43,444 nucleotides of DNA from Minwuia thermotolerans. Lineage in GTDB: Bacteria > Pseudomonadota > Alphaproteobacteria > Minwuiales > Minwuiaceae. The notes under the pieces were generated by a model. That model saw only the letters and a list, made by a program, of their open reading frames with translations. It did no database searches and was not told where the DNA came from. Shown here in pieces: positions 1 to 43,444 of the stretch (the stretch's first letter is position 1; each line of letters begins with the position of its first letter). The stretch spans positions 1-43,444 of the forward strand of contig NZ_PIGG01000042.1 in the NCBI RefSeq assembly GCF_002924445.1, written 5' to 3'. Made by a program: the position numbers and the translations under genes.

Positions 1-114
1 GAGGACGATCCGGGCTCGCCAGACATGGTTCTGAGGGGCGTTCCGATCCCGGACGAGCGCCTCAAGACGAGAGCGGTCATCCGGAGAAACTTCGAAGCTG
101 ATACCCGTGCGCAT
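1..114 (-). CDS. IS630-family transposase, N-terminal fragment cut by window edge
   Basis: The first 38 codons of a transposase run from an ATG at 112-114 to the left edge, starting MRTGISFEVSPDDRSRLEAL. This is the familiar start of IS630-family transposases, an N-terminal DNA-binding region preceding the DDE catalytic core. The catalytic part is outside the window. The reading frame is open to the edge, so this copy could be intact. The right-edge fragment carries the C-terminus of the same family in the same orientation. Confidence 0.8.
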   Translation of the reverse strand, partial: MRTGISFEVSPDDRSRLEALVRDRNAPQNHVWRARIVL

Positions 115-183
115 GCCGCAGACTCGCACGCAAAGCCGACAAGGGGAATCCCCATCGGGACTCCACTGTCGGGTTCAATCCAC
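1..183 (-). mobile_element. IS630-family element, transposase-start end (partial)
   Basis: This is the end of an IS630-type insertion sequence that continues off the left edge. Read inward from its outer tip it begins TA-GTGGATTGAACCC. The element at the right edge of the window has the tip TA-GTGGAGCGAATCT, so the two form an imperfect terminal inverted repeat. IS630 elements insert at TA, and a TA sits at 184-185 exactly at the tip. The IS lies inside the NACHT-type NTPase gene to its right. GC content jumps at the junction. Confidence 0.8.
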
Positions 184-1068
184 TAGCAAGTAGGCAATAA
201 TAACGGGTTTACCGGACAAAGACCTTCCGCCATCGTTAGATTTACTATTTCGAAGGGTCCTTTGTAATATATTTAGAATTAACCTCTGCCCTCTTGCATC
301 GCCTTCGAGTTTGCGTCGAATTAGATTTTCTGTCTGTTCTACTGTTAGATCTCTTAAAATACGTTCATAACGATTAAGTATATGTTCTTCTATTAACGAA
401 TCTATGGCCTTTTCTTCTTCAATATACCGTTTATCCCTCTCTCCTACATAAAAAGTTCTTTGAGAAAGTGCGCTATACAATGACTCAAATACCCGTAGCT
501 CCTCGTCCTGGGTAAAATAGTTGGGCCGACTGGTCAAAATACCTCTTGCGCCGTCAACGGATAGATCTGCAAGAGATTTTAGACAGGCACGACGCTCCCT
601 TGGATTCATGAATTGCGCCATCTCATCGTATCCATCCAAAAGCAATATTATTCTCTGCTCTCGAATTAAAGTAAAGACAAATTCAATTGGAATGTGACCG
701 AGACTATTATGGTCCAAAAAATGATGTAATAGTGTTCTTGCATCAAATTGCCTAGAAAAATCTCGTAATGATATCCTCATAGGCAGTTTCCCTTCTGGAT
801 GTTCGTGATATCGGCAAATTAGACGATACTGAAGAACCTCAGTCAGGCACGTTTTTCCTGTTCCATACTCACCTAATAAAATAATCCACCGATTCTCCAC
901 ATTGTCGGTGTATGCCCAGTTAGTAATCCAATCAGTGGCAAATTCTTCTCCGTGCGCATCTTCAAAATTTGCCTCTTCGTATGTTTCCGACAATTCTTTC
1001 ATACGAGGGTCATTCATTATTTTCTGAATGTAATCGTCAAATTTCTCAAATGCCTTAAAAAAAATCAT
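175..1068 (-). pseudogene. NACHT/STAND-type NTPase, 3' end removed by IS630 insertion
   Basis: This is a predicted signal-transducing NTPase of 297 residues as it stands. Visible motifs are a Walker A (GEYGTGKT, about 66-73), a NACHT-like Walker B (LLLDGYDEM, about 142-150) and a TSRP sensor-like motif (about 179-182). Only about 60 residues precede the NTPase core, so there is no fused N-terminal effector domain. The last native codons end near position 186. The final two residues and the stop come from the IS630 tip inserted at TA 184-185, so any C-terminal sensor or repeat region is lost or lies beyond the IS. The gene overlaps the upstream nuclease-like gene by 14 bp, suggesting a translationally coupled pair. 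Base composition is AT-rich, unlike the chromosome to the right. Bacterial NACHT proteins are known in anti-phage defence; that role here is inference. Confidence 0.72.
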
Positions 1069-1390
1069 TGTAAGTATACGTTCGGACTCTTGAGGCGCGA
1101 GCGCGCTCTTCTACATCAGGCGTGAATCCGGTTAAAGACACAATAATGCAGATTGCTTCTGGATCTAGTTCTCTAATCACGCCGAATTTTGTGAAATCCT
1201 TTCCATATTTTGTGTTGTCAACGTACGAAATGGTGGCTTCAATATACAGCTTTTGACCAAAGGCGGCGCCCTTGGGGCTTGCAACTATATCTACTTCACT
1301 ACCTGAATACTTGCGGCTAAATTCCACATTATAATTGTTCTGACGAAGAATTTCGCCGATAGCTGCCGGAAGCGTTTTCTCATTGAGCAT
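1055..1390 (-). CDS. Restriction-endonuclease-like (PD-(D/E)XK fold) small protein
   Basis: This 111-residue protein resembles the core of Mrr/restriction-endonuclease-like domains. It has an N-terminal helix (AAIGEILRQNNYNVE), then GSEVDIVA with Asp34, then LYIEATIS with Glu51, and a C-terminal strand-helix-strand ending TYTYNDFF. The usual catalytic E-x-K reads Glu51-Ala-Thr53 here, so the lysine is missing or displaced and activity is uncertain. The start ATG at 1388-1390 has a GAGGGG ribosome site six bases upstream. It is the first gene of an AT-rich two-gene unit with the NACHT-type NTPase, with which it overlaps. A plausible role is the effector or DNA-binding partner of that NTPase. 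The fold assignment comes from motif pattern only. Confidence 0.6.
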   Translation of the reverse strand: MLNEKTLPAAIGEILRQNNYNVEFSRKYSGSEVDIVASPKGAAFGQKLYIEATISYVDNTKYGKDFTKFGVIRELDPEAICIIVSLTGFTPDVEERARASRVRTYTYNDFF

Positions 1391-1483
1391 AATTGTCCCC
1401 TCTTGGGGGACGATTCCAGATTTCCAACTCTATGCTGTCAAGTGTTTTCAACAGGCCGGCGTTCCGACCTATTTCCTCTCCCT

Positions 1484-2491
1484 CTACGGCACAACCACCA
1501 CGCGTCCCATCGCCTGGCGGGAGGTGACGATCTTCATGGCCGCCTGGAAATCCTCCAGCGGCAGGACGTGGGAGGTGTGCAGGCTGAGCCGGCCCTCGCG
1601 CCACCACTGCACCAGGCGCTCGACATCCGCCGCGAGCCGGTCCGCGTGTTCGTAGCGCACGTCCTCCCGCCCCCAGCCGCAGTAGTAGCCCAGGAACAGG
1701 CCGCAGACGGCGATGTTCTTGACCAGCAGGTGGTTGGCCGGGATCAGCGGGATGTCGCCGCCGGCGAAGCCGATGGGGCAGATGCGCGCGCCGGGCGCCA
1801 TGCAGCGGAGCGACTGGCGGAAGACCTCGCCGCCGACGGGCTCGTAGACCGCGTCGACGCCGCGGCCGTTCGTGATCTCCATGACCTTCCGGCGGAAATC
1901 GTCCTCGGCGTAGTTGATGACGTGGTCGGCGCCGTGCTCGGCGACGAAGCGGCATTTCTCCGCCGTGCCCGCGGTGGCGATGACCCGGGTCCCCAGCGCC
2001 TTGCCGATCTCGACCGCCGCCAGGCCGACGCCGCCGGCCGCGCCGTGGACCAGCAGCCATTCGCCTTCCGAGACGTCGAGCTGATGGCGCCAGGTCAGCG
2101 CCGCCATCGACGTCGCGTAGGAGGGCGAGAGGCTGGCCGCCTCCGGGAAATCCAGCTCGTCGGGGATGGGGTAGAGATTGGCGTCGTAGCCCGCGGCCTC
2201 CTCGGCCAGCGCGCCCCAGTCGATGATGCCGGCGACGCGGTCGCCGACCTTCAGCCGCTCGACGCCTTCCGCGACCTCGGTGACCACGCCGGCCACCTCG
2301 CCGCCGGGCACATAGGGCATGGGCGGGCGGCGCTGGTAGTCGCCCGTCGCCATCAGCCGCAGCGCGATCGACAGCGGCGCGGCCTTCACCTGGATACGCA
2401 CCTGGCGCGGCTTCAGCTCCGGCCGGGGCGCGTCATGCTCCAGGACCAGATTCTCGAACTCGGTGAACTCGTGGATACGCACGGCGCGCAT
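1484..2491 (-). CDS. Zinc-free quinone oxidoreductase / MDR-family NADPH oxidoreductase
   Basis: A 335-residue medium-chain dehydrogenase/reductase of the NADPH:quinone reductase type. It has an N-terminal GroES-like part and a Rossmann nucleotide site GAAGGVG at about 150-156. The cysteines and histidines that bind catalytic and structural zinc in alcohol dehydrogenases are absent, which fits the quinone reductase/enoyl reductase-like branch. The chosen start, MRAVRIHEF, has a strong GGGGAGGAG site just upstream; the longer reading frame upstream lacks homologous character. The substrate cannot be read from sequence: quinones or alpha,beta-unsaturated acyl compounds are typical. It stands alone, just outside the AT-rich NACHT region. 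Confidence 0.85.
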   Translation of the reverse strand: MRAVRIHEFTEFENLVLEHDAPRPELKPRQVRIQVKAAPLSIALRLMATGDYQRRPPMPYVPGGEVAGVVTEVAEGVERLKVGDRVAGIIDWGALAEEAAGYDANLYPIPDELDFPEAASLSPSYATSMAALTWRHQLDVSEGEWLLVHGAAGGVGLAAVEIGKALGTRVIATAGTAEKCRFVAEHGADHVINYAEDDFRRKVMEITNGRGVDAVYEPVGGEVFRQSLRCMAPGARICPIGFAGGDIPLIPANHLLVKNIAVCGLFLGYYCGWGREDVRYEHADRLAADVERLVQWWREGRLSLHTSHVLPLEDFQAAMKIVTSRQAMGRVVVVP

Positions 2492-2648
2492 GGCTTCGCT
2501 CCTCCCCAGTTGCGATGCGGCGCGATCATGGCCCGCGGCGACAGGAGCGGCAACCGGCCCCCGCGCAGGGCGGGGCTGCACGGGGCGGCGCTCCCCGTAT
2601 CCCGCCGCTCACGCCGCGCGCGCGGGATCCATGCCTGAGCAGGTCCGG

Positions 2649-2720
2649 CGAACGCGGCGTTTCCATGATTCAGAAGGCGCGCGGGCCGGCCAGGCCATCC
2701 CCCGCGCGCCGACCGGCAAT
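2649..2720 (+). repeat. Interspersed repeat, copy A
   Basis: About 72 bases that recur almost exactly at 3387-3457 in the same orientation, starting CGAACGCGGCGTTTCCATGA. The repeat contains GC-rich complementary arms around GGCGCGC, so it can fold into a hairpin. Its end runs into three tandem 17-base units at 2704-2754. The two copies bracket the PAS-like gene. Confidence 0.75.
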
Positions 2721-2754
2721 GCGCGCCGGCCGGCAATGCGCGCCGACCGGCTCC
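2704..2754 (+). repeat. Three tandem 17-bp units
   Basis: The unit GCGCGCCGACCGGCAAT is followed by GCGCGCCGGCCGGCAAT and then GCGCGCCGACCGGCTCC, a head-to-tail triplet directly after and overlapping repeat copy A. Copy B at 3387-3457 has only one unit, so the array probably expanded locally. Confidence 0.7.
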
Positions 2755-2815
2755 GCTTGGCGCGTGTGTGCGGGCGGGGTATTCTTGTCACCCTGGGGGG
2801 GGGAATCGATAACCT

Positions 2816-3283
2816 GTGTCGGGCGACATCGACTGGAGCGTGCGCGAACTGGACGCGCCGGAGCATCCGCTGAACCGGCGCCTGCTGGCGTGGTACGAGG
2901 CGCTGCCGGCGGCGGACGGCGTGCCGTCCCGCGCCGACCTGGACCCGGCGGCGATCGGGCCGCTGCTGCCCGGCTTCTTCATGGTGGAGCCCGCGGGGGA
3001 GGGCGATGACGTGCGCTACCGCCTGGTGGGCTCCGCGATCGAGCACCGCCTCGGCGTCACCTTGACCGGCAAGCGCGCCTCGGAACTCTTCGCGCCGGAG
3101 ATGGCGGCCGCGGTGATGGCGGTCTACCGCCGTATCTTCGAGGGCCGCGAGCGCATCGTGCTGCGCGGATCGTTCGAGGGGCTGGGCATCGAGTTCATCG
3201 AGTTCGAGGCGCTGATCCTGCCCATGCGCGCCCGCAACGGCGAAGGCATGATGGCGGTGGGCGGCCTCTTCGCCTTCGGCTGA
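2816..3283 (+). CDS. PAS-domain protein (PAS_5-like)
   Basis: A 155-residue single-domain protein with the alphaproteobacterial PAS_5-like pattern. An N-terminal helix with LNRRLLAWYEAL is followed by a PAS core: LLPGFFMVE, DVRYRLVGSAIEHRLG, TGKRASELF and a C-terminal LPMRARNG...MAVGGLFAF strand pair. There is no output domain, so it probably acts as a small sensor or through partners; the ligand is unknown. The start is GTG at 2816 with a G-rich ribosome site about 8-10 bases upstream. Nearly identical repeats flank the gene. It converges on the aldo-keto reductase gene. Confidence 0.75.
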   Translation: MSGDIDWSVRELDAPEHPLNRRLLAWYEALPAADGVPSRADLDPAAIGPLLPGFFMVEPAGEGDDVRYRLVGSAIEHRLGVTLTGKRASELFAPEMAAAVMAVYRRIFEGRERIVLRGSFEGLGIEFIEFEALILPMRARNGEGMMAVGGLFAFG

Positions 3284-3322
3284 GGGGCGGGGAGAGCGGA
3301 ACGCCGCCGTCCCCCACCCTGT

Positions 3323-3348
3323 CCCTCCCCCTTGGCCAAGGGGGAGGG
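3323..3348. terminator. Perfect GC-rich palindrome between convergent genes
   Basis: A 26-base perfect palindrome with arms CCCTCCCCCTTGG and its complement lies between the converging PAS-like gene and aldo-keto reductase gene, followed by further complementary blocks to about 3375. It could end transcription in both directions, although there is no clear T-tract, or it could be a REP-type dispersed repeat. Confidence 0.5.
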
Positions 3349-3386
3349 TGGTCCCGCGTCAGCGGGAGCGGGAGGGGGTGAACCCG

Positions 3387-3457
3387 CGAACGCGGCGTTT
3401 CCATGAATCAGAAGGCGCGCCGGCCAGCCGGGCCATCCCCGGCGCGCCGACCGGCAA
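3387..3457 (+). repeat. Interspersed repeat, copy B
   Basis: Second copy of the element at 2649-2720, with only scattered mismatches. It contains GGCGCGCCGG and the complementary CCGGCGCGCC about 15 bases apart, a strong potential hairpin. It lies between the palindrome at 3323-3348 and the stop of the aldo-keto reductase gene. Confidence 0.75.
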
Positions 3458-3460
3458 CTC

Positions 3461-4450
3461 CTAGCAGTACCGCTCCGGCGCTTCCCACTGTTCGGCGTTG
3501 TAGCGGTCGCCATGGCACCAGCCGACGGGCAGCACGCTCTCGATCCGGGCCATGTCGCCGTCCGTGAGGTCCATTTCCGCGCCGGCGACGCATTCCTTCA
3601 GGTGCTTTACCGAGCGCGTGCCGGGGATCGGCAGGACGTGTTCGCCCTGTTTCAGCAGCCAGGCGATGGCGAGGCTCGCCGCGGCCACGCCCATATCGGC
3701 GGCGAGCGCCCGGAACTTCGCGTTGTAAGCCAGGTTGGCCGAGTGGTTGGGCTCGACGAAGCGCGGGTTGTTCTTCATGAAGCCCATGGTCCGGCAGGCC
3801 TCCAGGCTGTGCGGGCGGTCGGTCAGCAGCCCGCGCCCGACGGGCGAGAAGGCGACCAGCGCCGCCCCCAGCTCCTGGCACGCCTGCACCAGGCCCAGCT
3901 CCGGCGCGCGGGTGGCGAGCGAATATTCCGACTGCACCGCGGCGATGGGGTGGATGGCGGCGGCGCGGCGCAGCGAGGACGGCGCGATCTCCGAATAGCC
4001 GATGGCCTTCACCTTGCCCGCCTTCACGAACGACGCGAGGGTCTCGGTGACGTCCTCGATCTCGTGCGCGGTGTCGCGGCGGTGGACGTAGTAGAGGTCG
4101 ATGGCCTCGACGCCCAGGCGCTGCAGGCTGCCGTCGAGCTGTTCGCGCATGTGGTCCGGGTCGTTGTTGAAGCGCCGCTCCGGATCGCGCTGGATGCCGA
4201 CCTTGGTGGCGATGGCGAAGGGCGGCCGGCCGCCGCGGGCCTTCAGCCATTTGCCCAGCCAGGTCTCGGAACGGCCATTGCCGTAGACGTTCGCGGTGTC
4301 GACATGGGTGACGCCCAGCTCGACGCAGGCGTCGAGGATGGCCATGGAGCCTTCCTCCGTCGCCGGCCCGTAGAAGTCGGCGAAGGACATGGCGCCATAG
4401 CCCACGGCGCTCACCATCGGGCCGTCCGCGCCCAGTTTCCGCTGCTGCAT
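3461..4450 (-). CDS. Aldo/keto reductase
   Basis: A 329-residue NADPH-dependent aldo-keto reductase with the catalytic tetrad visible: Asp51 and Tyr56 (DTANVYG), Lys83 (ATKVG) and His123 (LYYVHRRD). The C-terminal IPGTRSVKHLKE matches the NADP phosphate-binding region. It starts MQQRKLGADG, typical of the YajO/AKR11-13-like group. The start at 4450 follows a GGAGAGACGAGGGA-like ribosome region. It lies 26 bases after the iron-ADH-family gene on the same strand, so the two are probably co-transcribed. The substrate is unknown. Confidence 0.88.
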   Translation of the reverse strand: MQQRKLGADGPMVSAVGYGAMSFADFYGPATEEGSMAILDACVELGVTHVDTANVYGNGRSETWLGKWLKARGGRPPFAIATKVGIQRDPERRFNNDPDHMREQLDGSLQRLGVEAIDLYYVHRRDTAHEIEDVTETLASFVKAGKVKAIGYSEIAPSSLRRAAAIHPIAAVQSEYSLATRAPELGLVQACQELGAALVAFSPVGRGLLTDRPHSLEACRTMGFMKNNPRFVEPNHSANLAYNAKFRALAADMGVAAASLAIAWLLKQGEHVLPIPGTRSVKHLKECVAGAEMDLTDGDMARIESVLPVGWCHGDRYNAEQWEAPERYC

Positions 4451-4476
4451 TCCCTCGTCTCTCCTCGGTTTCCGGT

Positions 4477-5577
4477 CTACCAGAGTTCGTCCAGCAGCGC
4501 CGCCAGCGCCTCGGGCGTGGCGATGTCCGCATCCGGCGCGCCGAGATGGGCGAGCTCGTCGGCCACCGCCTTCGCCACCAGCGGGATCTCGTCGCGCTTC
4601 GCCGTCGTGTCGGAGAGCCGCCGCGGAATCTCGAGGCGGTCGAAGAAGGCCTCGATCGCCGGGGCCGCGCCGTCCGCCCCGGGCAGCCCCATGGCCGCTG
4701 CGATCTTCGCCTGCGCCGGGCCGGTGCGGTCCTTCAGGAAGCGGGCCGCCGCCGGCAGCGCGATGCACGACGTCACCCCGTGCGGCACGTCCCAGCGCGC
4801 CCCGATCTGGTGGCCCAGCGGGTGGCTGAGGCGGAAGCCGACCTTCTTCGCCCCCAGCAGGCCCCAGATGGATTTCCACGCCGCGTGCTGGCAGGCCAGC
4901 CGGTCCTCCAGCGCCTCCGGGTCGCGCGACCGCGCCAGGTGCGCCGTCAGATCGGCGATGGCCCCCAGCCGAAGCGTCTCCAGCAGCGGATGGCAGTCGG
5001 GCCACCACAGCCCCTCGACGGCGTGGTCCAGGGCCTTGATGCCGGTGGTCAGCCACAGCTCCGGCGGCGTCGGCCGGCAGAGCTCCGGGTCGTAGAGGAT
5101 GATCTCAGGCTGCATCGCCGGGTCGACGTGGACATGCTTGATGCGCGTCTGCTCGTCGGTCATGCCCGCGGCGAAGGTGAATTCGCCGGCCGAGAGCGTC
5201 GTCGGGATGACGATCTGGCGGGGCGGGGCCTCGCCCGCTTCCTTCAGCTTCAGCACCACCATCTTGGCCGTGTCGATGGGGCTGCCGCCGCCGAAGACGA
5301 CAATGCCGTCTGCGCGGCCCTCGCGCGCCGCGGCCACCGCCGCGGTCACGGTGCTTTCGGGCACGTGCTGGGCGCAGCCGCTGAACGTGCCGGCGTGGCG
5401 GGCGCCCAGCGTCGTCTCGACACGGGCCACCAGATCGGTCTTCTCCGCCAGCGTCCGGCCTGTGAGAACCAGCGCCCGTTCGACGCTCATGTCGGCCAGC
5501 ACGCCGGGCAGTTCGGCGAGCGCGCCGATGCCGCTGATCACGCGGTCCGGCCCGCATTCGGTGAAATCATGGATCAT
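4477..5577 (-). CDS. Iron-containing alcohol dehydrogenase family / maleylacetate reductase-like
   Basis: A 366-residue member of the iron-ADH superfamily. The NAD-binding turn GGGSPIDTAK is at about 96-105 and PTTLSAGEF at about 125-133. One metal-ligand histidine (KALDHAVEGL, His185) and a later HPLGHQIG motif are present. The usual aspartate ligand in this family (the D of D-A-L-x-H) reads Lys181, so metal binding is probably altered; maleylacetate reductases also depart from the metal site. The start at 5577 has GGGGAGGGG just upstream. It probably shares an operon with the aldo-keto reductase. Maleylacetate or another keto compound is possible; the substrate is not proven. Confidence 0.78.
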   Translation of the reverse strand: MIHDFTECGPDRVISGIGALAELPGVLADMSVERALVLTGRTLAEKTDLVARVETTLGARHAGTFSGCAQHVPESTVTAAVAAAREGRADGIVVFGGGSPIDTAKMVVLKLKEAGEAPPRQIVIPTTLSAGEFTFAAGMTDEQTRIKHVHVDPAMQPEIILYDPELCRPTPPELWLTTGIKALDHAVEGLWWPDCHPLLETLRLGAIADLTAHLARSRDPEALEDRLACQHAAWKSIWGLLGAKKVGFRLSHPLGHQIGARWDVPHGVTSCIALPAAARFLKDRTGPAQAKIAAAMGLPGADGAAPAIEAFFDRLEIPRRLSDTTAKRDEIPLVAKAVADELAHLGAPDADIATPEALAALLDELW

Positions 5578-5717
5578 AGCGTCCCCTCCCCAGGAACCGA
5601 GAGGCAACAGCCTAGAGCCGTTCGCGGCGCGTGGGAACCGGCGTGCGCGGCCCCCTTGCACCCGGTGATTCGCGATCGGATATAGTAGATTGATGATTCG
5701 CAAGGGATTCGCCTGAG

Positions 5718-6203
5718 ATGTCACGCCTGCTGCACAGGGCCTGGGCCGACTATCTGCAGCCGCTGCTCCGGCGGCCGGACCGGCTGCAGATCGCCGCGCT
5801 GTGCCACCGCGGCGCGGCGGATGGCGGGCGGCAAGTCCTGCTGGTGACGTCGCTGCACACGCAGCGCTGGATCCTGCCCAAGGGCTGGCCCATCGACGGG
5901 CTGGACTTTCCCCAGGCGGCGGCGCACGAGGCCTGGGAGGAAGCCGGCGTCATCCCGTCTGGCGTGACCGAGGCTGCGGTTGGGAGCTACTACTACGACA
6001 AGAAGCTGCGCGGCGGCGCGCCGGTCGGCTGCGAGGTCCGCGTCTTCGCTGTCGAGGTGGCGCGGCTGGCCGACGACTATCCGGAAGCGGCGCGCCGGCG
6101 GCGGGAATGGCTCGCCCCGGCCGAGGCGGCATCCCGGGTCGAGGAACCGGATCTGGCGGCGCTGCTGGCGGAATTTGCGACGCGGGCGCACGCGAACGCT
6201 TGA
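5718..6203 (+). CDS. NUDIX hydrolase
   Basis: A 161-residue hydrolase of nucleoside-diphosphate-linked compounds. The NUDIX box lies at about residues 56-78 (KGWPIDGL...AAHEAWEEAGV). The core EAWEEAGV is intact, but the upstream glutamate of the consensus reads Leu and the arginine reads His. These changes occur in the alphaproteobacterial KGWP subgroup related to diphosphoinositol/diadenosine polyphosphate hydrolases. The start is ATG at 5718. Its 3' end precedes the Pho box of the phosphate transporter gene, which is transcribed the same way. Confidence 0.82.
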   Translation: MSRLLHRAWADYLQPLLRRPDRLQIAALCHRGAADGGRQVLLVTSLHTQRWILPKGWPIDGLDFPQAAAHEAWEEAGVIPSGVTEAAVGSYYYDKKLRGGAPVGCEVRVFAVEVARLADDYPEAARRRREWLAPAEAASRVEEPDLAALLAEFATRAHANA

Positions 6204-6237
6204 ACCGCGGCCCGGCTGCGGCTAGGCAGAGCCTTTC

Positions 6238-6255
6238 ATGACAGTTTTGTGACAG
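6238..6255 (-). promoter_or_regulatory. Pho box (inverted) upstream of pit
   Basis: On the minus strand this reads CTGTCAC-AAAA-CTGTCAT, two direct 7-base repeats with a 4-base spacer. That is the PhoB-binding pattern CTGTCAT-N4-CTGTCAT with one deviation. It ends 34 bases before the transporter start. It faces opposite to the gene, an arrangement compatible with repression by PhoB rather than activation. Confidence 0.7.
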
Positions 6256-6289
6256 TCCGGCGTCAGCCGGCCGGCGAAATGGCGGGGCC

Positions 6290-7768
6290 TTGAGCACGGA
6301 CAGCGAGCCGAAGCAGTGGAAGACGCTCGACAAGGACCTGAACCGCATCAGCCGGGTCGAGTACGCCACGCGATATGTCGCCCGGCCGCTCGTCGGCGTG
6401 GGCGTCGCCTTCGCCTTCGTCGCCCTGGCGACGCTGGCCGCGGCGGTCACCTTCGGCCAGGCCCAGGGCGCGGTCTTCGTCGTCGCCGCCGCCGCCTTCG
6501 GGGCCTACATGGCCCTGAACATCGGCGCCAACGACGTCGCCAACAACATGGGTCCCGCGGTCGGCGCACGGGCGCTGACCATGGGCGGCGCCATCGTCAT
6601 TGCGGCGATCTGCGAAAGTGCGGGCGCCCTGCTGGCGGGCGGCGACGTGGTTTCGACCATCTCCAAGGGCATCATCGATCCGGCCGGCGTCGCCGACGGA
6701 AGCACCTTCACCTGGGCCATGATGGCGGCGCTGATCGCGGCGGCGCTGTGGATCAATCTGGCGACGTGGATCGGCGCCCCGGTCTCGACCACCCATTCCG
6801 TGGTCGGCGGGGTGATGGGCTCGGGCGTGGCCGCCGCCGGCGTGGCGGCCGTCAACTGGCCCAGCATGGCCGCGATCGCGGCGAGCTGGGTGGTCTCCCC
6901 GGTGCTGGGCGGCGTCATCGCCGCCGCATTCCTGGCCTTCATCAAGACCTTCATCATCTACCAGGACGACAAGATCGCCGCCGCCCGGCGCTGGGTGCCG
7001 GTGCTGGTGGGCATCATGGCCGGCGCCTTCGCCGCCTATCTCGCCATCAAGGGGTTCAAGCGGGTGATCGCCATCGACCTGCTGACCGCGCTGCTGATCG
7101 GCGCCGGGGCGGGCGCGGTCGCCTATGTCGTCACCGCGCCGCTGATCCGCCGCCAGTCGGAAGGCATGGAGAACCGCAACCGCTCGCTGAAGGAGCTGTT
7201 CGGCCTGCCGCTTGTGATCTCGGCGGGACTGCTTTCCTTCGCCCACGGCGCCAACGACGTCGCCAACGCCGTGGGGCCGCTGGCCGCGATCGTCCATGCC
7301 CAGGAGGCCGGCGGCTTCGCCGGCAAGGTCACGATCCCGCTCTGGGTCATGGTGATCGGCGCGCTGGGCATTTCCTTCGGGCTGGTGCTGTTCGGGCCGA
7401 AGCTGATCCGCATGGTCGGCAGCCAGATCACCAAGCTGAATCCGATGCGCGCCTATTGCGTGGCGCTTTCGGCCGCGATCACGGTAATCATCGCCTCCTG
7501 GCTCGGCCTGCCCGTCAGTTCGACCCACATCGCCGTGGGCGGGGTCTTCGGGGTCGGCTTCTTCCGCGAATGGGACACCGAGCGGCGCGCCCGCAAGGGC
7601 AACCGCCATATCGCCGTCAAGCAGGTTGCGCCGGAGGAACGCCGCCGGCGCAAGCTGGTGCGGCGCAGCCACTTCATGACCGTGATCGCCGCGTGGGTCG
7701 TCACCGTGCCGGCTACGGCGCTGATCTCCGGCCTGGTCTTCCTCGCTCTGGACGGCGCCTTTTCTTGA
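6290..7768 (+). CDS. pit: Low-affinity inorganic phosphate transporter (PiT family)
   Basis: A 492-residue PHO4/PiT-family permease that carries inorganic phosphate with cations across the inner membrane. Both internal repeats carry the signature: GANDVANNMGPAVGARALT near the N-terminus and GANDVANAVGPLAAI in the second half. Many hydrophobic helices are present, with a hydrophilic tract of RRARKGNRH and EERRRRKLVRRS before the last helix. The start is TTG at 6290, because the nearby ATG at 6279 closes immediately in another frame; start uncertainty is about 10-30 residues. An inverted Pho box lies directly upstream. In Sinorhizobium the orfA-pit system is known to be repressed by PhoB. Confidence 0.9.
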   Translation: MSTDSEPKQWKTLDKDLNRISRVEYATRYVARPLVGVGVAFAFVALATLAAAVTFGQAQGAVFVVAAAAFGAYMALNIGANDVANNMGPAVGARALTMGGAIVIAAICESAGALLAGGDVVSTISKGIIDPAGVADGSTFTWAMMAALIAAALWINLATWIGAPVSTTHSVVGGVMGSGVAAAGVAAVNWPSMAAIAASWVVSPVLGGVIAAAFLAFIKTFIIYQDDKIAAARRWVPVLVGIMAGAFAAYLAIKGFKRVIAIDLLTALLIGAGAGAVAYVVTAPLIRRQSEGMENRNRSLKELFGLPLVISAGLLSFAHGANDVANAVGPLAAIVHAQEAGGFAGKVTIPLWVMVIGALGISFGLVLFGPKLIRMVGSQITKLNPMRAYCVALSAAITVIIASWLGLPVSSTHIAVGGVFGVGFFREWDTERRARKGNRHIAVKQVAPEERRRRKLVRRSHFMTVIAAWVVTVPATALISGLVFLALDGAFS

Positions 7769-7778
7769 TACGGATCAA
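7765..7778 (+). promoter_or_regulatory. FNR/FixK-type anaerobox upstream of usp
   Basis: TTGATACGGATCAA is a perfect TTGAT-N4-ATCAA palindrome followed by GG, as in classical FixK/FNR sites. It overlaps the pit stop codon and lies about 100 bases before the usp start. A centre at -41.5 would put the transcript start near 7813. Binding is inferred. Confidence 0.75.
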
Positions 7779-7877
7779 GGGCCCGCGGCGGCCAATGCTT
7801 CACGATGTCTCCCGTGAAGGGGCGGGCTCCGTGTTCGGCGGGTCGCCCGGAATACCGGCAAGCGGGAGGTATCTGCG

Positions 7878-8396
7878 ATGTTCAAGACGATCCTTTGCCC
7901 GATCGACGGGTCTGATCACAGCCGCAAGGCGCTGAAGCTGGCGATAGACCTCGCCGGGACCCACGGCGCGAAACTGGTCATCCAGCACAACATGCTGCTG
8001 AACGCGGATGCGGAGGAACTGGAGCGGTTCGCCCGGGCCGAAGGGCTGGGCGGCAAGGTCGAGCCCGAAGTGAAGCGGTTGCGGGCTGTCGAAGGCCGGC
8101 TCAACTACGGCTTCGAGGAACCCCCCGAGAGCACGCCGCGCATGTACGCGGAGATCGGCCAGAGTCTGCTGGACGGGGCGAAGGAAGACGCGCGGGAAAA
8201 AGGTCTGAAGCACGTCGAGACGGTCCTGACCGACGGCGAGGCGGCGCGGCAGATACTGCGCTGCATCGAGGACAGGGAGGTCGATTGCGTCATCATGGGT
8301 TCACGCGGTCTGAGCGACATGCGCGCCCTCTATCTCGGCAGCGTCTCCCACAAGGTGCTGAATCGCGCGCCGTGCACCTGCATCGCTGTAAAATAG
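7878..8396 (+). CDS. Universal stress protein (UspA family, ATP-binding type)
   Basis: A 172-residue single-domain universal stress protein. It starts MFKTILCPIDGSDHSRKAL, the usual first strand and loop. It ends with the ATP-binding signature GSRG-x9-GS (GSRGLSDMRALYLGSVS) and the closing CTCIAVK strand. This marks the MJ0577-like, nucleotide-binding branch. A GGGAGG ribosome site precedes the ATG. The anaerobox at 7765-7778 suggests induction when oxygen is low, together with the Hsp20 gene at 18347. It is convergent with the FAH-family gene. Confidence 0.9.
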   Translation: MFKTILCPIDGSDHSRKALKLAIDLAGTHGAKLVIQHNMLLNADAEELERFARAEGLGGKVEPEVKRLRAVEGRLNYGFEEPPESTPRMYAEIGQSLLDGAKEDAREKGLKHVETVLTDGEAARQILRCIEDREVDCVIMGSRGLSDMRALYLGSVSHKVLNRAPCTCIAVK

Positions 8397-8406
8397 CCGT
8401 CTCGTC

Positions 8407-9192
8407 TCAGCCGGAGGCGCGGATAACGGGATTGCGGAGCCGGCCGATGCCGGTGATCTCGATCTCGCAGATATCGCCGTGGACCATGTTCTCACTTTTG
8501 CCCTCGGTACCCATCCAGATGACGTCGCGGGGATAGAGCGTGACATAGCGGGTCATGCGGACCAGAAAATCGGCCACGGAATGCACCATGTTCGCTGTCG
8601 GGAAATCGATGATCTCCCGGCCGTTCAGTCGCACTTTGGTGCGCGCCGCCTGCTGGTCGAATTCGGTCTCGATCCAGGGGCCCATGGGCGCGAAGCTGTC
8701 GGTGTTCTTGGCGCGCCAGAGGGTGAAGTCCTCCTTCTGCCACGACCGCTCGGAGACGTCGTTGCCGATGGTGAATCCCAGAACGCAGTCGAAGCAATTG
8801 TCATAAGTCAGGCGCTTCGCTTCCCGGCCGATGACTGCAACCAGTTCCGCCTCGTACTGGATCTGATCGCTGGCGTCCGCCGGGATGACGATGGGGTCGC
8901 CGGGTCCGGAAATCGCGTTGATCGCGCGATAGCCGATATCCGCCGCCTTCGGGATCTCGGGCGCCATACCGACAGACTCGGCGATTTCGCGAACATGTTC
9001 CGCGTAGTTCAGGCCGGCGGCATAGAACGTCCGCGGCATGACCGGCGCCAGCAGTTTCGTTTCCGCCAGCGGCCGGGTCGCGCGCGTCCGCTCGAAGCCG
9101 TCGAAGGGATCGCCCGTCACGTCCGCAAGGCGGTCTCCTTCCAAGAGCCCGAAGGTCTCGCGGCCGTCGACGAGATAACGCGCCCAGCGCAT
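8407..9192 (-). CDS. Fumarylacetoacetate hydrolase family protein
   Basis: A 261-residue FAH-superfamily enzyme. The conserved block QYEAELVAVIGREAK carries the metal-binding glutamates, and FTIGNDVSERSWQ carries the following aspartate region. KNTDSFAPMGPWI and the C-terminal GDICEIEITGIGRLRNPV are typical of 2-hydroxyhepta-2,4-diene-1,7-dioate isomerase/acylpyruvase-like members. The product is cytosolic. It follows the yghU-like gene after 11 bases, so the two probably form one transcript, perhaps combining glutathione chemistry with ring-fission product cleavage. The substrate cannot be fixed. Confidence 0.85.
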   Translation of the reverse strand: MRWARYLVDGRETFGLLEGDRLADVTGDPFDGFERTRATRPLAETKLLAPVMPRTFYAAGLNYAEHVREIAESVGMAPEIPKAADIGYRAINAISGPGDPIVIPADASDQIQYEAELVAVIGREAKRLTYDNCFDCVLGFTIGNDVSERSWQKEDFTLWRAKNTDSFAPMGPWIETEFDQQAARTKVRLNGREIIDFPTANMVHSVADFLVRMTRYVTLYPRDVIWMGTEGKSENMVHGDICEIEITGIGRLRNPVIRASG

Positions 9193-9202
9193 GCGCCGGG
9201 CC

Positions 9203-10078
9203 TCAGTCGGCGGCGTCCAGCTTGTCCTGCGTCTTCGTCTCGAAGTCGCTGGCGTCGTGGCGCTCGTGAAGCTGGCTGGAAGGGTCGCCGAAGGTGCGGT
9301 TGACCATCCGGCCCCGCTTCACCGCCGGCCGCTGCGCGATCTCGTCGGCCCAGCGGTGCACGTTCTTGTAGGTATGCGCCTCGATGAATGTGGCGGATTC
9401 ACCGTAGATGACGCCCTTCACCAGCGCGCCGTACCAGGGCCAGACGGCCATGTCGGCGATGGTGTAGTCGCTGCCGCCCAGATACTGCGTCTCGGCCAGC
9501 CGGCGGTCGAGCACGTCGAGCTGGCGCTTCACTTCCATGGTGTAGCGGTCGATGGCGTATTTGATCTTGATCGGCGCATAGGCATAGAAGTGCCCGAAGC
9601 CGCCGCCCAGATAGGGCGCGCTGCCCATCTGCCAGAACAGCCAGTTGAGCGCCTCGGTGCGTCCCGCGTGATCCTTCGGCAGGAAGGCGCCGAACTTGTC
9701 CGCCAGATAGAGCAGAATCGAACCGGATTCGAAGACCCGGATCGGCTCCGGACCCGAACGGTCCACCATGGCCGGGATCTTGGAGTTCGGATTGATGTCG
9801 ACGAAACCCGAGCCGAACTGGTCGCCCTCCTGGATGCGGATCAGCCAGGCATCGTATTCCGCGCCCGTGTGTCCGGCGGCCAGCAGCTCCTCCAGCAGCA
9901 CCGTCACCTTGACGCCATTGGGCGTGCCCAGCGAATAGAGCTGGATCGGGTGGTCGCCGACCGGCAGATCCTTGTCGTGGGTGGGACCAGCCACGGGTCG
10001 ATTGATGTTGGCGAAGCGCCCGCCGCTCTCCTCGTCCTGCTTCCAGACGGTCGGCGGCGTGTATTCCTGATCGCTCAT
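9203..10078 (-). CDS. yghU: Glutathione-dependent disulfide-bond oxidoreductase, YghU-like GST
   Basis: A 291-residue nu-class glutathione transferase-like protein. The long N-terminal extension (YTPPTVWKQDEESGGRFANI) and the thioredoxin-fold motif YSLGTPNGVKVTVLLEEL match YghU/YfcG-type enzymes, which reduce disulfides with two bound glutathiones. The helical C-terminal domain includes GGSDYTIADMAVWPW, the N-capping box region. An AGGGAG site lies six bases before the ATG. It is first in a two-gene unit with the FAH-family gene. Confidence 0.88.
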   Translation of the reverse strand: MSDQEYTPPTVWKQDEESGGRFANINRPVAGPTHDKDLPVGDHPIQLYSLGTPNGVKVTVLLEELLAAGHTGAEYDAWLIRIQEGDQFGSGFVDINPNSKIPAMVDRSGPEPIRVFESGSILLYLADKFGAFLPKDHAGRTEALNWLFWQMGSAPYLGGGFGHFYAYAPIKIKYAIDRYTMEVKRQLDVLDRRLAETQYLGGSDYTIADMAVWPWYGALVKGVIYGESATFIEAHTYKNVHRWADEIAQRPAVKRGRMVNRTFGDPSSQLHERHDASDFETKTQDKLDAAD

Positions 10079-10121
10079 GGCGTGCTCCCTGAGATCGGCG
10101 TTCTATGTGCTGCGGCTTGAT

Positions 10122-10544
10122 CTAGGACGCCGCTTCCGCCTGTCCACCGACGGCGGCGAGTTTCAGCTTGTCGGCCTTGGCGTAGGTCAGTTTCGCCGTG
10201 ATCCGGCCTTCCGCGTCGAAATGCAGGATGTCGAGGCCCCGCCAGCCGGCGCGGCCGCGGCTGGTGTCCATGCTGCAGAGCCAGCTCACCATGGTCTTGC
10301 GCGTTTCCGGATCGACGAAGATGTCCTCCTCGGCGAAGCGCATCTTCCCGAATGTGCCGGAGAACTGGGGCTCGAAGGCGGCGCGGATTTCATCCATCCC
10401 CTTCGCCGGCGCGCCGTCGAACTGGTCATAGACGGCGTCGGGCGCGAAATAGCTCATCACGCCCTCCAGATCGTCGTTGTTGAAGCAGGCGGTGAAGTCG
10501 AGCGTGAGCTGCTTCAGCCGTTCGTACTCGGCGCTGTTGGCCAT
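10122..10544 (-). CDS. NTF2-like/SnoaL-like protein
   Basis: A 140-residue small alpha+beta protein with the NTF2-like cone pattern: LTLDFTACFNNDDLEGVMSYFAPDAVYDQF at the start, KGMDEIRAAFEP, and a run of strands ending GLDILHFDAEGRITAKLTYAKAD. Such proteins are enzymes (isomerases, dehydratases) or ligand-binding proteins, and the role here is open. The ATG at 10544 is preferred over one six codons upstream because AGGGGAGG lies just before it. It is transcribed in the same direction as the yghU pair but separated from it by 43 bases. Confidence 0.7.
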   Translation of the reverse strand: MANSAEYERLKQLTLDFTACFNNDDLEGVMSYFAPDAVYDQFDGAPAKGMDEIRAAFEPQFSGTFGKMRFAEEDIFVDPETRKTMVSWLCSMDTSRGRAGWRGLDILHFDAEGRITAKLTYAKADKLKLAAVGGQAEAAS

Positions 10545-10633
10545 GATCGCCTCCCCTTGCATCTCCTCGAGCGCGGGATGCTAGCGCGCGCTGCGCGCGG
10601 TGGCCATAGCGCCCCGCCGTCCTGCGGAGGGGT

Positions 10634-11776
10634 TCAGCCCCCGTCATCGAAGCCGAGGAAGCGTGCGAGTTCGTCGCGTTGGGCCATCGCGTCTCCGTAG
10701 CCCAGCTCGATCAGTTCGCGCGTGAAGGCGGGCACGAACATCAGATAGCTCGGAAGCTGGCCGTCGGCGCCGCCCATGCCGAGACCCCGGAGCAGCATCC
10801 GGATGTTGAAGGGCAGCTTGCCGAAATGCGCGGCCGCCATCCGGCGAATGTCGCGGGAGGGGCGGATGGCCTGCACGGCGATGTATTCCAGCCGTGTTTC
10901 CGACCGTCGTTCCTCGGGCAGCAGCGCGAGCGTCGCGTTCACCCGTTCCAGCCGTTCGATATCGGCGTTCAGGTTGTCCATGAACAGCACGTCCAGCAGA
11001 TAGCCGCTGAGTTGCCCGAGGCTCGGATAGTCCGGGCGCTCGGAGGGACTGTCGGGGGCCTCGTGGCGGGTGCCGATGACCAGGATGCGGTTGGCGCCGA
11101 GCCGGATCGCCGGGCTGAGCGGCGCCGTCAGCCTGAGCGAGCCGTCGAGATAGTATTCGTCGCCGATCTGCCTGGCCGGAAAGATGAACGGCAGGGCCGA
11201 GGAGGCCACGAGATGGGCCACGTCCAGTTCCGCCCGGAAACCGTCGCGGCGCGCGCGCTCCCAGTTCTCCGGCCCCTCGCACGACTGGAAGAAGGTGATC
11301 GCCCGCGTCCGGGAATAGCTGGAGACCGAGATCGCCAGTGCCCGCAGGGCGCCGGCGTCGATGGCCGGGCCGATGTCGCTCATGCGGATCTCCCGCGCCA
11401 GGAAATCCTCCAGCGGCTCGTTGTTCAGCAGCGAGCGCGGATTGGCGAAGCCCAGGCCGCCGAAGAACAGCGCGACGGCCCAGTGCAGGCCGCGGCGCAT
11501 GATGTCTCCGAAATCGGTGCGGTAGACGTCGGCCACCTCCAGCCGCCCCCACATCTCCGCCAGATCTTGCGCGCCCGCCCGGAAATCCTGCGCCCGGCAG
11601 GCGAGCGCCGCGGCGTTGATCGCGCCCACCGAAGAGCCCGCGATCACGGGAAACGGGTTGCGTCCCGCCGGCGCCAGTTCGGCGATGGCCTGAAGCGCGC
11701 CGGCCTGATAGGCCCCGCGCGCGCCGCCGCCCGGCAGCACCAGGCCCGTGCAGATCCTGTCGGGTTCCATGTTCGG
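10634..11776 (-). CDS. Patatin-like phospholipase family protein
   Basis: A patatin-family lipid acyl hydrolase of about 380 residues. The oxyanion-hole glycines (LPGGGARGAYQ), the nucleophile elbow GSSVG and the catalytic aspartate in YYLDGSLR are all visible in the right order, so the Ser-Asp dyad is complete. The C-terminal part (FGKLPFNIRMLLRGLGMGG) is less conserved. Starts at 11800, 11776 and 11767 are possible; 11776 follows a GGAGG-containing region. No secretion signal is obvious, so the enzyme is probably cytosolic or membrane-peripheral. Divergent from the gene at 11936. Confidence 0.85.
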   Translation of the reverse strand, partial: PNMEPDRICTGLVLPGGGARGAYQAGALQAIAELAPAGRNPFPVIAGSSVGAINAAALACRAQDFRAGAQDLAEMWGRLEVADVYRTDFGDIMRRGLHWAVALFFGGLGFANPRSLLNNEPLEDFLAREIRMSDIGPAIDAGALRALAISVSSYSRTRAITFFQSCEGPENWERARRDGFRAELDVAHLVASSALPFIFPARQIGDEYYLDGSLRLTAPLSPAIRLGANRILVIGTRHEAPDSPSERPDYPSLGQLSGYLLDVLFMDNLNADIERLERVNATLALLPEERRSETRLEYIAVQAIRPSRDIRRMAAAHFGKLPFNIRMLLRGLGMGGADGQLPSYLMFVPAFTRELIELGYGDAMAQRDELARFLGFDDGG

Positions 11777-11935
11777 CATGGCTCGCCGTGATCCTCCCAT
11801 CCCGGGCGATTCGCTGACAGTGTCTCACAGGTGGCGGGTCTTGCGAATCCGGCGACGATGTCCCCCGGCCTTGCCGCCGCGGCGCTGCCGGCGTAGCTGT
11901 GAAGCCAGGGTGCGGAAGGAAGGGAGACTGGCGCC

Positions 11936-12811
11936 ATGGCGGAAGCGATCGGATTCATCGGCGTCGGCGTGATGGGCGAGCCCATGTGCGCCAACATCCG
12001 GGCGAAGTCGGGCCGGCCGGTCATGGCCTTCGACCTCAGTGCGGAACCGCTGGAACGGCTGAAGGCGAAGGGCGTGGTCATCGCCGCGTCGGTGGACGAG
12101 ATCGCCGCAAACTGCGCCGACATCCTGCTCTCGCTGCCCGGCGGGCGGCAGGTGGAGGATCTCTGTCTGGGCGATGAGGGCCTGGTGGCGAAGCTTCGCG
12201 AAGGCCAGTGCCTGGTCGACGCCTCGACGGCGCCGGTGGCGCTGGCGCGCAGGCTGGAGGCGCTTTGCGCCGAACGCGGCGTCCTCTTCGCCGACGCGCC
12301 CGTGGCCCGCACGCGGCAGGCGGCGATCGACGGCACGCTCGCCATCATGGTCGGTGCGTCGGATGCCGTGTTCGACCGTGTGAAGCCGATCCTCGACTGC
12401 TGCGGCGAGGAAATCGTACATTGCGGCGCCGCCGGCGCCGGCCAGGCGGTGAAGATCCTGAACAACATGGTGCTGTTCCAGACCGTGGTCGCGCTCTCCG
12501 AGGCCCGGCGCATCGCCGAGGGCAACGGCATCGACCCGCAGGTGGTCTTCGAGACCCTGCAGAAGGGCTCCGCCGACAGCTTCGCGCTACGCAATCACGG
12601 CATGAAGGCGATCCTGCCCGGCGTCTTTCCCGAAAAGGCCTTCCCCGTCACCTACGCGCAGAAGGATCTCTCCTACGCGCTGGAGATGGCGGCCGACGCC
12701 GGCATCGAGCCGCTGGGCGCCAACGCCGCCCGGGCGATGCTGGAACGCGCCGAGAAAGCGGGATTCGGCGGCAACTACTTCCCGGCCCTGGTGGAGACGG
12801 TGGGGAAGTAG
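11936..12811 (+). CDS. NAD(P)-dependent 3-hydroxyisobutyrate dehydrogenase-family oxidoreductase
   Basis: A 291-residue beta-hydroxyacid dehydrogenase. The N-terminal Rossmann motif is IGFIGVGVMGEPM. The substrate-binding segment reads DASTAPVALARRLE, where the usual D-x-S-T-x3 pattern is kept. The catalytic lysine lies in GAGQAVKILNN. Members reduce or oxidise 3-hydroxyisobutyrate, tartronate semialdehyde and related acids, and the exact substrate is unknown. GGGAGA lies upstream of the ATG. It converges on the large FAD/GcvT gene with a double hairpin between them. Confidence 0.87.
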   Translation: MAEAIGFIGVGVMGEPMCANIRAKSGRPVMAFDLSAEPLERLKAKGVVIAASVDEIAANCADILLSLPGGRQVEDLCLGDEGLVAKLREGQCLVDASTAPVALARRLEALCAERGVLFADAPVARTRQAAIDGTLAIMVGASDAVFDRVKPILDCCGEEIVHCGAAGAGQAVKILNNMVLFQTVVALSEARRIAEGNGIDPQVVFETLQKGSADSFALRNHGMKAILPGVFPEKAFPVTYAQKDLSYALEMAADAGIEPLGANAARAMLERAEKAGFGGNYFPALVETVGK

Positions 12812-12832
12812 GTCACAGCACTGATACGGCGT

Positions 12833-12896
12833 CCTGGGGCTTGACCCCAGGACCCAGTCATTCTTTTCGCTGGGCCCTTGGATCAAGTCCAAGGGC
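12833..12896. terminator. Two hairpins between convergent genes (REP-like)
   Basis: Hairpin 1 has arms CCTGGGG at 12833-12839 and CCCCAGG at 12845-12851. Hairpin 2 has arms GCCCTTGGA at 12874-12882 and TCCAAGGGC at 12888-12896. They fill the gap between two convergent stops. This fits a two-way terminator or a dispersed intergenic repeat. Confidence 0.55.
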
Positions 12897-12914
12897 GCCG
12901 TCGAGTGAAGCGGC

Positions 12915-15365
12915 TCACATCCTCACCCGTTCCGCCTTCGGGTCGTAGATGGGCCGCAGCGAGGCCTCGGCGGGGAAGCGTTCGCCCGCGATCTCGATCT
13001 CGTAGCCGGACGCCAGCAACTCCTTCGCGCTCTCCCCGGGGCAGGGGACATAGCCCAGGCCCACCGCGCCGCCCAGCGCATGGCCGTAATTGCCGCTGGT
13101 GAGATAGCCGACGATGGCGCCGTCGCGGACGATCGGTTCGCCGTGAAAGAGCAGCGGCTCCGGATCGGTCAGTCGGAACTGGACCAGCCGGCGTTCCAGC
13201 CCGGCCTCGTGTTTCCGCAACACGGCGTCGCGGCCGATGAAATCGCCCTTGTCCGGTTTCACGGCAAAGCTGAGCCCGGCCTCGAGCACGTGGTCCTCGT
13301 CGGTGATGTCGTGGCCGAAATGCCGGAAGGCCTTCTCGATGCGGCATGAATCCAGCGCATGCAGGCCGCAGAGTTTCAGCCCGTGCGGCCCGCCAGCTTC
13401 TTCCAGCGCCTCGAAGACATGGGCGGCCATGTCGGCCGAGACGTAGATCTCCCAGCCCAGTTCGCCGACATAGGTGACCCGGTGGGCGCGGGCGAGGCCG
13501 TAGCCGATCTCGATCTCGCGCATGTGGCCGAAGGGATGGGCGTCGTTGGAAAAGTCGTCGGGCGAGCAGGCGGCCAGCACCTCGCGCGCCTTCGGTCCCA
13601 TCAGCGAAAGGACGGCCTCGCCCGCAGTGACGTCGGTGATGGCGACGTGGCGCTCGCTGTCCAGATGCCGCCGGAGCCAGGCGAGGTCGCGCCGGAGCGT
13701 CGCCGCCGGCACCACCAGCAGGAACGCGGCCTCAGAGAGGCGGGTCACGGTCAGGTCGCTCTCGACCCCGCCGCGGGCGTTCAGCATCTGGGTGTAGACG
13801 ATGCGCCCCGGCTCGACGTCGATCCGGTTGCCGCAGAGCCGGTCGAGGAAGGCGCAGGCGTCCCGGCCCTCGACGCGGATCTTGCCGAACGACGACATGT
13901 CGAACAGCCCGACGCCGGTGCGGACGGCGATGTGTTCCGCGCGGCTGTTGCCGAACCAGTTCTGGCGTTTCCAGGAGTAGCGGTATTCGCGCGGCTCGCC
14001 TTCCGCCGCGAACCAGTTGGCGCGCTCCCAGCCCGCCGTCTCGCCGAAGACCGCGCCGCGCACCTTCAGATGCTCGTGGACGGGCGAGCGGCGCACGCCG
14101 CGGGCGGTTGCCGGCTGGCGGTAGGGGAAGTGGTCGGCGTAGAGCAGGCCCAGCGTCTCCGAAACCCGTTCCCTGAGATATGCCCGGTTGGACATGAAGG
14201 GCTCGGCGCGGCGGATGTCGACTTCCCAGAGGTCGAAGGGCGGCTCCCCGTCCTCCAGCCACTGCGCCAGCGCGAAGCCCGCGCCGCCGGAGGAGACGAT
14301 GCCGATGGAGTTGTAGCCGGCGGCGATCCAGTAGCCGCGGAGTTCCGGCGCCTCGCCCAGATAGTAGCGGTCGTCGGGCGTGAAGCTCTCCGGCCCGTTG
14401 AAGAAGGTATGGATGCCGGCCTCCGCCATCAGCGGCATGCGGTGGACGGCCTTCTCCAGGATCGGCTCGAAATGGGCGAAGTCCTCCGGCAGCTGGTCGA
14501 AGCAGAAGTCCTCCGGGATGCCGTCCATGCCCCAGGGCTTGGCCCTCGGTTCGAAGGCGCCGAGCATCATCTTGCCGGCGTCCTCCTTGTAGTAGGCGCA
14601 TTCGTCGGGCACGCGCAGGACCGGCAGCCGGCCCAGCCCCTCGACCGGCTCCGTCACCAGGTAGAAATGCTCGCAGGCGTGCAGCGGGATCGAGACGCCG
14701 GACATCCGGCCCAGTTCGCGGGCCCACATGCCCGCGCAGTTGACGACGATGTCGCTTTCGATCCGCCCCTCGGAACCGTCCTCGGCGGCCCAGGCCACGC
14801 CCGTCACCCGGCCGTCGCGCTGGTGGACGGCGCTCACCCTGATCCCTTCCGCGATGCGGACGCCGCCGGCCCTGGCGCCGCGGGCCAGCGCCATGGCGAT
14901 GTTCGCCGGATCGCACTGACCGTCCTTTGGCAGGTGCACGGCGGCAACGACGCCGTCGGCGTTGAGATGCGGGTACATAACCTTCAGGTCGCCGACGCCG
15001 ATCTCCTCCACCTCGACGCCGAAGGCCCGAGCCAGGGAGGCCTGGCGGAGGAGTTCCTCCCGCCGCTCCCCGGTCAGCGCGACCGAGATGGAGCCGTTCT
15101 GCCGCAATCCCGTGGCGACGCCGGTCTCATCCTCCAGCCGCGCGTAGAGATCGACTGAGTATTTCGCCAGCCGGGTCATGTTCTGGGAGCCGCGAAGCTG
15201 CCCCACCAGCCCCGCCGCATGCCAGGTGGTGCCGGAGGTGAGCTGCTTGCGCTCCAGCAGCACCACGTCGCGCCAGCCCAGCTTCGCCAGGTGATACGCC
15301 AGTGAGCAGCCAGAGACGCCGCCGCCGATGATCACCGCCCGCGCCTTCTCCGGCAGTTCCGTCAT
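12915..15365 (-). CDS. FAD-dependent oxidoreductase with GcvT domain (dimethylglycine/sarcosine dehydrogenase type)
   Basis: An 816-residue two-part enzyme. The N-terminal half is a D-amino-acid-oxidase-like FAD domain (VIIGGGVSGCSLAYHL near residues 14-29) with TTWHAAGL, where the histidine is the usual site of covalent flavin attachment in dimethylglycine dehydrogenases. The C-terminal half is a folate-binding GcvT/aminomethyltransferase domain (VGLFDMSSFGKIRVEG...GELGWEIYV) with its C-terminal barrel ending in ASLRPIYDPK. The expected reaction is oxidative demethylation of a methylated glycine or similar amine, handing the one-carbon unit to tetrahydrofolate. The start at 15365 follows GGGAGCGG; a GTG five codons earlier is possible. 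Confidence 0.88.
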   Translation of the reverse strand: MTELPEKARAVIIGGGVSGCSLAYHLAKLGWRDVVLLERKQLTSGTTWHAAGLVGQLRGSQNMTRLAKYSVDLYARLEDETGVATGLRQNGSISVALTGERREELLRQASLARAFGVEVEEIGVGDLKVMYPHLNADGVVAAVHLPKDGQCDPANIAMALARGARAGGVRIAEGIRVSAVHQRDGRVTGVAWAAEDGSEGRIESDIVVNCAGMWARELGRMSGVSIPLHACEHFYLVTEPVEGLGRLPVLRVPDECAYYKEDAGKMMLGAFEPRAKPWGMDGIPEDFCFDQLPEDFAHFEPILEKAVHRMPLMAEAGIHTFFNGPESFTPDDRYYLGEAPELRGYWIAAGYNSIGIVSSGGAGFALAQWLEDGEPPFDLWEVDIRRAEPFMSNRAYLRERVSETLGLLYADHFPYRQPATARGVRRSPVHEHLKVRGAVFGETAGWERANWFAAEGEPREYRYSWKRQNWFGNSRAEHIAVRTGVGLFDMSSFGKIRVEGRDACAFLDRLCGNRIDVEPGRIVYTQMLNARGGVESDLTVTRLSEAAFLLVVPAATLRRDLAWLRRHLDSERHVAITDVTAGEAVLSLMGPKAREVLAACSPDDFSNDAHPFGHMREIEIGYGLARAHRVTYVGELGWEIYVSADMAAHVFEALEEAGGPHGLKLCGLHALDSCRIEKAFRHFGHDITDEDHVLEAGLSFAVKPDKGDFIGRDAVLRKHEAGLERRLVQFRLTDPEPLLFHGEPIVRDGAIVGYLTSGNYGHALGGAVGLGYVPCPGESAKELLASGYEIEIAGERFPAEASLRPIYDPKAERVRM

Positions 15366-15518
15366 GTTCCGCTCCCGCACGCGTTCCCCGTTCCACTCAA
15401 GCGTGCCACGCAGACCGGGCCGCCGCCAGTACGGCCGCGCGGGGCTGTCTTCCGGCGGAGGGACGCACTAACCTCCGGGCCGGATCGCGGATCAGGCAGG
15501 AAGGGCGGAACTCCCCGG

Positions 15519-16607
15519 ATGAAGATACTCACGGTCGGCGGCGCCATGGTCGACGCCATCGCCATCGTCGACAGCGACCAGATCGAGCGCATCACCATGC
15601 GCAACGCTGACACCTCCTACCTGCTCATGGAGGAGGGGCGGAAGACCGAGGCGCTGGATATCTCCACGCATTGCGGCGGCGGCGCGGTCAATGCCGCCGT
15701 CGCCATGGCGCGCCTGGGCCACGACGTTTCGGCGCTGGTCAAGCTGGGTCAGGATTCTCGCGCCGATCAGATACTCACCGGCCTGGAGTCCGAGGGCGTC
15801 TCCACGCGCTGGGCCATGCGCGTGGCCGGCCAGAAGACCGGCGCGTCGCTGATCATCGCCTCGCATGAGCGCAATGCCGGCATCTTCGCCTTCCGCGGGG
15901 CGAACACGACGATCCGCGCCGACGACCTGAAGCCGGAGGCCTTCGGCGTCGATCTCTGCTATGTGACCAGCCTGTCGAACGAGAGCGCCGACTGCTTCCC
16001 CGAGATCGTGGCGCGGGCGAAGGCGAAGGGCGCGCTGGTCGCGGTCAATCCGGGCATCCGCCAGCTTTCCGCCCGGCAGGGACCGTTCCGCGAATGCCTG
16101 GACCGGATCGATCTGCTGGCCGTCAACCGGGTCGAGGCCGATGCGCTGGTCGCGGGGCTGGCCGGCAAGTTCGGCGAGGGCGGGGCGAAGATCGAGCACG
16201 ACCCCGACCGGCCGCTGCCGGATCTGCTGACCCGCGGCTTCGAGGGCGGCGGCTTCCACATGACCGCCCGCGCCTATTTCAACGCGCTGGCGGATTGCGG
16301 CCCGCGCTGGGTTCTGGTCACCGACGGCCGCGACGGCGCCTTCCTGGCGACAGAAGGCCGGCTCCATCACTGCCCGCCCGCGCCCGCCGAGGTGGTGGGC
16401 ACCGCCGGCGCCGGCGACGCCTATTGCGCGACGCTGGCGTCCGGCCTCGCTGCCGGGCTCGAGCCGGCGGAGGCGATGGTGCGCGCGACGCTGAACGCCG
16501 CCGCCGTGGTCGGCCATGTCGACACCCAGACGGGACTCATGGACGCCGCCGCCCTCGATGCCGCCCGCGCCGCAGCGCGGATCGCGGTGGAGAGCTGGGC
16601 GATCTGA
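15519..16607 (+). CDS. PfkB-family carbohydrate/nucleoside kinase
   Basis: A 362-residue ribokinase-fold kinase. The N-terminal signature region reads CGGGAVNAAVAMARLGHDVSAL. The C-terminal catalytic and anion-hole motif is GTAGAGDAYCATLASGLAAG, with the catalytic aspartate in GAGD. A segment of roughly 40 residues (GEGGAKIEHDPDRPLPDLL and following) before the last third looks like an insertion relative to plain ribokinases. The likely substrate is a sugar or nucleoside, but it cannot be assigned. It is convergent with the SDR gene, whose stop lies only 11 bases away. Confidence 0.85.
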   Translation: MKILTVGGAMVDAIAIVDSDQIERITMRNADTSYLLMEEGRKTEALDISTHCGGGAVNAAVAMARLGHDVSALVKLGQDSRADQILTGLESEGVSTRWAMRVAGQKTGASLIIASHERNAGIFAFRGANTTIRADDLKPEAFGVDLCYVTSLSNESADCFPEIVARAKAKGALVAVNPGIRQLSARQGPFRECLDRIDLLAVNRVEADALVAGLAGKFGEGGAKIEHDPDRPLPDLLTRGFEGGGFHMTARAYFNALADCGPRWVLVTDGRDGAFLATEGRLHHCPPAPAEVVGTAGAGDAYCATLASGLAAGLEPAEAMVRATLNAAAVVGHVDTQTGLMDAAALDAARAAARIAVESWAI

Positions 16608-16618
16608 AGGCGTTCGCC

Positions 16619-17536
16619 TCAGACCGGGTCGTAGGGGAAGACGTCGCGGGCGGTGCCGAGGTCCGTGAAGACGGGTCGGAAGACCGGCATGGCGTGCTCC
16701 AGCACCGTCGTCGGCGTCCAGCCCTCCAGCCGGGTCATGTTGCGGATCGGCCGCGGATGGTTCCACAGGAAGATCTCGTTGCCGCGGACGGAGAAGATCT
16801 GCCCGTTGACGTCCTTCGCCTCGTCGGCCAGCAGCGCCACGGAAGGCTGGGCGATCTGGTCGGGCCGCATCTTCCGCTGCATCATCTCCAGGCGGTGGCG
16901 GGTCGCCTCGTCCTTGATCGGGATGGTGCCGATCATGCGCGTCCAGGCGCTGGGCGTGATGACGTTGCAGCGCACGTTCTTGCGCGCGTTCTCCATGGCG
17001 ATGACATGGCTCAGGCCCGCAATGCCCATCTTGGCCGCGGCGTAGTTCGCCTGGCCGATATTGCCGATCAGTCCCGACGTCGAGGAGAACAGCACCATCG
17101 AGCCGTCTTCCTGGTCGCGGAAGTGGTTGATGGCCGCGCGGCAGATGTTGAAGCTGCCCTTCAGGTGGACCTCGATGACCTGGTCCCAGTCTTCTTCCGA
17201 CATCTTGTGGAACATGACGTCGCGCAGGATGCCGGCGGGACTGATGATGCCGTGCAGGCCGCCCAGCTCGTCCTTCGCCTGCTCGACCATGGCCTCGCAG
17301 TCCTTCAGCGAGGCGACGCTGCCGCCATTGGCCACGGCCTCGCCGCCGGCCGCCCCGATCTCTCCGGCGACCTGCTGCGCCACCGTCCGGTCGTCGTCGT
17401 CGCCGCCCTGGATCGAGCCGCCCAGATCGTTGACCAGCACCTTCGCGCCCTCCCGCGCCGCCAGCAGCGCGCATTCGCGCCCGATGCCGCGGCCTGCGCC
17501 CGTGACGATCACCACCTTGCCGTCCAGCTTGCCCAT
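16619..17536 (-). CDS. Short-chain dehydrogenase, hydroxyacyl-CoA dehydrogenase (MFE-2)-like
   Basis: A 305-residue classical SDR. The cofactor motif TGAGRGIG lies near residue 12, the catalytic serine in LFSSTSGLIGN and the catalytic pair in YAAAK. The extended form with NDLGGS and DEAT...VALLADEAKDVNGQIFSVRGNEIFLW resembles the dehydrogenase unit of peroxisomal-type multifunctional enzyme 2, which acts on 3-hydroxyacyl-CoA. An AGAGG site precedes the ATG. It is divergent from the phosphatase-like gene at 17692. Confidence 0.87.
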   Translation of the reverse strand: MGKLDGKVVIVTGAGRGIGRECALLAAREGAKVLVNDLGGSIQGGDDDDRTVAQQVAGEIGAAGGEAVANGGSVASLKDCEAMVEQAKDELGGLHGIISPAGILRDVMFHKMSEEDWDQVIEVHLKGSFNICRAAINHFRDQEDGSMVLFSSTSGLIGNIGQANYAAAKMGIAGLSHVIAMENARKNVRCNVITPSAWTRMIGTIPIKDEATRHRLEMMQRKMRPDQIAQPSVALLADEAKDVNGQIFSVRGNEIFLWNHPRPIRNMTRLEGWTPTTVLEHAMPVFRPVFTDLGTARDVFPYDPV

Positions 17537-17691
17537 TTCGCCTCTGCCCTCCCGGTCTCACTTGTCCGTACCGTGAAATCTAAGCCCGGCGGAGACCGTT
17601 TCGCCAAGCGCCGATGACGGGATGCCATCATGCCGACACAAGCCGGCGGCAGGCTGCCCGGCGGGGCGGAATCGTGTAGAAGGGCCGGATC

Positions 17692-18252
17692 ATGATATCG
17701 ATCGACTTCACCATCTGCGGCGTCGAGGAACTCGACCGCGAGCTCGACGGCCGCATCAGCCATGTCGTGTCCATCGGCGACCCCGGCTGGCCCGAGAATC
17801 CGGCGCTGGACCGGATCGCGCCGGGCCGCGTACACCGGTTCCGCTTCAACGACGTCATCGCCGCGGTCGAGGGACACGACCGGGTGCCCGCGCCGAAGGA
17901 CATCGTCCGCCTGCTGGAGGCCGGCGACCGCATCCGCGCCGACGATCCGACGCATCTGCTGGTTCACTGTCAGATGGGCGTCTCCCGCTCCAGCGCGGCG
18001 ACACTGATCCTGCTGACCCAGGAGCATCCGGGCCGGGAGATGGAGGTTGCCGACCGCATCTCGAAACGCCGGCCCCAGGCCTGGCCGAACTCCCTGATGC
18101 TGGAGCTGGCCGATGCGGAGCTGGGACGCAATGGCGGGCTGATTGCCGCCGGCCGCGAAGTCCGCCGCCGCACAGCCAGCCATCGCCCGGACTTCGCCGA
18201 TTACCTGCGCGGGACGCACCGCCGCGCCGAGGTCGAGGAACTCGATCCCTGA
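17692..18252 (+). CDS. Dual-specificity/tyrosine phosphatase-like protein
   Basis: A 186-residue protein with a cysteine-phosphatase loop, LLVHCQMGVSRSSAA (H-C-x5-R). The preceding HVVSIGDPGW and the later ISKRRPQAWPNSLMLELAD are typical of the bacterial tyrosine-phosphatase-like proteins common in alphaproteobacteria. The usual general-acid aspartate cannot be placed with certainty; FNDVIAA is a candidate. The target is unknown. It precedes the Hsp20 gene on the same strand, but an anaerobox lies between them. Confidence 0.8.
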   Translation: MISIDFTICGVEELDRELDGRISHVVSIGDPGWPENPALDRIAPGRVHRFRFNDVIAAVEGHDRVPAPKDIVRLLEAGDRIRADDPTHLLVHCQMGVSRSSAATLILLTQEHPGREMEVADRISKRRPQAWPNSLMLELADAELGRNGGLIAAGREVRRRTASHRPDFADYLRGTHRRAEVEELDP

Positions 18253-18263
18253 GATCACATCGA

Positions 18264-18277
18264 TTGACCTGAATCAA
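18264..18277 (+). promoter_or_regulatory. FNR/FixK-type anaerobox upstream of hsp20
   Basis: TTGACCTGAATCAA followed by GG matches TTGAT/C-N4-A/GATCAA of FixK/FNR sites, with one change from the strict palindrome. It sits just after the phosphatase-like gene and 70 bases before the Hsp20 start, a distance that allows an activating position. It shares the ATCAAGG right half with the usp site at 7765. Confidence 0.65.
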
Positions 18278-18346
18278 GGCGCGCCGGCGCCGCTCCGGCG
18301 AAGATGCCCATGTCGTCAATTTCTGTATGAAATTCGGAGAATGAGC

Positions 18347-18772
18347 ATGGTCGAGAAATCGGAAACCACCCCGGCCGGGCCGGACATGTGGGCGCAGATG
18401 ATGGCGCCGGTGCGCCATCTGGGCCGGCAGGTCGCCGACCTGTTCGCGCCGAGTTCGGAAGCGACCGGTTCCGATGACGCTTATGAAATCACCGTTGAAC
18501 TGCCCGGCGTGAAGGACTCCGACATCAGTGTCGAGGTCGACGACCGCCGCGTCACGGTTTCCGGCAAGAAGGATTCCAGCCGTGAGGAGAAGGACAAGTC
18601 CTATTATTTCTCCGAGCGTGTCTACGGTTCGTTCACCCGCAGTTTTCGCGTGCCCGACGACGCCGATCTCGACAGGATCGAAGCGACCCATACGGATGGC
18701 GTGCTGAAGATCTCCATCCCGCGCCGCAGCAAGGGCCCCGCGCGCAGGATGATCAAGGTCGGCAAGGACTGA
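18347..18772 (+). CDS. Small heat shock protein, Hsp20/alpha-crystallin family
   Basis: A 141-residue ATP-independent holdase. The alpha-crystallin domain runs from about residue 40 to the end: DDAYEITVELPGVKDSDISVEV, then VTVSGKK, ERVYGSFTRSFRVP, and the closing ATHTDGVLKISIPR, the classical A-x-x-x-N/D-G-V-L motif. A basic tail RRSKGPARRMIKV follows. The start at 18347 sits about seven bases after CGGAGA; an ATG two codons earlier is too close to it. The upstream anaerobox suggests low-oxygen control in addition to, or instead of, heat control. Confidence 0.9.
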   Translation: MVEKSETTPAGPDMWAQMMAPVRHLGRQVADLFAPSSEATGSDDAYEITVELPGVKDSDISVEVDDRRVTVSGKKDSSREEKDKSYYFSERVYGSFTRSFRVPDDADLDRIEATHTDGVLKISIPRRSKGPARRMIKVGKD

Positions 18773-18884
18773 GCTGGAGCCCGGGATTGCCGCATTGAGG
18801 CACCCGTTCCATGATCGGGAACTGGAGGAGCGGCGGTCCCGGGCGACCGGAAGCGCCGCCGTTCCTGTCCGGGGCGGAGCGGCG

Positions 18885-19379
18885 ATGCAAGCGCGCAGGA
18901 CGATCCGGGCCGACGTCGCCGAAGTCTTTTCGGCGACGGAGCTGCGCGCCTTCCGGCGCGGAGACGGGCGGATATACACCGTTGTCGGGCACAATCCGGA
19001 TCATCGGCTGCTGACCGATATCTGGCTGGGCGGCTTCGGCTCGCTGGACAATTTCCGCGCCGTGCTCGACTTCGTCTGCGAACGCTTCGAATGCGGCGGC
19101 TACAGCTACTGGCTGGCCGATCTGCGCCACCTTTCGGAGAGTTTCTTCGAGGCGGAGGAATACCTGGCCCGCACCGTCGTCCCGCGTGTGATGGCGGCGG
19201 GCATGCAGCGGGAGGCGGTGGTCGCGCCCGCGCTGGAGCCCGGCGTGCCGCAGGGCTACGACGTCTTCGGCGCCGCCGACACGGCGCTGCGCCGTATCGC
19301 CGATGGCCGCATCCGGGGATTCACCGACATCGCCGCCGCGCGGGCCTGGCTGCTGGACGGCAACCTGCCCGGCGCTTGA
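18885..19379 (+). CDS. Conserved hypothetical, STAS/SpoIIAA-like
   Basis: A protein of 164 residues from the ATG at 18885, which has GGCGGAG six bases upstream; a TTG at 18795 would add 30 residues of unlikely composition. It contains alternating strands and helices such as YTVVGHNPDHRLLTDIWLGGFGSLDNFRAVLDFV and YWLADLRHLSESFFEAEEYLARTVVPRV, resembling the SpoIIAA/STAS-like proteins of unknown role. There are no catalytic motifs. It is downstream of hsp20 on the same strand and could share its transcript. Confidence 0.6.
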   Translation: MQARRTIRADVAEVFSATELRAFRRGDGRIYTVVGHNPDHRLLTDIWLGGFGSLDNFRAVLDFVCERFECGGYSYWLADLRHLSESFFEAEEYLARTVVPRVMAAGMQREAVVAPALEPGVPQGYDVFGAADTALRRIADGRIRGFTDIAAARAWLLDGNLPGA

Positions 19380-19445
19380 GCGTTCCGCCCGCCCGGCGCG
19401 GCGGGTAGTCTTTCCCCGCTGAACGAGCCGAGGGGAGGGGCAGCG

Positions 19446-20237
19446 ATGCAACTGAAGGACAAGGTCGCGATCATCGCCGGGGCGGGTCAGACGCCGGGCG
19501 AGGGGATCGGCAACGGGCGCGCCACGGCGCTGGCCTTCGCGCGGGAGGGCGCGCGGCTGGTCCTGGCCAGCCGGACGAGGCAATCGCTGGAAGAAACCCG
19601 CGACATGGTTCGCGCCGAAGGCTTCGAGGCGGAGACGATCGCCGCCGACATCACCCGCGCCGAGGACTGCGCGGCCATGGCGGCGCGGGCGATGGAGCGG
19701 TTCGGGCGCATCGACGTGCTGCACAACAACGCCGCCGTCGGCGCCTTCGAGGGCGACACCGTGAAGATCGACCCGGCGGAATGGCGCCGTGTGCTGGACA
19801 TCAACCTGACCGGCGCGGTGCTGGCCAGCCGGGCGGTGCTGCCGGCCATGCGGGCGCAGCAGGCCGGCTGCATCACCCATGTCGGTTCCATCGCCGCCGT
19901 CGCGTCCTATCCGATCATCGCCTACAAGGCGTCCAAGGCGGCGCTGAACGAGTTCACCAGGTGGCTCGCTTTCGAGAACGCGAAGTACAACATCCGCTGC
20001 AACGTGCTCCAGCTCGGGCTGATCGACACGCCGCTGGCCATCGAGGGCTATCACGCCGCCAGCGGCGCCCCGCGCGAGGAACTGCGCCGCCAGCGGGCCG
20101 CGCAGGTGCCGATGGGCCGCATGGGGACAGCCTGGGAATCCGCCGCCGTCGCGGTCTTCCTCGCCTCCGACGCGGCGTCCTATGTCAGCGGGGCCATCCT
20201 GCCTGTTGACGGGGCGATCGCGACGAAAGTGGGGTAG
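19446..20237 (+). CDS. Short-chain dehydrogenase/reductase
   Basis: A 263-residue classical SDR. The N-terminal glycine motif is lengthened (GAGQTPGEGIGNG), followed by NNAAVG, the catalytic serine in VGSIAAVASYP, the YKASK pair and a C-terminal DAASYVSGAILPVDGAI. It has a strong GAGGGGAGGGG ribosome site. It is an NAD(P)-linked alcohol/ketone oxidoreductase with unknown substrate. No operon partner is obvious. Confidence 0.85.
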   Translation: MQLKDKVAIIAGAGQTPGEGIGNGRATALAFAREGARLVLASRTRQSLEETRDMVRAEGFEAETIAADITRAEDCAAMAARAMERFGRIDVLHNNAAVGAFEGDTVKIDPAEWRRVLDINLTGAVLASRAVLPAMRAQQAGCITHVGSIAAVASYPIIAYKASKAALNEFTRWLAFENAKYNIRCNVLQLGLIDTPLAIEGYHAASGAPREELRRQRAAQVPMGRMGTAWESAAVAVFLASDAASYVSGAILPVDGAIATKVG

Positions 20238-20301
20238 GGCGGCTGTCACATATGCGCGCCGTCGGGATGACGGGACGTGAATATCGTGCGAGACTTCGCG
20301 C

Positions 20302-20850
20302 ATGAACAGGGACGGGACCGCGAAAGAGTCCGGAGCAACCGGGGTCGCGCGGGCGGACATTCCACTGGAACGCGATGTCTTCCTGCGTTCCCTGCTGCGC
20401 GAACTGGCCGGCACGCTGGAAGAGGTGGTGGGTCTGGAAGACGCGTCCGGCTATATCAGCATCGTCGGCGGCGCGATCGGGCGGCAGATCAACGACGATT
20501 ACAGCCGCGCGCTCGGGGTGGAGCGGCTGTCGCGGGAACAGGTCGGCGAGGTGCTCGTCGACCTGAAGCGACGAATCCAGGGCGGTTTCCACATCCTCGA
20601 GATGACCGGGGACCGGATCGTGCTGGGCAACGACCGCTGTCCCTTCGGCGTCCATGTCGAGGGCCGGCCGTCGCTGTGCATGATGACCTCGAACGTCTTC
20701 GGCTACATCGCCGCCGAGAACACGGGCTACGCCCATGTGACGATCGAGGAGGCGATCGCCCGGGGCGATGCCGGCTGCCGGGTGGTGATCGACCTGAAGC
20801 CGCAGGACGAGCCCGGCGACGGTCGGGAGTATTTCGGCGGCGACCTGTGA
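20302..20850 (+). CDS. Methanogen output domain 1 (MetOD1)-like protein
   Basis: A 182-residue protein of the group annotated as methanogen-output-domain-1 containing. After a variable N-terminus come [34 protein letters not shown], an [16 protein letters not shown] helix, NDRCPFG with a cysteine and [23 protein letters not shown]. The cysteines in NDRCPFG and SLCMMTS could bind a metal or ligand, but this is not established. The stop overlaps the start of the next gene, a HisKA_2 kinase, and a receiver follows, so it is probably the input or partner component of that pathway. Confidence 0.65.
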
Positions 20851-21878
20851 ACGCCGGGCCCACCATGGCGGAGTTGATGGAGTTCGCGGCCGAGCCGATC
20901 TTCTTCGTGGATGGCCGCGGCACGGTGCTCGACGCCAACAGCCGCGCCCTCGAAGTGCTGGCGGGGCTCGGCATCGGCGATGTCCTGCCCGATCGGATCG
21001 AAGGCGGTAGCGAGGCCTTCGACCGGATCATCCGGCGCAGCGCGCGCACCTCGTCGGCCCTGCCCTGCGGCATCGTCCTGAACGGCGGCACAGGGTCGGA
21101 ACGATACAAGGCGGAATGCCGCCGCTTCGGCGGCGCGGACGCCGGTGCGCCCGTATTCGGGTTCCGCATCAGGGTCCGCGACGCCAACCGTTTCGCGGCG
21201 CTGAAGGACCGGATCGACGACCTCAATGACGAGGTCCGGGAACGGCGGCGCCTGCAACTGCGGCTCGAACAATCCCTGGAGGCCAACGAGCGCCTGCTGA
21301 AGGAACTTCAGCACCGGGTCAAGAACAACATCCAGATGCTGACCGCCCTGCTGGGCCAGCAGGCCCTGCGCGCCAACGATCCGCGGTTCCTGGAGCTGGT
21401 GGAGACCGCGCGGCAGCGCCTGCTGGCGATCGGGCGGGCGCACGAATTCATGTACAGGACCGGGCAGTTCGCCTTCGTGCCGGCCGCCGACTTCATCGGA
21501 TCGCTGGTCGATCTGCTGAGGGAGAGTTTCGAAGGCGATGTCCGGATCGGGCTCGATCTGCACCACGGATGGCAGGTGCCGCACGAGCGGGCCAACACCC
21601 TGGCGCTGATCGTCAACGAACTGGTGGTCAACGCCTATCAGCACGGCCGGGTCGACGGGCGCTGCGCCATCGCCGTGTGTCTGGAGCGTACGTCCGATGC
21701 TCACCTGCTGACGGTGCGCGATGACGGTCCCGGATTTCCCAAGGACGTAGAGCGCTCCGGCTCTCTCGGCCTGGTGCTGGTGCGCGGCCTCTGCAACGAC
21801 CTCGGCGGCCGTCTTGAGATGGTCAACGACGACGGCGCGGTGGCGCGGGTGCGCGTGCCGGTGGAGGAGGCGCCATGA
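20847..21878 (+). CDS. PAS-containing sensor histidine kinase (HisKA_2/HWE type)
   Basis: A kinase of about 343 residues. An N-terminal PAS-like region ([29 protein letters not shown]) is followed by a coiled-coil linker ([28 protein letters not shown]). The phosphorylation box is [16 protein letters not shown], with the HRVKNN pattern of HisKA_2. The ATPase has [18 protein letters not shown] and [11 protein letters not shown]. No transmembrane segment is seen, so it is cytosolic. Start: GTG at 20847 overlaps the stop of the MetOD1-like gene; ATG at 20865 is an alternative. It overlaps the receiver gene by four bases. Confidence 0.85.
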
Positions 21879-22360
21879 GCGCCGTCCACCGTGACAGCAC
21901 GGCCCCGGGCATGCCCTGGGCGAAACGGCCGCCGACGGTTTCCGCCGATCGCGAGAGCGGCGGCGTGGCCGGTGGAAACGGCGATTCGCTGCGGCTTCTG
22001 ATCGTCGAGGATGACTTCCTTATCGCCATGGCCATCGAGGAGATCGCCCGCCGGGCCGGAATGAAGATCGTCGGGGTCGCCGCCAACCGCAGCGAGGCGC
22101 TGAAGCTTTGCGACGAGCGCCGCCCGGATCTTGCGACGATGGACATCCGGCTCTCCGACGGCGACAGCGGCGTGGTCGCCGCCCGCGAGCTGCATGACCG
22201 CCACGGCGTGCGCAGCCTGTTCGTCAGCGCCTTCAGCAATACCAACAGCCGCAAGGCGACCGAGGAAACGCGGCCGCTGGGCTGGATATCCAAGCCATTC
22301 ACCTCGGGGCGGCTCATCTCGGCGCTCAACCGGGCGGCTCACGAGCTCAGGCGGCAATAG
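21875..22360 (+). CDS. Single-domain response regulator
   Basis: A 161-residue protein with a variable 38-residue leader and one receiver domain: RLLIVEDDFLIAMAIEE (acid pocket), the phosphoacceptor aspartate in DLATMDIRLSDGDSG, the serine in LFVSAFSN and the lysine in WISKPFTSG. There is no DNA-binding or enzymatic output, so it must act by protein contact or as a phosphate relay. The ATG overlaps the kinase stop (ATGA), so kinase and regulator are made together and are most likely a cognate pair. Confidence 0.85.
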   Translation: MSAVHRDSTAPGMPWAKRPPTVSADRESGGVAGGNGDSLRLLIVEDDFLIAMAIEEIARRAGMKIVGVAANRSEALKLCDERRPDLATMDIRLSDGDSGVVAARELHDRHGVRSLFVSAFSNTNSRKATEETRPLGWISKPFTSGRLISALNRAAHELRRQ

Positions 22361-22540
22361 AACCCCGCCCGCCGCGACTTCTCCCCTCGCTTTCACCAGC
22401 TTGAAATGGTCCGGCGCGCCCCAACGTGGACGGATGATGACCGCGCTCGCCCGAAATGCGCGCCAGGCCAAACGGCACGTGGCGGCGCGGCAATCCAACT
22501 GACGCGGCTGCGTAGCGTAGAAGAAGAAGGACGTCAGGAC

Positions 22541-23836
22541 ATGGCCAGCAAGAACCACAACAGCATCGGCGTCATCGGCATGGATGAATTCAACAGCCGG
22601 TATCTGCTGAAGGATCTCCGCGACACCGATGACATCGAGTTCCATACCCTGCTCGACCGCGAGGAGATTTCGATCGTCGATTCCGGCTTTCCCTTCGAGG
22701 AGCGGCTGAACACGGCTCTGAAGCGCGCCCGCGACGTGGACGGCGGGATCGACGGCGTCGTCACCCACTGGGATTTTCCGTCCACGATGATCACCCCTCT
22801 GCTGGCGGACGAACTCGGCACGCCCTACGCCACGCCCGAGGCGGTGATGAAGTGCGAACACAAGCTGTGGTCCCGCCAGGAGGAAAAGAAGGTCACGAAG
22901 ACGCCCGGCTTCTGCGGCTTCCATCCCTTCTCGGACGACCCTCTGGCGGAGATCGATCTCGACTATCCGTTCTGGGTGAAGCCCGTGGTGGGACATTCCT
23001 CGATGCTCGGCTTCGAAATTCGCAGCGGCGAGGATTTCGACGCCGCCCTGGCCGAGATCCGCGAGCACATCAGGGAACTGACCCGGCCCTTTCGCTATGC
23101 CCTGGAACACATTCCCCTGCCGGAAAAGCTGGCCGAACAGGGCGCCACGCTGTGCATCGCCGAGGAGATCATTTCCCGCGAGGACCAGTTCACGCTGGAA
23201 GGCTACGCCCATGACGGCCAGGTCGAGATCTACGGCGTGATCGATTCGATCCGGGAGCCCAACGGGCACACCTTCTCCCACTACCAGTACCCCACGCAGG
23301 CGGACCAGGCGGTGGTCGCGCGCATGGAGGACATAACGCGCAAGGTGATCACACAGTTCGGCTACACGGACAGTCCCTTCAACATCGAATTCTTCTACAA
23401 TCCGGAGACCGACCATCTGCATCTGCTGGAGATCAACTCCCGCGTTTCCCAGTCCCATTCGGACCTTTTCCTGAAGGTGGACGGCCAGCCGAACCAGCAG
23501 ATCGCCGTCGACCTGGCGCTTGGACGGACACCGCGGTGGCGGCGCGGCGCCGGCGCGTTCGACATGGCCGCAAAGTTCTTTCTGCGCTGCCACGAGGACG
23601 CCCGCGTCGAGGCCGTACCGACCGAGGCGATGCTGCAGCGTCTGGAACAGGAGATGCCGGACGTCCGGGTCGACATCGGTGTCGAGCCCGGCCAGAGGCT
23701 GAGCGAACTGCACGAACAGGAGAGCTACAGCTACGAGATCGCCGACCTGTTCATCGGCGGCCGCGACGCGAAGGAACTCGAAGAGAAGTACGAGGCCTGC
23801 AACCGCATCCTCCAGTTCGAATTCAGTCCCGCATAG
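22541..23836 (+). CDS. ATP-grasp ligase-family protein
   Basis: A 431-residue ATP-grasp enzyme. A pre-ATP-grasp domain (VIGMDEFNSRYLLKDLRDTD; GVVTHWDFPSTMITPLLADELG) is followed by PFWVKPVVGHSSMLGFEI, the nucleotide-binding lysine region, and HLLEINSRVSQSHSDL, whose E-x-N-x-R is the metal and phosphate site. Such proteins join a carboxylate to an amine, thiol or another acid through an acyl phosphate. The substrate is unknown. An S15/CocE-type hydrolase starts 24 bases downstream, so a make-and-break pair acting on an amide or ester is possible. Confidence 0.8.
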   Translation: MASKNHNSIGVIGMDEFNSRYLLKDLRDTDDIEFHTLLDREEISIVDSGFPFEERLNTALKRARDVDGGIDGVVTHWDFPSTMITPLLADELGTPYATPEAVMKCEHKLWSRQEEKKVTKTPGFCGFHPFSDDPLAEIDLDYPFWVKPVVGHSSMLGFEIRSGEDFDAALAEIREHIRELTRPFRYALEHIPLPEKLAEQGATLCIAEEIISREDQFTLEGYAHDGQVEIYGVIDSIREPNGHTFSHYQYPTQADQAVVARMEDITRKVITQFGYTDSPFNIEFFYNPETDHLHLLEINSRVSQSHSDLFLKVDGQPNQQIAVDLALGRTPRWRRGAGAFDMAAKFFLRCHEDARVEAVPTEAMLQRLEQEMPDVRVDIGVEPGQRLSELHEQESYSYEIADLFIGGRDAKELEEKYEACNRILQFEFSPA

Positions 23837-23860
23837 ACCGCGAGGACGGAGGGCAATCGC

Positions 23861-25909
23861 ATGATGAACTACCGCGAGGATCTGCCCCACGAGGTGGAGG
23901 AGACCCGGCATGTGGTGATCGAGATGCCGGACGGCGTCCGGCTCTCGGCACGGCTGTGGCTGCCTGCAGGGGCGGAGAACCGGCCGGTGCCGGCGATCCT
24001 GGAGTACATCCCCTACCGCAAGAACGACCATACGGCGGTGCGGGATTCCATGATGCACGGCTACTTCGCCGGCCACGGCTACGCCTGCGTGCGCGTCGAT
24101 CTGCGCGGCAGCGGAGATTCGGAAGGCATCCTGCGCGACGAATATCTGCAGAGCGAACTGGACGACGGCGTGCGCGTGCTCGATTGGATCGCCGCCCAGC
24201 CGTGGTGCGACGGCAATATCGGCATGATCGGCATTTCGTGGGGCGGCTTCAACGGCCTGCAGATCGCTGCCATGCGGCCCGACCCGCTCAAGGCCGTGAT
24301 CACGGTCTGCTCCACCGACGACCGCTATGCCGACGACGTCCACTACATGGGCGGGTGTCTGCTGGGCGACAACATTTCCTGGGCCTCGCAGATGTTCGCC
24401 TACAACTCCATGCCGCCGGACCCGGAGCAGGTCGGCGACAAGTGGCGCGAGATGTGGCTGGAGCGGCTGGAGGCCAACGAGCCCTGGTTGATAACCTGGC
24501 TGCAGCATCAGCAGCGCGACGGCTACTGGCGCCACGGCTCGATCTGCGAGGACTGGTCGGATGTGCAGTGTCCGGTCATGGCCGTTTCCGGCTGGGCCGA
24601 TGGCTATTCCAACGCGGTCTTTCGTCTGCTGTCCAACCTGGAGACGCCGCGGCTCGGCCTGGTCGGACCCTGGAGCCACAAATATCCCCATATCGGCGAG
24701 CCCGGCCCGGCCATCGGTTTCCTGCAGGAATGCATCCGCTGGTGGGACAAGTGGCTGAAGGGCGAGGAGAGCGGCATCATGGAAGAACCGATGCTGCGCG
24801 CCTGGATGCAGGATTCCATGCCGCCGACCACCAGCTACCGCCAGCGCCCCGGCCGCTGGGTCGCCGAGGACGGCTGGCCTTCGGCGAATGTCGAGGAGCG
24901 GGCGTGGCGGCTGATGCCGGGCTACCGGCTGCTGCCCCAGGACGATCTGCGGGAGGCCGATGGCCAGTACAATCCCGACGACAGGCCCTACATCTCGGTC
25001 GAGTCGCCGCTGAGCACGGGGCTGTTCGCGGGCAAGTGGTGTTCGTACGCCGCGACGCCGGATCTGCCCCATGACCAGCGCCAGGAAGACGGCGGCGCGC
25101 TGGTCTTCAACAGCCCGCGGCTGACGGAGAGCATCGAGATTCTGGGCGCGCCGGTGCTGGAGTTCGAGTTCGAATCGGACCGGCCGGTCGCCATGGTGGC
25201 GGTCCGCATTTCCGACATCCTGCCCGACGACAAGGCGACCCGTGTGAGCTATGGCGTGCGCAATCTGGCCCATTCGGACGACCACGCCGAGGTGCAGCCG
25301 ATCGGTGCGGGGCGGCACCGCGTCCGCGTCAAGCTGAACCATATCGCCCAGCATTTCCCCGCCGGTCACCGCATCCGCGTCGCCATATCGACCAGCTACT
25401 GGCCGCTCGCCTGGCCGTCGCCGGAGCCGGTGAAACTGAAGGTATTCACCGACGCCTGCAGGTTGCTGCTGCCGGTGCGGCCCCCACGGGGGATCGACGA
25501 GGACGTCCACTTCGCCGCCGCCGAGGCTGCGCCTCCGATACCGACCGAGCAGAAGGGGGTCGAGGACCACAACTGGCACGTCATCTACGATCTGGCGCGG
25601 GACCAGTACCTGCTGCATGTTGTCGACGATGACGGGATCAAGCACATCGCCGACGCCGACATCGATTACATCGACCGGACCGAGGAGTGGTACGCCTCCA
25701 TCGCCGACGAATTCGAATCGATCAGCGCCGAGGTCCGCGCCAGGCGCGGCCTGCGCCGCGGCGGCTGGCGTCCCCACACCACCACCCGGACGAAGCTCAC
25801 CTGCACGGCCGAGCATTTCATCGTCACGGCCGAGCTCGACGCCTATGAGGACGATCAGCGGGTTTTCTCCCGCAACTGGCAGCGCCGTATCCCGCGTCAC
25901 GGCGTCTGA
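23861..25909 (+). CDS. CocE/NonD-type alpha/beta hydrolase (peptidase S15 family)
   Basis: A 682-residue hydrolase. The N-terminal alpha/beta fold has DGVRLSARLWLP, RVDLRGSGDSEG and the nucleophile elbow IGISWGGFNGLQ. The acid and histidine are in the VSGWADGYSNA and VGPWSHKYPH regions. A C-terminal jelly-roll domain (GAPVLEFEFESDRPVAMVAVRISDI... AGHRIRVAISTSYWPLAWPSPEPV) is typical of X-Pro dipeptidyl-peptidase and cocaine esterase relatives. It has about 110 extra residues after the usual end (NWHVIYDLARDQYLLHVVDDD onward), a feature of this ATP-grasp-linked subgroup as far as I can judge. No signal peptide. It is co-transcribed with the ATP-grasp gene. Confidence 0.82.
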   Translation: MMNYREDLPHEVEETRHVVIEMPDGVRLSARLWLPAGAENRPVPAILEYIPYRKNDHTAVRDSMMHGYFAGHGYACVRVDLRGSGDSEGILRDEYLQSELDDGVRVLDWIAAQPWCDGNIGMIGISWGGFNGLQIAAMRPDPLKAVITVCSTDDRYADDVHYMGGCLLGDNISWASQMFAYNSMPPDPEQVGDKWREMWLERLEANEPWLITWLQHQQRDGYWRHGSICEDWSDVQCPVMAVSGWADGYSNAVFRLLSNLETPRLGLVGPWSHKYPHIGEPGPAIGFLQECIRWWDKWLKGEESGIMEEPMLRAWMQDSMPPTTSYRQRPGRWVAEDGWPSANVEERAWRLMPGYRLLPQDDLREADGQYNPDDRPYISVESPLSTGLFAGKWCSYAATPDLPHDQRQEDGGALVFNSPRLTESIEILGAPVLEFEFESDRPVAMVAVRISDILPDDKATRVSYGVRNLAHSDDHAEVQPIGAGRHRVRVKLNHIAQHFPAGHRIRVAISTSYWPLAWPSPEPVKLKVFTDACRLLLPVRPPRGIDEDVHFAAAEAAPPIPTEQKGVEDHNWHVIYDLARDQYLLHVVDDDGIKHIADADIDYIDRTEEWYASIADEFESISAEVRARRGLRRGGWRPHTTTRTKLTCTAEHFIVTAELDAYEDDQRVFSRNWQRRIPRHGV

Positions 25910-25939
25910 TCCGGACACGGCCCGGCGCTGCGGGCCCGC

Positions 25940-26803
25940 ATGATGACCTGGCTCGCCATCGGGATACTGGTTCTGACCGCCGTGATCGGCGGACTGGCCG
26001 GCATGTCCGTGCGCGACCGCCGCCAGGACGCGGATCTTCGCCGCGCGCTGCTTCACGATCGGGCGTCCGCCGCGCCCGGGACATTCGATCCCGCCATCCT
26101 CGACGGTCTGCCGGAACCGGCGCGCCGCTTCTTCCGCTTCGCCATCGCCGAAGGCGCGCCGCTGTGGCGCGTCGCCGAGATCGAGATGGATGGCGAACTG
26201 GCGTTGGGTGAGCCCGGCCGGGCGAAGCCGATGCGGATGCGCGCACGCCAGACCCTCGCCGCGCCCGCCGGCTTCCTCTGGGAGGTCCGGGCCCGCCGCG
26301 GCCTGATGCGCCTCTCCGGTTCCGACGCGTTCGGTTTCGGCCGGAGCTGGAGCCGTTTCCGCCTGTTCGGCTTCCTGGCCGTGGCGCGGGCCGGCGGCAC
26401 GGACGACCATGCCCGCTCCGCCTTCGGCCGGATGATCGCCGAGGCGCTGTTCTGGACGCCGGCGGCGCTGCTGCCCGGGCCGGGCACATGCTGGGAAGCG
26501 GCTGGTCCGGACACGGCGCGCGTCACCGTCGGCCACGGCGAACTGACGCAGGCCGTCGATGTCACCGTCGATGCAGAGGGCAGGCCCACCGACGTTCTGT
26601 TCCAGCGCTGGAGCGATGCCAACCCCGGGCGCGCCTTTCGCCTGCAGCCCTTCGGCGGCAAGCTGGCCGACTTCAGGGATTTCGGCGGCTTCCGGCTGCC
26701 GACGTCGGTCGAGGCGGGCAATTTCTACGGCACGCCCGACTATTTCCCCTTCTTCCGCGCCCGGGTGACCGGTGTGCGGTTTCCGCCGGACATGACGGAC
26801 TGA
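25940..26803 (+). CDS. Membrane-anchored conserved hypothetical (DUF6544-like)
   Basis: A 287-residue protein with one N-terminal transmembrane helix (TWLAIGILVLTAVIGGLAGM), then a short helical linker and a soluble beta-rich domain. Recurrent motifs are LPEPARRFFRFAIAEG, EMDGELAL, ALFWTPAALLPGPGTCWE, VDAEGRPTDVLFQRW and GNFYGTPDYFPFFRARV. This pattern matches a widespread uncharacterised family. It lies 30 bases after the S15-type hydrolase and could be in the same transcript. There are two ATGs at 25940 and 25943. Confidence 0.65.
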   Translation: MMTWLAIGILVLTAVIGGLAGMSVRDRRQDADLRRALLHDRASAAPGTFDPAILDGLPEPARRFFRFAIAEGAPLWRVAEIEMDGELALGEPGRAKPMRMRARQTLAAPAGFLWEVRARRGLMRLSGSDAFGFGRSWSRFRLFGFLAVARAGGTDDHARSAFGRMIAEALFWTPAALLPGPGTCWEAAGPDTARVTVGHGELTQAVDVTVDAEGRPTDVLFQRWSDANPGRAFRLQPFGGKLADFRDFGGFRLPTSVEAGNFYGTPDYFPFFRARVTGVRFPPDMTD

Positions 26804-26911
26804 GCCGCCGCGCCCGCCGGCACCTCAACCCCGTGTTAACGCCCGCCGGTGCAGGATCGTCTGTCACACAGGCGCAACAGACAGCGGTCCGGAAGGCGGA
26901 ACAGGGCGGAA

Positions 26912-28006
26912 ATGCCGGCAGCGAACACGATCTCCCTCATCGGCGACGGCAAGAACCTGGATCAGCGGATATGGCGCATCATCGCCGACCGCTTCCGGGT
27001 TTCCGTGCATACGCTGGAGAAGGTCGCGGAGCGTGAGCGGCTGGCCGACGGTTTGCACATCTTCTGCCTCTCCGATCTCCGCCGCCACATGTTCACGCTC
27101 GCGCGGGTGCTCGCCGCCAGTCCGGGCCGGGCGCTGTTCATTCTTGCCAATCCCACCGACGAGGACCGGGCGATCGCCCGCGAACTCGGTGCGCTGGGCC
27201 TGCTGAGCCAGTTCGCCAGCGAGGACGACATCGCCACCGCCGTGCGCCGCGCCGCCAACCGCTTCGTCGAGCGCGCCTGGTCCGAGATGAAGCCCGAGGA
27301 GGAAGCGGCGCTCCGCGCTTCGCTCGCCAGTTTCGACAAGGTCATGACCTCCGGCGCGGACGGGGAACCGCTGCCCCTGGATGAGGTCTTCGACGCCTGC
27401 GTCCGCATCCAGGGTGCGCTGGGCGTCTCCGACGTCAACCGCTGGCTCGGCGCCCTGGCGTCCCATCACGACAACACCTACCGCCACAGCATGTATGTCT
27501 GCGGCGCGCTCGCCTTCTTCGCCCGCGCTCTCGGCATCCGGGGCGAGGACCTGAAGGAGGTCACCGTCGGCGGTTTCCTGCACGACGCCGGCAAGTCGAT
27601 GATCCCGCTGGCGATTCTCGACAAGCCGGGCAAGCTGGACGACGACGAATGGGCGGTCATGAAGCGCCATCCCGAGCATTCGCGCGAGATCCTGCTGCGC
27701 GAGAACGGCCTGAACCAGCGGGTCGTGCACATGGCCGTGCACCATCACGAACGCCTGGACGGCGCCGGCTACCCCGACCGTCTGGCGGCTGCGGATCTGG
27801 ACGACCCGACGCGGCTCACTGCCATCGCCGACGTCTACGCCGCCCTGACCGAGGACCGGCCCTACAAGCGCGCCATGGCGCCCGAGGCGGCGCTGGACCT
27901 GATGAGCACCTTCAAGGGGCATCTGGATCTCGACCTCGTGCGCGTCTTCCGCGACTTCATGCTGGACCAGCGCGCCCGCCAGGTTTCCCTCGCCGCCACC
28001 GGATAG
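26912..28006 (+). CDS. HD-GYP domain cyclic-di-GMP phosphodiesterase
   Basis: A 364-residue protein. The N-terminal half (SLIGDGKNLDQRIWRIIADRF... ALFILANPTDEDRAIARELGALGLL) looks like a degenerate receiver-like domain without a clear phosphoacceptor. The C-terminal half is a full HD-GYP domain: TYRHSMYV, the metal pair in FLHDAGKSMIP, HPEHSREIL, HHHERLDGAGYPD and IADVYAALTEDRPYK. All residues expected for cyclic-di-GMP hydrolysis are present. Start ATG at 26912, after GGAAGGCGGAACAGGGCGG. It probably lowers cyclic-di-GMP, affecting surface polysaccharide or motility. Confidence 0.87.
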   Translation: MPAANTISLIGDGKNLDQRIWRIIADRFRVSVHTLEKVAERERLADGLHIFCLSDLRRHMFTLARVLAASPGRALFILANPTDEDRAIARELGALGLLSQFASEDDIATAVRRAANRFVERAWSEMKPEEEAALRASLASFDKVMTSGADGEPLPLDEVFDACVRIQGALGVSDVNRWLGALASHHDNTYRHSMYVCGALAFFARALGIRGEDLKEVTVGGFLHDAGKSMIPLAILDKPGKLDDDEWAVMKRHPEHSREILLRENGLNQRVVHMAVHHHERLDGAGYPDRLAAADLDDPTRLTAIADVYAALTEDRPYKRAMAPEAALDLMSTFKGHLDLDLVRVFRDFMLDQRARQVSLAATG

Positions 28007-28083
28007 CCGACCCGGACTTGCGCGGGCGCGCCCGACGGCCCAACCTTCCCCGCTCGCGAGCCACAAGGGGGAGGAGGCCTGCC

Positions 28084-28758
28084 ATGAGCGTCTACGATCT
28101 GAGCGTTACCGACGCGTTGCTGACCACCACGCGTGCGGTGCGCAAGCGTCTCGACTTCGACCGGACGGTGCCGGACGACGTCATCCGCGAATGCCTGGAA
28201 CTGACCCTGCAGGCGCCGACGGGCTCCAACCGCCAGGGCTGGCGCTGGATCGTCGTCACCGACCGGGGAAAACGCGAACGGCTGGCGGAGATTTACCGCA
28301 AGGGCGCGGGAACCTATCTCGATCAGGGCTACGAGAGCGCGAAGGCCGCCGGCGAGGCGCAGGACAGCCGGGTGTTCGATTCAGCCCGCTATCTGGCCGA
28401 ACGGCTGCAGGATGCACCGGTCCACGTCATCCCCTGCATCCGCGTCGACCACCTGCCGGAGAATCCGCCGCGGCGCGTCTGGGCGGGGCTGATGGGCTCG
28501 ATCATGCCCGCGGTCTGGAGCTTCCAGCTCGCGCTCCGCGCCCGCGGCCTCGGCACCGTGCTGACCACGCTTCATCTCACGCACGAGGAAGAGGCGGCCG
28601 AACTGCTGGGCGTGCCCGACGGCATCATGCAGGTCGGCCTGCTGCCGGTGGCGTACACGCTGGGCACCGATTTCAAACCGGCGAAGCGCCCGCCGCTCGA
28701 CACCATCCTGCACTGGAACCGGTGGGACGCGGAGCGCGACGGGCCGGGGAACTGGTAG
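28084..28758 (+). CDS. Nitroreductase-family flavoprotein
   Basis: A 224-residue FMN-dependent nitroreductase-like protein. TTTRAVRKRLDF binds the FMN phosphate, QAPTGSNRQGWRWIVV is the second flavin loop, and GSIMPAVWSFQLALRARGLGTVLTT with VGLLPVAYTLG completes the fold. An AGGAGG site is just upstream. Its stop lies four bases before the GTG of the flavin monooxygenase, so the two are co-expressed. The substrate is unknown. Confidence 0.86.
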   Translation: MSVYDLSVTDALLTTTRAVRKRLDFDRTVPDDVIRECLELTLQAPTGSNRQGWRWIVVTDRGKRERLAEIYRKGAGTYLDQGYESAKAAGEAQDSRVFDSARYLAERLQDAPVHVIPCIRVDHLPENPPRRVWAGLMGSIMPAVWSFQLALRARGLGTVLTTLHLTHEEEAAELLGVPDGIMQVGLLPVAYTLGTDFKPAKRPPLDTILHWNRWDAERDGPGNW

Positions 28759-28762
28759 GCCC

Positions 28763-30235
28763 GTGAGCGAGGAAACGCGTGCCGACATCGGCATTCTCGG
28801 CGCCGGCATTTCGGGCGTGCTCATGGGCATGCTCTACCGCCGCGCCGGCCTGGACGACTTCATCATCCACGAGAAGCTGCCCGACTACGGCGGAACCTGG
28901 CTGCGCAACACCTATCCGGGGCTCTGCTGCGACGTGCCCTCGCACCTCTACAGCTACAGCTTCGAGCCCAATCCGGACTGGTCCCGGCTCTACGCCAGCC
29001 AGCCGGAGATCCAGCGCTATGTCCGCGCCTGCGCCGAGCGCCACGGCCTGCCGGAGCGCACGCGCTTCCGCGCCGGCGTCGAGACCGCGCGCTTCGAGGA
29101 AGATTCGGGTACCTGGCTGCTGGAGGACGCCGAGGGGCGGCGCACGCGGCACCGGGTGCTGGTCGCCGCCACCGGCGGGCTGACGGCGCCGCGCTTCCCG
29201 AAGATCGGGGGCTATGACGACTTCGAAGGGGAGTTCTGGCATTCGGGCGGATGGCGCAGCGACGTCGACCTGGCGGGCAAGCGGGTCGCCGTCGTCGGCA
29301 GCGCGGCCAGCGCCGTGCAGGTCGTGCCCGAGGTCGCCCGCCGCGCGGCCCGTCTGACCGTCTTCCAGCGCTCGCCAAACTGGATCGTGCCCCGCGGCAA
29401 CCGCCCCTACACCACGGCGGAAAAGGCCGCCTTCCGCGACCGGGCGGCGTGGCGGCGGCACTGGCGCGAGCTGCACCGCCGCTCGCTGCTGCTGCACCGG
29501 GTCTTCCATCGCCGGCCGGACGCCCAGACCGAGTTGCGCCGGCTCTGCCTGGAGCCCATGCGCGCGGCCATCGCCGACCCGGCGATCCGCGAGGCGCTGA
29601 CGCCCGATTACGAGCCCGGCTGCAAGCGCATCCTGTTCTCCGACGACTACTACCCGGCGCTGGCCTGCGACCACGTGACCCTGGCGCCGCGCGGCGTGAA
29701 GGGGCTCTCGCGGCAGGGCGTGGTCGACGCCGCGGGCGAGGAGCACCCGGCCGACATCGTCATCTTCTGCACCGGTTACCGCCTCGGCGGGCGGGAGGAC
29801 GGCAGCCCGGCGGTCGAGGTCTACGGCAGGGACGGGCGGCGTCTCGCCGACGCCATCGGGGAGCGGCCCGAGGCCTGGCGCGGCGTCTCCACGCCCGGCT
29901 TCCCGAACCATTTCACCGTCTGCGGCATCAACGGCGTCGCCGCCTATACCTCCCTCTTCGCCTCGGCCGAGATCAACGGCGCCTATATCGTCCGCATGAC
30001 CCGCCGGGCGCTGGAGACGCCGGGCGGCTGGATCGACATCGACCCGGAGGCCACCGCGGCCTACGCCGCGGGACTGCAGGACCGGCTGCAGCGGATGAGC
30101 TGGGCCGGCGACTGCACCAATTTCTACAAGGACGCGAAGGGCCGGATCCTGTCCTTCTATCCCGGCACCCTGGGCGAGATGCGCCGCCGCGCGGAGGCGG
30201 ACGACGGCGGGAGTTATCGCGTGGCGGGAGGCTGA
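28763..30235 (+). CDS. Flavin monooxygenase, Baeyer-Villiger type
   Basis: A 490-residue two-dinucleotide-site flavoprotein. The FAD motif GILGAGISGVLMG is at the N-terminus and the NADPH motif VAVVGSAASAVQ lies near residue 175. The Baeyer-Villiger fingerprint F-x-G-x3-H-x3-W reads FEGEFWHSGGW (about 154-164). DYGGTWLRNTYPGLCCDVPSHLYSYSF is characteristic of these enzymes. It oxidises ketones to esters or lactones with NADPH and oxygen, and the true substrate is unknown. GTG start at 28763. It is the last chromosomal gene before the tRNA-integrase junction. Confidence 0.86.
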   Translation: MSEETRADIGILGAGISGVLMGMLYRRAGLDDFIIHEKLPDYGGTWLRNTYPGLCCDVPSHLYSYSFEPNPDWSRLYASQPEIQRYVRACAERHGLPERTRFRAGVETARFEEDSGTWLLEDAEGRRTRHRVLVAATGGLTAPRFPKIGGYDDFEGEFWHSGGWRSDVDLAGKRVAVVGSAASAVQVVPEVARRAARLTVFQRSPNWIVPRGNRPYTTAEKAAFRDRAAWRRHWRELHRRSLLLHRVFHRRPDAQTELRRLCLEPMRAAIADPAIREALTPDYEPGCKRILFSDDYYPALACDHVTLAPRGVKGLSRQGVVDAAGEEHPADIVIFCTGYRLGGREDGSPAVEVYGRDGRRLADAIGERPEAWRGVSTPGFPNHFTVCGINGVAAYTSLFASAEINGAYIVRMTRRALETPGGWIDIDPEATAAYAAGLQDRLQRMSWAGDCTNFYKDAKGRILSFYPGTLGEMRRRAEADDGGSYRVAGG

Positions 30236-30278
30236 GGCGCCAGGCGCCGCCCCGAGATTCATCGATTTTCCGGAAATC

Positions 30279-30325
30279 TGGTAGCGGGGGAGGGATTCGA
30301 ACCCCCGACACGCGGATTATGATTC
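30279..30325 (-). other. 3' half of tRNA-Met (anticodon CAU), probable attachment site
   Basis: On the minus strand the 47 bases run from the end of the anticodon stem (GA-ATCATAA-TCCGC) through the variable region, a T arm GGGGG-TTCGAAT-CCCTC, an acceptor strand CCCCGCT-A and an encoded CCA. The 5' half of the tRNA is missing: sequence beyond 30325 is AT-rich and unrelated. A tRNA 3' fragment beside an integrase gene is the usual sign of integration at a tRNA gene. An intact copy is expected at the far end of the element, to the right. Confidence 0.8.
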
Positions 30326-30523
30326 AAATTTTTCGCTGAATTTCATTGAACATTTCGCCACCTTATCGATCTCATAAGCTATTAATATAAAAAGAAAAAA
30401 TGAAATCAGGTGCTCATAGGTGAACATAAATGGATTTTGCAGAGCGGCCAATTTCTGTTACCTATACGTTACCTAAAGCGAGATATCCTAGTGTCGCCCC
30501 GAAGCCCGAAGGAACGCCAAGCG
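30326..30523 (+). promoter_or_regulatory. AT-rich leader of the integrase with GTTACCTA repeats
   Basis: No gene is seen here. The stretch is AT-rich. GTTACCTA occurs at 30457-30464 and 30468-30475, 11 bases apart, and a near-complement ATAGGTGAACA lies near 30416. These could be arm-type integrase or excisionase sites. Confidence 0.4.
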
Positions 30524-31807
30524 ATGCCCAAGCGAAACCTCAATGCGGCAGTGGTCAAGCGCCTGAAACCGCCGGCCAGCGGACAGGAAGATAATTTCGA
30601 CAAGGGTTACCCCGGCCTCGCCCTGCGGATTTCCTATGGGGGGCGGAAAACCTGGGTGTTCTTCTATCGTCTGCATGACAAGCAACGGCGGATGAAGCTC
30701 GGCAGCTGGCCTGCCATGTCGGTAGCAGAGGCGCGACAGGCCTGGCGGGATGCACGAAACGAGGTGGAAGCCGGCAAGGATCCCGCCGCCGAGAAGCTTG
30801 AGGCCCGGCGCCGGGAGCCCGACACTGTTGAACGGGTGGGGGAGCAGTTCATCGAAAAATGGCACCGGCCCCGAAACCGGACAGCCGATGAGGTCGCCCG
30901 GATGCTCGAACGCCATGTCTATCCGGTCATCGGTCACCGGGAGATCGGGGACATCGGGCGACGCGACATCCTCGACGTTCTCGACAAGGCGGAAGCGCGG
31001 GGTCTGTCCGTTGGCGTGAACAGGGTATTGGCGAATGTCCGGCGGCTGTTCGCATGGGCTGTCGAGCGGGGACTGATAGAGACCTCACCGGTGACCGGGG
31101 TCAAACCACCGGCGAAGGAACAGGCGCGGGACCGAGTACTGACGGACTATGAGCTACGCGCGTTTCTCGTGGCGTGCGACAAGGCTGGTCCCCCTTTCGG
31201 CGCGGTCTTCAGGCTATTGCTTCTCACCGCCCAACGACGCGACGAGGTCGTCTCGGCGGCATGGTCGGAATTCGATCTGCGTGAGAAGCTGTGGCGTCTG
31301 CCCGGCGAGCGGACCAAGAACGGCAAACCCCATGATGTGCCATTGAGCCAGGCAGCTGTCGAATTGATCGCCGGGCTTGATAGCAGGGATCATTCGGCCC
31401 TGCTGTTTCCGGCATGGTTCGCCCGCGACGGTCAAAGCGAGCAGAAGGAGCGGCCGGTATCCGGGTTCGGCCGCGCGAAAAACCGGGTCGACGCAGCAAT
31501 GCTCGCCGAACTCCGGCGTATGGCGGAGAAACGTGGCGACGATCCTGCAAAAATCGCACTCATGCCCTGGCGCATTCACGATCTGAGACGCACAGCGGCC
31601 TCCGGGATGGCGCGCCTTGGCGTTGGTATTCATGTCGTCGAGAAGCTTCTGAACCATACAAGCGGGACATTCGGCGGCATCGTCGCCGTGTACCAGCGTC
31701 ACGATTTCGCAGACGAGAAACGAGCCGCGGTGGAAGCCTGGGCCGAGTTCATCGCGACCCTGAGTAGCAAGTCCATTCAAGAGCTCGCGTCAGAAGCTGC
31801 GGATTGA
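30524..31807 (+). CDS. P4-type tyrosine recombinase/integrase
   Basis: A 427-residue integrase with an N-terminal DUF4102 arm-binding domain (GLALRISYGGRKTWVFFYRL, KLGSWPAMSVAEARQAW), a core-binding helical domain and a catalytic domain. The catalytic residues are visible: Arg in LLTAQRRDEVV, His-x-x-Arg in IHDLRRTAASGM, His in LLNHTSGTFGG and the nucleophile in VYQRHDF. The start ATG at 30524 has AAGGA nine bases upstream; the longer frame from 30410 is unlikely. It probably integrates the element at the tRNA-Met gene whose 3' half lies directly upstream. Confidence 0.88.
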   Translation: MPKRNLNAAVVKRLKPPASGQEDNFDKGYPGLALRISYGGRKTWVFFYRLHDKQRRMKLGSWPAMSVAEARQAWRDARNEVEAGKDPAAEKLEARRREPDTVERVGEQFIEKWHRPRNRTADEVARMLERHVYPVIGHREIGDIGRRDILDVLDKAEARGLSVGVNRVLANVRRLFAWAVERGLIETSPVTGVKPPAKEQARDRVLTDYELRAFLVACDKAGPPFGAVFRLLLLTAQRRDEVVSAAWSEFDLREKLWRLPGERTKNGKPHDVPLSQAAVELIAGLDSRDHSALLFPAWFARDGQSEQKERPVSGFGRAKNRVDAAMLAELRRMAEKRGDDPAKIALMPWRIHDLRRTAASGMARLGVGIHVVEKLLNHTSGTFGGIVAVYQRHDFADEKRAAVEAWAEFIATLSSKSIQELASEAAD

Positions 31808-31851
31808 TATCATCGCGGCACCCGTGGGTATTGTCGTAACCAGGGGCATCG

Positions 31852-31877
31852 CGATGCTTCTCCATCAAGGAGCATCG
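31852..31877 (+). promoter_or_regulatory. Inverted repeat enclosing the alpA ribosome site
   Basis: CGATGCT (31852-31858) and AGCATCG (31871-31877) form perfect arms. The ribosome site AAGGAG at 31867-31872 overlaps the second arm, directly before the ATG at 31880. The structure could be an operator or a hairpin that masks translation. Confidence 0.5.
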
Positions 31878-31879
31878 TG

Positions 31880-32077
31880 ATGAGGATACTGTCGAAGCGT
31901 CAGCTGAAGGAGCTGGTTCTGTACTCGCCGCAACATGTCGCGCGGCTGGAAAAGGCCGGGAAGTTCCCCAAGCGGGTCCAGATCGGTCCGAACAGAGTGG
32001 GATGGGTTGAGGACGAAGTGCTTGACTGGCTTCAGGAACGGCTGAACCGCCGGGACGAACCTGTCCGACACTCCTGA
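31880..32077 (+). CDS. AlpA-family/MerR-like helix-turn-helix regulator
   Basis: A 65-residue DNA-binding protein of the AlpA type. The sequence ILSKRQLKELVLYSPQHVARLEKAGKFPKRVQIGPNRVGWVEDEVLDWL matches the winged-helix excisionase-like fold that controls integrases on P4-like islands. ATG at 31880 lies seven bases after AAGGAG; a GTG one codon earlier is possible. It is followed by a good terminator, so it is a single-gene unit next to the integrase. Confidence 0.82.
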   Translation: MRILSKRQLKELVLYSPQHVARLEKAGKFPKRVQIGPNRVGWVEDEVLDWLQERLNRRDEPVRHS

Positions 32078-32089
32078 ATGCAGGAGCGG

Positions 32090-32128
32090 GACGGCCGGGC
32101 GTGCACAGCCCGGCCGTCCTTCATTTCT
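32090..32128 (+). terminator. Intrinsic terminator of the alpA-like gene
   Basis: Arms GACGGCCGGGC (32090-32100) and GCCCGGCCGTC (32108-32118) form an 11-base-pair GC-rich stem with a seven-base loop. A T-rich tract CTTCATTTCT follows. It sits 12 bases after the stop. Confidence 0.8.
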
Positions 32129-32592
32129 GTTGAAGGAGCGTCCGAGGCGCTGATTTCGCGCGAACATGGACGCGGAGCCGCAAGACACGGAACTGAAGGG
32201 CGCCCCACCATGGGAGCGGTCCGGCAGAGACATTGGAGGACGCAGAGGATCGTTCTCGCCCGCTCCAGATTTCCTGGTGCGTCCTGGTACCGAAGGGTCG
32301 CGACGCCTTGCGGCAGACCCGCGTATCATGCCTCGATTCATGGCCCGCCCCGGTGAGCACTGGCCCAGGCAGTCCGACCTCGACCAGCGAAATGATGTTG
32401 CGGAATCAGATCGCTCATTCTAGTTAACCAGTCTCAACTCCGTGGTCGGGAATCCGGGGTTTCGAAGGGCGCTTTGTGTCGGCTTCGCAACCCCATTGTG
32501 TCAGACGGGGTGACAGCCAGACATCCCAACCCCCGAGACACGATGGCGGGCAGGGTTGTTGGAGAGAAATCGAATCCTCCCGGGAGGCCGCT
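32129..32592. other. Gene-poor stretch of the island
   Basis: No convincing coding region in either strand. The short open frames here have no ribosome sites or recognisable motifs. The composition is mixed and it may contain the promoter of the following gene. Confidence 0.4.
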
Positions 32593-33327
32593 GTGAAAAA
32601 CAAGGGAAGGCGACCCTATTCTGGACTGCCGCATCTGGATCTGAATTCGTCTATTCTTTTGGCGCGCGGCGTCCTGCGGGAGAAAGATTCGGCGACGCCA
32701 CATGAGTTTGCGGAGTTTCTGAACCAGGAGAGTTTCAATAGCGGGACGCGTCTCCGGATTGCCGCGACCAGACATTTCGGTCTCACGACAACCGCAATGA
32801 ATTTGGTCAAGATCACGCCGCTTGGCCGGGCGCTCATTGAAAACGATCCAGATGTGGAAAAACTGCAGGTCGCTTTCCTGAATCCGCCCCTGTTTCTGAC
32901 GGCTGCCGCGCATTTCACCGATACGCCGGTTCCGATCGACAATGCGGCGCTGGAAGAATATCTGATCCAGATTGGCGTACGGCCAAGCATGGTGTCCCGC
33001 GCAAGATATGTTTTCCTGAAATCTGCGCAACAGGCCGGACTCATGAAGGCCCGGGGCGACAAGCTGGCGTTTGTCGGTGAGGCCGCGGGTCTCCTGAACT
33101 CGGCGCCGGATCGGCAGTTCAACCCTGCCAGAATCGAGGAGCGCAAGAAGTCGACGCAGTATTTCGATGCGACACTGAGCATGTTTCCCGGAACGGAAAA
33201 CGTATCGATTGACAGGTACTACGAGTGGCTCAGACTTGTTGTCGACGGCATAAATTTCCAGATTTCCGAAGATGAGAACAGGCGGATACAGGTCACGATT
33301 TCTCGCCCGGCGCCGCCGGACTCGTAA
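32593..33327 (+). CDS. Island protein of unknown function, possible winged-helix
   Basis: A 244-residue protein I do not recognise with confidence. It starts at GTG 32593 with GGGAGG five to six bases upstream. The pattern alternates helices and short hydrophobic strands: LLARGVLREKDSATPHEFAEFLNQ, TTTAMNLVKITPLGRALIEND, LEEYLIQIGVRPSMVSRARYVFLKSAQQAGLM. This resembles repeated winged-helix units, somewhat like the DUF5343 group found near mobile genes. A C-terminal segment (FDATLSMFPGTENVSIDRYYEWLRLVV) follows. No nuclease or enzymatic motif is evident. Confidence 0.55.
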   Translation: MKNKGRRPYSGLPHLDLNSSILLARGVLREKDSATPHEFAEFLNQESFNSGTRLRIAATRHFGLTTTAMNLVKITPLGRALIENDPDVEKLQVAFLNPPLFLTAAAHFTDTPVPIDNAALEEYLIQIGVRPSMVSRARYVFLKSAQQAGLMKARGDKLAFVGEAAGLLNSAPDRQFNPARIEERKKSTQYFDATLSMFPGTENVSIDRYYEWLRLVVDGINFQISEDENRRIQVTISRPAPPDS

Positions 33328-33753
33328 TTCCGGGCGCGCCCGACCTCCGGTCCCGGCGCCCGGCGGCTTGGACGATGCAGCCGGAGAAGGTGGTCGGGCA
33401 GGGATCGGATCCCCGATCGTGCCATGATGCTCCACAATCCTCGATCATCATGCTGTTGCGGTCGACAAGTGGGTCGACCGACGACGTCGCGTAGCCCGGC
33501 GAGGAGTCGGGGCCGGCGGAGGGCCTGGCTCGCAGGGCACGGTCAGCTTGAAGTCCATGCGTGCTTCAGATCGGCAATGTCTCACTTGACGTGGGCGTCG
33601 CGCGATGTCGATAAGAAAGCCAGGAGGGCAGGCGGACATATGACCATTGCTTCGTCACGGGAGCGTTCGGGCTCGGTCACCTGGCGTTGCTCGCCCCGCC
33701 GTTCTACAGTCGCATTCATCTTTTTGCGTGTTGTCGCGACGGAGGCGTGATCC
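33328..33753. other. Gene-poor stretch with small inverted repeats
   Basis: I see no supported gene. Two inverted repeats are present: GATCGG-ATCC-CCGATC at about 33403-33418, and CATGATG (33423-33429) with CATCATG (33446-33452). GTCGAC occurs twice just after. A GGAGG at the right end belongs to the next gene. Confidence 0.4.
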
Positions 33754-34209
33754 TTGGCCAGAATATACGCGCGCACGAATTATATCGCCCATGACATCAC
33801 GCCGGGGAAGCTCTACCCGGTTCGCGAGGACGACGGCCACAAGTTCACAATCGTTGACGACTCCGGACGCGAACTGGCCTGCCACTGGCGCGGCTGTGCG
33901 CATCTTGGCCGCGAGGACTGGGAACGCTTCGAAACGGATGACCCGCGAGCCCGTGCATCCGTCGACGAGAAAGTTAACAATCTGGCAATGTTTACCGACT
34001 TTGACCCGCAGATCGACGAGCTGAAGATGGTTGTCCGGGAGAATGCGGCGCGTGTCACGGAGCTGCAGCTGCTGAACCTCGATCTTCTGCATGCGCTGCG
34101 CCGGGCCCGAATCGCCCTCGGACCGTTTCACAACCACAAGGATCCGACCTTGCTGGCCGAGATCGATGCGGCGATAGCCGCAGCGGAGGACGCTGGTCCG
34201 GACCGTTGA
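33754..34209 (+). CDS. Island hypothetical protein
   Basis: A 151-residue protein without a recognised family. The N-terminal part is a small beta-rich domain (ITPGKLYPVREDDGHKFTIVDDSGRELACHWRGCAHL), and the C-terminal half is helical (ELKMVVRENAARVTELQLLNLDLLHALRRAR), probably coiled coil. The start is TTG at 33754 with GGAGG eight bases upstream. Phage-derived or island-specific origin is likely from position. Confidence 0.5.
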   Translation: MARIYARTNYIAHDITPGKLYPVREDDGHKFTIVDDSGRELACHWRGCAHLGREDWERFETDDPRARASVDEKVNNLAMFTDFDPQIDELKMVVRENAARVTELQLLNLDLLHALRRARIALGPFHNHKDPTLLAEIDAAIAAAEDAGPDR

Positions 34210-34493
34210 GTGCCGGCCGCGCCAGGCGGCGTCCATCGGCGCTTCGCACCGCGCACCGGCGAGGCCAACTTCGGCTCAAATCAAAGTTGCGGATCGAGGG
34301 GCCGTGGCAATCGAGCGGCGGCCCCAGGGTTGTCGTGGCGGGGCATGCCTGCTTGCAGCGCGATGGGCGGTGGCCTACCAGAGGGCAGGCGTTTCCCGGC
34401 GCCCCGATCGGGGCCAACGGATCGCGTACGCCATGCGTAATCTGGAAAGATGTGTCGGTCGACAGGGCCGGCCGGGACAAGGAGAGCAAGCGG

Positions 34494-34676
34494 ATGAACA
34501 TCGAGGACCTGGTCCTGAGCTACGACTTCGAAAGGGAAGCGTTCAAGGTGCAGGGTCCGGACGGCGAGAAACCCATTGCTGCAGAGACCGCCGCGGCCCT
34601 TGCCCAGTTGCAGTCGCTGGAGATGATCCGGCGGGTGGCGAAGACGATGGAGCGGCTGGGGTTCGCGCTCGATTGA
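34494..34676 (+). CDS. Small hypothetical protein
   Basis: A 60-residue protein with a good AAGGAGA ribosome site 8-10 bases before the ATG at 34494. The sequence MNIEDLVLSYDFEREAFKV, GPDGEKPIAAETAAALAQL and a final helix MIRRVAKTMERLGFALD looks like a folded small protein, but I recognise no family. About 285 bases without a gene precede it. Confidence 0.5.
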   Translation: MNIEDLVLSYDFEREAFKVQGPDGEKPIAAETAAALAQLQSLEMIRRVAKTMERLGFALD

Positions 34677-34905
34677 GGGGAGGCCAGGGCCTTGGGGTCA
34701 AGCCAGCGGCGCCATCATGAGGCGCACGGCATATCGCTCAGGCCAGAAGCGTGATCGACGCGCCTTTTCGGGCGGCTGAAGGCAAGTGTAGAACCGGTGT
34801 GCCGGCGCGCCGGAGCGGAAGCGGGTTTCGTGATCTGCATCTGCACCATGCGAGGCGCGCATGGTATGTCGGTCGGGGCCGGATCGGGGCGGTTGGGGCA
34901 CATCG

Positions 34906-36018
34906 ATGCATGTCGTGATGACCGTGAATGCGGCCTGGAATATCTGGAATTTCCGCCGGGATCTGGTGGCCGCACTCCTGGCGGAAGGGCACGATATCAC
35001 GGTGGCGGCGCCGCCCGATGACAGTGTCGCCGAGCTCGAGGCGCTGGGGTGCCGGTTTATCCCGTTGAAGATGAGTGCTCAAAGTCTGAGCCCCGTCGAA
35101 GGGATGAAGCTCCGCGCCCAGTACAAGGATCTGTTCCGCAGCCAGCGCCCCGACATCGTGCTGAGCTACACCATCAAGAACAACATCTTCGGCGCCATGG
35201 CGGCCCGGGCCTGCCGGGTGCCTTTCATTCCCAACGTCACGGGGCTGGGCACCGCTTTCCTGTCAGGCGGTATCCTTCAGTTCGTGGCAGAGGGTCTCTA
35301 CCGCCAGGCGTTCAGCCAGTTGCCCGTCGTGTTTTTCCAGAACCGGGACGACCGGGACCTCTTTCTCGCCCGGGGGATTATCCGTGCGGATCAGGCCCGC
35401 CTGCTGCCCGGTTCCGGGATCGATCTCCGGCGGTTTGCCGCCGCCGCCTACGCGGACGACGCGGAAGCGACGATTTTCCTGATGATCGGCCGATTGCTGA
35501 GAGACAAGGGGGTGAGGGAATTCGTCGACGCCGCGCGCATGGTCCGCCGCCATCGGCCCGATGCGCAGTTCCGCTTGCTTGGCGCCGTCGACGCGGCCAA
35601 TCGGACCGCCATCGATCGCGAGACCGTGGCGCGCTGGGAGCGGGAAGGCGTGGTCGAATATCTCGGCGTGCAGCCGGATGTGCGCCCGTCGATCGCCGCC
35701 GCCCATTGCGTGGTCCTGCCCTCCTACCGCGAAGGCGCCCCCCGGACCCTGATCGAGGCCGCCGCGATGGCGCGTCCCCTGATCGCGACGGACGTGCCGG
35801 GCTGCCGGGACGTGGTCGATCATGGCAACACCGGATTTCTGTGTGAGCCAGGCGACGCCGCAAGCCTTGCCGCCGCCTGCCAGACCTTTCTGTCCCTGCC
35901 GCGGGAGACGAGAGCGGCGATGGGGCGGGCGGGCCGGGCCAGGATGGCCGCGGCGTTCGATCAGACGATTGTGCTGGACGCCTATCGGAAGGCGATGGCC
36001 GAGATGACCGCAGGATAG
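34906..36018 (+). CDS. GT4-family glycosyltransferase
   Basis: A 370-residue GT-B glycosyltransferase of family 4. The N-terminal acceptor domain includes VMTVNAAWNIWNFRRDLVAALLAEGHDITVAAP and IPNVTGLGTAFLSGG. The C-terminal donor domain includes IFLMIGRLLRDKGVREFVDAAR and the E-x7-E motif in YREGAPRTLIEAAAMARPLIATDVPGCRDVV. Similar enzymes add N-acetylgalactosamine or related sugars to undecaprenyl-linked intermediates, as in the PglA group. It acts at the cytosolic face of the inner membrane. Start ATG at 34906. The YdcF-like gene follows after seven bases. Confidence 0.85.
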   Translation: MHVVMTVNAAWNIWNFRRDLVAALLAEGHDITVAAPPDDSVAELEALGCRFIPLKMSAQSLSPVEGMKLRAQYKDLFRSQRPDIVLSYTIKNNIFGAMAARACRVPFIPNVTGLGTAFLSGGILQFVAEGLYRQAFSQLPVVFFQNRDDRDLFLARGIIRADQARLLPGSGIDLRRFAAAAYADDAEATIFLMIGRLLRDKGVREFVDAARMVRRHRPDAQFRLLGAVDAANRTAIDRETVARWEREGVVEYLGVQPDVRPSIAAAHCVVLPSYREGAPRTLIEAAAMARPLIATDVPGCRDVVDHGNTGFLCEPGDAASLAAACQTFLSLPRETRAAMGRAGRARMAAAFDQTIVLDAYRKAMAEMTAG

Positions 36019-36025
36019 CAGGGCG

Positions 36026-36811
36026 ATGGATACGGTCTTCTTTATCGCGTCCAAGCTGGTGGGTCTGCTGATCCGGGTCGACAGCTGGATCGTGCTGGCC
36101 CTGGCGCTCATCGTGATCGCGCTGTTCATGGAATGGCGCCGTCTGGCCAAGGTCCTGGCGGTCGGCACGATCACTGTTCTGCTGGCCCTCTCGATCCTGC
36201 CCTTGGGCGACTTGCTGCTTCGGCCGCTGGAGAGCGCCTATGCACCGGCGCCGCAGCTCGACCGGGTGGATGGCATCATCGTCCTGGGCGGCGGGGAGGA
36301 CGCCGCGGCGTCCCGCTTCTGGGGTCAGGCGCAGGTCAATGAGGGCGGCGACCGTTTTCTCGCTGCCCTGTCGCTGGCGCATCGTTTTCCTGACGCCGTT
36401 GTGCTTTTCGCCGGCGGCAGCGGCCGGCTCCGCGATACCGCCGGCGGCGCCGGGGCGACGGAAGCCGATGTCGCCGCGCAGATCTTCCGCGCCCAGGGCC
36501 TGGCGCCGGATCGCCTGCTGCTGGAGAGCCGCTCGCGCAACACGGCGGAAAATGCGCGCCTGAGCCATGCGCTGGCGCAGCCGGAGGCGGACGAGGTCTG
36601 GGTGCTGGTGACCAGCGCCTTCCATATGCCCCGGGCGATGGCGAGTTTCCGGGCGGCCGGCTGGGAGGGGCTTGTCGCCTATCCGGTCGATTATCGCACA
36701 AGCGGCTTCGCCGACGGCCTCGAATGGGAACCGGCCGGCCATATCGAGACGCTCAACACGGCGATCAAGGCATGGGTCGGGCTGATCGCCTATCGCCTCG
36801 CCGGCCGCTGA
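36026..36811 (+). CDS. YdcF/ElyC/SanA-family (DUF218) membrane protein
   Basis: A 261-residue protein with two N-terminal transmembrane segments (SWIVLALALIVIALFMEW and VLAVGTITVLLALSILPLG) and a periplasmic DUF218 domain: IIVLGGGEDAAASRFWGQ, VVLFAGGSGRL, LLLESRSRNTAENARLS and VLVTSAFHMPRAMASFRAAGW. ElyC in E. coli affects lipid-carrier and envelope polysaccharide balance. Here it follows a glycosyltransferase gene, so an envelope-assembly role is likely. Confidence 0.85.
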   Translation: MDTVFFIASKLVGLLIRVDSWIVLALALIVIALFMEWRRLAKVLAVGTITVLLALSILPLGDLLLRPLESAYAPAPQLDRVDGIIVLGGGEDAAASRFWGQAQVNEGGDRFLAALSLAHRFPDAVVLFAGGSGRLRDTAGGAGATEADVAAQIFRAQGLAPDRLLLESRSRNTAENARLSHALAQPEADEVWVLVTSAFHMPRAMASFRAAGWEGLVAYPVDYRTSGFADGLEWEPAGHIETLNTAIKAWVGLIAYRLAGR

Positions 36812-36813
36812 AT

Positions 36814-37326
36814 TCAGGCGAGGCGGAGCTTGTCGGCGGCCACCGTCATGCGCGTCTTGCGTCCCATGAGATCGAGCAACACGAAGACCCGGTTGTCGGG
36901 GGCCAGTTTCTCGACGGTGGCGACAAAGTCCGCAAAAGGCCCGCGGGCAATCCGCACCGCGTCGCCGGGCGCGAGCGTGCTGGGGGGCTGGAACTTGCCT
37001 TCTCTGTCGCAGCGCGCCATCAGGCCATCGACCAGCTCGGACGGCACCGGCGCCGGGCTCCGCCCGAAACTGACCAGGCGGGCGACGCCGGTGGTCGAAT
37101 TGACCTTGCGCCAGAGGCCGTGGTCTGGATCGAAGGCGATGAAGATGTAGCCGGGGAACAAGGGCCGCAGCAGGGTCAGGAACTTCCCCCGCTGGCGCCG
37201 GGTCTCTTCCTGCATGGGCAGGAAATAGCGGAAGCCCTGGCGGTCCAGATTGCGTCTCGCAAGCTTGTGGCCGTTCGGCTTCAGCTGCGCCAGGAACCAG
37301 CGCGACCCCTCGTCGGTATCTGTCAT
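36814..37326 (-). CDS. NusG-like transcription antiterminator (RfaH-type paralogue)
   Basis: A 170-residue NusG-family protein. The NGN domain (RWFLAQLKPNGHKLARRNLDRQGF, FLPMQEETRRQRGKF, LFPGYIFIAFDPDHGLWRKVNSTTGVARLV) is followed by a KOW domain (LAPGDAVRIARGPFADFVATVEKL... RVFVLLDLMGRKTRMTV). Specialised NusG paralogues load on long polysaccharide operons and suppress termination. It starts at 37326 with GGAG six bases upstream. It is divergent from the EPS-associated MarR gene and convergent with the YdcF-like gene, whose stop is two bases away. It probably serves the cluster to its right. Confidence 0.85.
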   Translation of the reverse strand: MTDTDEGSRWFLAQLKPNGHKLARRNLDRQGFRYFLPMQEETRRQRGKFLTLLRPLFPGYIFIAFDPDHGLWRKVNSTTGVARLVSFGRSPAPVPSELVDGLMARCDREGKFQPPSTLAPGDAVRIARGPFADFVATVEKLAPDNRVFVLLDLMGRKTRMTVAADKLRLA

Positions 37327-37390
37327 GGAACGCTCCGATACACCCTCACAGCGATCTGATATCGATTTCCGAGGCTGTGGGAAAGCCGAA

Positions 37391-37406
37391 TGTTCATTTT
37401 TGAACA
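37391..37406. promoter_or_regulatory. Palindrome 1 in the divergent regulatory gap
   Basis: TGTTCA-TTTT-TGAACA is a perfect inverted repeat. Its core GTTCATTTTTGAAC recurs with two T-to-C changes at 37540-37553. It is a candidate operator for the divergent MarR-type regulator. Confidence 0.55.
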
Positions 37407-37538
37407 GTCGGCGGCGAGGCGACGGATCGGGCCTGCGGTGGCTTTCCGGCGGCGCGCCGGGGTGATTGATGCCAGGGGCCGCACGGGGAGCCAGATATGA
37501 TGTTCGCGGCGCTTGCGTTCGCTCACGGCGATCCGTAT

Positions 37539-37554
37539 CGTTCATCTTCGAACG
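37539..37554. promoter_or_regulatory. Palindrome 2 in the divergent regulatory gap
   Basis: CGTTCATCTTCGAACG shares the pattern GTTCATYTTYGAAC with palindrome 1 and lies 148 bases from it. The pair sits between the NusG-like gene and the EPS-associated MarR gene. Confidence 0.55.
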
Positions 37555-37620
37555 AATGCAGTTGCGTCACCGCCCATTCTTGCGCGAGCCAGACCGTGAT
37601 CGGCATAGAGCCAGTCGCGG

Positions 37621-37632
37621 TGCGGTAGCCTG
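37621..37632 (+). promoter_or_regulatory. ops-like element upstream of the EPS cluster
   Basis: TGCGGTAGCCTG differs from the enterobacterial ops sequence GGCGGTAGCGTG at two positions. It is on the strand transcribed toward the MarR and polysaccharide genes and lies beside a divergent RfaH-like gene. Whether this family uses such an element in alphaproteobacteria is not known. Confidence 0.35.
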
Positions 37633-37701
37633 CGCGATTTCTCCGGCCGCTCTCGCGGGAGAGAGCTGATACCGGGCCGGCGGGACGATCTCCAGGAAGA
37701 T

Positions 37702-38043
37702 GTGCACTTCCGTATTCTCAGACTCTTGCAGGCCAATCCGGAGATGAGCCAGCGCGAGATGTCCGATGCCCTGGGTGTCAGCTTAGGGGGCGTGAACTAC
37801 TGTCTCAAGGCGCTGCTTGAGAAGGGGCTGGTGAAGCTGGGCAATTTCTCCGCTGCGCCCGACAAGCGCCGCTACGCCTATATCCTGACGCGCAAGGGCG
37901 TGCTCGAGAAGGCCCGGCTGACGCGGCGCTTCCTGAAGCGCAAGATGGCCGAGTACGAGGCGCTGAAGGCCGAGATCGAGACCGTGCGCGCGGAGATGGA
38001 CATCGACGCCGAGCTGGCGCCGCAGCCCTCTCGGGATGCATGA
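37702..38043 (+). CDS. MarR-family EPS-associated transcriptional regulator
   Basis: A winged-helix regulator of about 113 residues of the EPS-associated MarR type. The DNA-binding core is FRILRLLQANPEMSQREMSDALGVSLGGVNYCLKALLEKGLVKLGNF, followed by KRRYAYILTRKGVLEKARLTRRFLKRKMAEYEALKAEIE with a C-terminal coiled coil. The GTG at 37702 is the first standard start, but residues DLQED just upstream in frame resemble the family N-terminus, so the true start may be a nonstandard codon near 37666. Two similar palindromes upstream suggest autoregulation and control of the divergent NusG-like gene. Confidence 0.82.
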   Translation: MHFRILRLLQANPEMSQREMSDALGVSLGGVNYCLKALLEKGLVKLGNFSAAPDKRRYAYILTRKGVLEKARLTRRFLKRKMAEYEALKAEIETVRAEMDIDAELAPQPSRDA

Positions 38044-38215
38044 GCGCGGCCGGGCGCTATGGCCGGGGCCATCGGCCCGTGGGGCGAGGCGGGGCTTCCG
38101 GGGCCGCATCCTTCCGCCGGTTCGTTACGTTATCGGGCATTTGGAGGGGGGCGCGTCATGAGGCTGGCGACCGAGTGGTCGTCGATCCCGCCCGGAGACG
38201 CCGGGTTTGCTGAAG

Positions 38216-38229
38216 TTCACTTGAGTGAA
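38216..38229. promoter_or_regulatory. Palindrome before the frameshifted membrane gene
   Basis: TTCACT-TG-AGTGAA is a perfect inverted repeat with a two-base spacer, directly upstream of the disrupted small membrane protein gene. It could be an operator for an unidentified regulator. Confidence 0.4.
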
Positions 38230-38233
38230 ACAG

Positions 38234-38595
38234 GTGCCCGAGACGTATCAGCGAATGGTCGGCCCTGACTGGTATGAGCTCTGACCTGGTATGAGTTTAA
38301 GACGAGCATCACGGATGCCGTCGGTATTCCCGCGGATGCGTTCCATCTGCCTCTCGGGCTTGTCGTCTATCTTGTCGTGGCTTGGCTCTTGCGCCGCTTC
38401 CGATGGGGGCCGGTCTGGGCGCTTCTGCCGGTGGTTCTTCTCCAGGGGCTCAACGAGGCGCTCGACGCGAGGGATTGGCGTCAATGGACCGGATCGGTGT
38501 CATGGGCAGAGGCAGTGGTCGACACATTGGCGACAATTGCTCTGCCGGTCGTTGTGGCGGTGGTCTGGATGCTGAGGCGCACGCGGAAAAATTGA
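38234..38595 (+). pseudogene. Small membrane protein disrupted by 17-bp duplication
   Basis: A short protein with two hydrophobic helices (LPLGLVVYLVVAWLLRRF, WALLPVVLLQGLNEALDARDW) and a last helix IALPVVVAVVWMLRRTRKN. It resembles the small VanZ-like or glycine-leucine-rich inner-membrane proteins in alphaproteobacteria. Its N-terminus appears in another frame from a GTG at 38234 (PETYQRMVGPDWYE), then hits a stop at 38282-38284. TGGTATGAG occurs at 38270 and again at 38287, so an imperfect 17-base tandem duplication shifted the frame; removing 17 bases restores one continuous frame. It is either broken or a sequencing artefact. Confidence 0.45.
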
Positions 38596-38754
38596 TCAAG
38601 GTTGGGATCTAAAGGAAGGCATGAGACGGTGAGTGCCAGTGGCGGAATACCGGACTCATACATGGGACCCCCATCGCGCGGGGCTCAAACGCGATTCGAC
38701 CCTCTCTGTCTTCAGTCTCGTCTCCGATGCCCTCGACACAGTGCCTGAAGGCTG

Positions 38755-38943
38755 GTGAGAACTGTTGTCAACGCGCTGTCCAACGACAAAGCGATTAAAA
38801 TGTTCATGCACCGGCTCAGCAGCGTGAAGGCCTTTGGCCGGCCCGCATATCTGGGCAAGGAACGTTCAGCTTTGGGGATTGGAGTCGATCTTCTATTCGC
38901 AGATATCGCTATGACGTCAGCGGGTGTCGAGGTGTGCGCTTGA
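38755..38943 (+). CDS. Possible small hypothetical protein upstream of the GNAT gene
   Basis: A 62-residue open frame starting near 38755, with SNDKAIKMFMHRLSSVKAFGRPAYLG and SALGIGVDLLFADIAM as plausible helices. Its stop overlaps the GTG of the GNAT gene, matching the overlap habit of this operon. No family is recognised and no clear ribosome site is present, so it may be a remnant. The rest of 38596-38933 holds no other supported gene. Confidence 0.25.
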   Translation: MRTVVNALSNDKAIKMFMHRLSSVKAFGRPAYLGKERSALGIGVDLLFADIAMTSAGVEVCA

Positions 38944-39503
38944 GCCTGGCGGTTGACGGGTTGCAGCGCGTGGAAGGCGTCCGGCTGGCGATCCGTCTCG
39001 TGGAGCCGAGTGATGCCGCATATATTCATGGCTTGAGAACCGATCCGGCATACAACACCCACCTTTCCAAGGTTTCGGGGACGGTCGATGACCAGCGCGC
39101 CTGGATTGAGTCCTACAAGGGGCGGGAGGCGGAGGGCCGCGAATATTACTATGTGATCGAGCGTCTCGCCGACGGAATGCTATGCGGCGTTGTTCGCCTC
39201 TACGACATCCGGGAAGAGAGCTTCACCTGGGGCAGCTGGATCCTCGACGAGAACAAGCCCCGCAAGGCCGCATTGGAGAGCGCGTTGCTTTCCTTCGGGG
39301 TCGGGTTCGATCATCTTGGCCTGCCGACGGCGTTGATCGACGTACGGCGCGACAATCACCGGGCGCTGGACTTCTACCGGCGCCTTGGAATGAAGGAAAC
39401 CGGTGCTGACGATGTTGATATTTATTTCTCGTACTCTGAGGACCGATATTTTCAGGATCGAGAGCTATTCATGGCCACTGTGCGAGAGGCAGGCGCTGCA
39501 TGA
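38934..39503 (+). CDS. GNAT-family N-acetyltransferase
   Basis: A 189-residue acetyl-CoA-dependent transferase. The GNAT pattern is visible as IRLVEPSDAAYIHGLR, YYVIERLADGMLCGVVRLYDI, WGSWILDENKPRKAALESALLSF and a C-terminal VRRDNHRALDFYRRLGMKETG. The usual glycine-rich acetyl-CoA loop reads NKPRKAALES, so the pyrophosphate loop is atypical. The context with a ketoisomerase and an aminotransferase suggests N-acetylation of an amino-deoxysugar nucleotide. GTG at 38934 is the likely start. The stop overlaps the FdtA-like gene start. Confidence 0.78.
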   Translation: MRLSLAVDGLQRVEGVRLAIRLVEPSDAAYIHGLRTDPAYNTHLSKVSGTVDDQRAWIESYKGREAEGREYYYVIERLADGMLCGVVRLYDIREESFTWGSWILDENKPRKAALESALLSFGVGFDHLGLPTALIDVRRDNHRALDFYRRLGMKETGADDVDIYFSYSEDRYFQDRELFMATVREAGAA

Positions 39504-39937
39504 GCCTTGGCAACCAACTCTCCCCGGGTATGGCTCAACTGATAGACCTCCCGGTAGTCACGGATCCAAGAGGCGATCTTACATTTGTCGAAGGCGGTAA
39601 TCACGTACCCTTTGACATCGCCAGGGTCTATTATCTCTACAATGTCCCGGTTGATGCGGAGCGCGGAGGCCACGCCCATAGGCAGCTTCAACAGGTCGTC
39701 TTCGCATTGTCAGGGAGTTTCCGTCTCAGGGTCGATGATGGTAAGGCGCGCGAAGAATACTGGTTGCGAGACCCACGGCAGGGCGCCTTCATAAATCGGT
39801 TGATCTGGCGCGAAATGGACCGCTTCAGCCAGGGTGCGGTCTGCATGGTTCTCGCCTCGCACCCTTATGACGAGACGGACTACATTCGCGACTACGACGA
39901 ATTTCTCCAGGCGGCGGCGCGGGCGCGTGTCCGATGA
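39500..39937 (+). CDS. fdtA: dTDP-4-oxo-6-deoxyglucose 3,4-ketoisomerase-like (FdtA/QdtA type)
   Basis: A 145-residue cupin of the WxcM-like family. The motifs [51 protein letters not shown] and [17 protein letters not shown] match the sugar ketoisomerases. The catalytic His pair lies in GGHAHRQ. It isomerises dTDP-4-keto-6-deoxyglucose to the 3-keto form, giving the 3-amino sugar after transamination. FdtA and QdtA cannot be told apart here. The stop overlaps the aminotransferase start (ATGA). Confidence 0.85.
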
Positions 39938-41052
39938 TCCCCTTCCTTGATCTGAAAGCGGCGTACTGCGAACTCAAGCCCGAGATCGACGCAGCGATCC
40001 ACCGTGTGCTCGAGTCCGGCTGGTACATCCTCGGGCCGGAGGCCGAGGCTTTCGAGGCCGAATGGGCTGAGTATTGTGGCGCAGCCCACGCGGTCGGCCT
40101 GGCCAACGGGCTGGATGCGTTGACCCTGGCGCTTCGAGCCTTGGAGGTCGGGTCGGGGGATGAGGTGATCGTGCCCTCGAACACCTATATCGCGACATGG
40201 CTGGCCGTCAGCGCCGTCGGCGCTCGGCCCGTACCGGTCGAGCCCGACCCCGCGACGTACAACATCGATCCCGACCGGATCGTGGCGGCGATCACGCCTG
40301 CCACAAGGGTCCTCCTGCCGGTCCACCTCTACGGTCAGCCGGCCGATCTCGACCCGATTCTGACTCTCGCGCGGAAACATGAGCTGGCCGTGGTCGAGGA
40401 CGCCGCCCAGGCCCATGGCGCGCGCTACAAGGGACGGCGGATTGGATCTCATGGTGATGTCGTCTGCTGGAGCTTCTATCCTGGCAAGAACCTCGGCGCA
40501 CTCGGTGATGCTGGGGCCGTCACCACGGATCGCGCTGACCTGGCCGACCGCATTCGGGTTCTGCGCAATTACGGCTCACGCCGAAAATACGTGAACGAAG
40601 CGGCCGGCGTAAATTCGCGACTTGATCCCCTTCAGGCCGCGGTGCTGCGGGTGAAGCTGAAGGTGCTGGACGAGTGGACCGAACGCCGCCGCGCTGTTGC
40701 CACGGCCTATGCGGAGGGGCTGCGGGGCAGCGGCCTCACCCTGCCATATGCGCCCGACTGGGCCGAGCCTGTCTGGCACCTGTACGTGGTGCGCAGCGAG
40801 GCGCGGGACGCACTGCAGGAACGTCTGACGAACGCGGGCATCGACACGCTGATCCACTACCCGATTCCGCCGCATATGCAAGGAGCCTATGCCGAACTGA
40901 AGATGGCCCCCGAGGCAATGCCGCTGGCCCGCGATCTTGCGGACAAACTGCTGAGCCTCCCGATGGGACCACATCTTGGCACCGCACGGGCGCGTTCTGT
41001 GGTTTCCATGCTGACCGCCATGAAAGTGGCTAAAGAGAACCCGGGCCGATGA
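39934..41052 (+). CDS. PLP-dependent sugar aminotransferase (DegT/DnrJ/EryC1 family; FdtB/QdtB type)
   Basis: A 372-residue aspartate-aminotransferase-fold enzyme of the sugar aminotransferase family. [21 protein letters not shown] starts the protein, [16 protein letters not shown] binds PLP phosphate, [11 protein letters not shown] carries the aspartate, and [15 protein letters not shown] carries the Schiff-base lysine. The C-terminus with [13 protein letters not shown] matches FdtB/QdtB. It should add the 3-amino group to the ketoisomerase product. It overlaps both neighbours by four bases. Confidence 0.87.
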
Positions 41053-41609
41053 AGTTCCTGGATCTCCTATCGCGATTGGCTGGGTACCGAGCGCGGCTTA
41101 GATATGAGATCTGGTGCCGCAAGCAGCGACTCTTCGGACGGGTAGTTGTGCATGGTCCAAAAGGAGTACTTGGGCGCAATGTTAGGGTACTGGGAGGCGT
41201 GGCAATGGACCTTGGGGCGCGGGTCGGTATCCGGGAGAACGTTATAATTGGCGGATATGGGCACTTTATCGTTGGGAACGATACGGCGATCAACGAAGGC
41301 TGCATCATCACAGCAATGGAGAAGGTAGAGATAGGCGCAAACGTCATGCTGGCACCGCGAGTCTACCTCCTCGACGTTGACCACCGGTTTGAACGCCGCG
41401 ACATTCCAATTTCGAAGCAGGGCTATTTGGTGCGTCCCGTCAGGATCGAGGACGATGTCTGGATCGGGACAGGGGCAGTTATCACCAAAGGTGTCACGAT
41501 CGGCCGGGGCGCGATCATTGGTGCCAACAGTGTGGTCACCCGCGATGTGCCCGCCTACGCAATCGCGGCTGGCGTACCGGCGATGGTGGTCAAAGGGCGC
41601 CCCGAATGA
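41049..41609 (+). CDS. Hexapeptide-repeat acyltransferase (left-handed beta-helix)
   Basis: A 186-residue LbH acyltransferase. Hexapeptide rungs are visible in [28 protein letters not shown] and in [53 protein letters not shown], with the catalytic histidine likely in [12 protein letters not shown]. It could acetylate the 3-amino sugar (FdtC-like role) or O-acetylate the glycan. It overlaps the aminotransferase by four bases. Base composition from here on is more AT-rich, typical of exchanged O-antigen genes. Confidence 0.83.
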
Positions 41610-41691
41610 CTTTTGACCTCCGCGACACGCTCCCCGTTCCAATGCGCAACTCAAATTGTCCGAGCCGGGCACGCAGGACAAGTCGCTGACG

Positions 41692-43206
41692 ATGTCTGCA
41701 GAGCACAAAGACTCGTTTCGCACGATCCTACGATCGTCCTCGATCATTGGTGGCTCAACGCTGATCAACATCTTTTTCAGTCTGATAAAGATGAAGGTCG
41801 CTGCCTTGCTGCTCGGTCCGGTTGGGGTTGGCCTCATTGGTACCTACCAGAATCTAATCCAGACTGCTTCGATCTTGGCGGGACTGGGGTTCGATGGAGC
41901 GGGTACACGTCAAGTCGCCGCCGCGCGAGTTGAAGAAGGGAGCAAAAGGCTCGCACTTAGTCGCCTTTCACTCTTATGGGGATCGATGGGTCTGGCCATA
42001 GCTGGAGGCGTGGTCTTCTGGCTGCTCAGCGACTCGATTGCGCATCTGGTTTTTGGCGACTCGCAGGCGGCGGGCGACATCACCTGGCTTGCCCTTGGTG
42101 TGGCCCTGAGCGTCGCCGCTGCATCGCAACTGGCCTATCTCAAGGGCATGCGAATGATCGGCGACTTAGCGCGCGTAAATATCATTACTGGCTTTATTGC
42201 CACAGTGTTGGGAATTATTGCGATTTTCCTATGGCGGAATTCTGGCGTTACGGTATTAGTGTTGCTCGTGCCATTGACTACTTTCGTTACAGGATATTAT
42301 TTCGTCGCCCGCGCTAACCGAACTCTCGCAAAGATACCGCGGCCAGCGTGCATCGAGCTGGCGGCCGAATTTCGTGGCCTCACATTACTCGGCATCGCGT
42401 TTATGCTAAGTGCTCTGGCCATGACGGGCGCTGAACTTGCGGTGCGCAGCATGGTGCAGCAACGATTGGGGGAAGAGGCGCTAGGACAGTTCCAAGCCTC
42501 GTGGTCGATCGGAATGATCTACCTCGCCGTCATCCTTGGCGCGTTAGCAACTGACTACTACCCGCGCCTGACCGGTATCATCAACGACAGGCAGGCGGCG
42601 AACCGCACTATAAACCAACAATCCGAAGCTGTGCTGCTTCTATGCGCGCCATTGCTTTTGGGGGTGCTTTCGCTTGCGCCTTGGGTGGTTCGCCTTCTCT
42701 ATTCTGTAGAATTCGTACCTGCGGTGGATATCCTGCATTGGCAGTTGCTCGGGGATACGCTGAAGATCCTCAATCTGCCCTTAGGCTATGTCGTCATTGC
42801 TAAAGGAGCGGGTCGAATCTATATCGTCATTCAAGCCCTTGGGGCCGGGACGTTAGTCGGTATCACCTATCTTGGCCTTCCGTGGATAGGAGTCGCCGCT
42901 ACTGGCGTGGCCTTTATTGCGATGTACGTCGTCGTTCTTCCGCTGAATCTGATCGCGGCGCGCTACTGGCTTGGGTTCCGATGGTCGCGCTCGGTCAAAT
43001 TGCAGGCCTCTGTACTGACTCTGGGGGCCGTCACGCTTGTGGCACTCGGTAATGTTTCAGATTTGGCCGCTGCTATTGCAGGCGTGCCCTTGTCTATCGC
43101 ATTTGCAGGCTACGCGCTCCTTCGGCTCAGCCGGGTGGCGGATGTTGGTGGGCCGGTCGCGCGGTTCATCAGGTTGTCGCGTTCGATACGGAACAGGATA
43201 GCTTAG
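41692..43206 (+). CDS. wzx: O-antigen/polysaccharide flippase (Wzx, MOP superfamily)
   Basis: A membrane protein of about 504 residues with roughly twelve transmembrane helices, beginning SIIGGSTLINIFFSLIKMKVAALLLGPVGVGLIG, the typical Wzx/WzxE start. It moves lipid-linked repeat units across the inner membrane. ATG at 41692 is preferred; TTG at 41656 would add 12 residues. Its stop lies only nine bases before the IS630 end, so the IS inserted directly after this gene. Third-position composition is less GC-rich than the left of the window, as expected for transferred O-antigen genes. Confidence 0.88.
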   Translation: MSAEHKDSFRTILRSSSIIGGSTLINIFFSLIKMKVAALLLGPVGVGLIGTYQNLIQTASILAGLGFDGAGTRQVAAARVEEGSKRLALSRLSLLWGSMGLAIAGGVVFWLLSDSIAHLVFGDSQAAGDITWLALGVALSVAAASQLAYLKGMRMIGDLARVNIITGFIATVLGIIAIFLWRNSGVTVLVLLVPLTTFVTGYYFVARANRTLAKIPRPACIELAAEFRGLTLLGIAFMLSALAMTGAELAVRSMVQQRLGEEALGQFQASWSIGMIYLAVILGALATDYYPRLTGIINDRQAANRTINQQSEAVLLLCAPLLLGVLSLAPWVVRLLYSVEFVPAVDILHWQLLGDTLKILNLPLGYVVIAKGAGRIYIVIQALGAGTLVGITYLGLPWIGVAATGVAFIAMYVVVLPLNLIAARYWLGFRWSRSVKLQASVLTLGAVTLVALGNVSDLAAAIAGVPLSIAFAGYALLRLSRVADVGGPVARFIRLSRSIRNRIA

Positions 43207-43212
43207 CGAGTC

Positions 43213-43444
43213 CTAGTGGAGCGAATCTAACTCTTGGTGCCCGCGTTTGACGGCTTCGATGATCCTGTCGGGATCGGCGGTCCAGACGAACGGCCTGGGC
43301 TTCTGTTTGTGCTCGGCAACGAAGCGATTGATGGCGGCTTGGAGGTCGACCAGCGAATGGAACACGCCGCGCTTCAGGCGGCGCTTGCTGAGCCGCGCGA
43401 AGAAGCCTTCCACGGCGTTCAGCCAGGAACAGGAGGTCGGCGTG
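43213..43444 (-). CDS. IS630-family transposase, C-terminal fragment cut by window edge
   Basis: The last 76 residues of a DDE transposase read leftward from the right edge: TPTSCSWLNAVEGFFARLSK, including the third acidic residue of the DDE triad in WLNAVE, then RLKRGVFHSLVDLQAAINRF and VWTADPDRIIEAVKRGH. The stop codon TAG at 43213-43215 uses the TA of the target site itself, so its last base lies in flanking DNA. The N-terminus is outside the window. Confidence 0.85.
   Translation of the reverse strand, partial: TPTSCSWLNAVEGFFARLSKRRLKRGVFHSLVDLQAAINRFVAEHKQKPRPFVWTADPDRIIEAVKRGHQELDSLH
43216..43444 (-). mobile_element. IS630-family element, transposase-end side (partial)
   Basis: The tip TA-GTGGAGCGAATCT begins at 43216 with the TA target at 43214-43215. 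It pairs imperfectly with the tip of the left-edge copy. The element lies in the same orientation as the left-edge element and continues past the right edge. Confidence 0.8.

Follow-up and report, generated by a model that had tools for sequence, protein, structure and literature searches.

Organization of the integrase locus

The window analyzed here is the entire contig C42 of Minwuia thermotolerans (genome G000), 43,444 bp in length (Table 1). As the initial annotation had claimed, the stretch ahead of the integrase gene is the 47-base 3′ half of a tRNA-Met(CAT) gene, running from the anticodon loop to the CCA end. In a BLAST search of this one genome, the half was 100% identical (86 bits, E = 4e-18) to the 3′ portion of an intact tRNA-Met(CAT) gene at C40:222318-222394, which holds the one further copy of the 47-base core in the genome. 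The core begins four nucleotides ahead of the anticodon and ends at the CCA, with no identity beyond, as measured in the congener G006; the same 47 bases match in G000. ARAGORN called no tRNA within the window, and the label "Met" is that of ARAGORN, which does not tell elongator Met from Ile(CAU). The sequence following the half is AT-rich, as initially described, with a GC content of 0.39 compared to 0.675 for positions 1-30278.

The integrase gene is followed by an AlpA-family regulator, which is likely the directionality factor. The sole Rfam match in the window, to Trans44_sRNA (a family from Ruegeria), lies over alpA with 223 bits; the family was not found at the Ruegeria plasmid locus. 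Read by eye, the printed consensus of this family is itself an AlpA-like ORF with a 5′ hairpin that includes the start codon. The annotated "sRNA" may be an alpA mRNA whose start is structure-controlled. Further downstream, the NusG-family protein is, in our reading, RfaH-like, from its position among the glycan genes. At the start of the contig (175-1390, minus strand), an NTPase-like protein sits beside a small restriction-endonuclease-fold-like protein, a possible defence pair by sequence reading.

The truncated frame at the right end of the contig appears to us to encode an IS630-type transposase. Contig C40 also terminates in a transposase gene, with rve domains, 100% identical copies of which occur elsewhere in G000; the intact tRNA-Met lies 8.7 kb from that terminus. 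No second tRNA copy is seen in the window because the assembly is broken and the contig ends there.

Table 1. Features of the window from the tRNA half to the end of the contig
Feature	Position	Strand	Evidence
Displaced tRNA-Met(CAT) 3′ half, att core of the integrase-side end	30279-30325	-	100% identical to C40:222348-222394 and G006:794166-794212
Integrase-side att arm between core and integrase, AT-rich	30326-30523		GC 0.39 over 30326-30520
Putative arm-type repeat pair GTTACCTA	30457-30475 (30457-30464, 30468-30475)	+	Same pair at the far end on C40
Tyrosine recombinase (integrase) with P4-type arm domain	30524-31807	+	PF13356, PF22022, PF00589 (Arm-DNA-bind_3, Phage_int_M, Phage_integrase)
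Hairpin with the alpA start codon in its 3′ arm; first part of the Trans44_sRNA match	31847-31882	+	Rfam match 31847-32111
AlpA-family regulator, putative excisionase or activator	31880-32077	+	PF05930, E 2e-9; 98% identical in G006
Uncharacterized protein, common to G006	32476-33327	+	No Pfam or PADLOC match; 87% identical in G006
Uncharacterized protein, common to G006	33754-34209	+	No Pfam or PADLOC match; 96% identical in G006
Small uncharacterized protein, common to G006	34491-34676	+	No Pfam match; 95% identical in G006
Glycosyltransferase family 4	34861-36018	+	PF13692, PF00534
DUF218 protein	36026-36811	+	PF02698
NusG-family protein	36814-37545	-	PF02357, PF00467
MarR-type winged-helix regulator	37702-38043	+	PF13412 and related
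Glycan genes, non-collinear with G006	38573-43206	+	Pfam; nucleotide collinearity stops at 38572
Within these: GNAT, FdtA-like, DegT aminotransferase, hexapeptide transferase, Polysacc_synt flippase-like	38934, 39500, 39934, 41049, 41656	+	Pfam
Transposase C-terminal end, cut by the contig end	43213-43443	-	Open frame reaching the contig end

The complete island in a related species

Six other genomes of the genus were searched. One of them, G006, consists of a single contig and has both ends, the half at 794166-794212 and an intact tRNA at 877158-877237, both on the minus strand. They bound one interval of 82,945 bp (82,992 bp from CCA to CCA, ~83 kb), so that the intact tRNA is linked to the half rather than lying elsewhere in the genome. 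The island is ordered as displaced half, integrase, AlpA, surface-polysaccharide genes and intact tRNA-Met. Window positions 28113-38572 (28113 being the start of the sequence taken for comparison) and the first 16.7 kb of the C40 locus (L006) are collinear with G006 from outside inward, with short gaps. On the left, the two species share a host nitroreductase and a monooxygenase, followed by the half-tRNA, the integrase and AlpA; on the right, they share host genes from FtsK to an LLM oxidoreductase, followed by the tRNA, an XRE regulator, YcaO, a BTAD regulator and a peroxidase, the host genes being named from reading of their translations. The GC content is 0.61-0.63 in the island compared to 0.675-0.695 in the host, and 0.61 compared to 0.675 for the flanks in G006.

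Both the polarity of the half and the ends seen on C40 and in G006 place the element to the right of position 30325, as proposed initially, and rule out an element to the left of the tRNA fragment. As also anticipated, it runs past the window, which is a whole contig, and has the intact tRNA at its far end. This is seen directly in G006; the corresponding end of G000 lies on C40, and we infer from G006 that C42 and C40 are physically linked. The term "scar" used at first does not fit, since the tRNA half is the integrase-side end of a whole island.

The arm-type sites of tyrosine integrases are typically paired repeats at both island ends. The motif GTTACCTA has two matches in the window, compared to a mean of 0.06 expected from shuffles, and a pair of its own at the C40 end. 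These tandem repeats are likely the arm sites to which the integrase would bind.

Pfam searches of 20 of the 73 called ORFs in the G006 island revealed an ABC exporter, a DegT aminotransferase, a cytidylyltransferase fused to an aldo/keto reductase, a NeuB-family synthase, a UDP-GlcNAc 2-epimerase, glycosyltransferases, a sugar dehydratase, a nucleotidyl transferase, a Wzy_C protein, a Wzz protein with an ATPase domain and a bacterial sugar transferase. The same 20 ORFs include one weak TrwB-like match, one DUF87 protein, ParB and Replic_Relax, and no relaxase. No capsid, portal, terminase or tail genes turned up in the subset of ORFs scanned. The G006 island also has two more tyrosine recombinases, a serine recombinase and, in our reading, several insertion sequences; together with ParB, these suggest that the island may be composite. 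One segment, G006:C1:852256-865299 (L049), carries the TrwB-like (weak), Replic_Relax, ParB and DUF87 genes along with the serine recombinase, and has G000 matches of at most 222 bases; it is perhaps a later insertion into the island.

Age of the island and probable exchange of its glycan genes

Comparison of G000 with G006 gave a synonymous divergence (dS) of 0.141 for the integrase and, at the far end, 0.112 for XRE, 0.126 for YcaO, 0.163 for BTAD and 0.157 for the peroxidase. Three host flank genes gave similar values (0.161, 0.151 and 0.138), which indicates that insertion of the island predates the separation of the two species. By this measure, its ends have been resident for about as long as G000 and G006 have been apart. 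Given such vertical inheritance since the split, the island may have stopped moving, and its present-day mobility is putative.

The glycosyltransferase, DUF218, NusG-like and MarR genes, common to both species, have higher dS near the glycan breakpoint (0.233, 0.235, 0.274 and 0.267, respectively), though without a smooth gradient, as the proteins at 32476 and 33754 have 0.363 and 0.142. Beyond 38572, the GNAT, FdtA, DegT, hexapeptide transferase and flippase-like genes of the window differ from those of G006. Two other contigs of G000, C19 and C30, match G006 at 833-851 kb with 76-92% identity and probably belong to the G000 island; the dehydratase stretch, part of the C19 match, also has 94% identical copies on C41 and C50. 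We read the dS pattern as pointing to an exchange of glycan genes inside the resident island. The proposal that polysaccharide genes ride on the element was borne out directly in G006, and in G000 by their position and the shared frame.

Altogether, with a probability of roughly 0.93, the DNA to the right of 30325 is a site-specific integrative island, inserted in tRNA-Met, that carries surface-polysaccharide genes, predates the divergence of G000 and G006, and has had its glycan genes exchanged in situ since. What began as a 47-base oddity has become an island of 83 kb with a map, which suggests that genes for surface polysaccharides can be traded within an island fixed in a single tRNA gene in both species.

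Three other explanations were weighed. The integrase of the window might come from an element that is short or has decayed, with the C40 end belonging to another element in the same tRNA, as in a tandem array; two of the relatives' records each place a pair of related integrases on a single contig (L085/L102 and L093/L098), and further recombinases lie inside the G006 island. However, 100 kb of G006 contains exactly two copies of the 47-mer and four of GTTACCTA, two per outer end and none on the other strand, and the identical repeat pair and similar dS at both ends of the island make such an array improbable. That the tRNA half is a dead scar of a lost element beside an unrelated integrase remnant is more improbable still. 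Decay at tRNA-Met is illustrated by G001, where other DNA occupies the site and arm-like repeats are kept, but no relative of the integrase or displaced half was found; in the window, by contrast, the integrase and alpA are full-length, their dN/dS against G006 is 0.142 and 0.106 (for alpA with a dS of just 0.065 over 65 codons), which points to constraint on both, and the island's far end is intact. That a piece of tRNA arose here by chance or was duplicated locally, for which no supporting point was found, is scarcely credible for 47 identical bases that end at the CCA and have counterparts beside related integrases at many tRNAs.

Empty sites and a sister element in the genus

An empty site was found for a sister element and not for the island itself. 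Among the genomes compared (41 and, within the genus, seven, searched with the flank proteins), none has the flanks of G000 and G006 joined without the island. The tRNA-Met of G001 to G004 lies in another context than in G000 and G006, and only two of seven congeners gave a match to the left-flank gene at 26849. G002, by contrast, carries an element of 10,422 bp in the same tRNA-Met with the same layout (half at 8094-8140, integrase at 8406, intact tRNA at 18516-18592). G003 is the empty site of this element: the left flank (G002 7796-8140, 85%) and the right flank (18516-20534, 89%) join through the tRNA at 1176656, the left-flank homology being just ~350 bp, beyond which the genomes differ. 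G004 is likewise empty, with a weaker left flank (72%). The 47-base half is absent from both of these element-free relatives, which speaks against a tRNA fragment existing independently of any element. A related integrase of the same genus, 39% identical to that of the window, therefore inserts in tRNA-Met in this way.

Compared to the island of the window, the G002 element is much smaller, has GATACCC pairs at its ends (by eye), and bears a relic tRNA-Phe half at its far end. Its cargo is a two-reverse-transcriptase defence pair, Drt3a and Drt3b (PADLOC; L075, 14903-18131). At the corresponding locus of G001 (L076, 3929-9929), PADLOC gave a large protein that weakly matches restriction enzymes, alongside a type II methyltransferase.

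The tRNA-Phe half lies ~140 bases inside the tRNA-Met far end in both G002 (L075; 41 of 45 bases) and G001 (L076; 40 of 45), compared to 26 and 24 for the best of 200 shuffles. The G000 and G006 islands showed no second half at either end, and 12 other loci showed none at their far ends (14 halves tried; best identity 0.50-0.56). In the integrase tree, the G002 integrase groups with tRNA-Phe users (SH-aLRT 100). The simplest reading is that the G002 element is a former tRNA-Phe element that moved to tRNA-Met and retained its old half. These relics make the change of tRNA target by an integrase testable on real sequences.

Comparison with known island classes

In the Islander collection, 2083 of 3919 islands have an anticodon-centred site A and 1836 a site J (PMC4383910); the anticodon-centred site of the present island is in this respect already known. 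The island resembles the site-A class of that paper in all the features compared: an intact tDNA at one end and a same-orientation 3′ fragment at the other (in G006 directly, in G000 across two contigs), a tyrosine integrase gene between them, and a 47-nt core from the anticodon loop to the 3′ end. We found no difference in kind, the integrase position relative to the fragment not being stated in the portion of PMC4383910 available to us.

The designation of the integrase as P4-type held for the protein and not for the usual P4 layout. Like P4- and CP4-57-like islands, the window island has an integrase with Arm-DNA-bind_3 and Phage_integrase domains, a tRNA target and an AlpA-family regulator. 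AlpA-family regulators are associated with P4-like elements. However, the integrase gene of P4- and CP4-57-like islands adjoins the intact tRNA, directly downstream on the same strand, whereas in the window it is the displaced half that the integrase gene faces, and the gene and the tRNA are on opposite strands. The 47-nt core starting in the anticodon loop also departs from the short core expected of a crossover near the tRNA 3′ end. The island itself is of a known kind, and its shared polarity and the relic half may be points for specialists. No statement of a rule that the integrase lies beside the displaced half was found in the parts of the literature on integrase position and tRNA sublocation that we could consult, and we do not claim the rule as unpublished.

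Polarity of related integrases

A scan of one genome per species yielded 57 integrase relatives, around which tRNA halves were sought as a T-arm followed by CCA outside the tRNAs called intact by ARAGORN. A half lies upstream of the integrase on the opposite strand in 46 of the 57, the canonical layout occurs in one, and ten show neither; these loci are not all independent, many being close kin and two contigs contributing two loci each. No half was found on the integrase's own strand among the 57. The distance from half to integrase is below 600 bp in 27 of the 46, 0.9 kb in one, 2.5-4.1 kb in 16, and 2.9 and 3.5 kb in the remaining two. In the sole canonical relative, L131, the integrase gene directly follows an intact tRNA-Thr on its own strand. 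L097 and L117 also have intact tRNAs on the integrase's strand, 1.5-1.8 kb upstream and farther than the half. Among the ten with neither layout, L104 has a half with a damaged CCA and L130 a truncated half (by eye), and in L116 and L135 the upstream sequence is too short. Halves outside the upstream position were seen in L113 (overlap of a circular contig) and L115 (6 kb downstream). An intact tRNA marks the far end in 12 loci, with an identical core of 45-51 nt in nine and of 17, 32 and 37 nt in three.

A second set, the best-scoring 28 new loci from 385 genomes of the class, gave 22 opposite-strand halves, no canonical layout and six without; it shares three places with the control and may overlap with the 57. 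The control comprised 30 Arm-DNA-bind_3 integrases, the best-scoring one in each of 30 genomes, out of 33 that gave a match (57 genomes searched), and yielded 13 canonical, five inverted and 12 without a tRNA in reach; one of the five inverted, L163, also has an intact tRNA-Lys on the integrase's strand further upstream. As the control yields both layouts, the method detects both. G000 itself has a canonical-layout island, at the tRNA-Thr on C31 (L140). Far copies were found for two of eight canonical controls, with suffixes of 20 and 14 nt (an internal 17-nt match in G034 being left out of this count), which fits a crossover near the tRNA 3′ end, compared to 47 nt in the window island.

On a tree of 83 integrases, the 35 inverted and 11 canonical rows need three state changes between them; setting "inverted" against all other rows, unlabelled included, takes 17 changes, compared to a shuffled mean of 26.9. 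The tree comes from a quick search and has several long branches; 37 rows are marked "none", including the 16 with halves at 2.5-4.1 kb, and six loci were left out as too short (L127, L132, L136, L138, L144 and L166). The integrase also matches 3890 plasmid and 482 phage-collection records, all below 60% identity; in the two examined, the unverified metagenome scaffold MT837765.1 and a locus on the Ruegeria pomeroyi megaplasmid with 3 kb of upstream sequence, no T-arm with CCA was found. Two relatives occur on viral contigs, one with a tRNA-Phe half in the same layout and the other lacking upstream sequence.

The 16 elements with distant halves use tRNA-Phe and are mostly from Rhodobacteraceae (L084, L085, L089-L093, L095, L096, L098-L100, L102, L103, L107 and L115). 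The 2.5-4.1 kb between their att half and integrase consist of varying DNA, like a cargo slot, with a short conserved leader ahead of the integrase and unrelated sequence beyond (by eye).

For annotation, a tRNA half should be sought ~150-500 bp before an integrase of this branch, on the opposite strand, with the far end being the place to look for the intact tRNA; in the tRNA-Phe elements, the half often lies 2.5-4 kb before the integrase.

A model of integration

Anticodon-loop sites are a described class (PMC4383910 and PMC8371274). We propose that the circular form of the island would carry a tRNA-Met 3′ half with its anticodon end toward the integrase, in the arrangement seen for the tRNA-Lys half of L113. 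As the limits of the core suggest, crossover by the tyrosine integrase would take place within the anticodon loop of the host's tRNA-Met gene, a symmetric segment, the exact bases being presumptive. The half brought by the island would then complete the tRNA at the far end, matching the sequence on C40, and the host's own half would be displaced next to the integrase, matching the 47 bases in the window. Transcription that reads through the tRNA would run into the XRE/YcaO/BTAD end, the first three genes of which share its direction, and not into the integrase.

Taken as a whole, a broader picture can be put forward tentatively, with somewhat less than even odds that all its parts hold. P4-type integrases may include a large branch, widespread among the Alphaproteobacteria, that possesses an inverted attP, so that the integrase gene lands beside the displaced half, which is read away from it. 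The integrase would be insulated from tRNA-promoter read-through, which would enter the cargo end instead. The branch may move between many tRNA isoacceptors with its polarity kept, and upon a switch of target the old half could stay as a fossil, as with the tRNA-Phe relic in the tRNA-Met elements of G001 and G002. One element of this kind may, in G000 and G006, have become a fixed site of surface-glycan gene exchange.

The nearest to an excised form in the data is L113, with no counterpart for G000 or G006. This metagenome contig of 11,202 bp has the same 77 bases at both termini, as expected when a circle, or copies joined head to tail, are assembled; the circular form would measure 11,125 bp. 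Its single att is one tRNA-Lys half with the integrase adjoining, in the inverted layout. Inspection by eye shows AlpA-like and primase-like genes and a large ORF resembling a restriction-modification protein.
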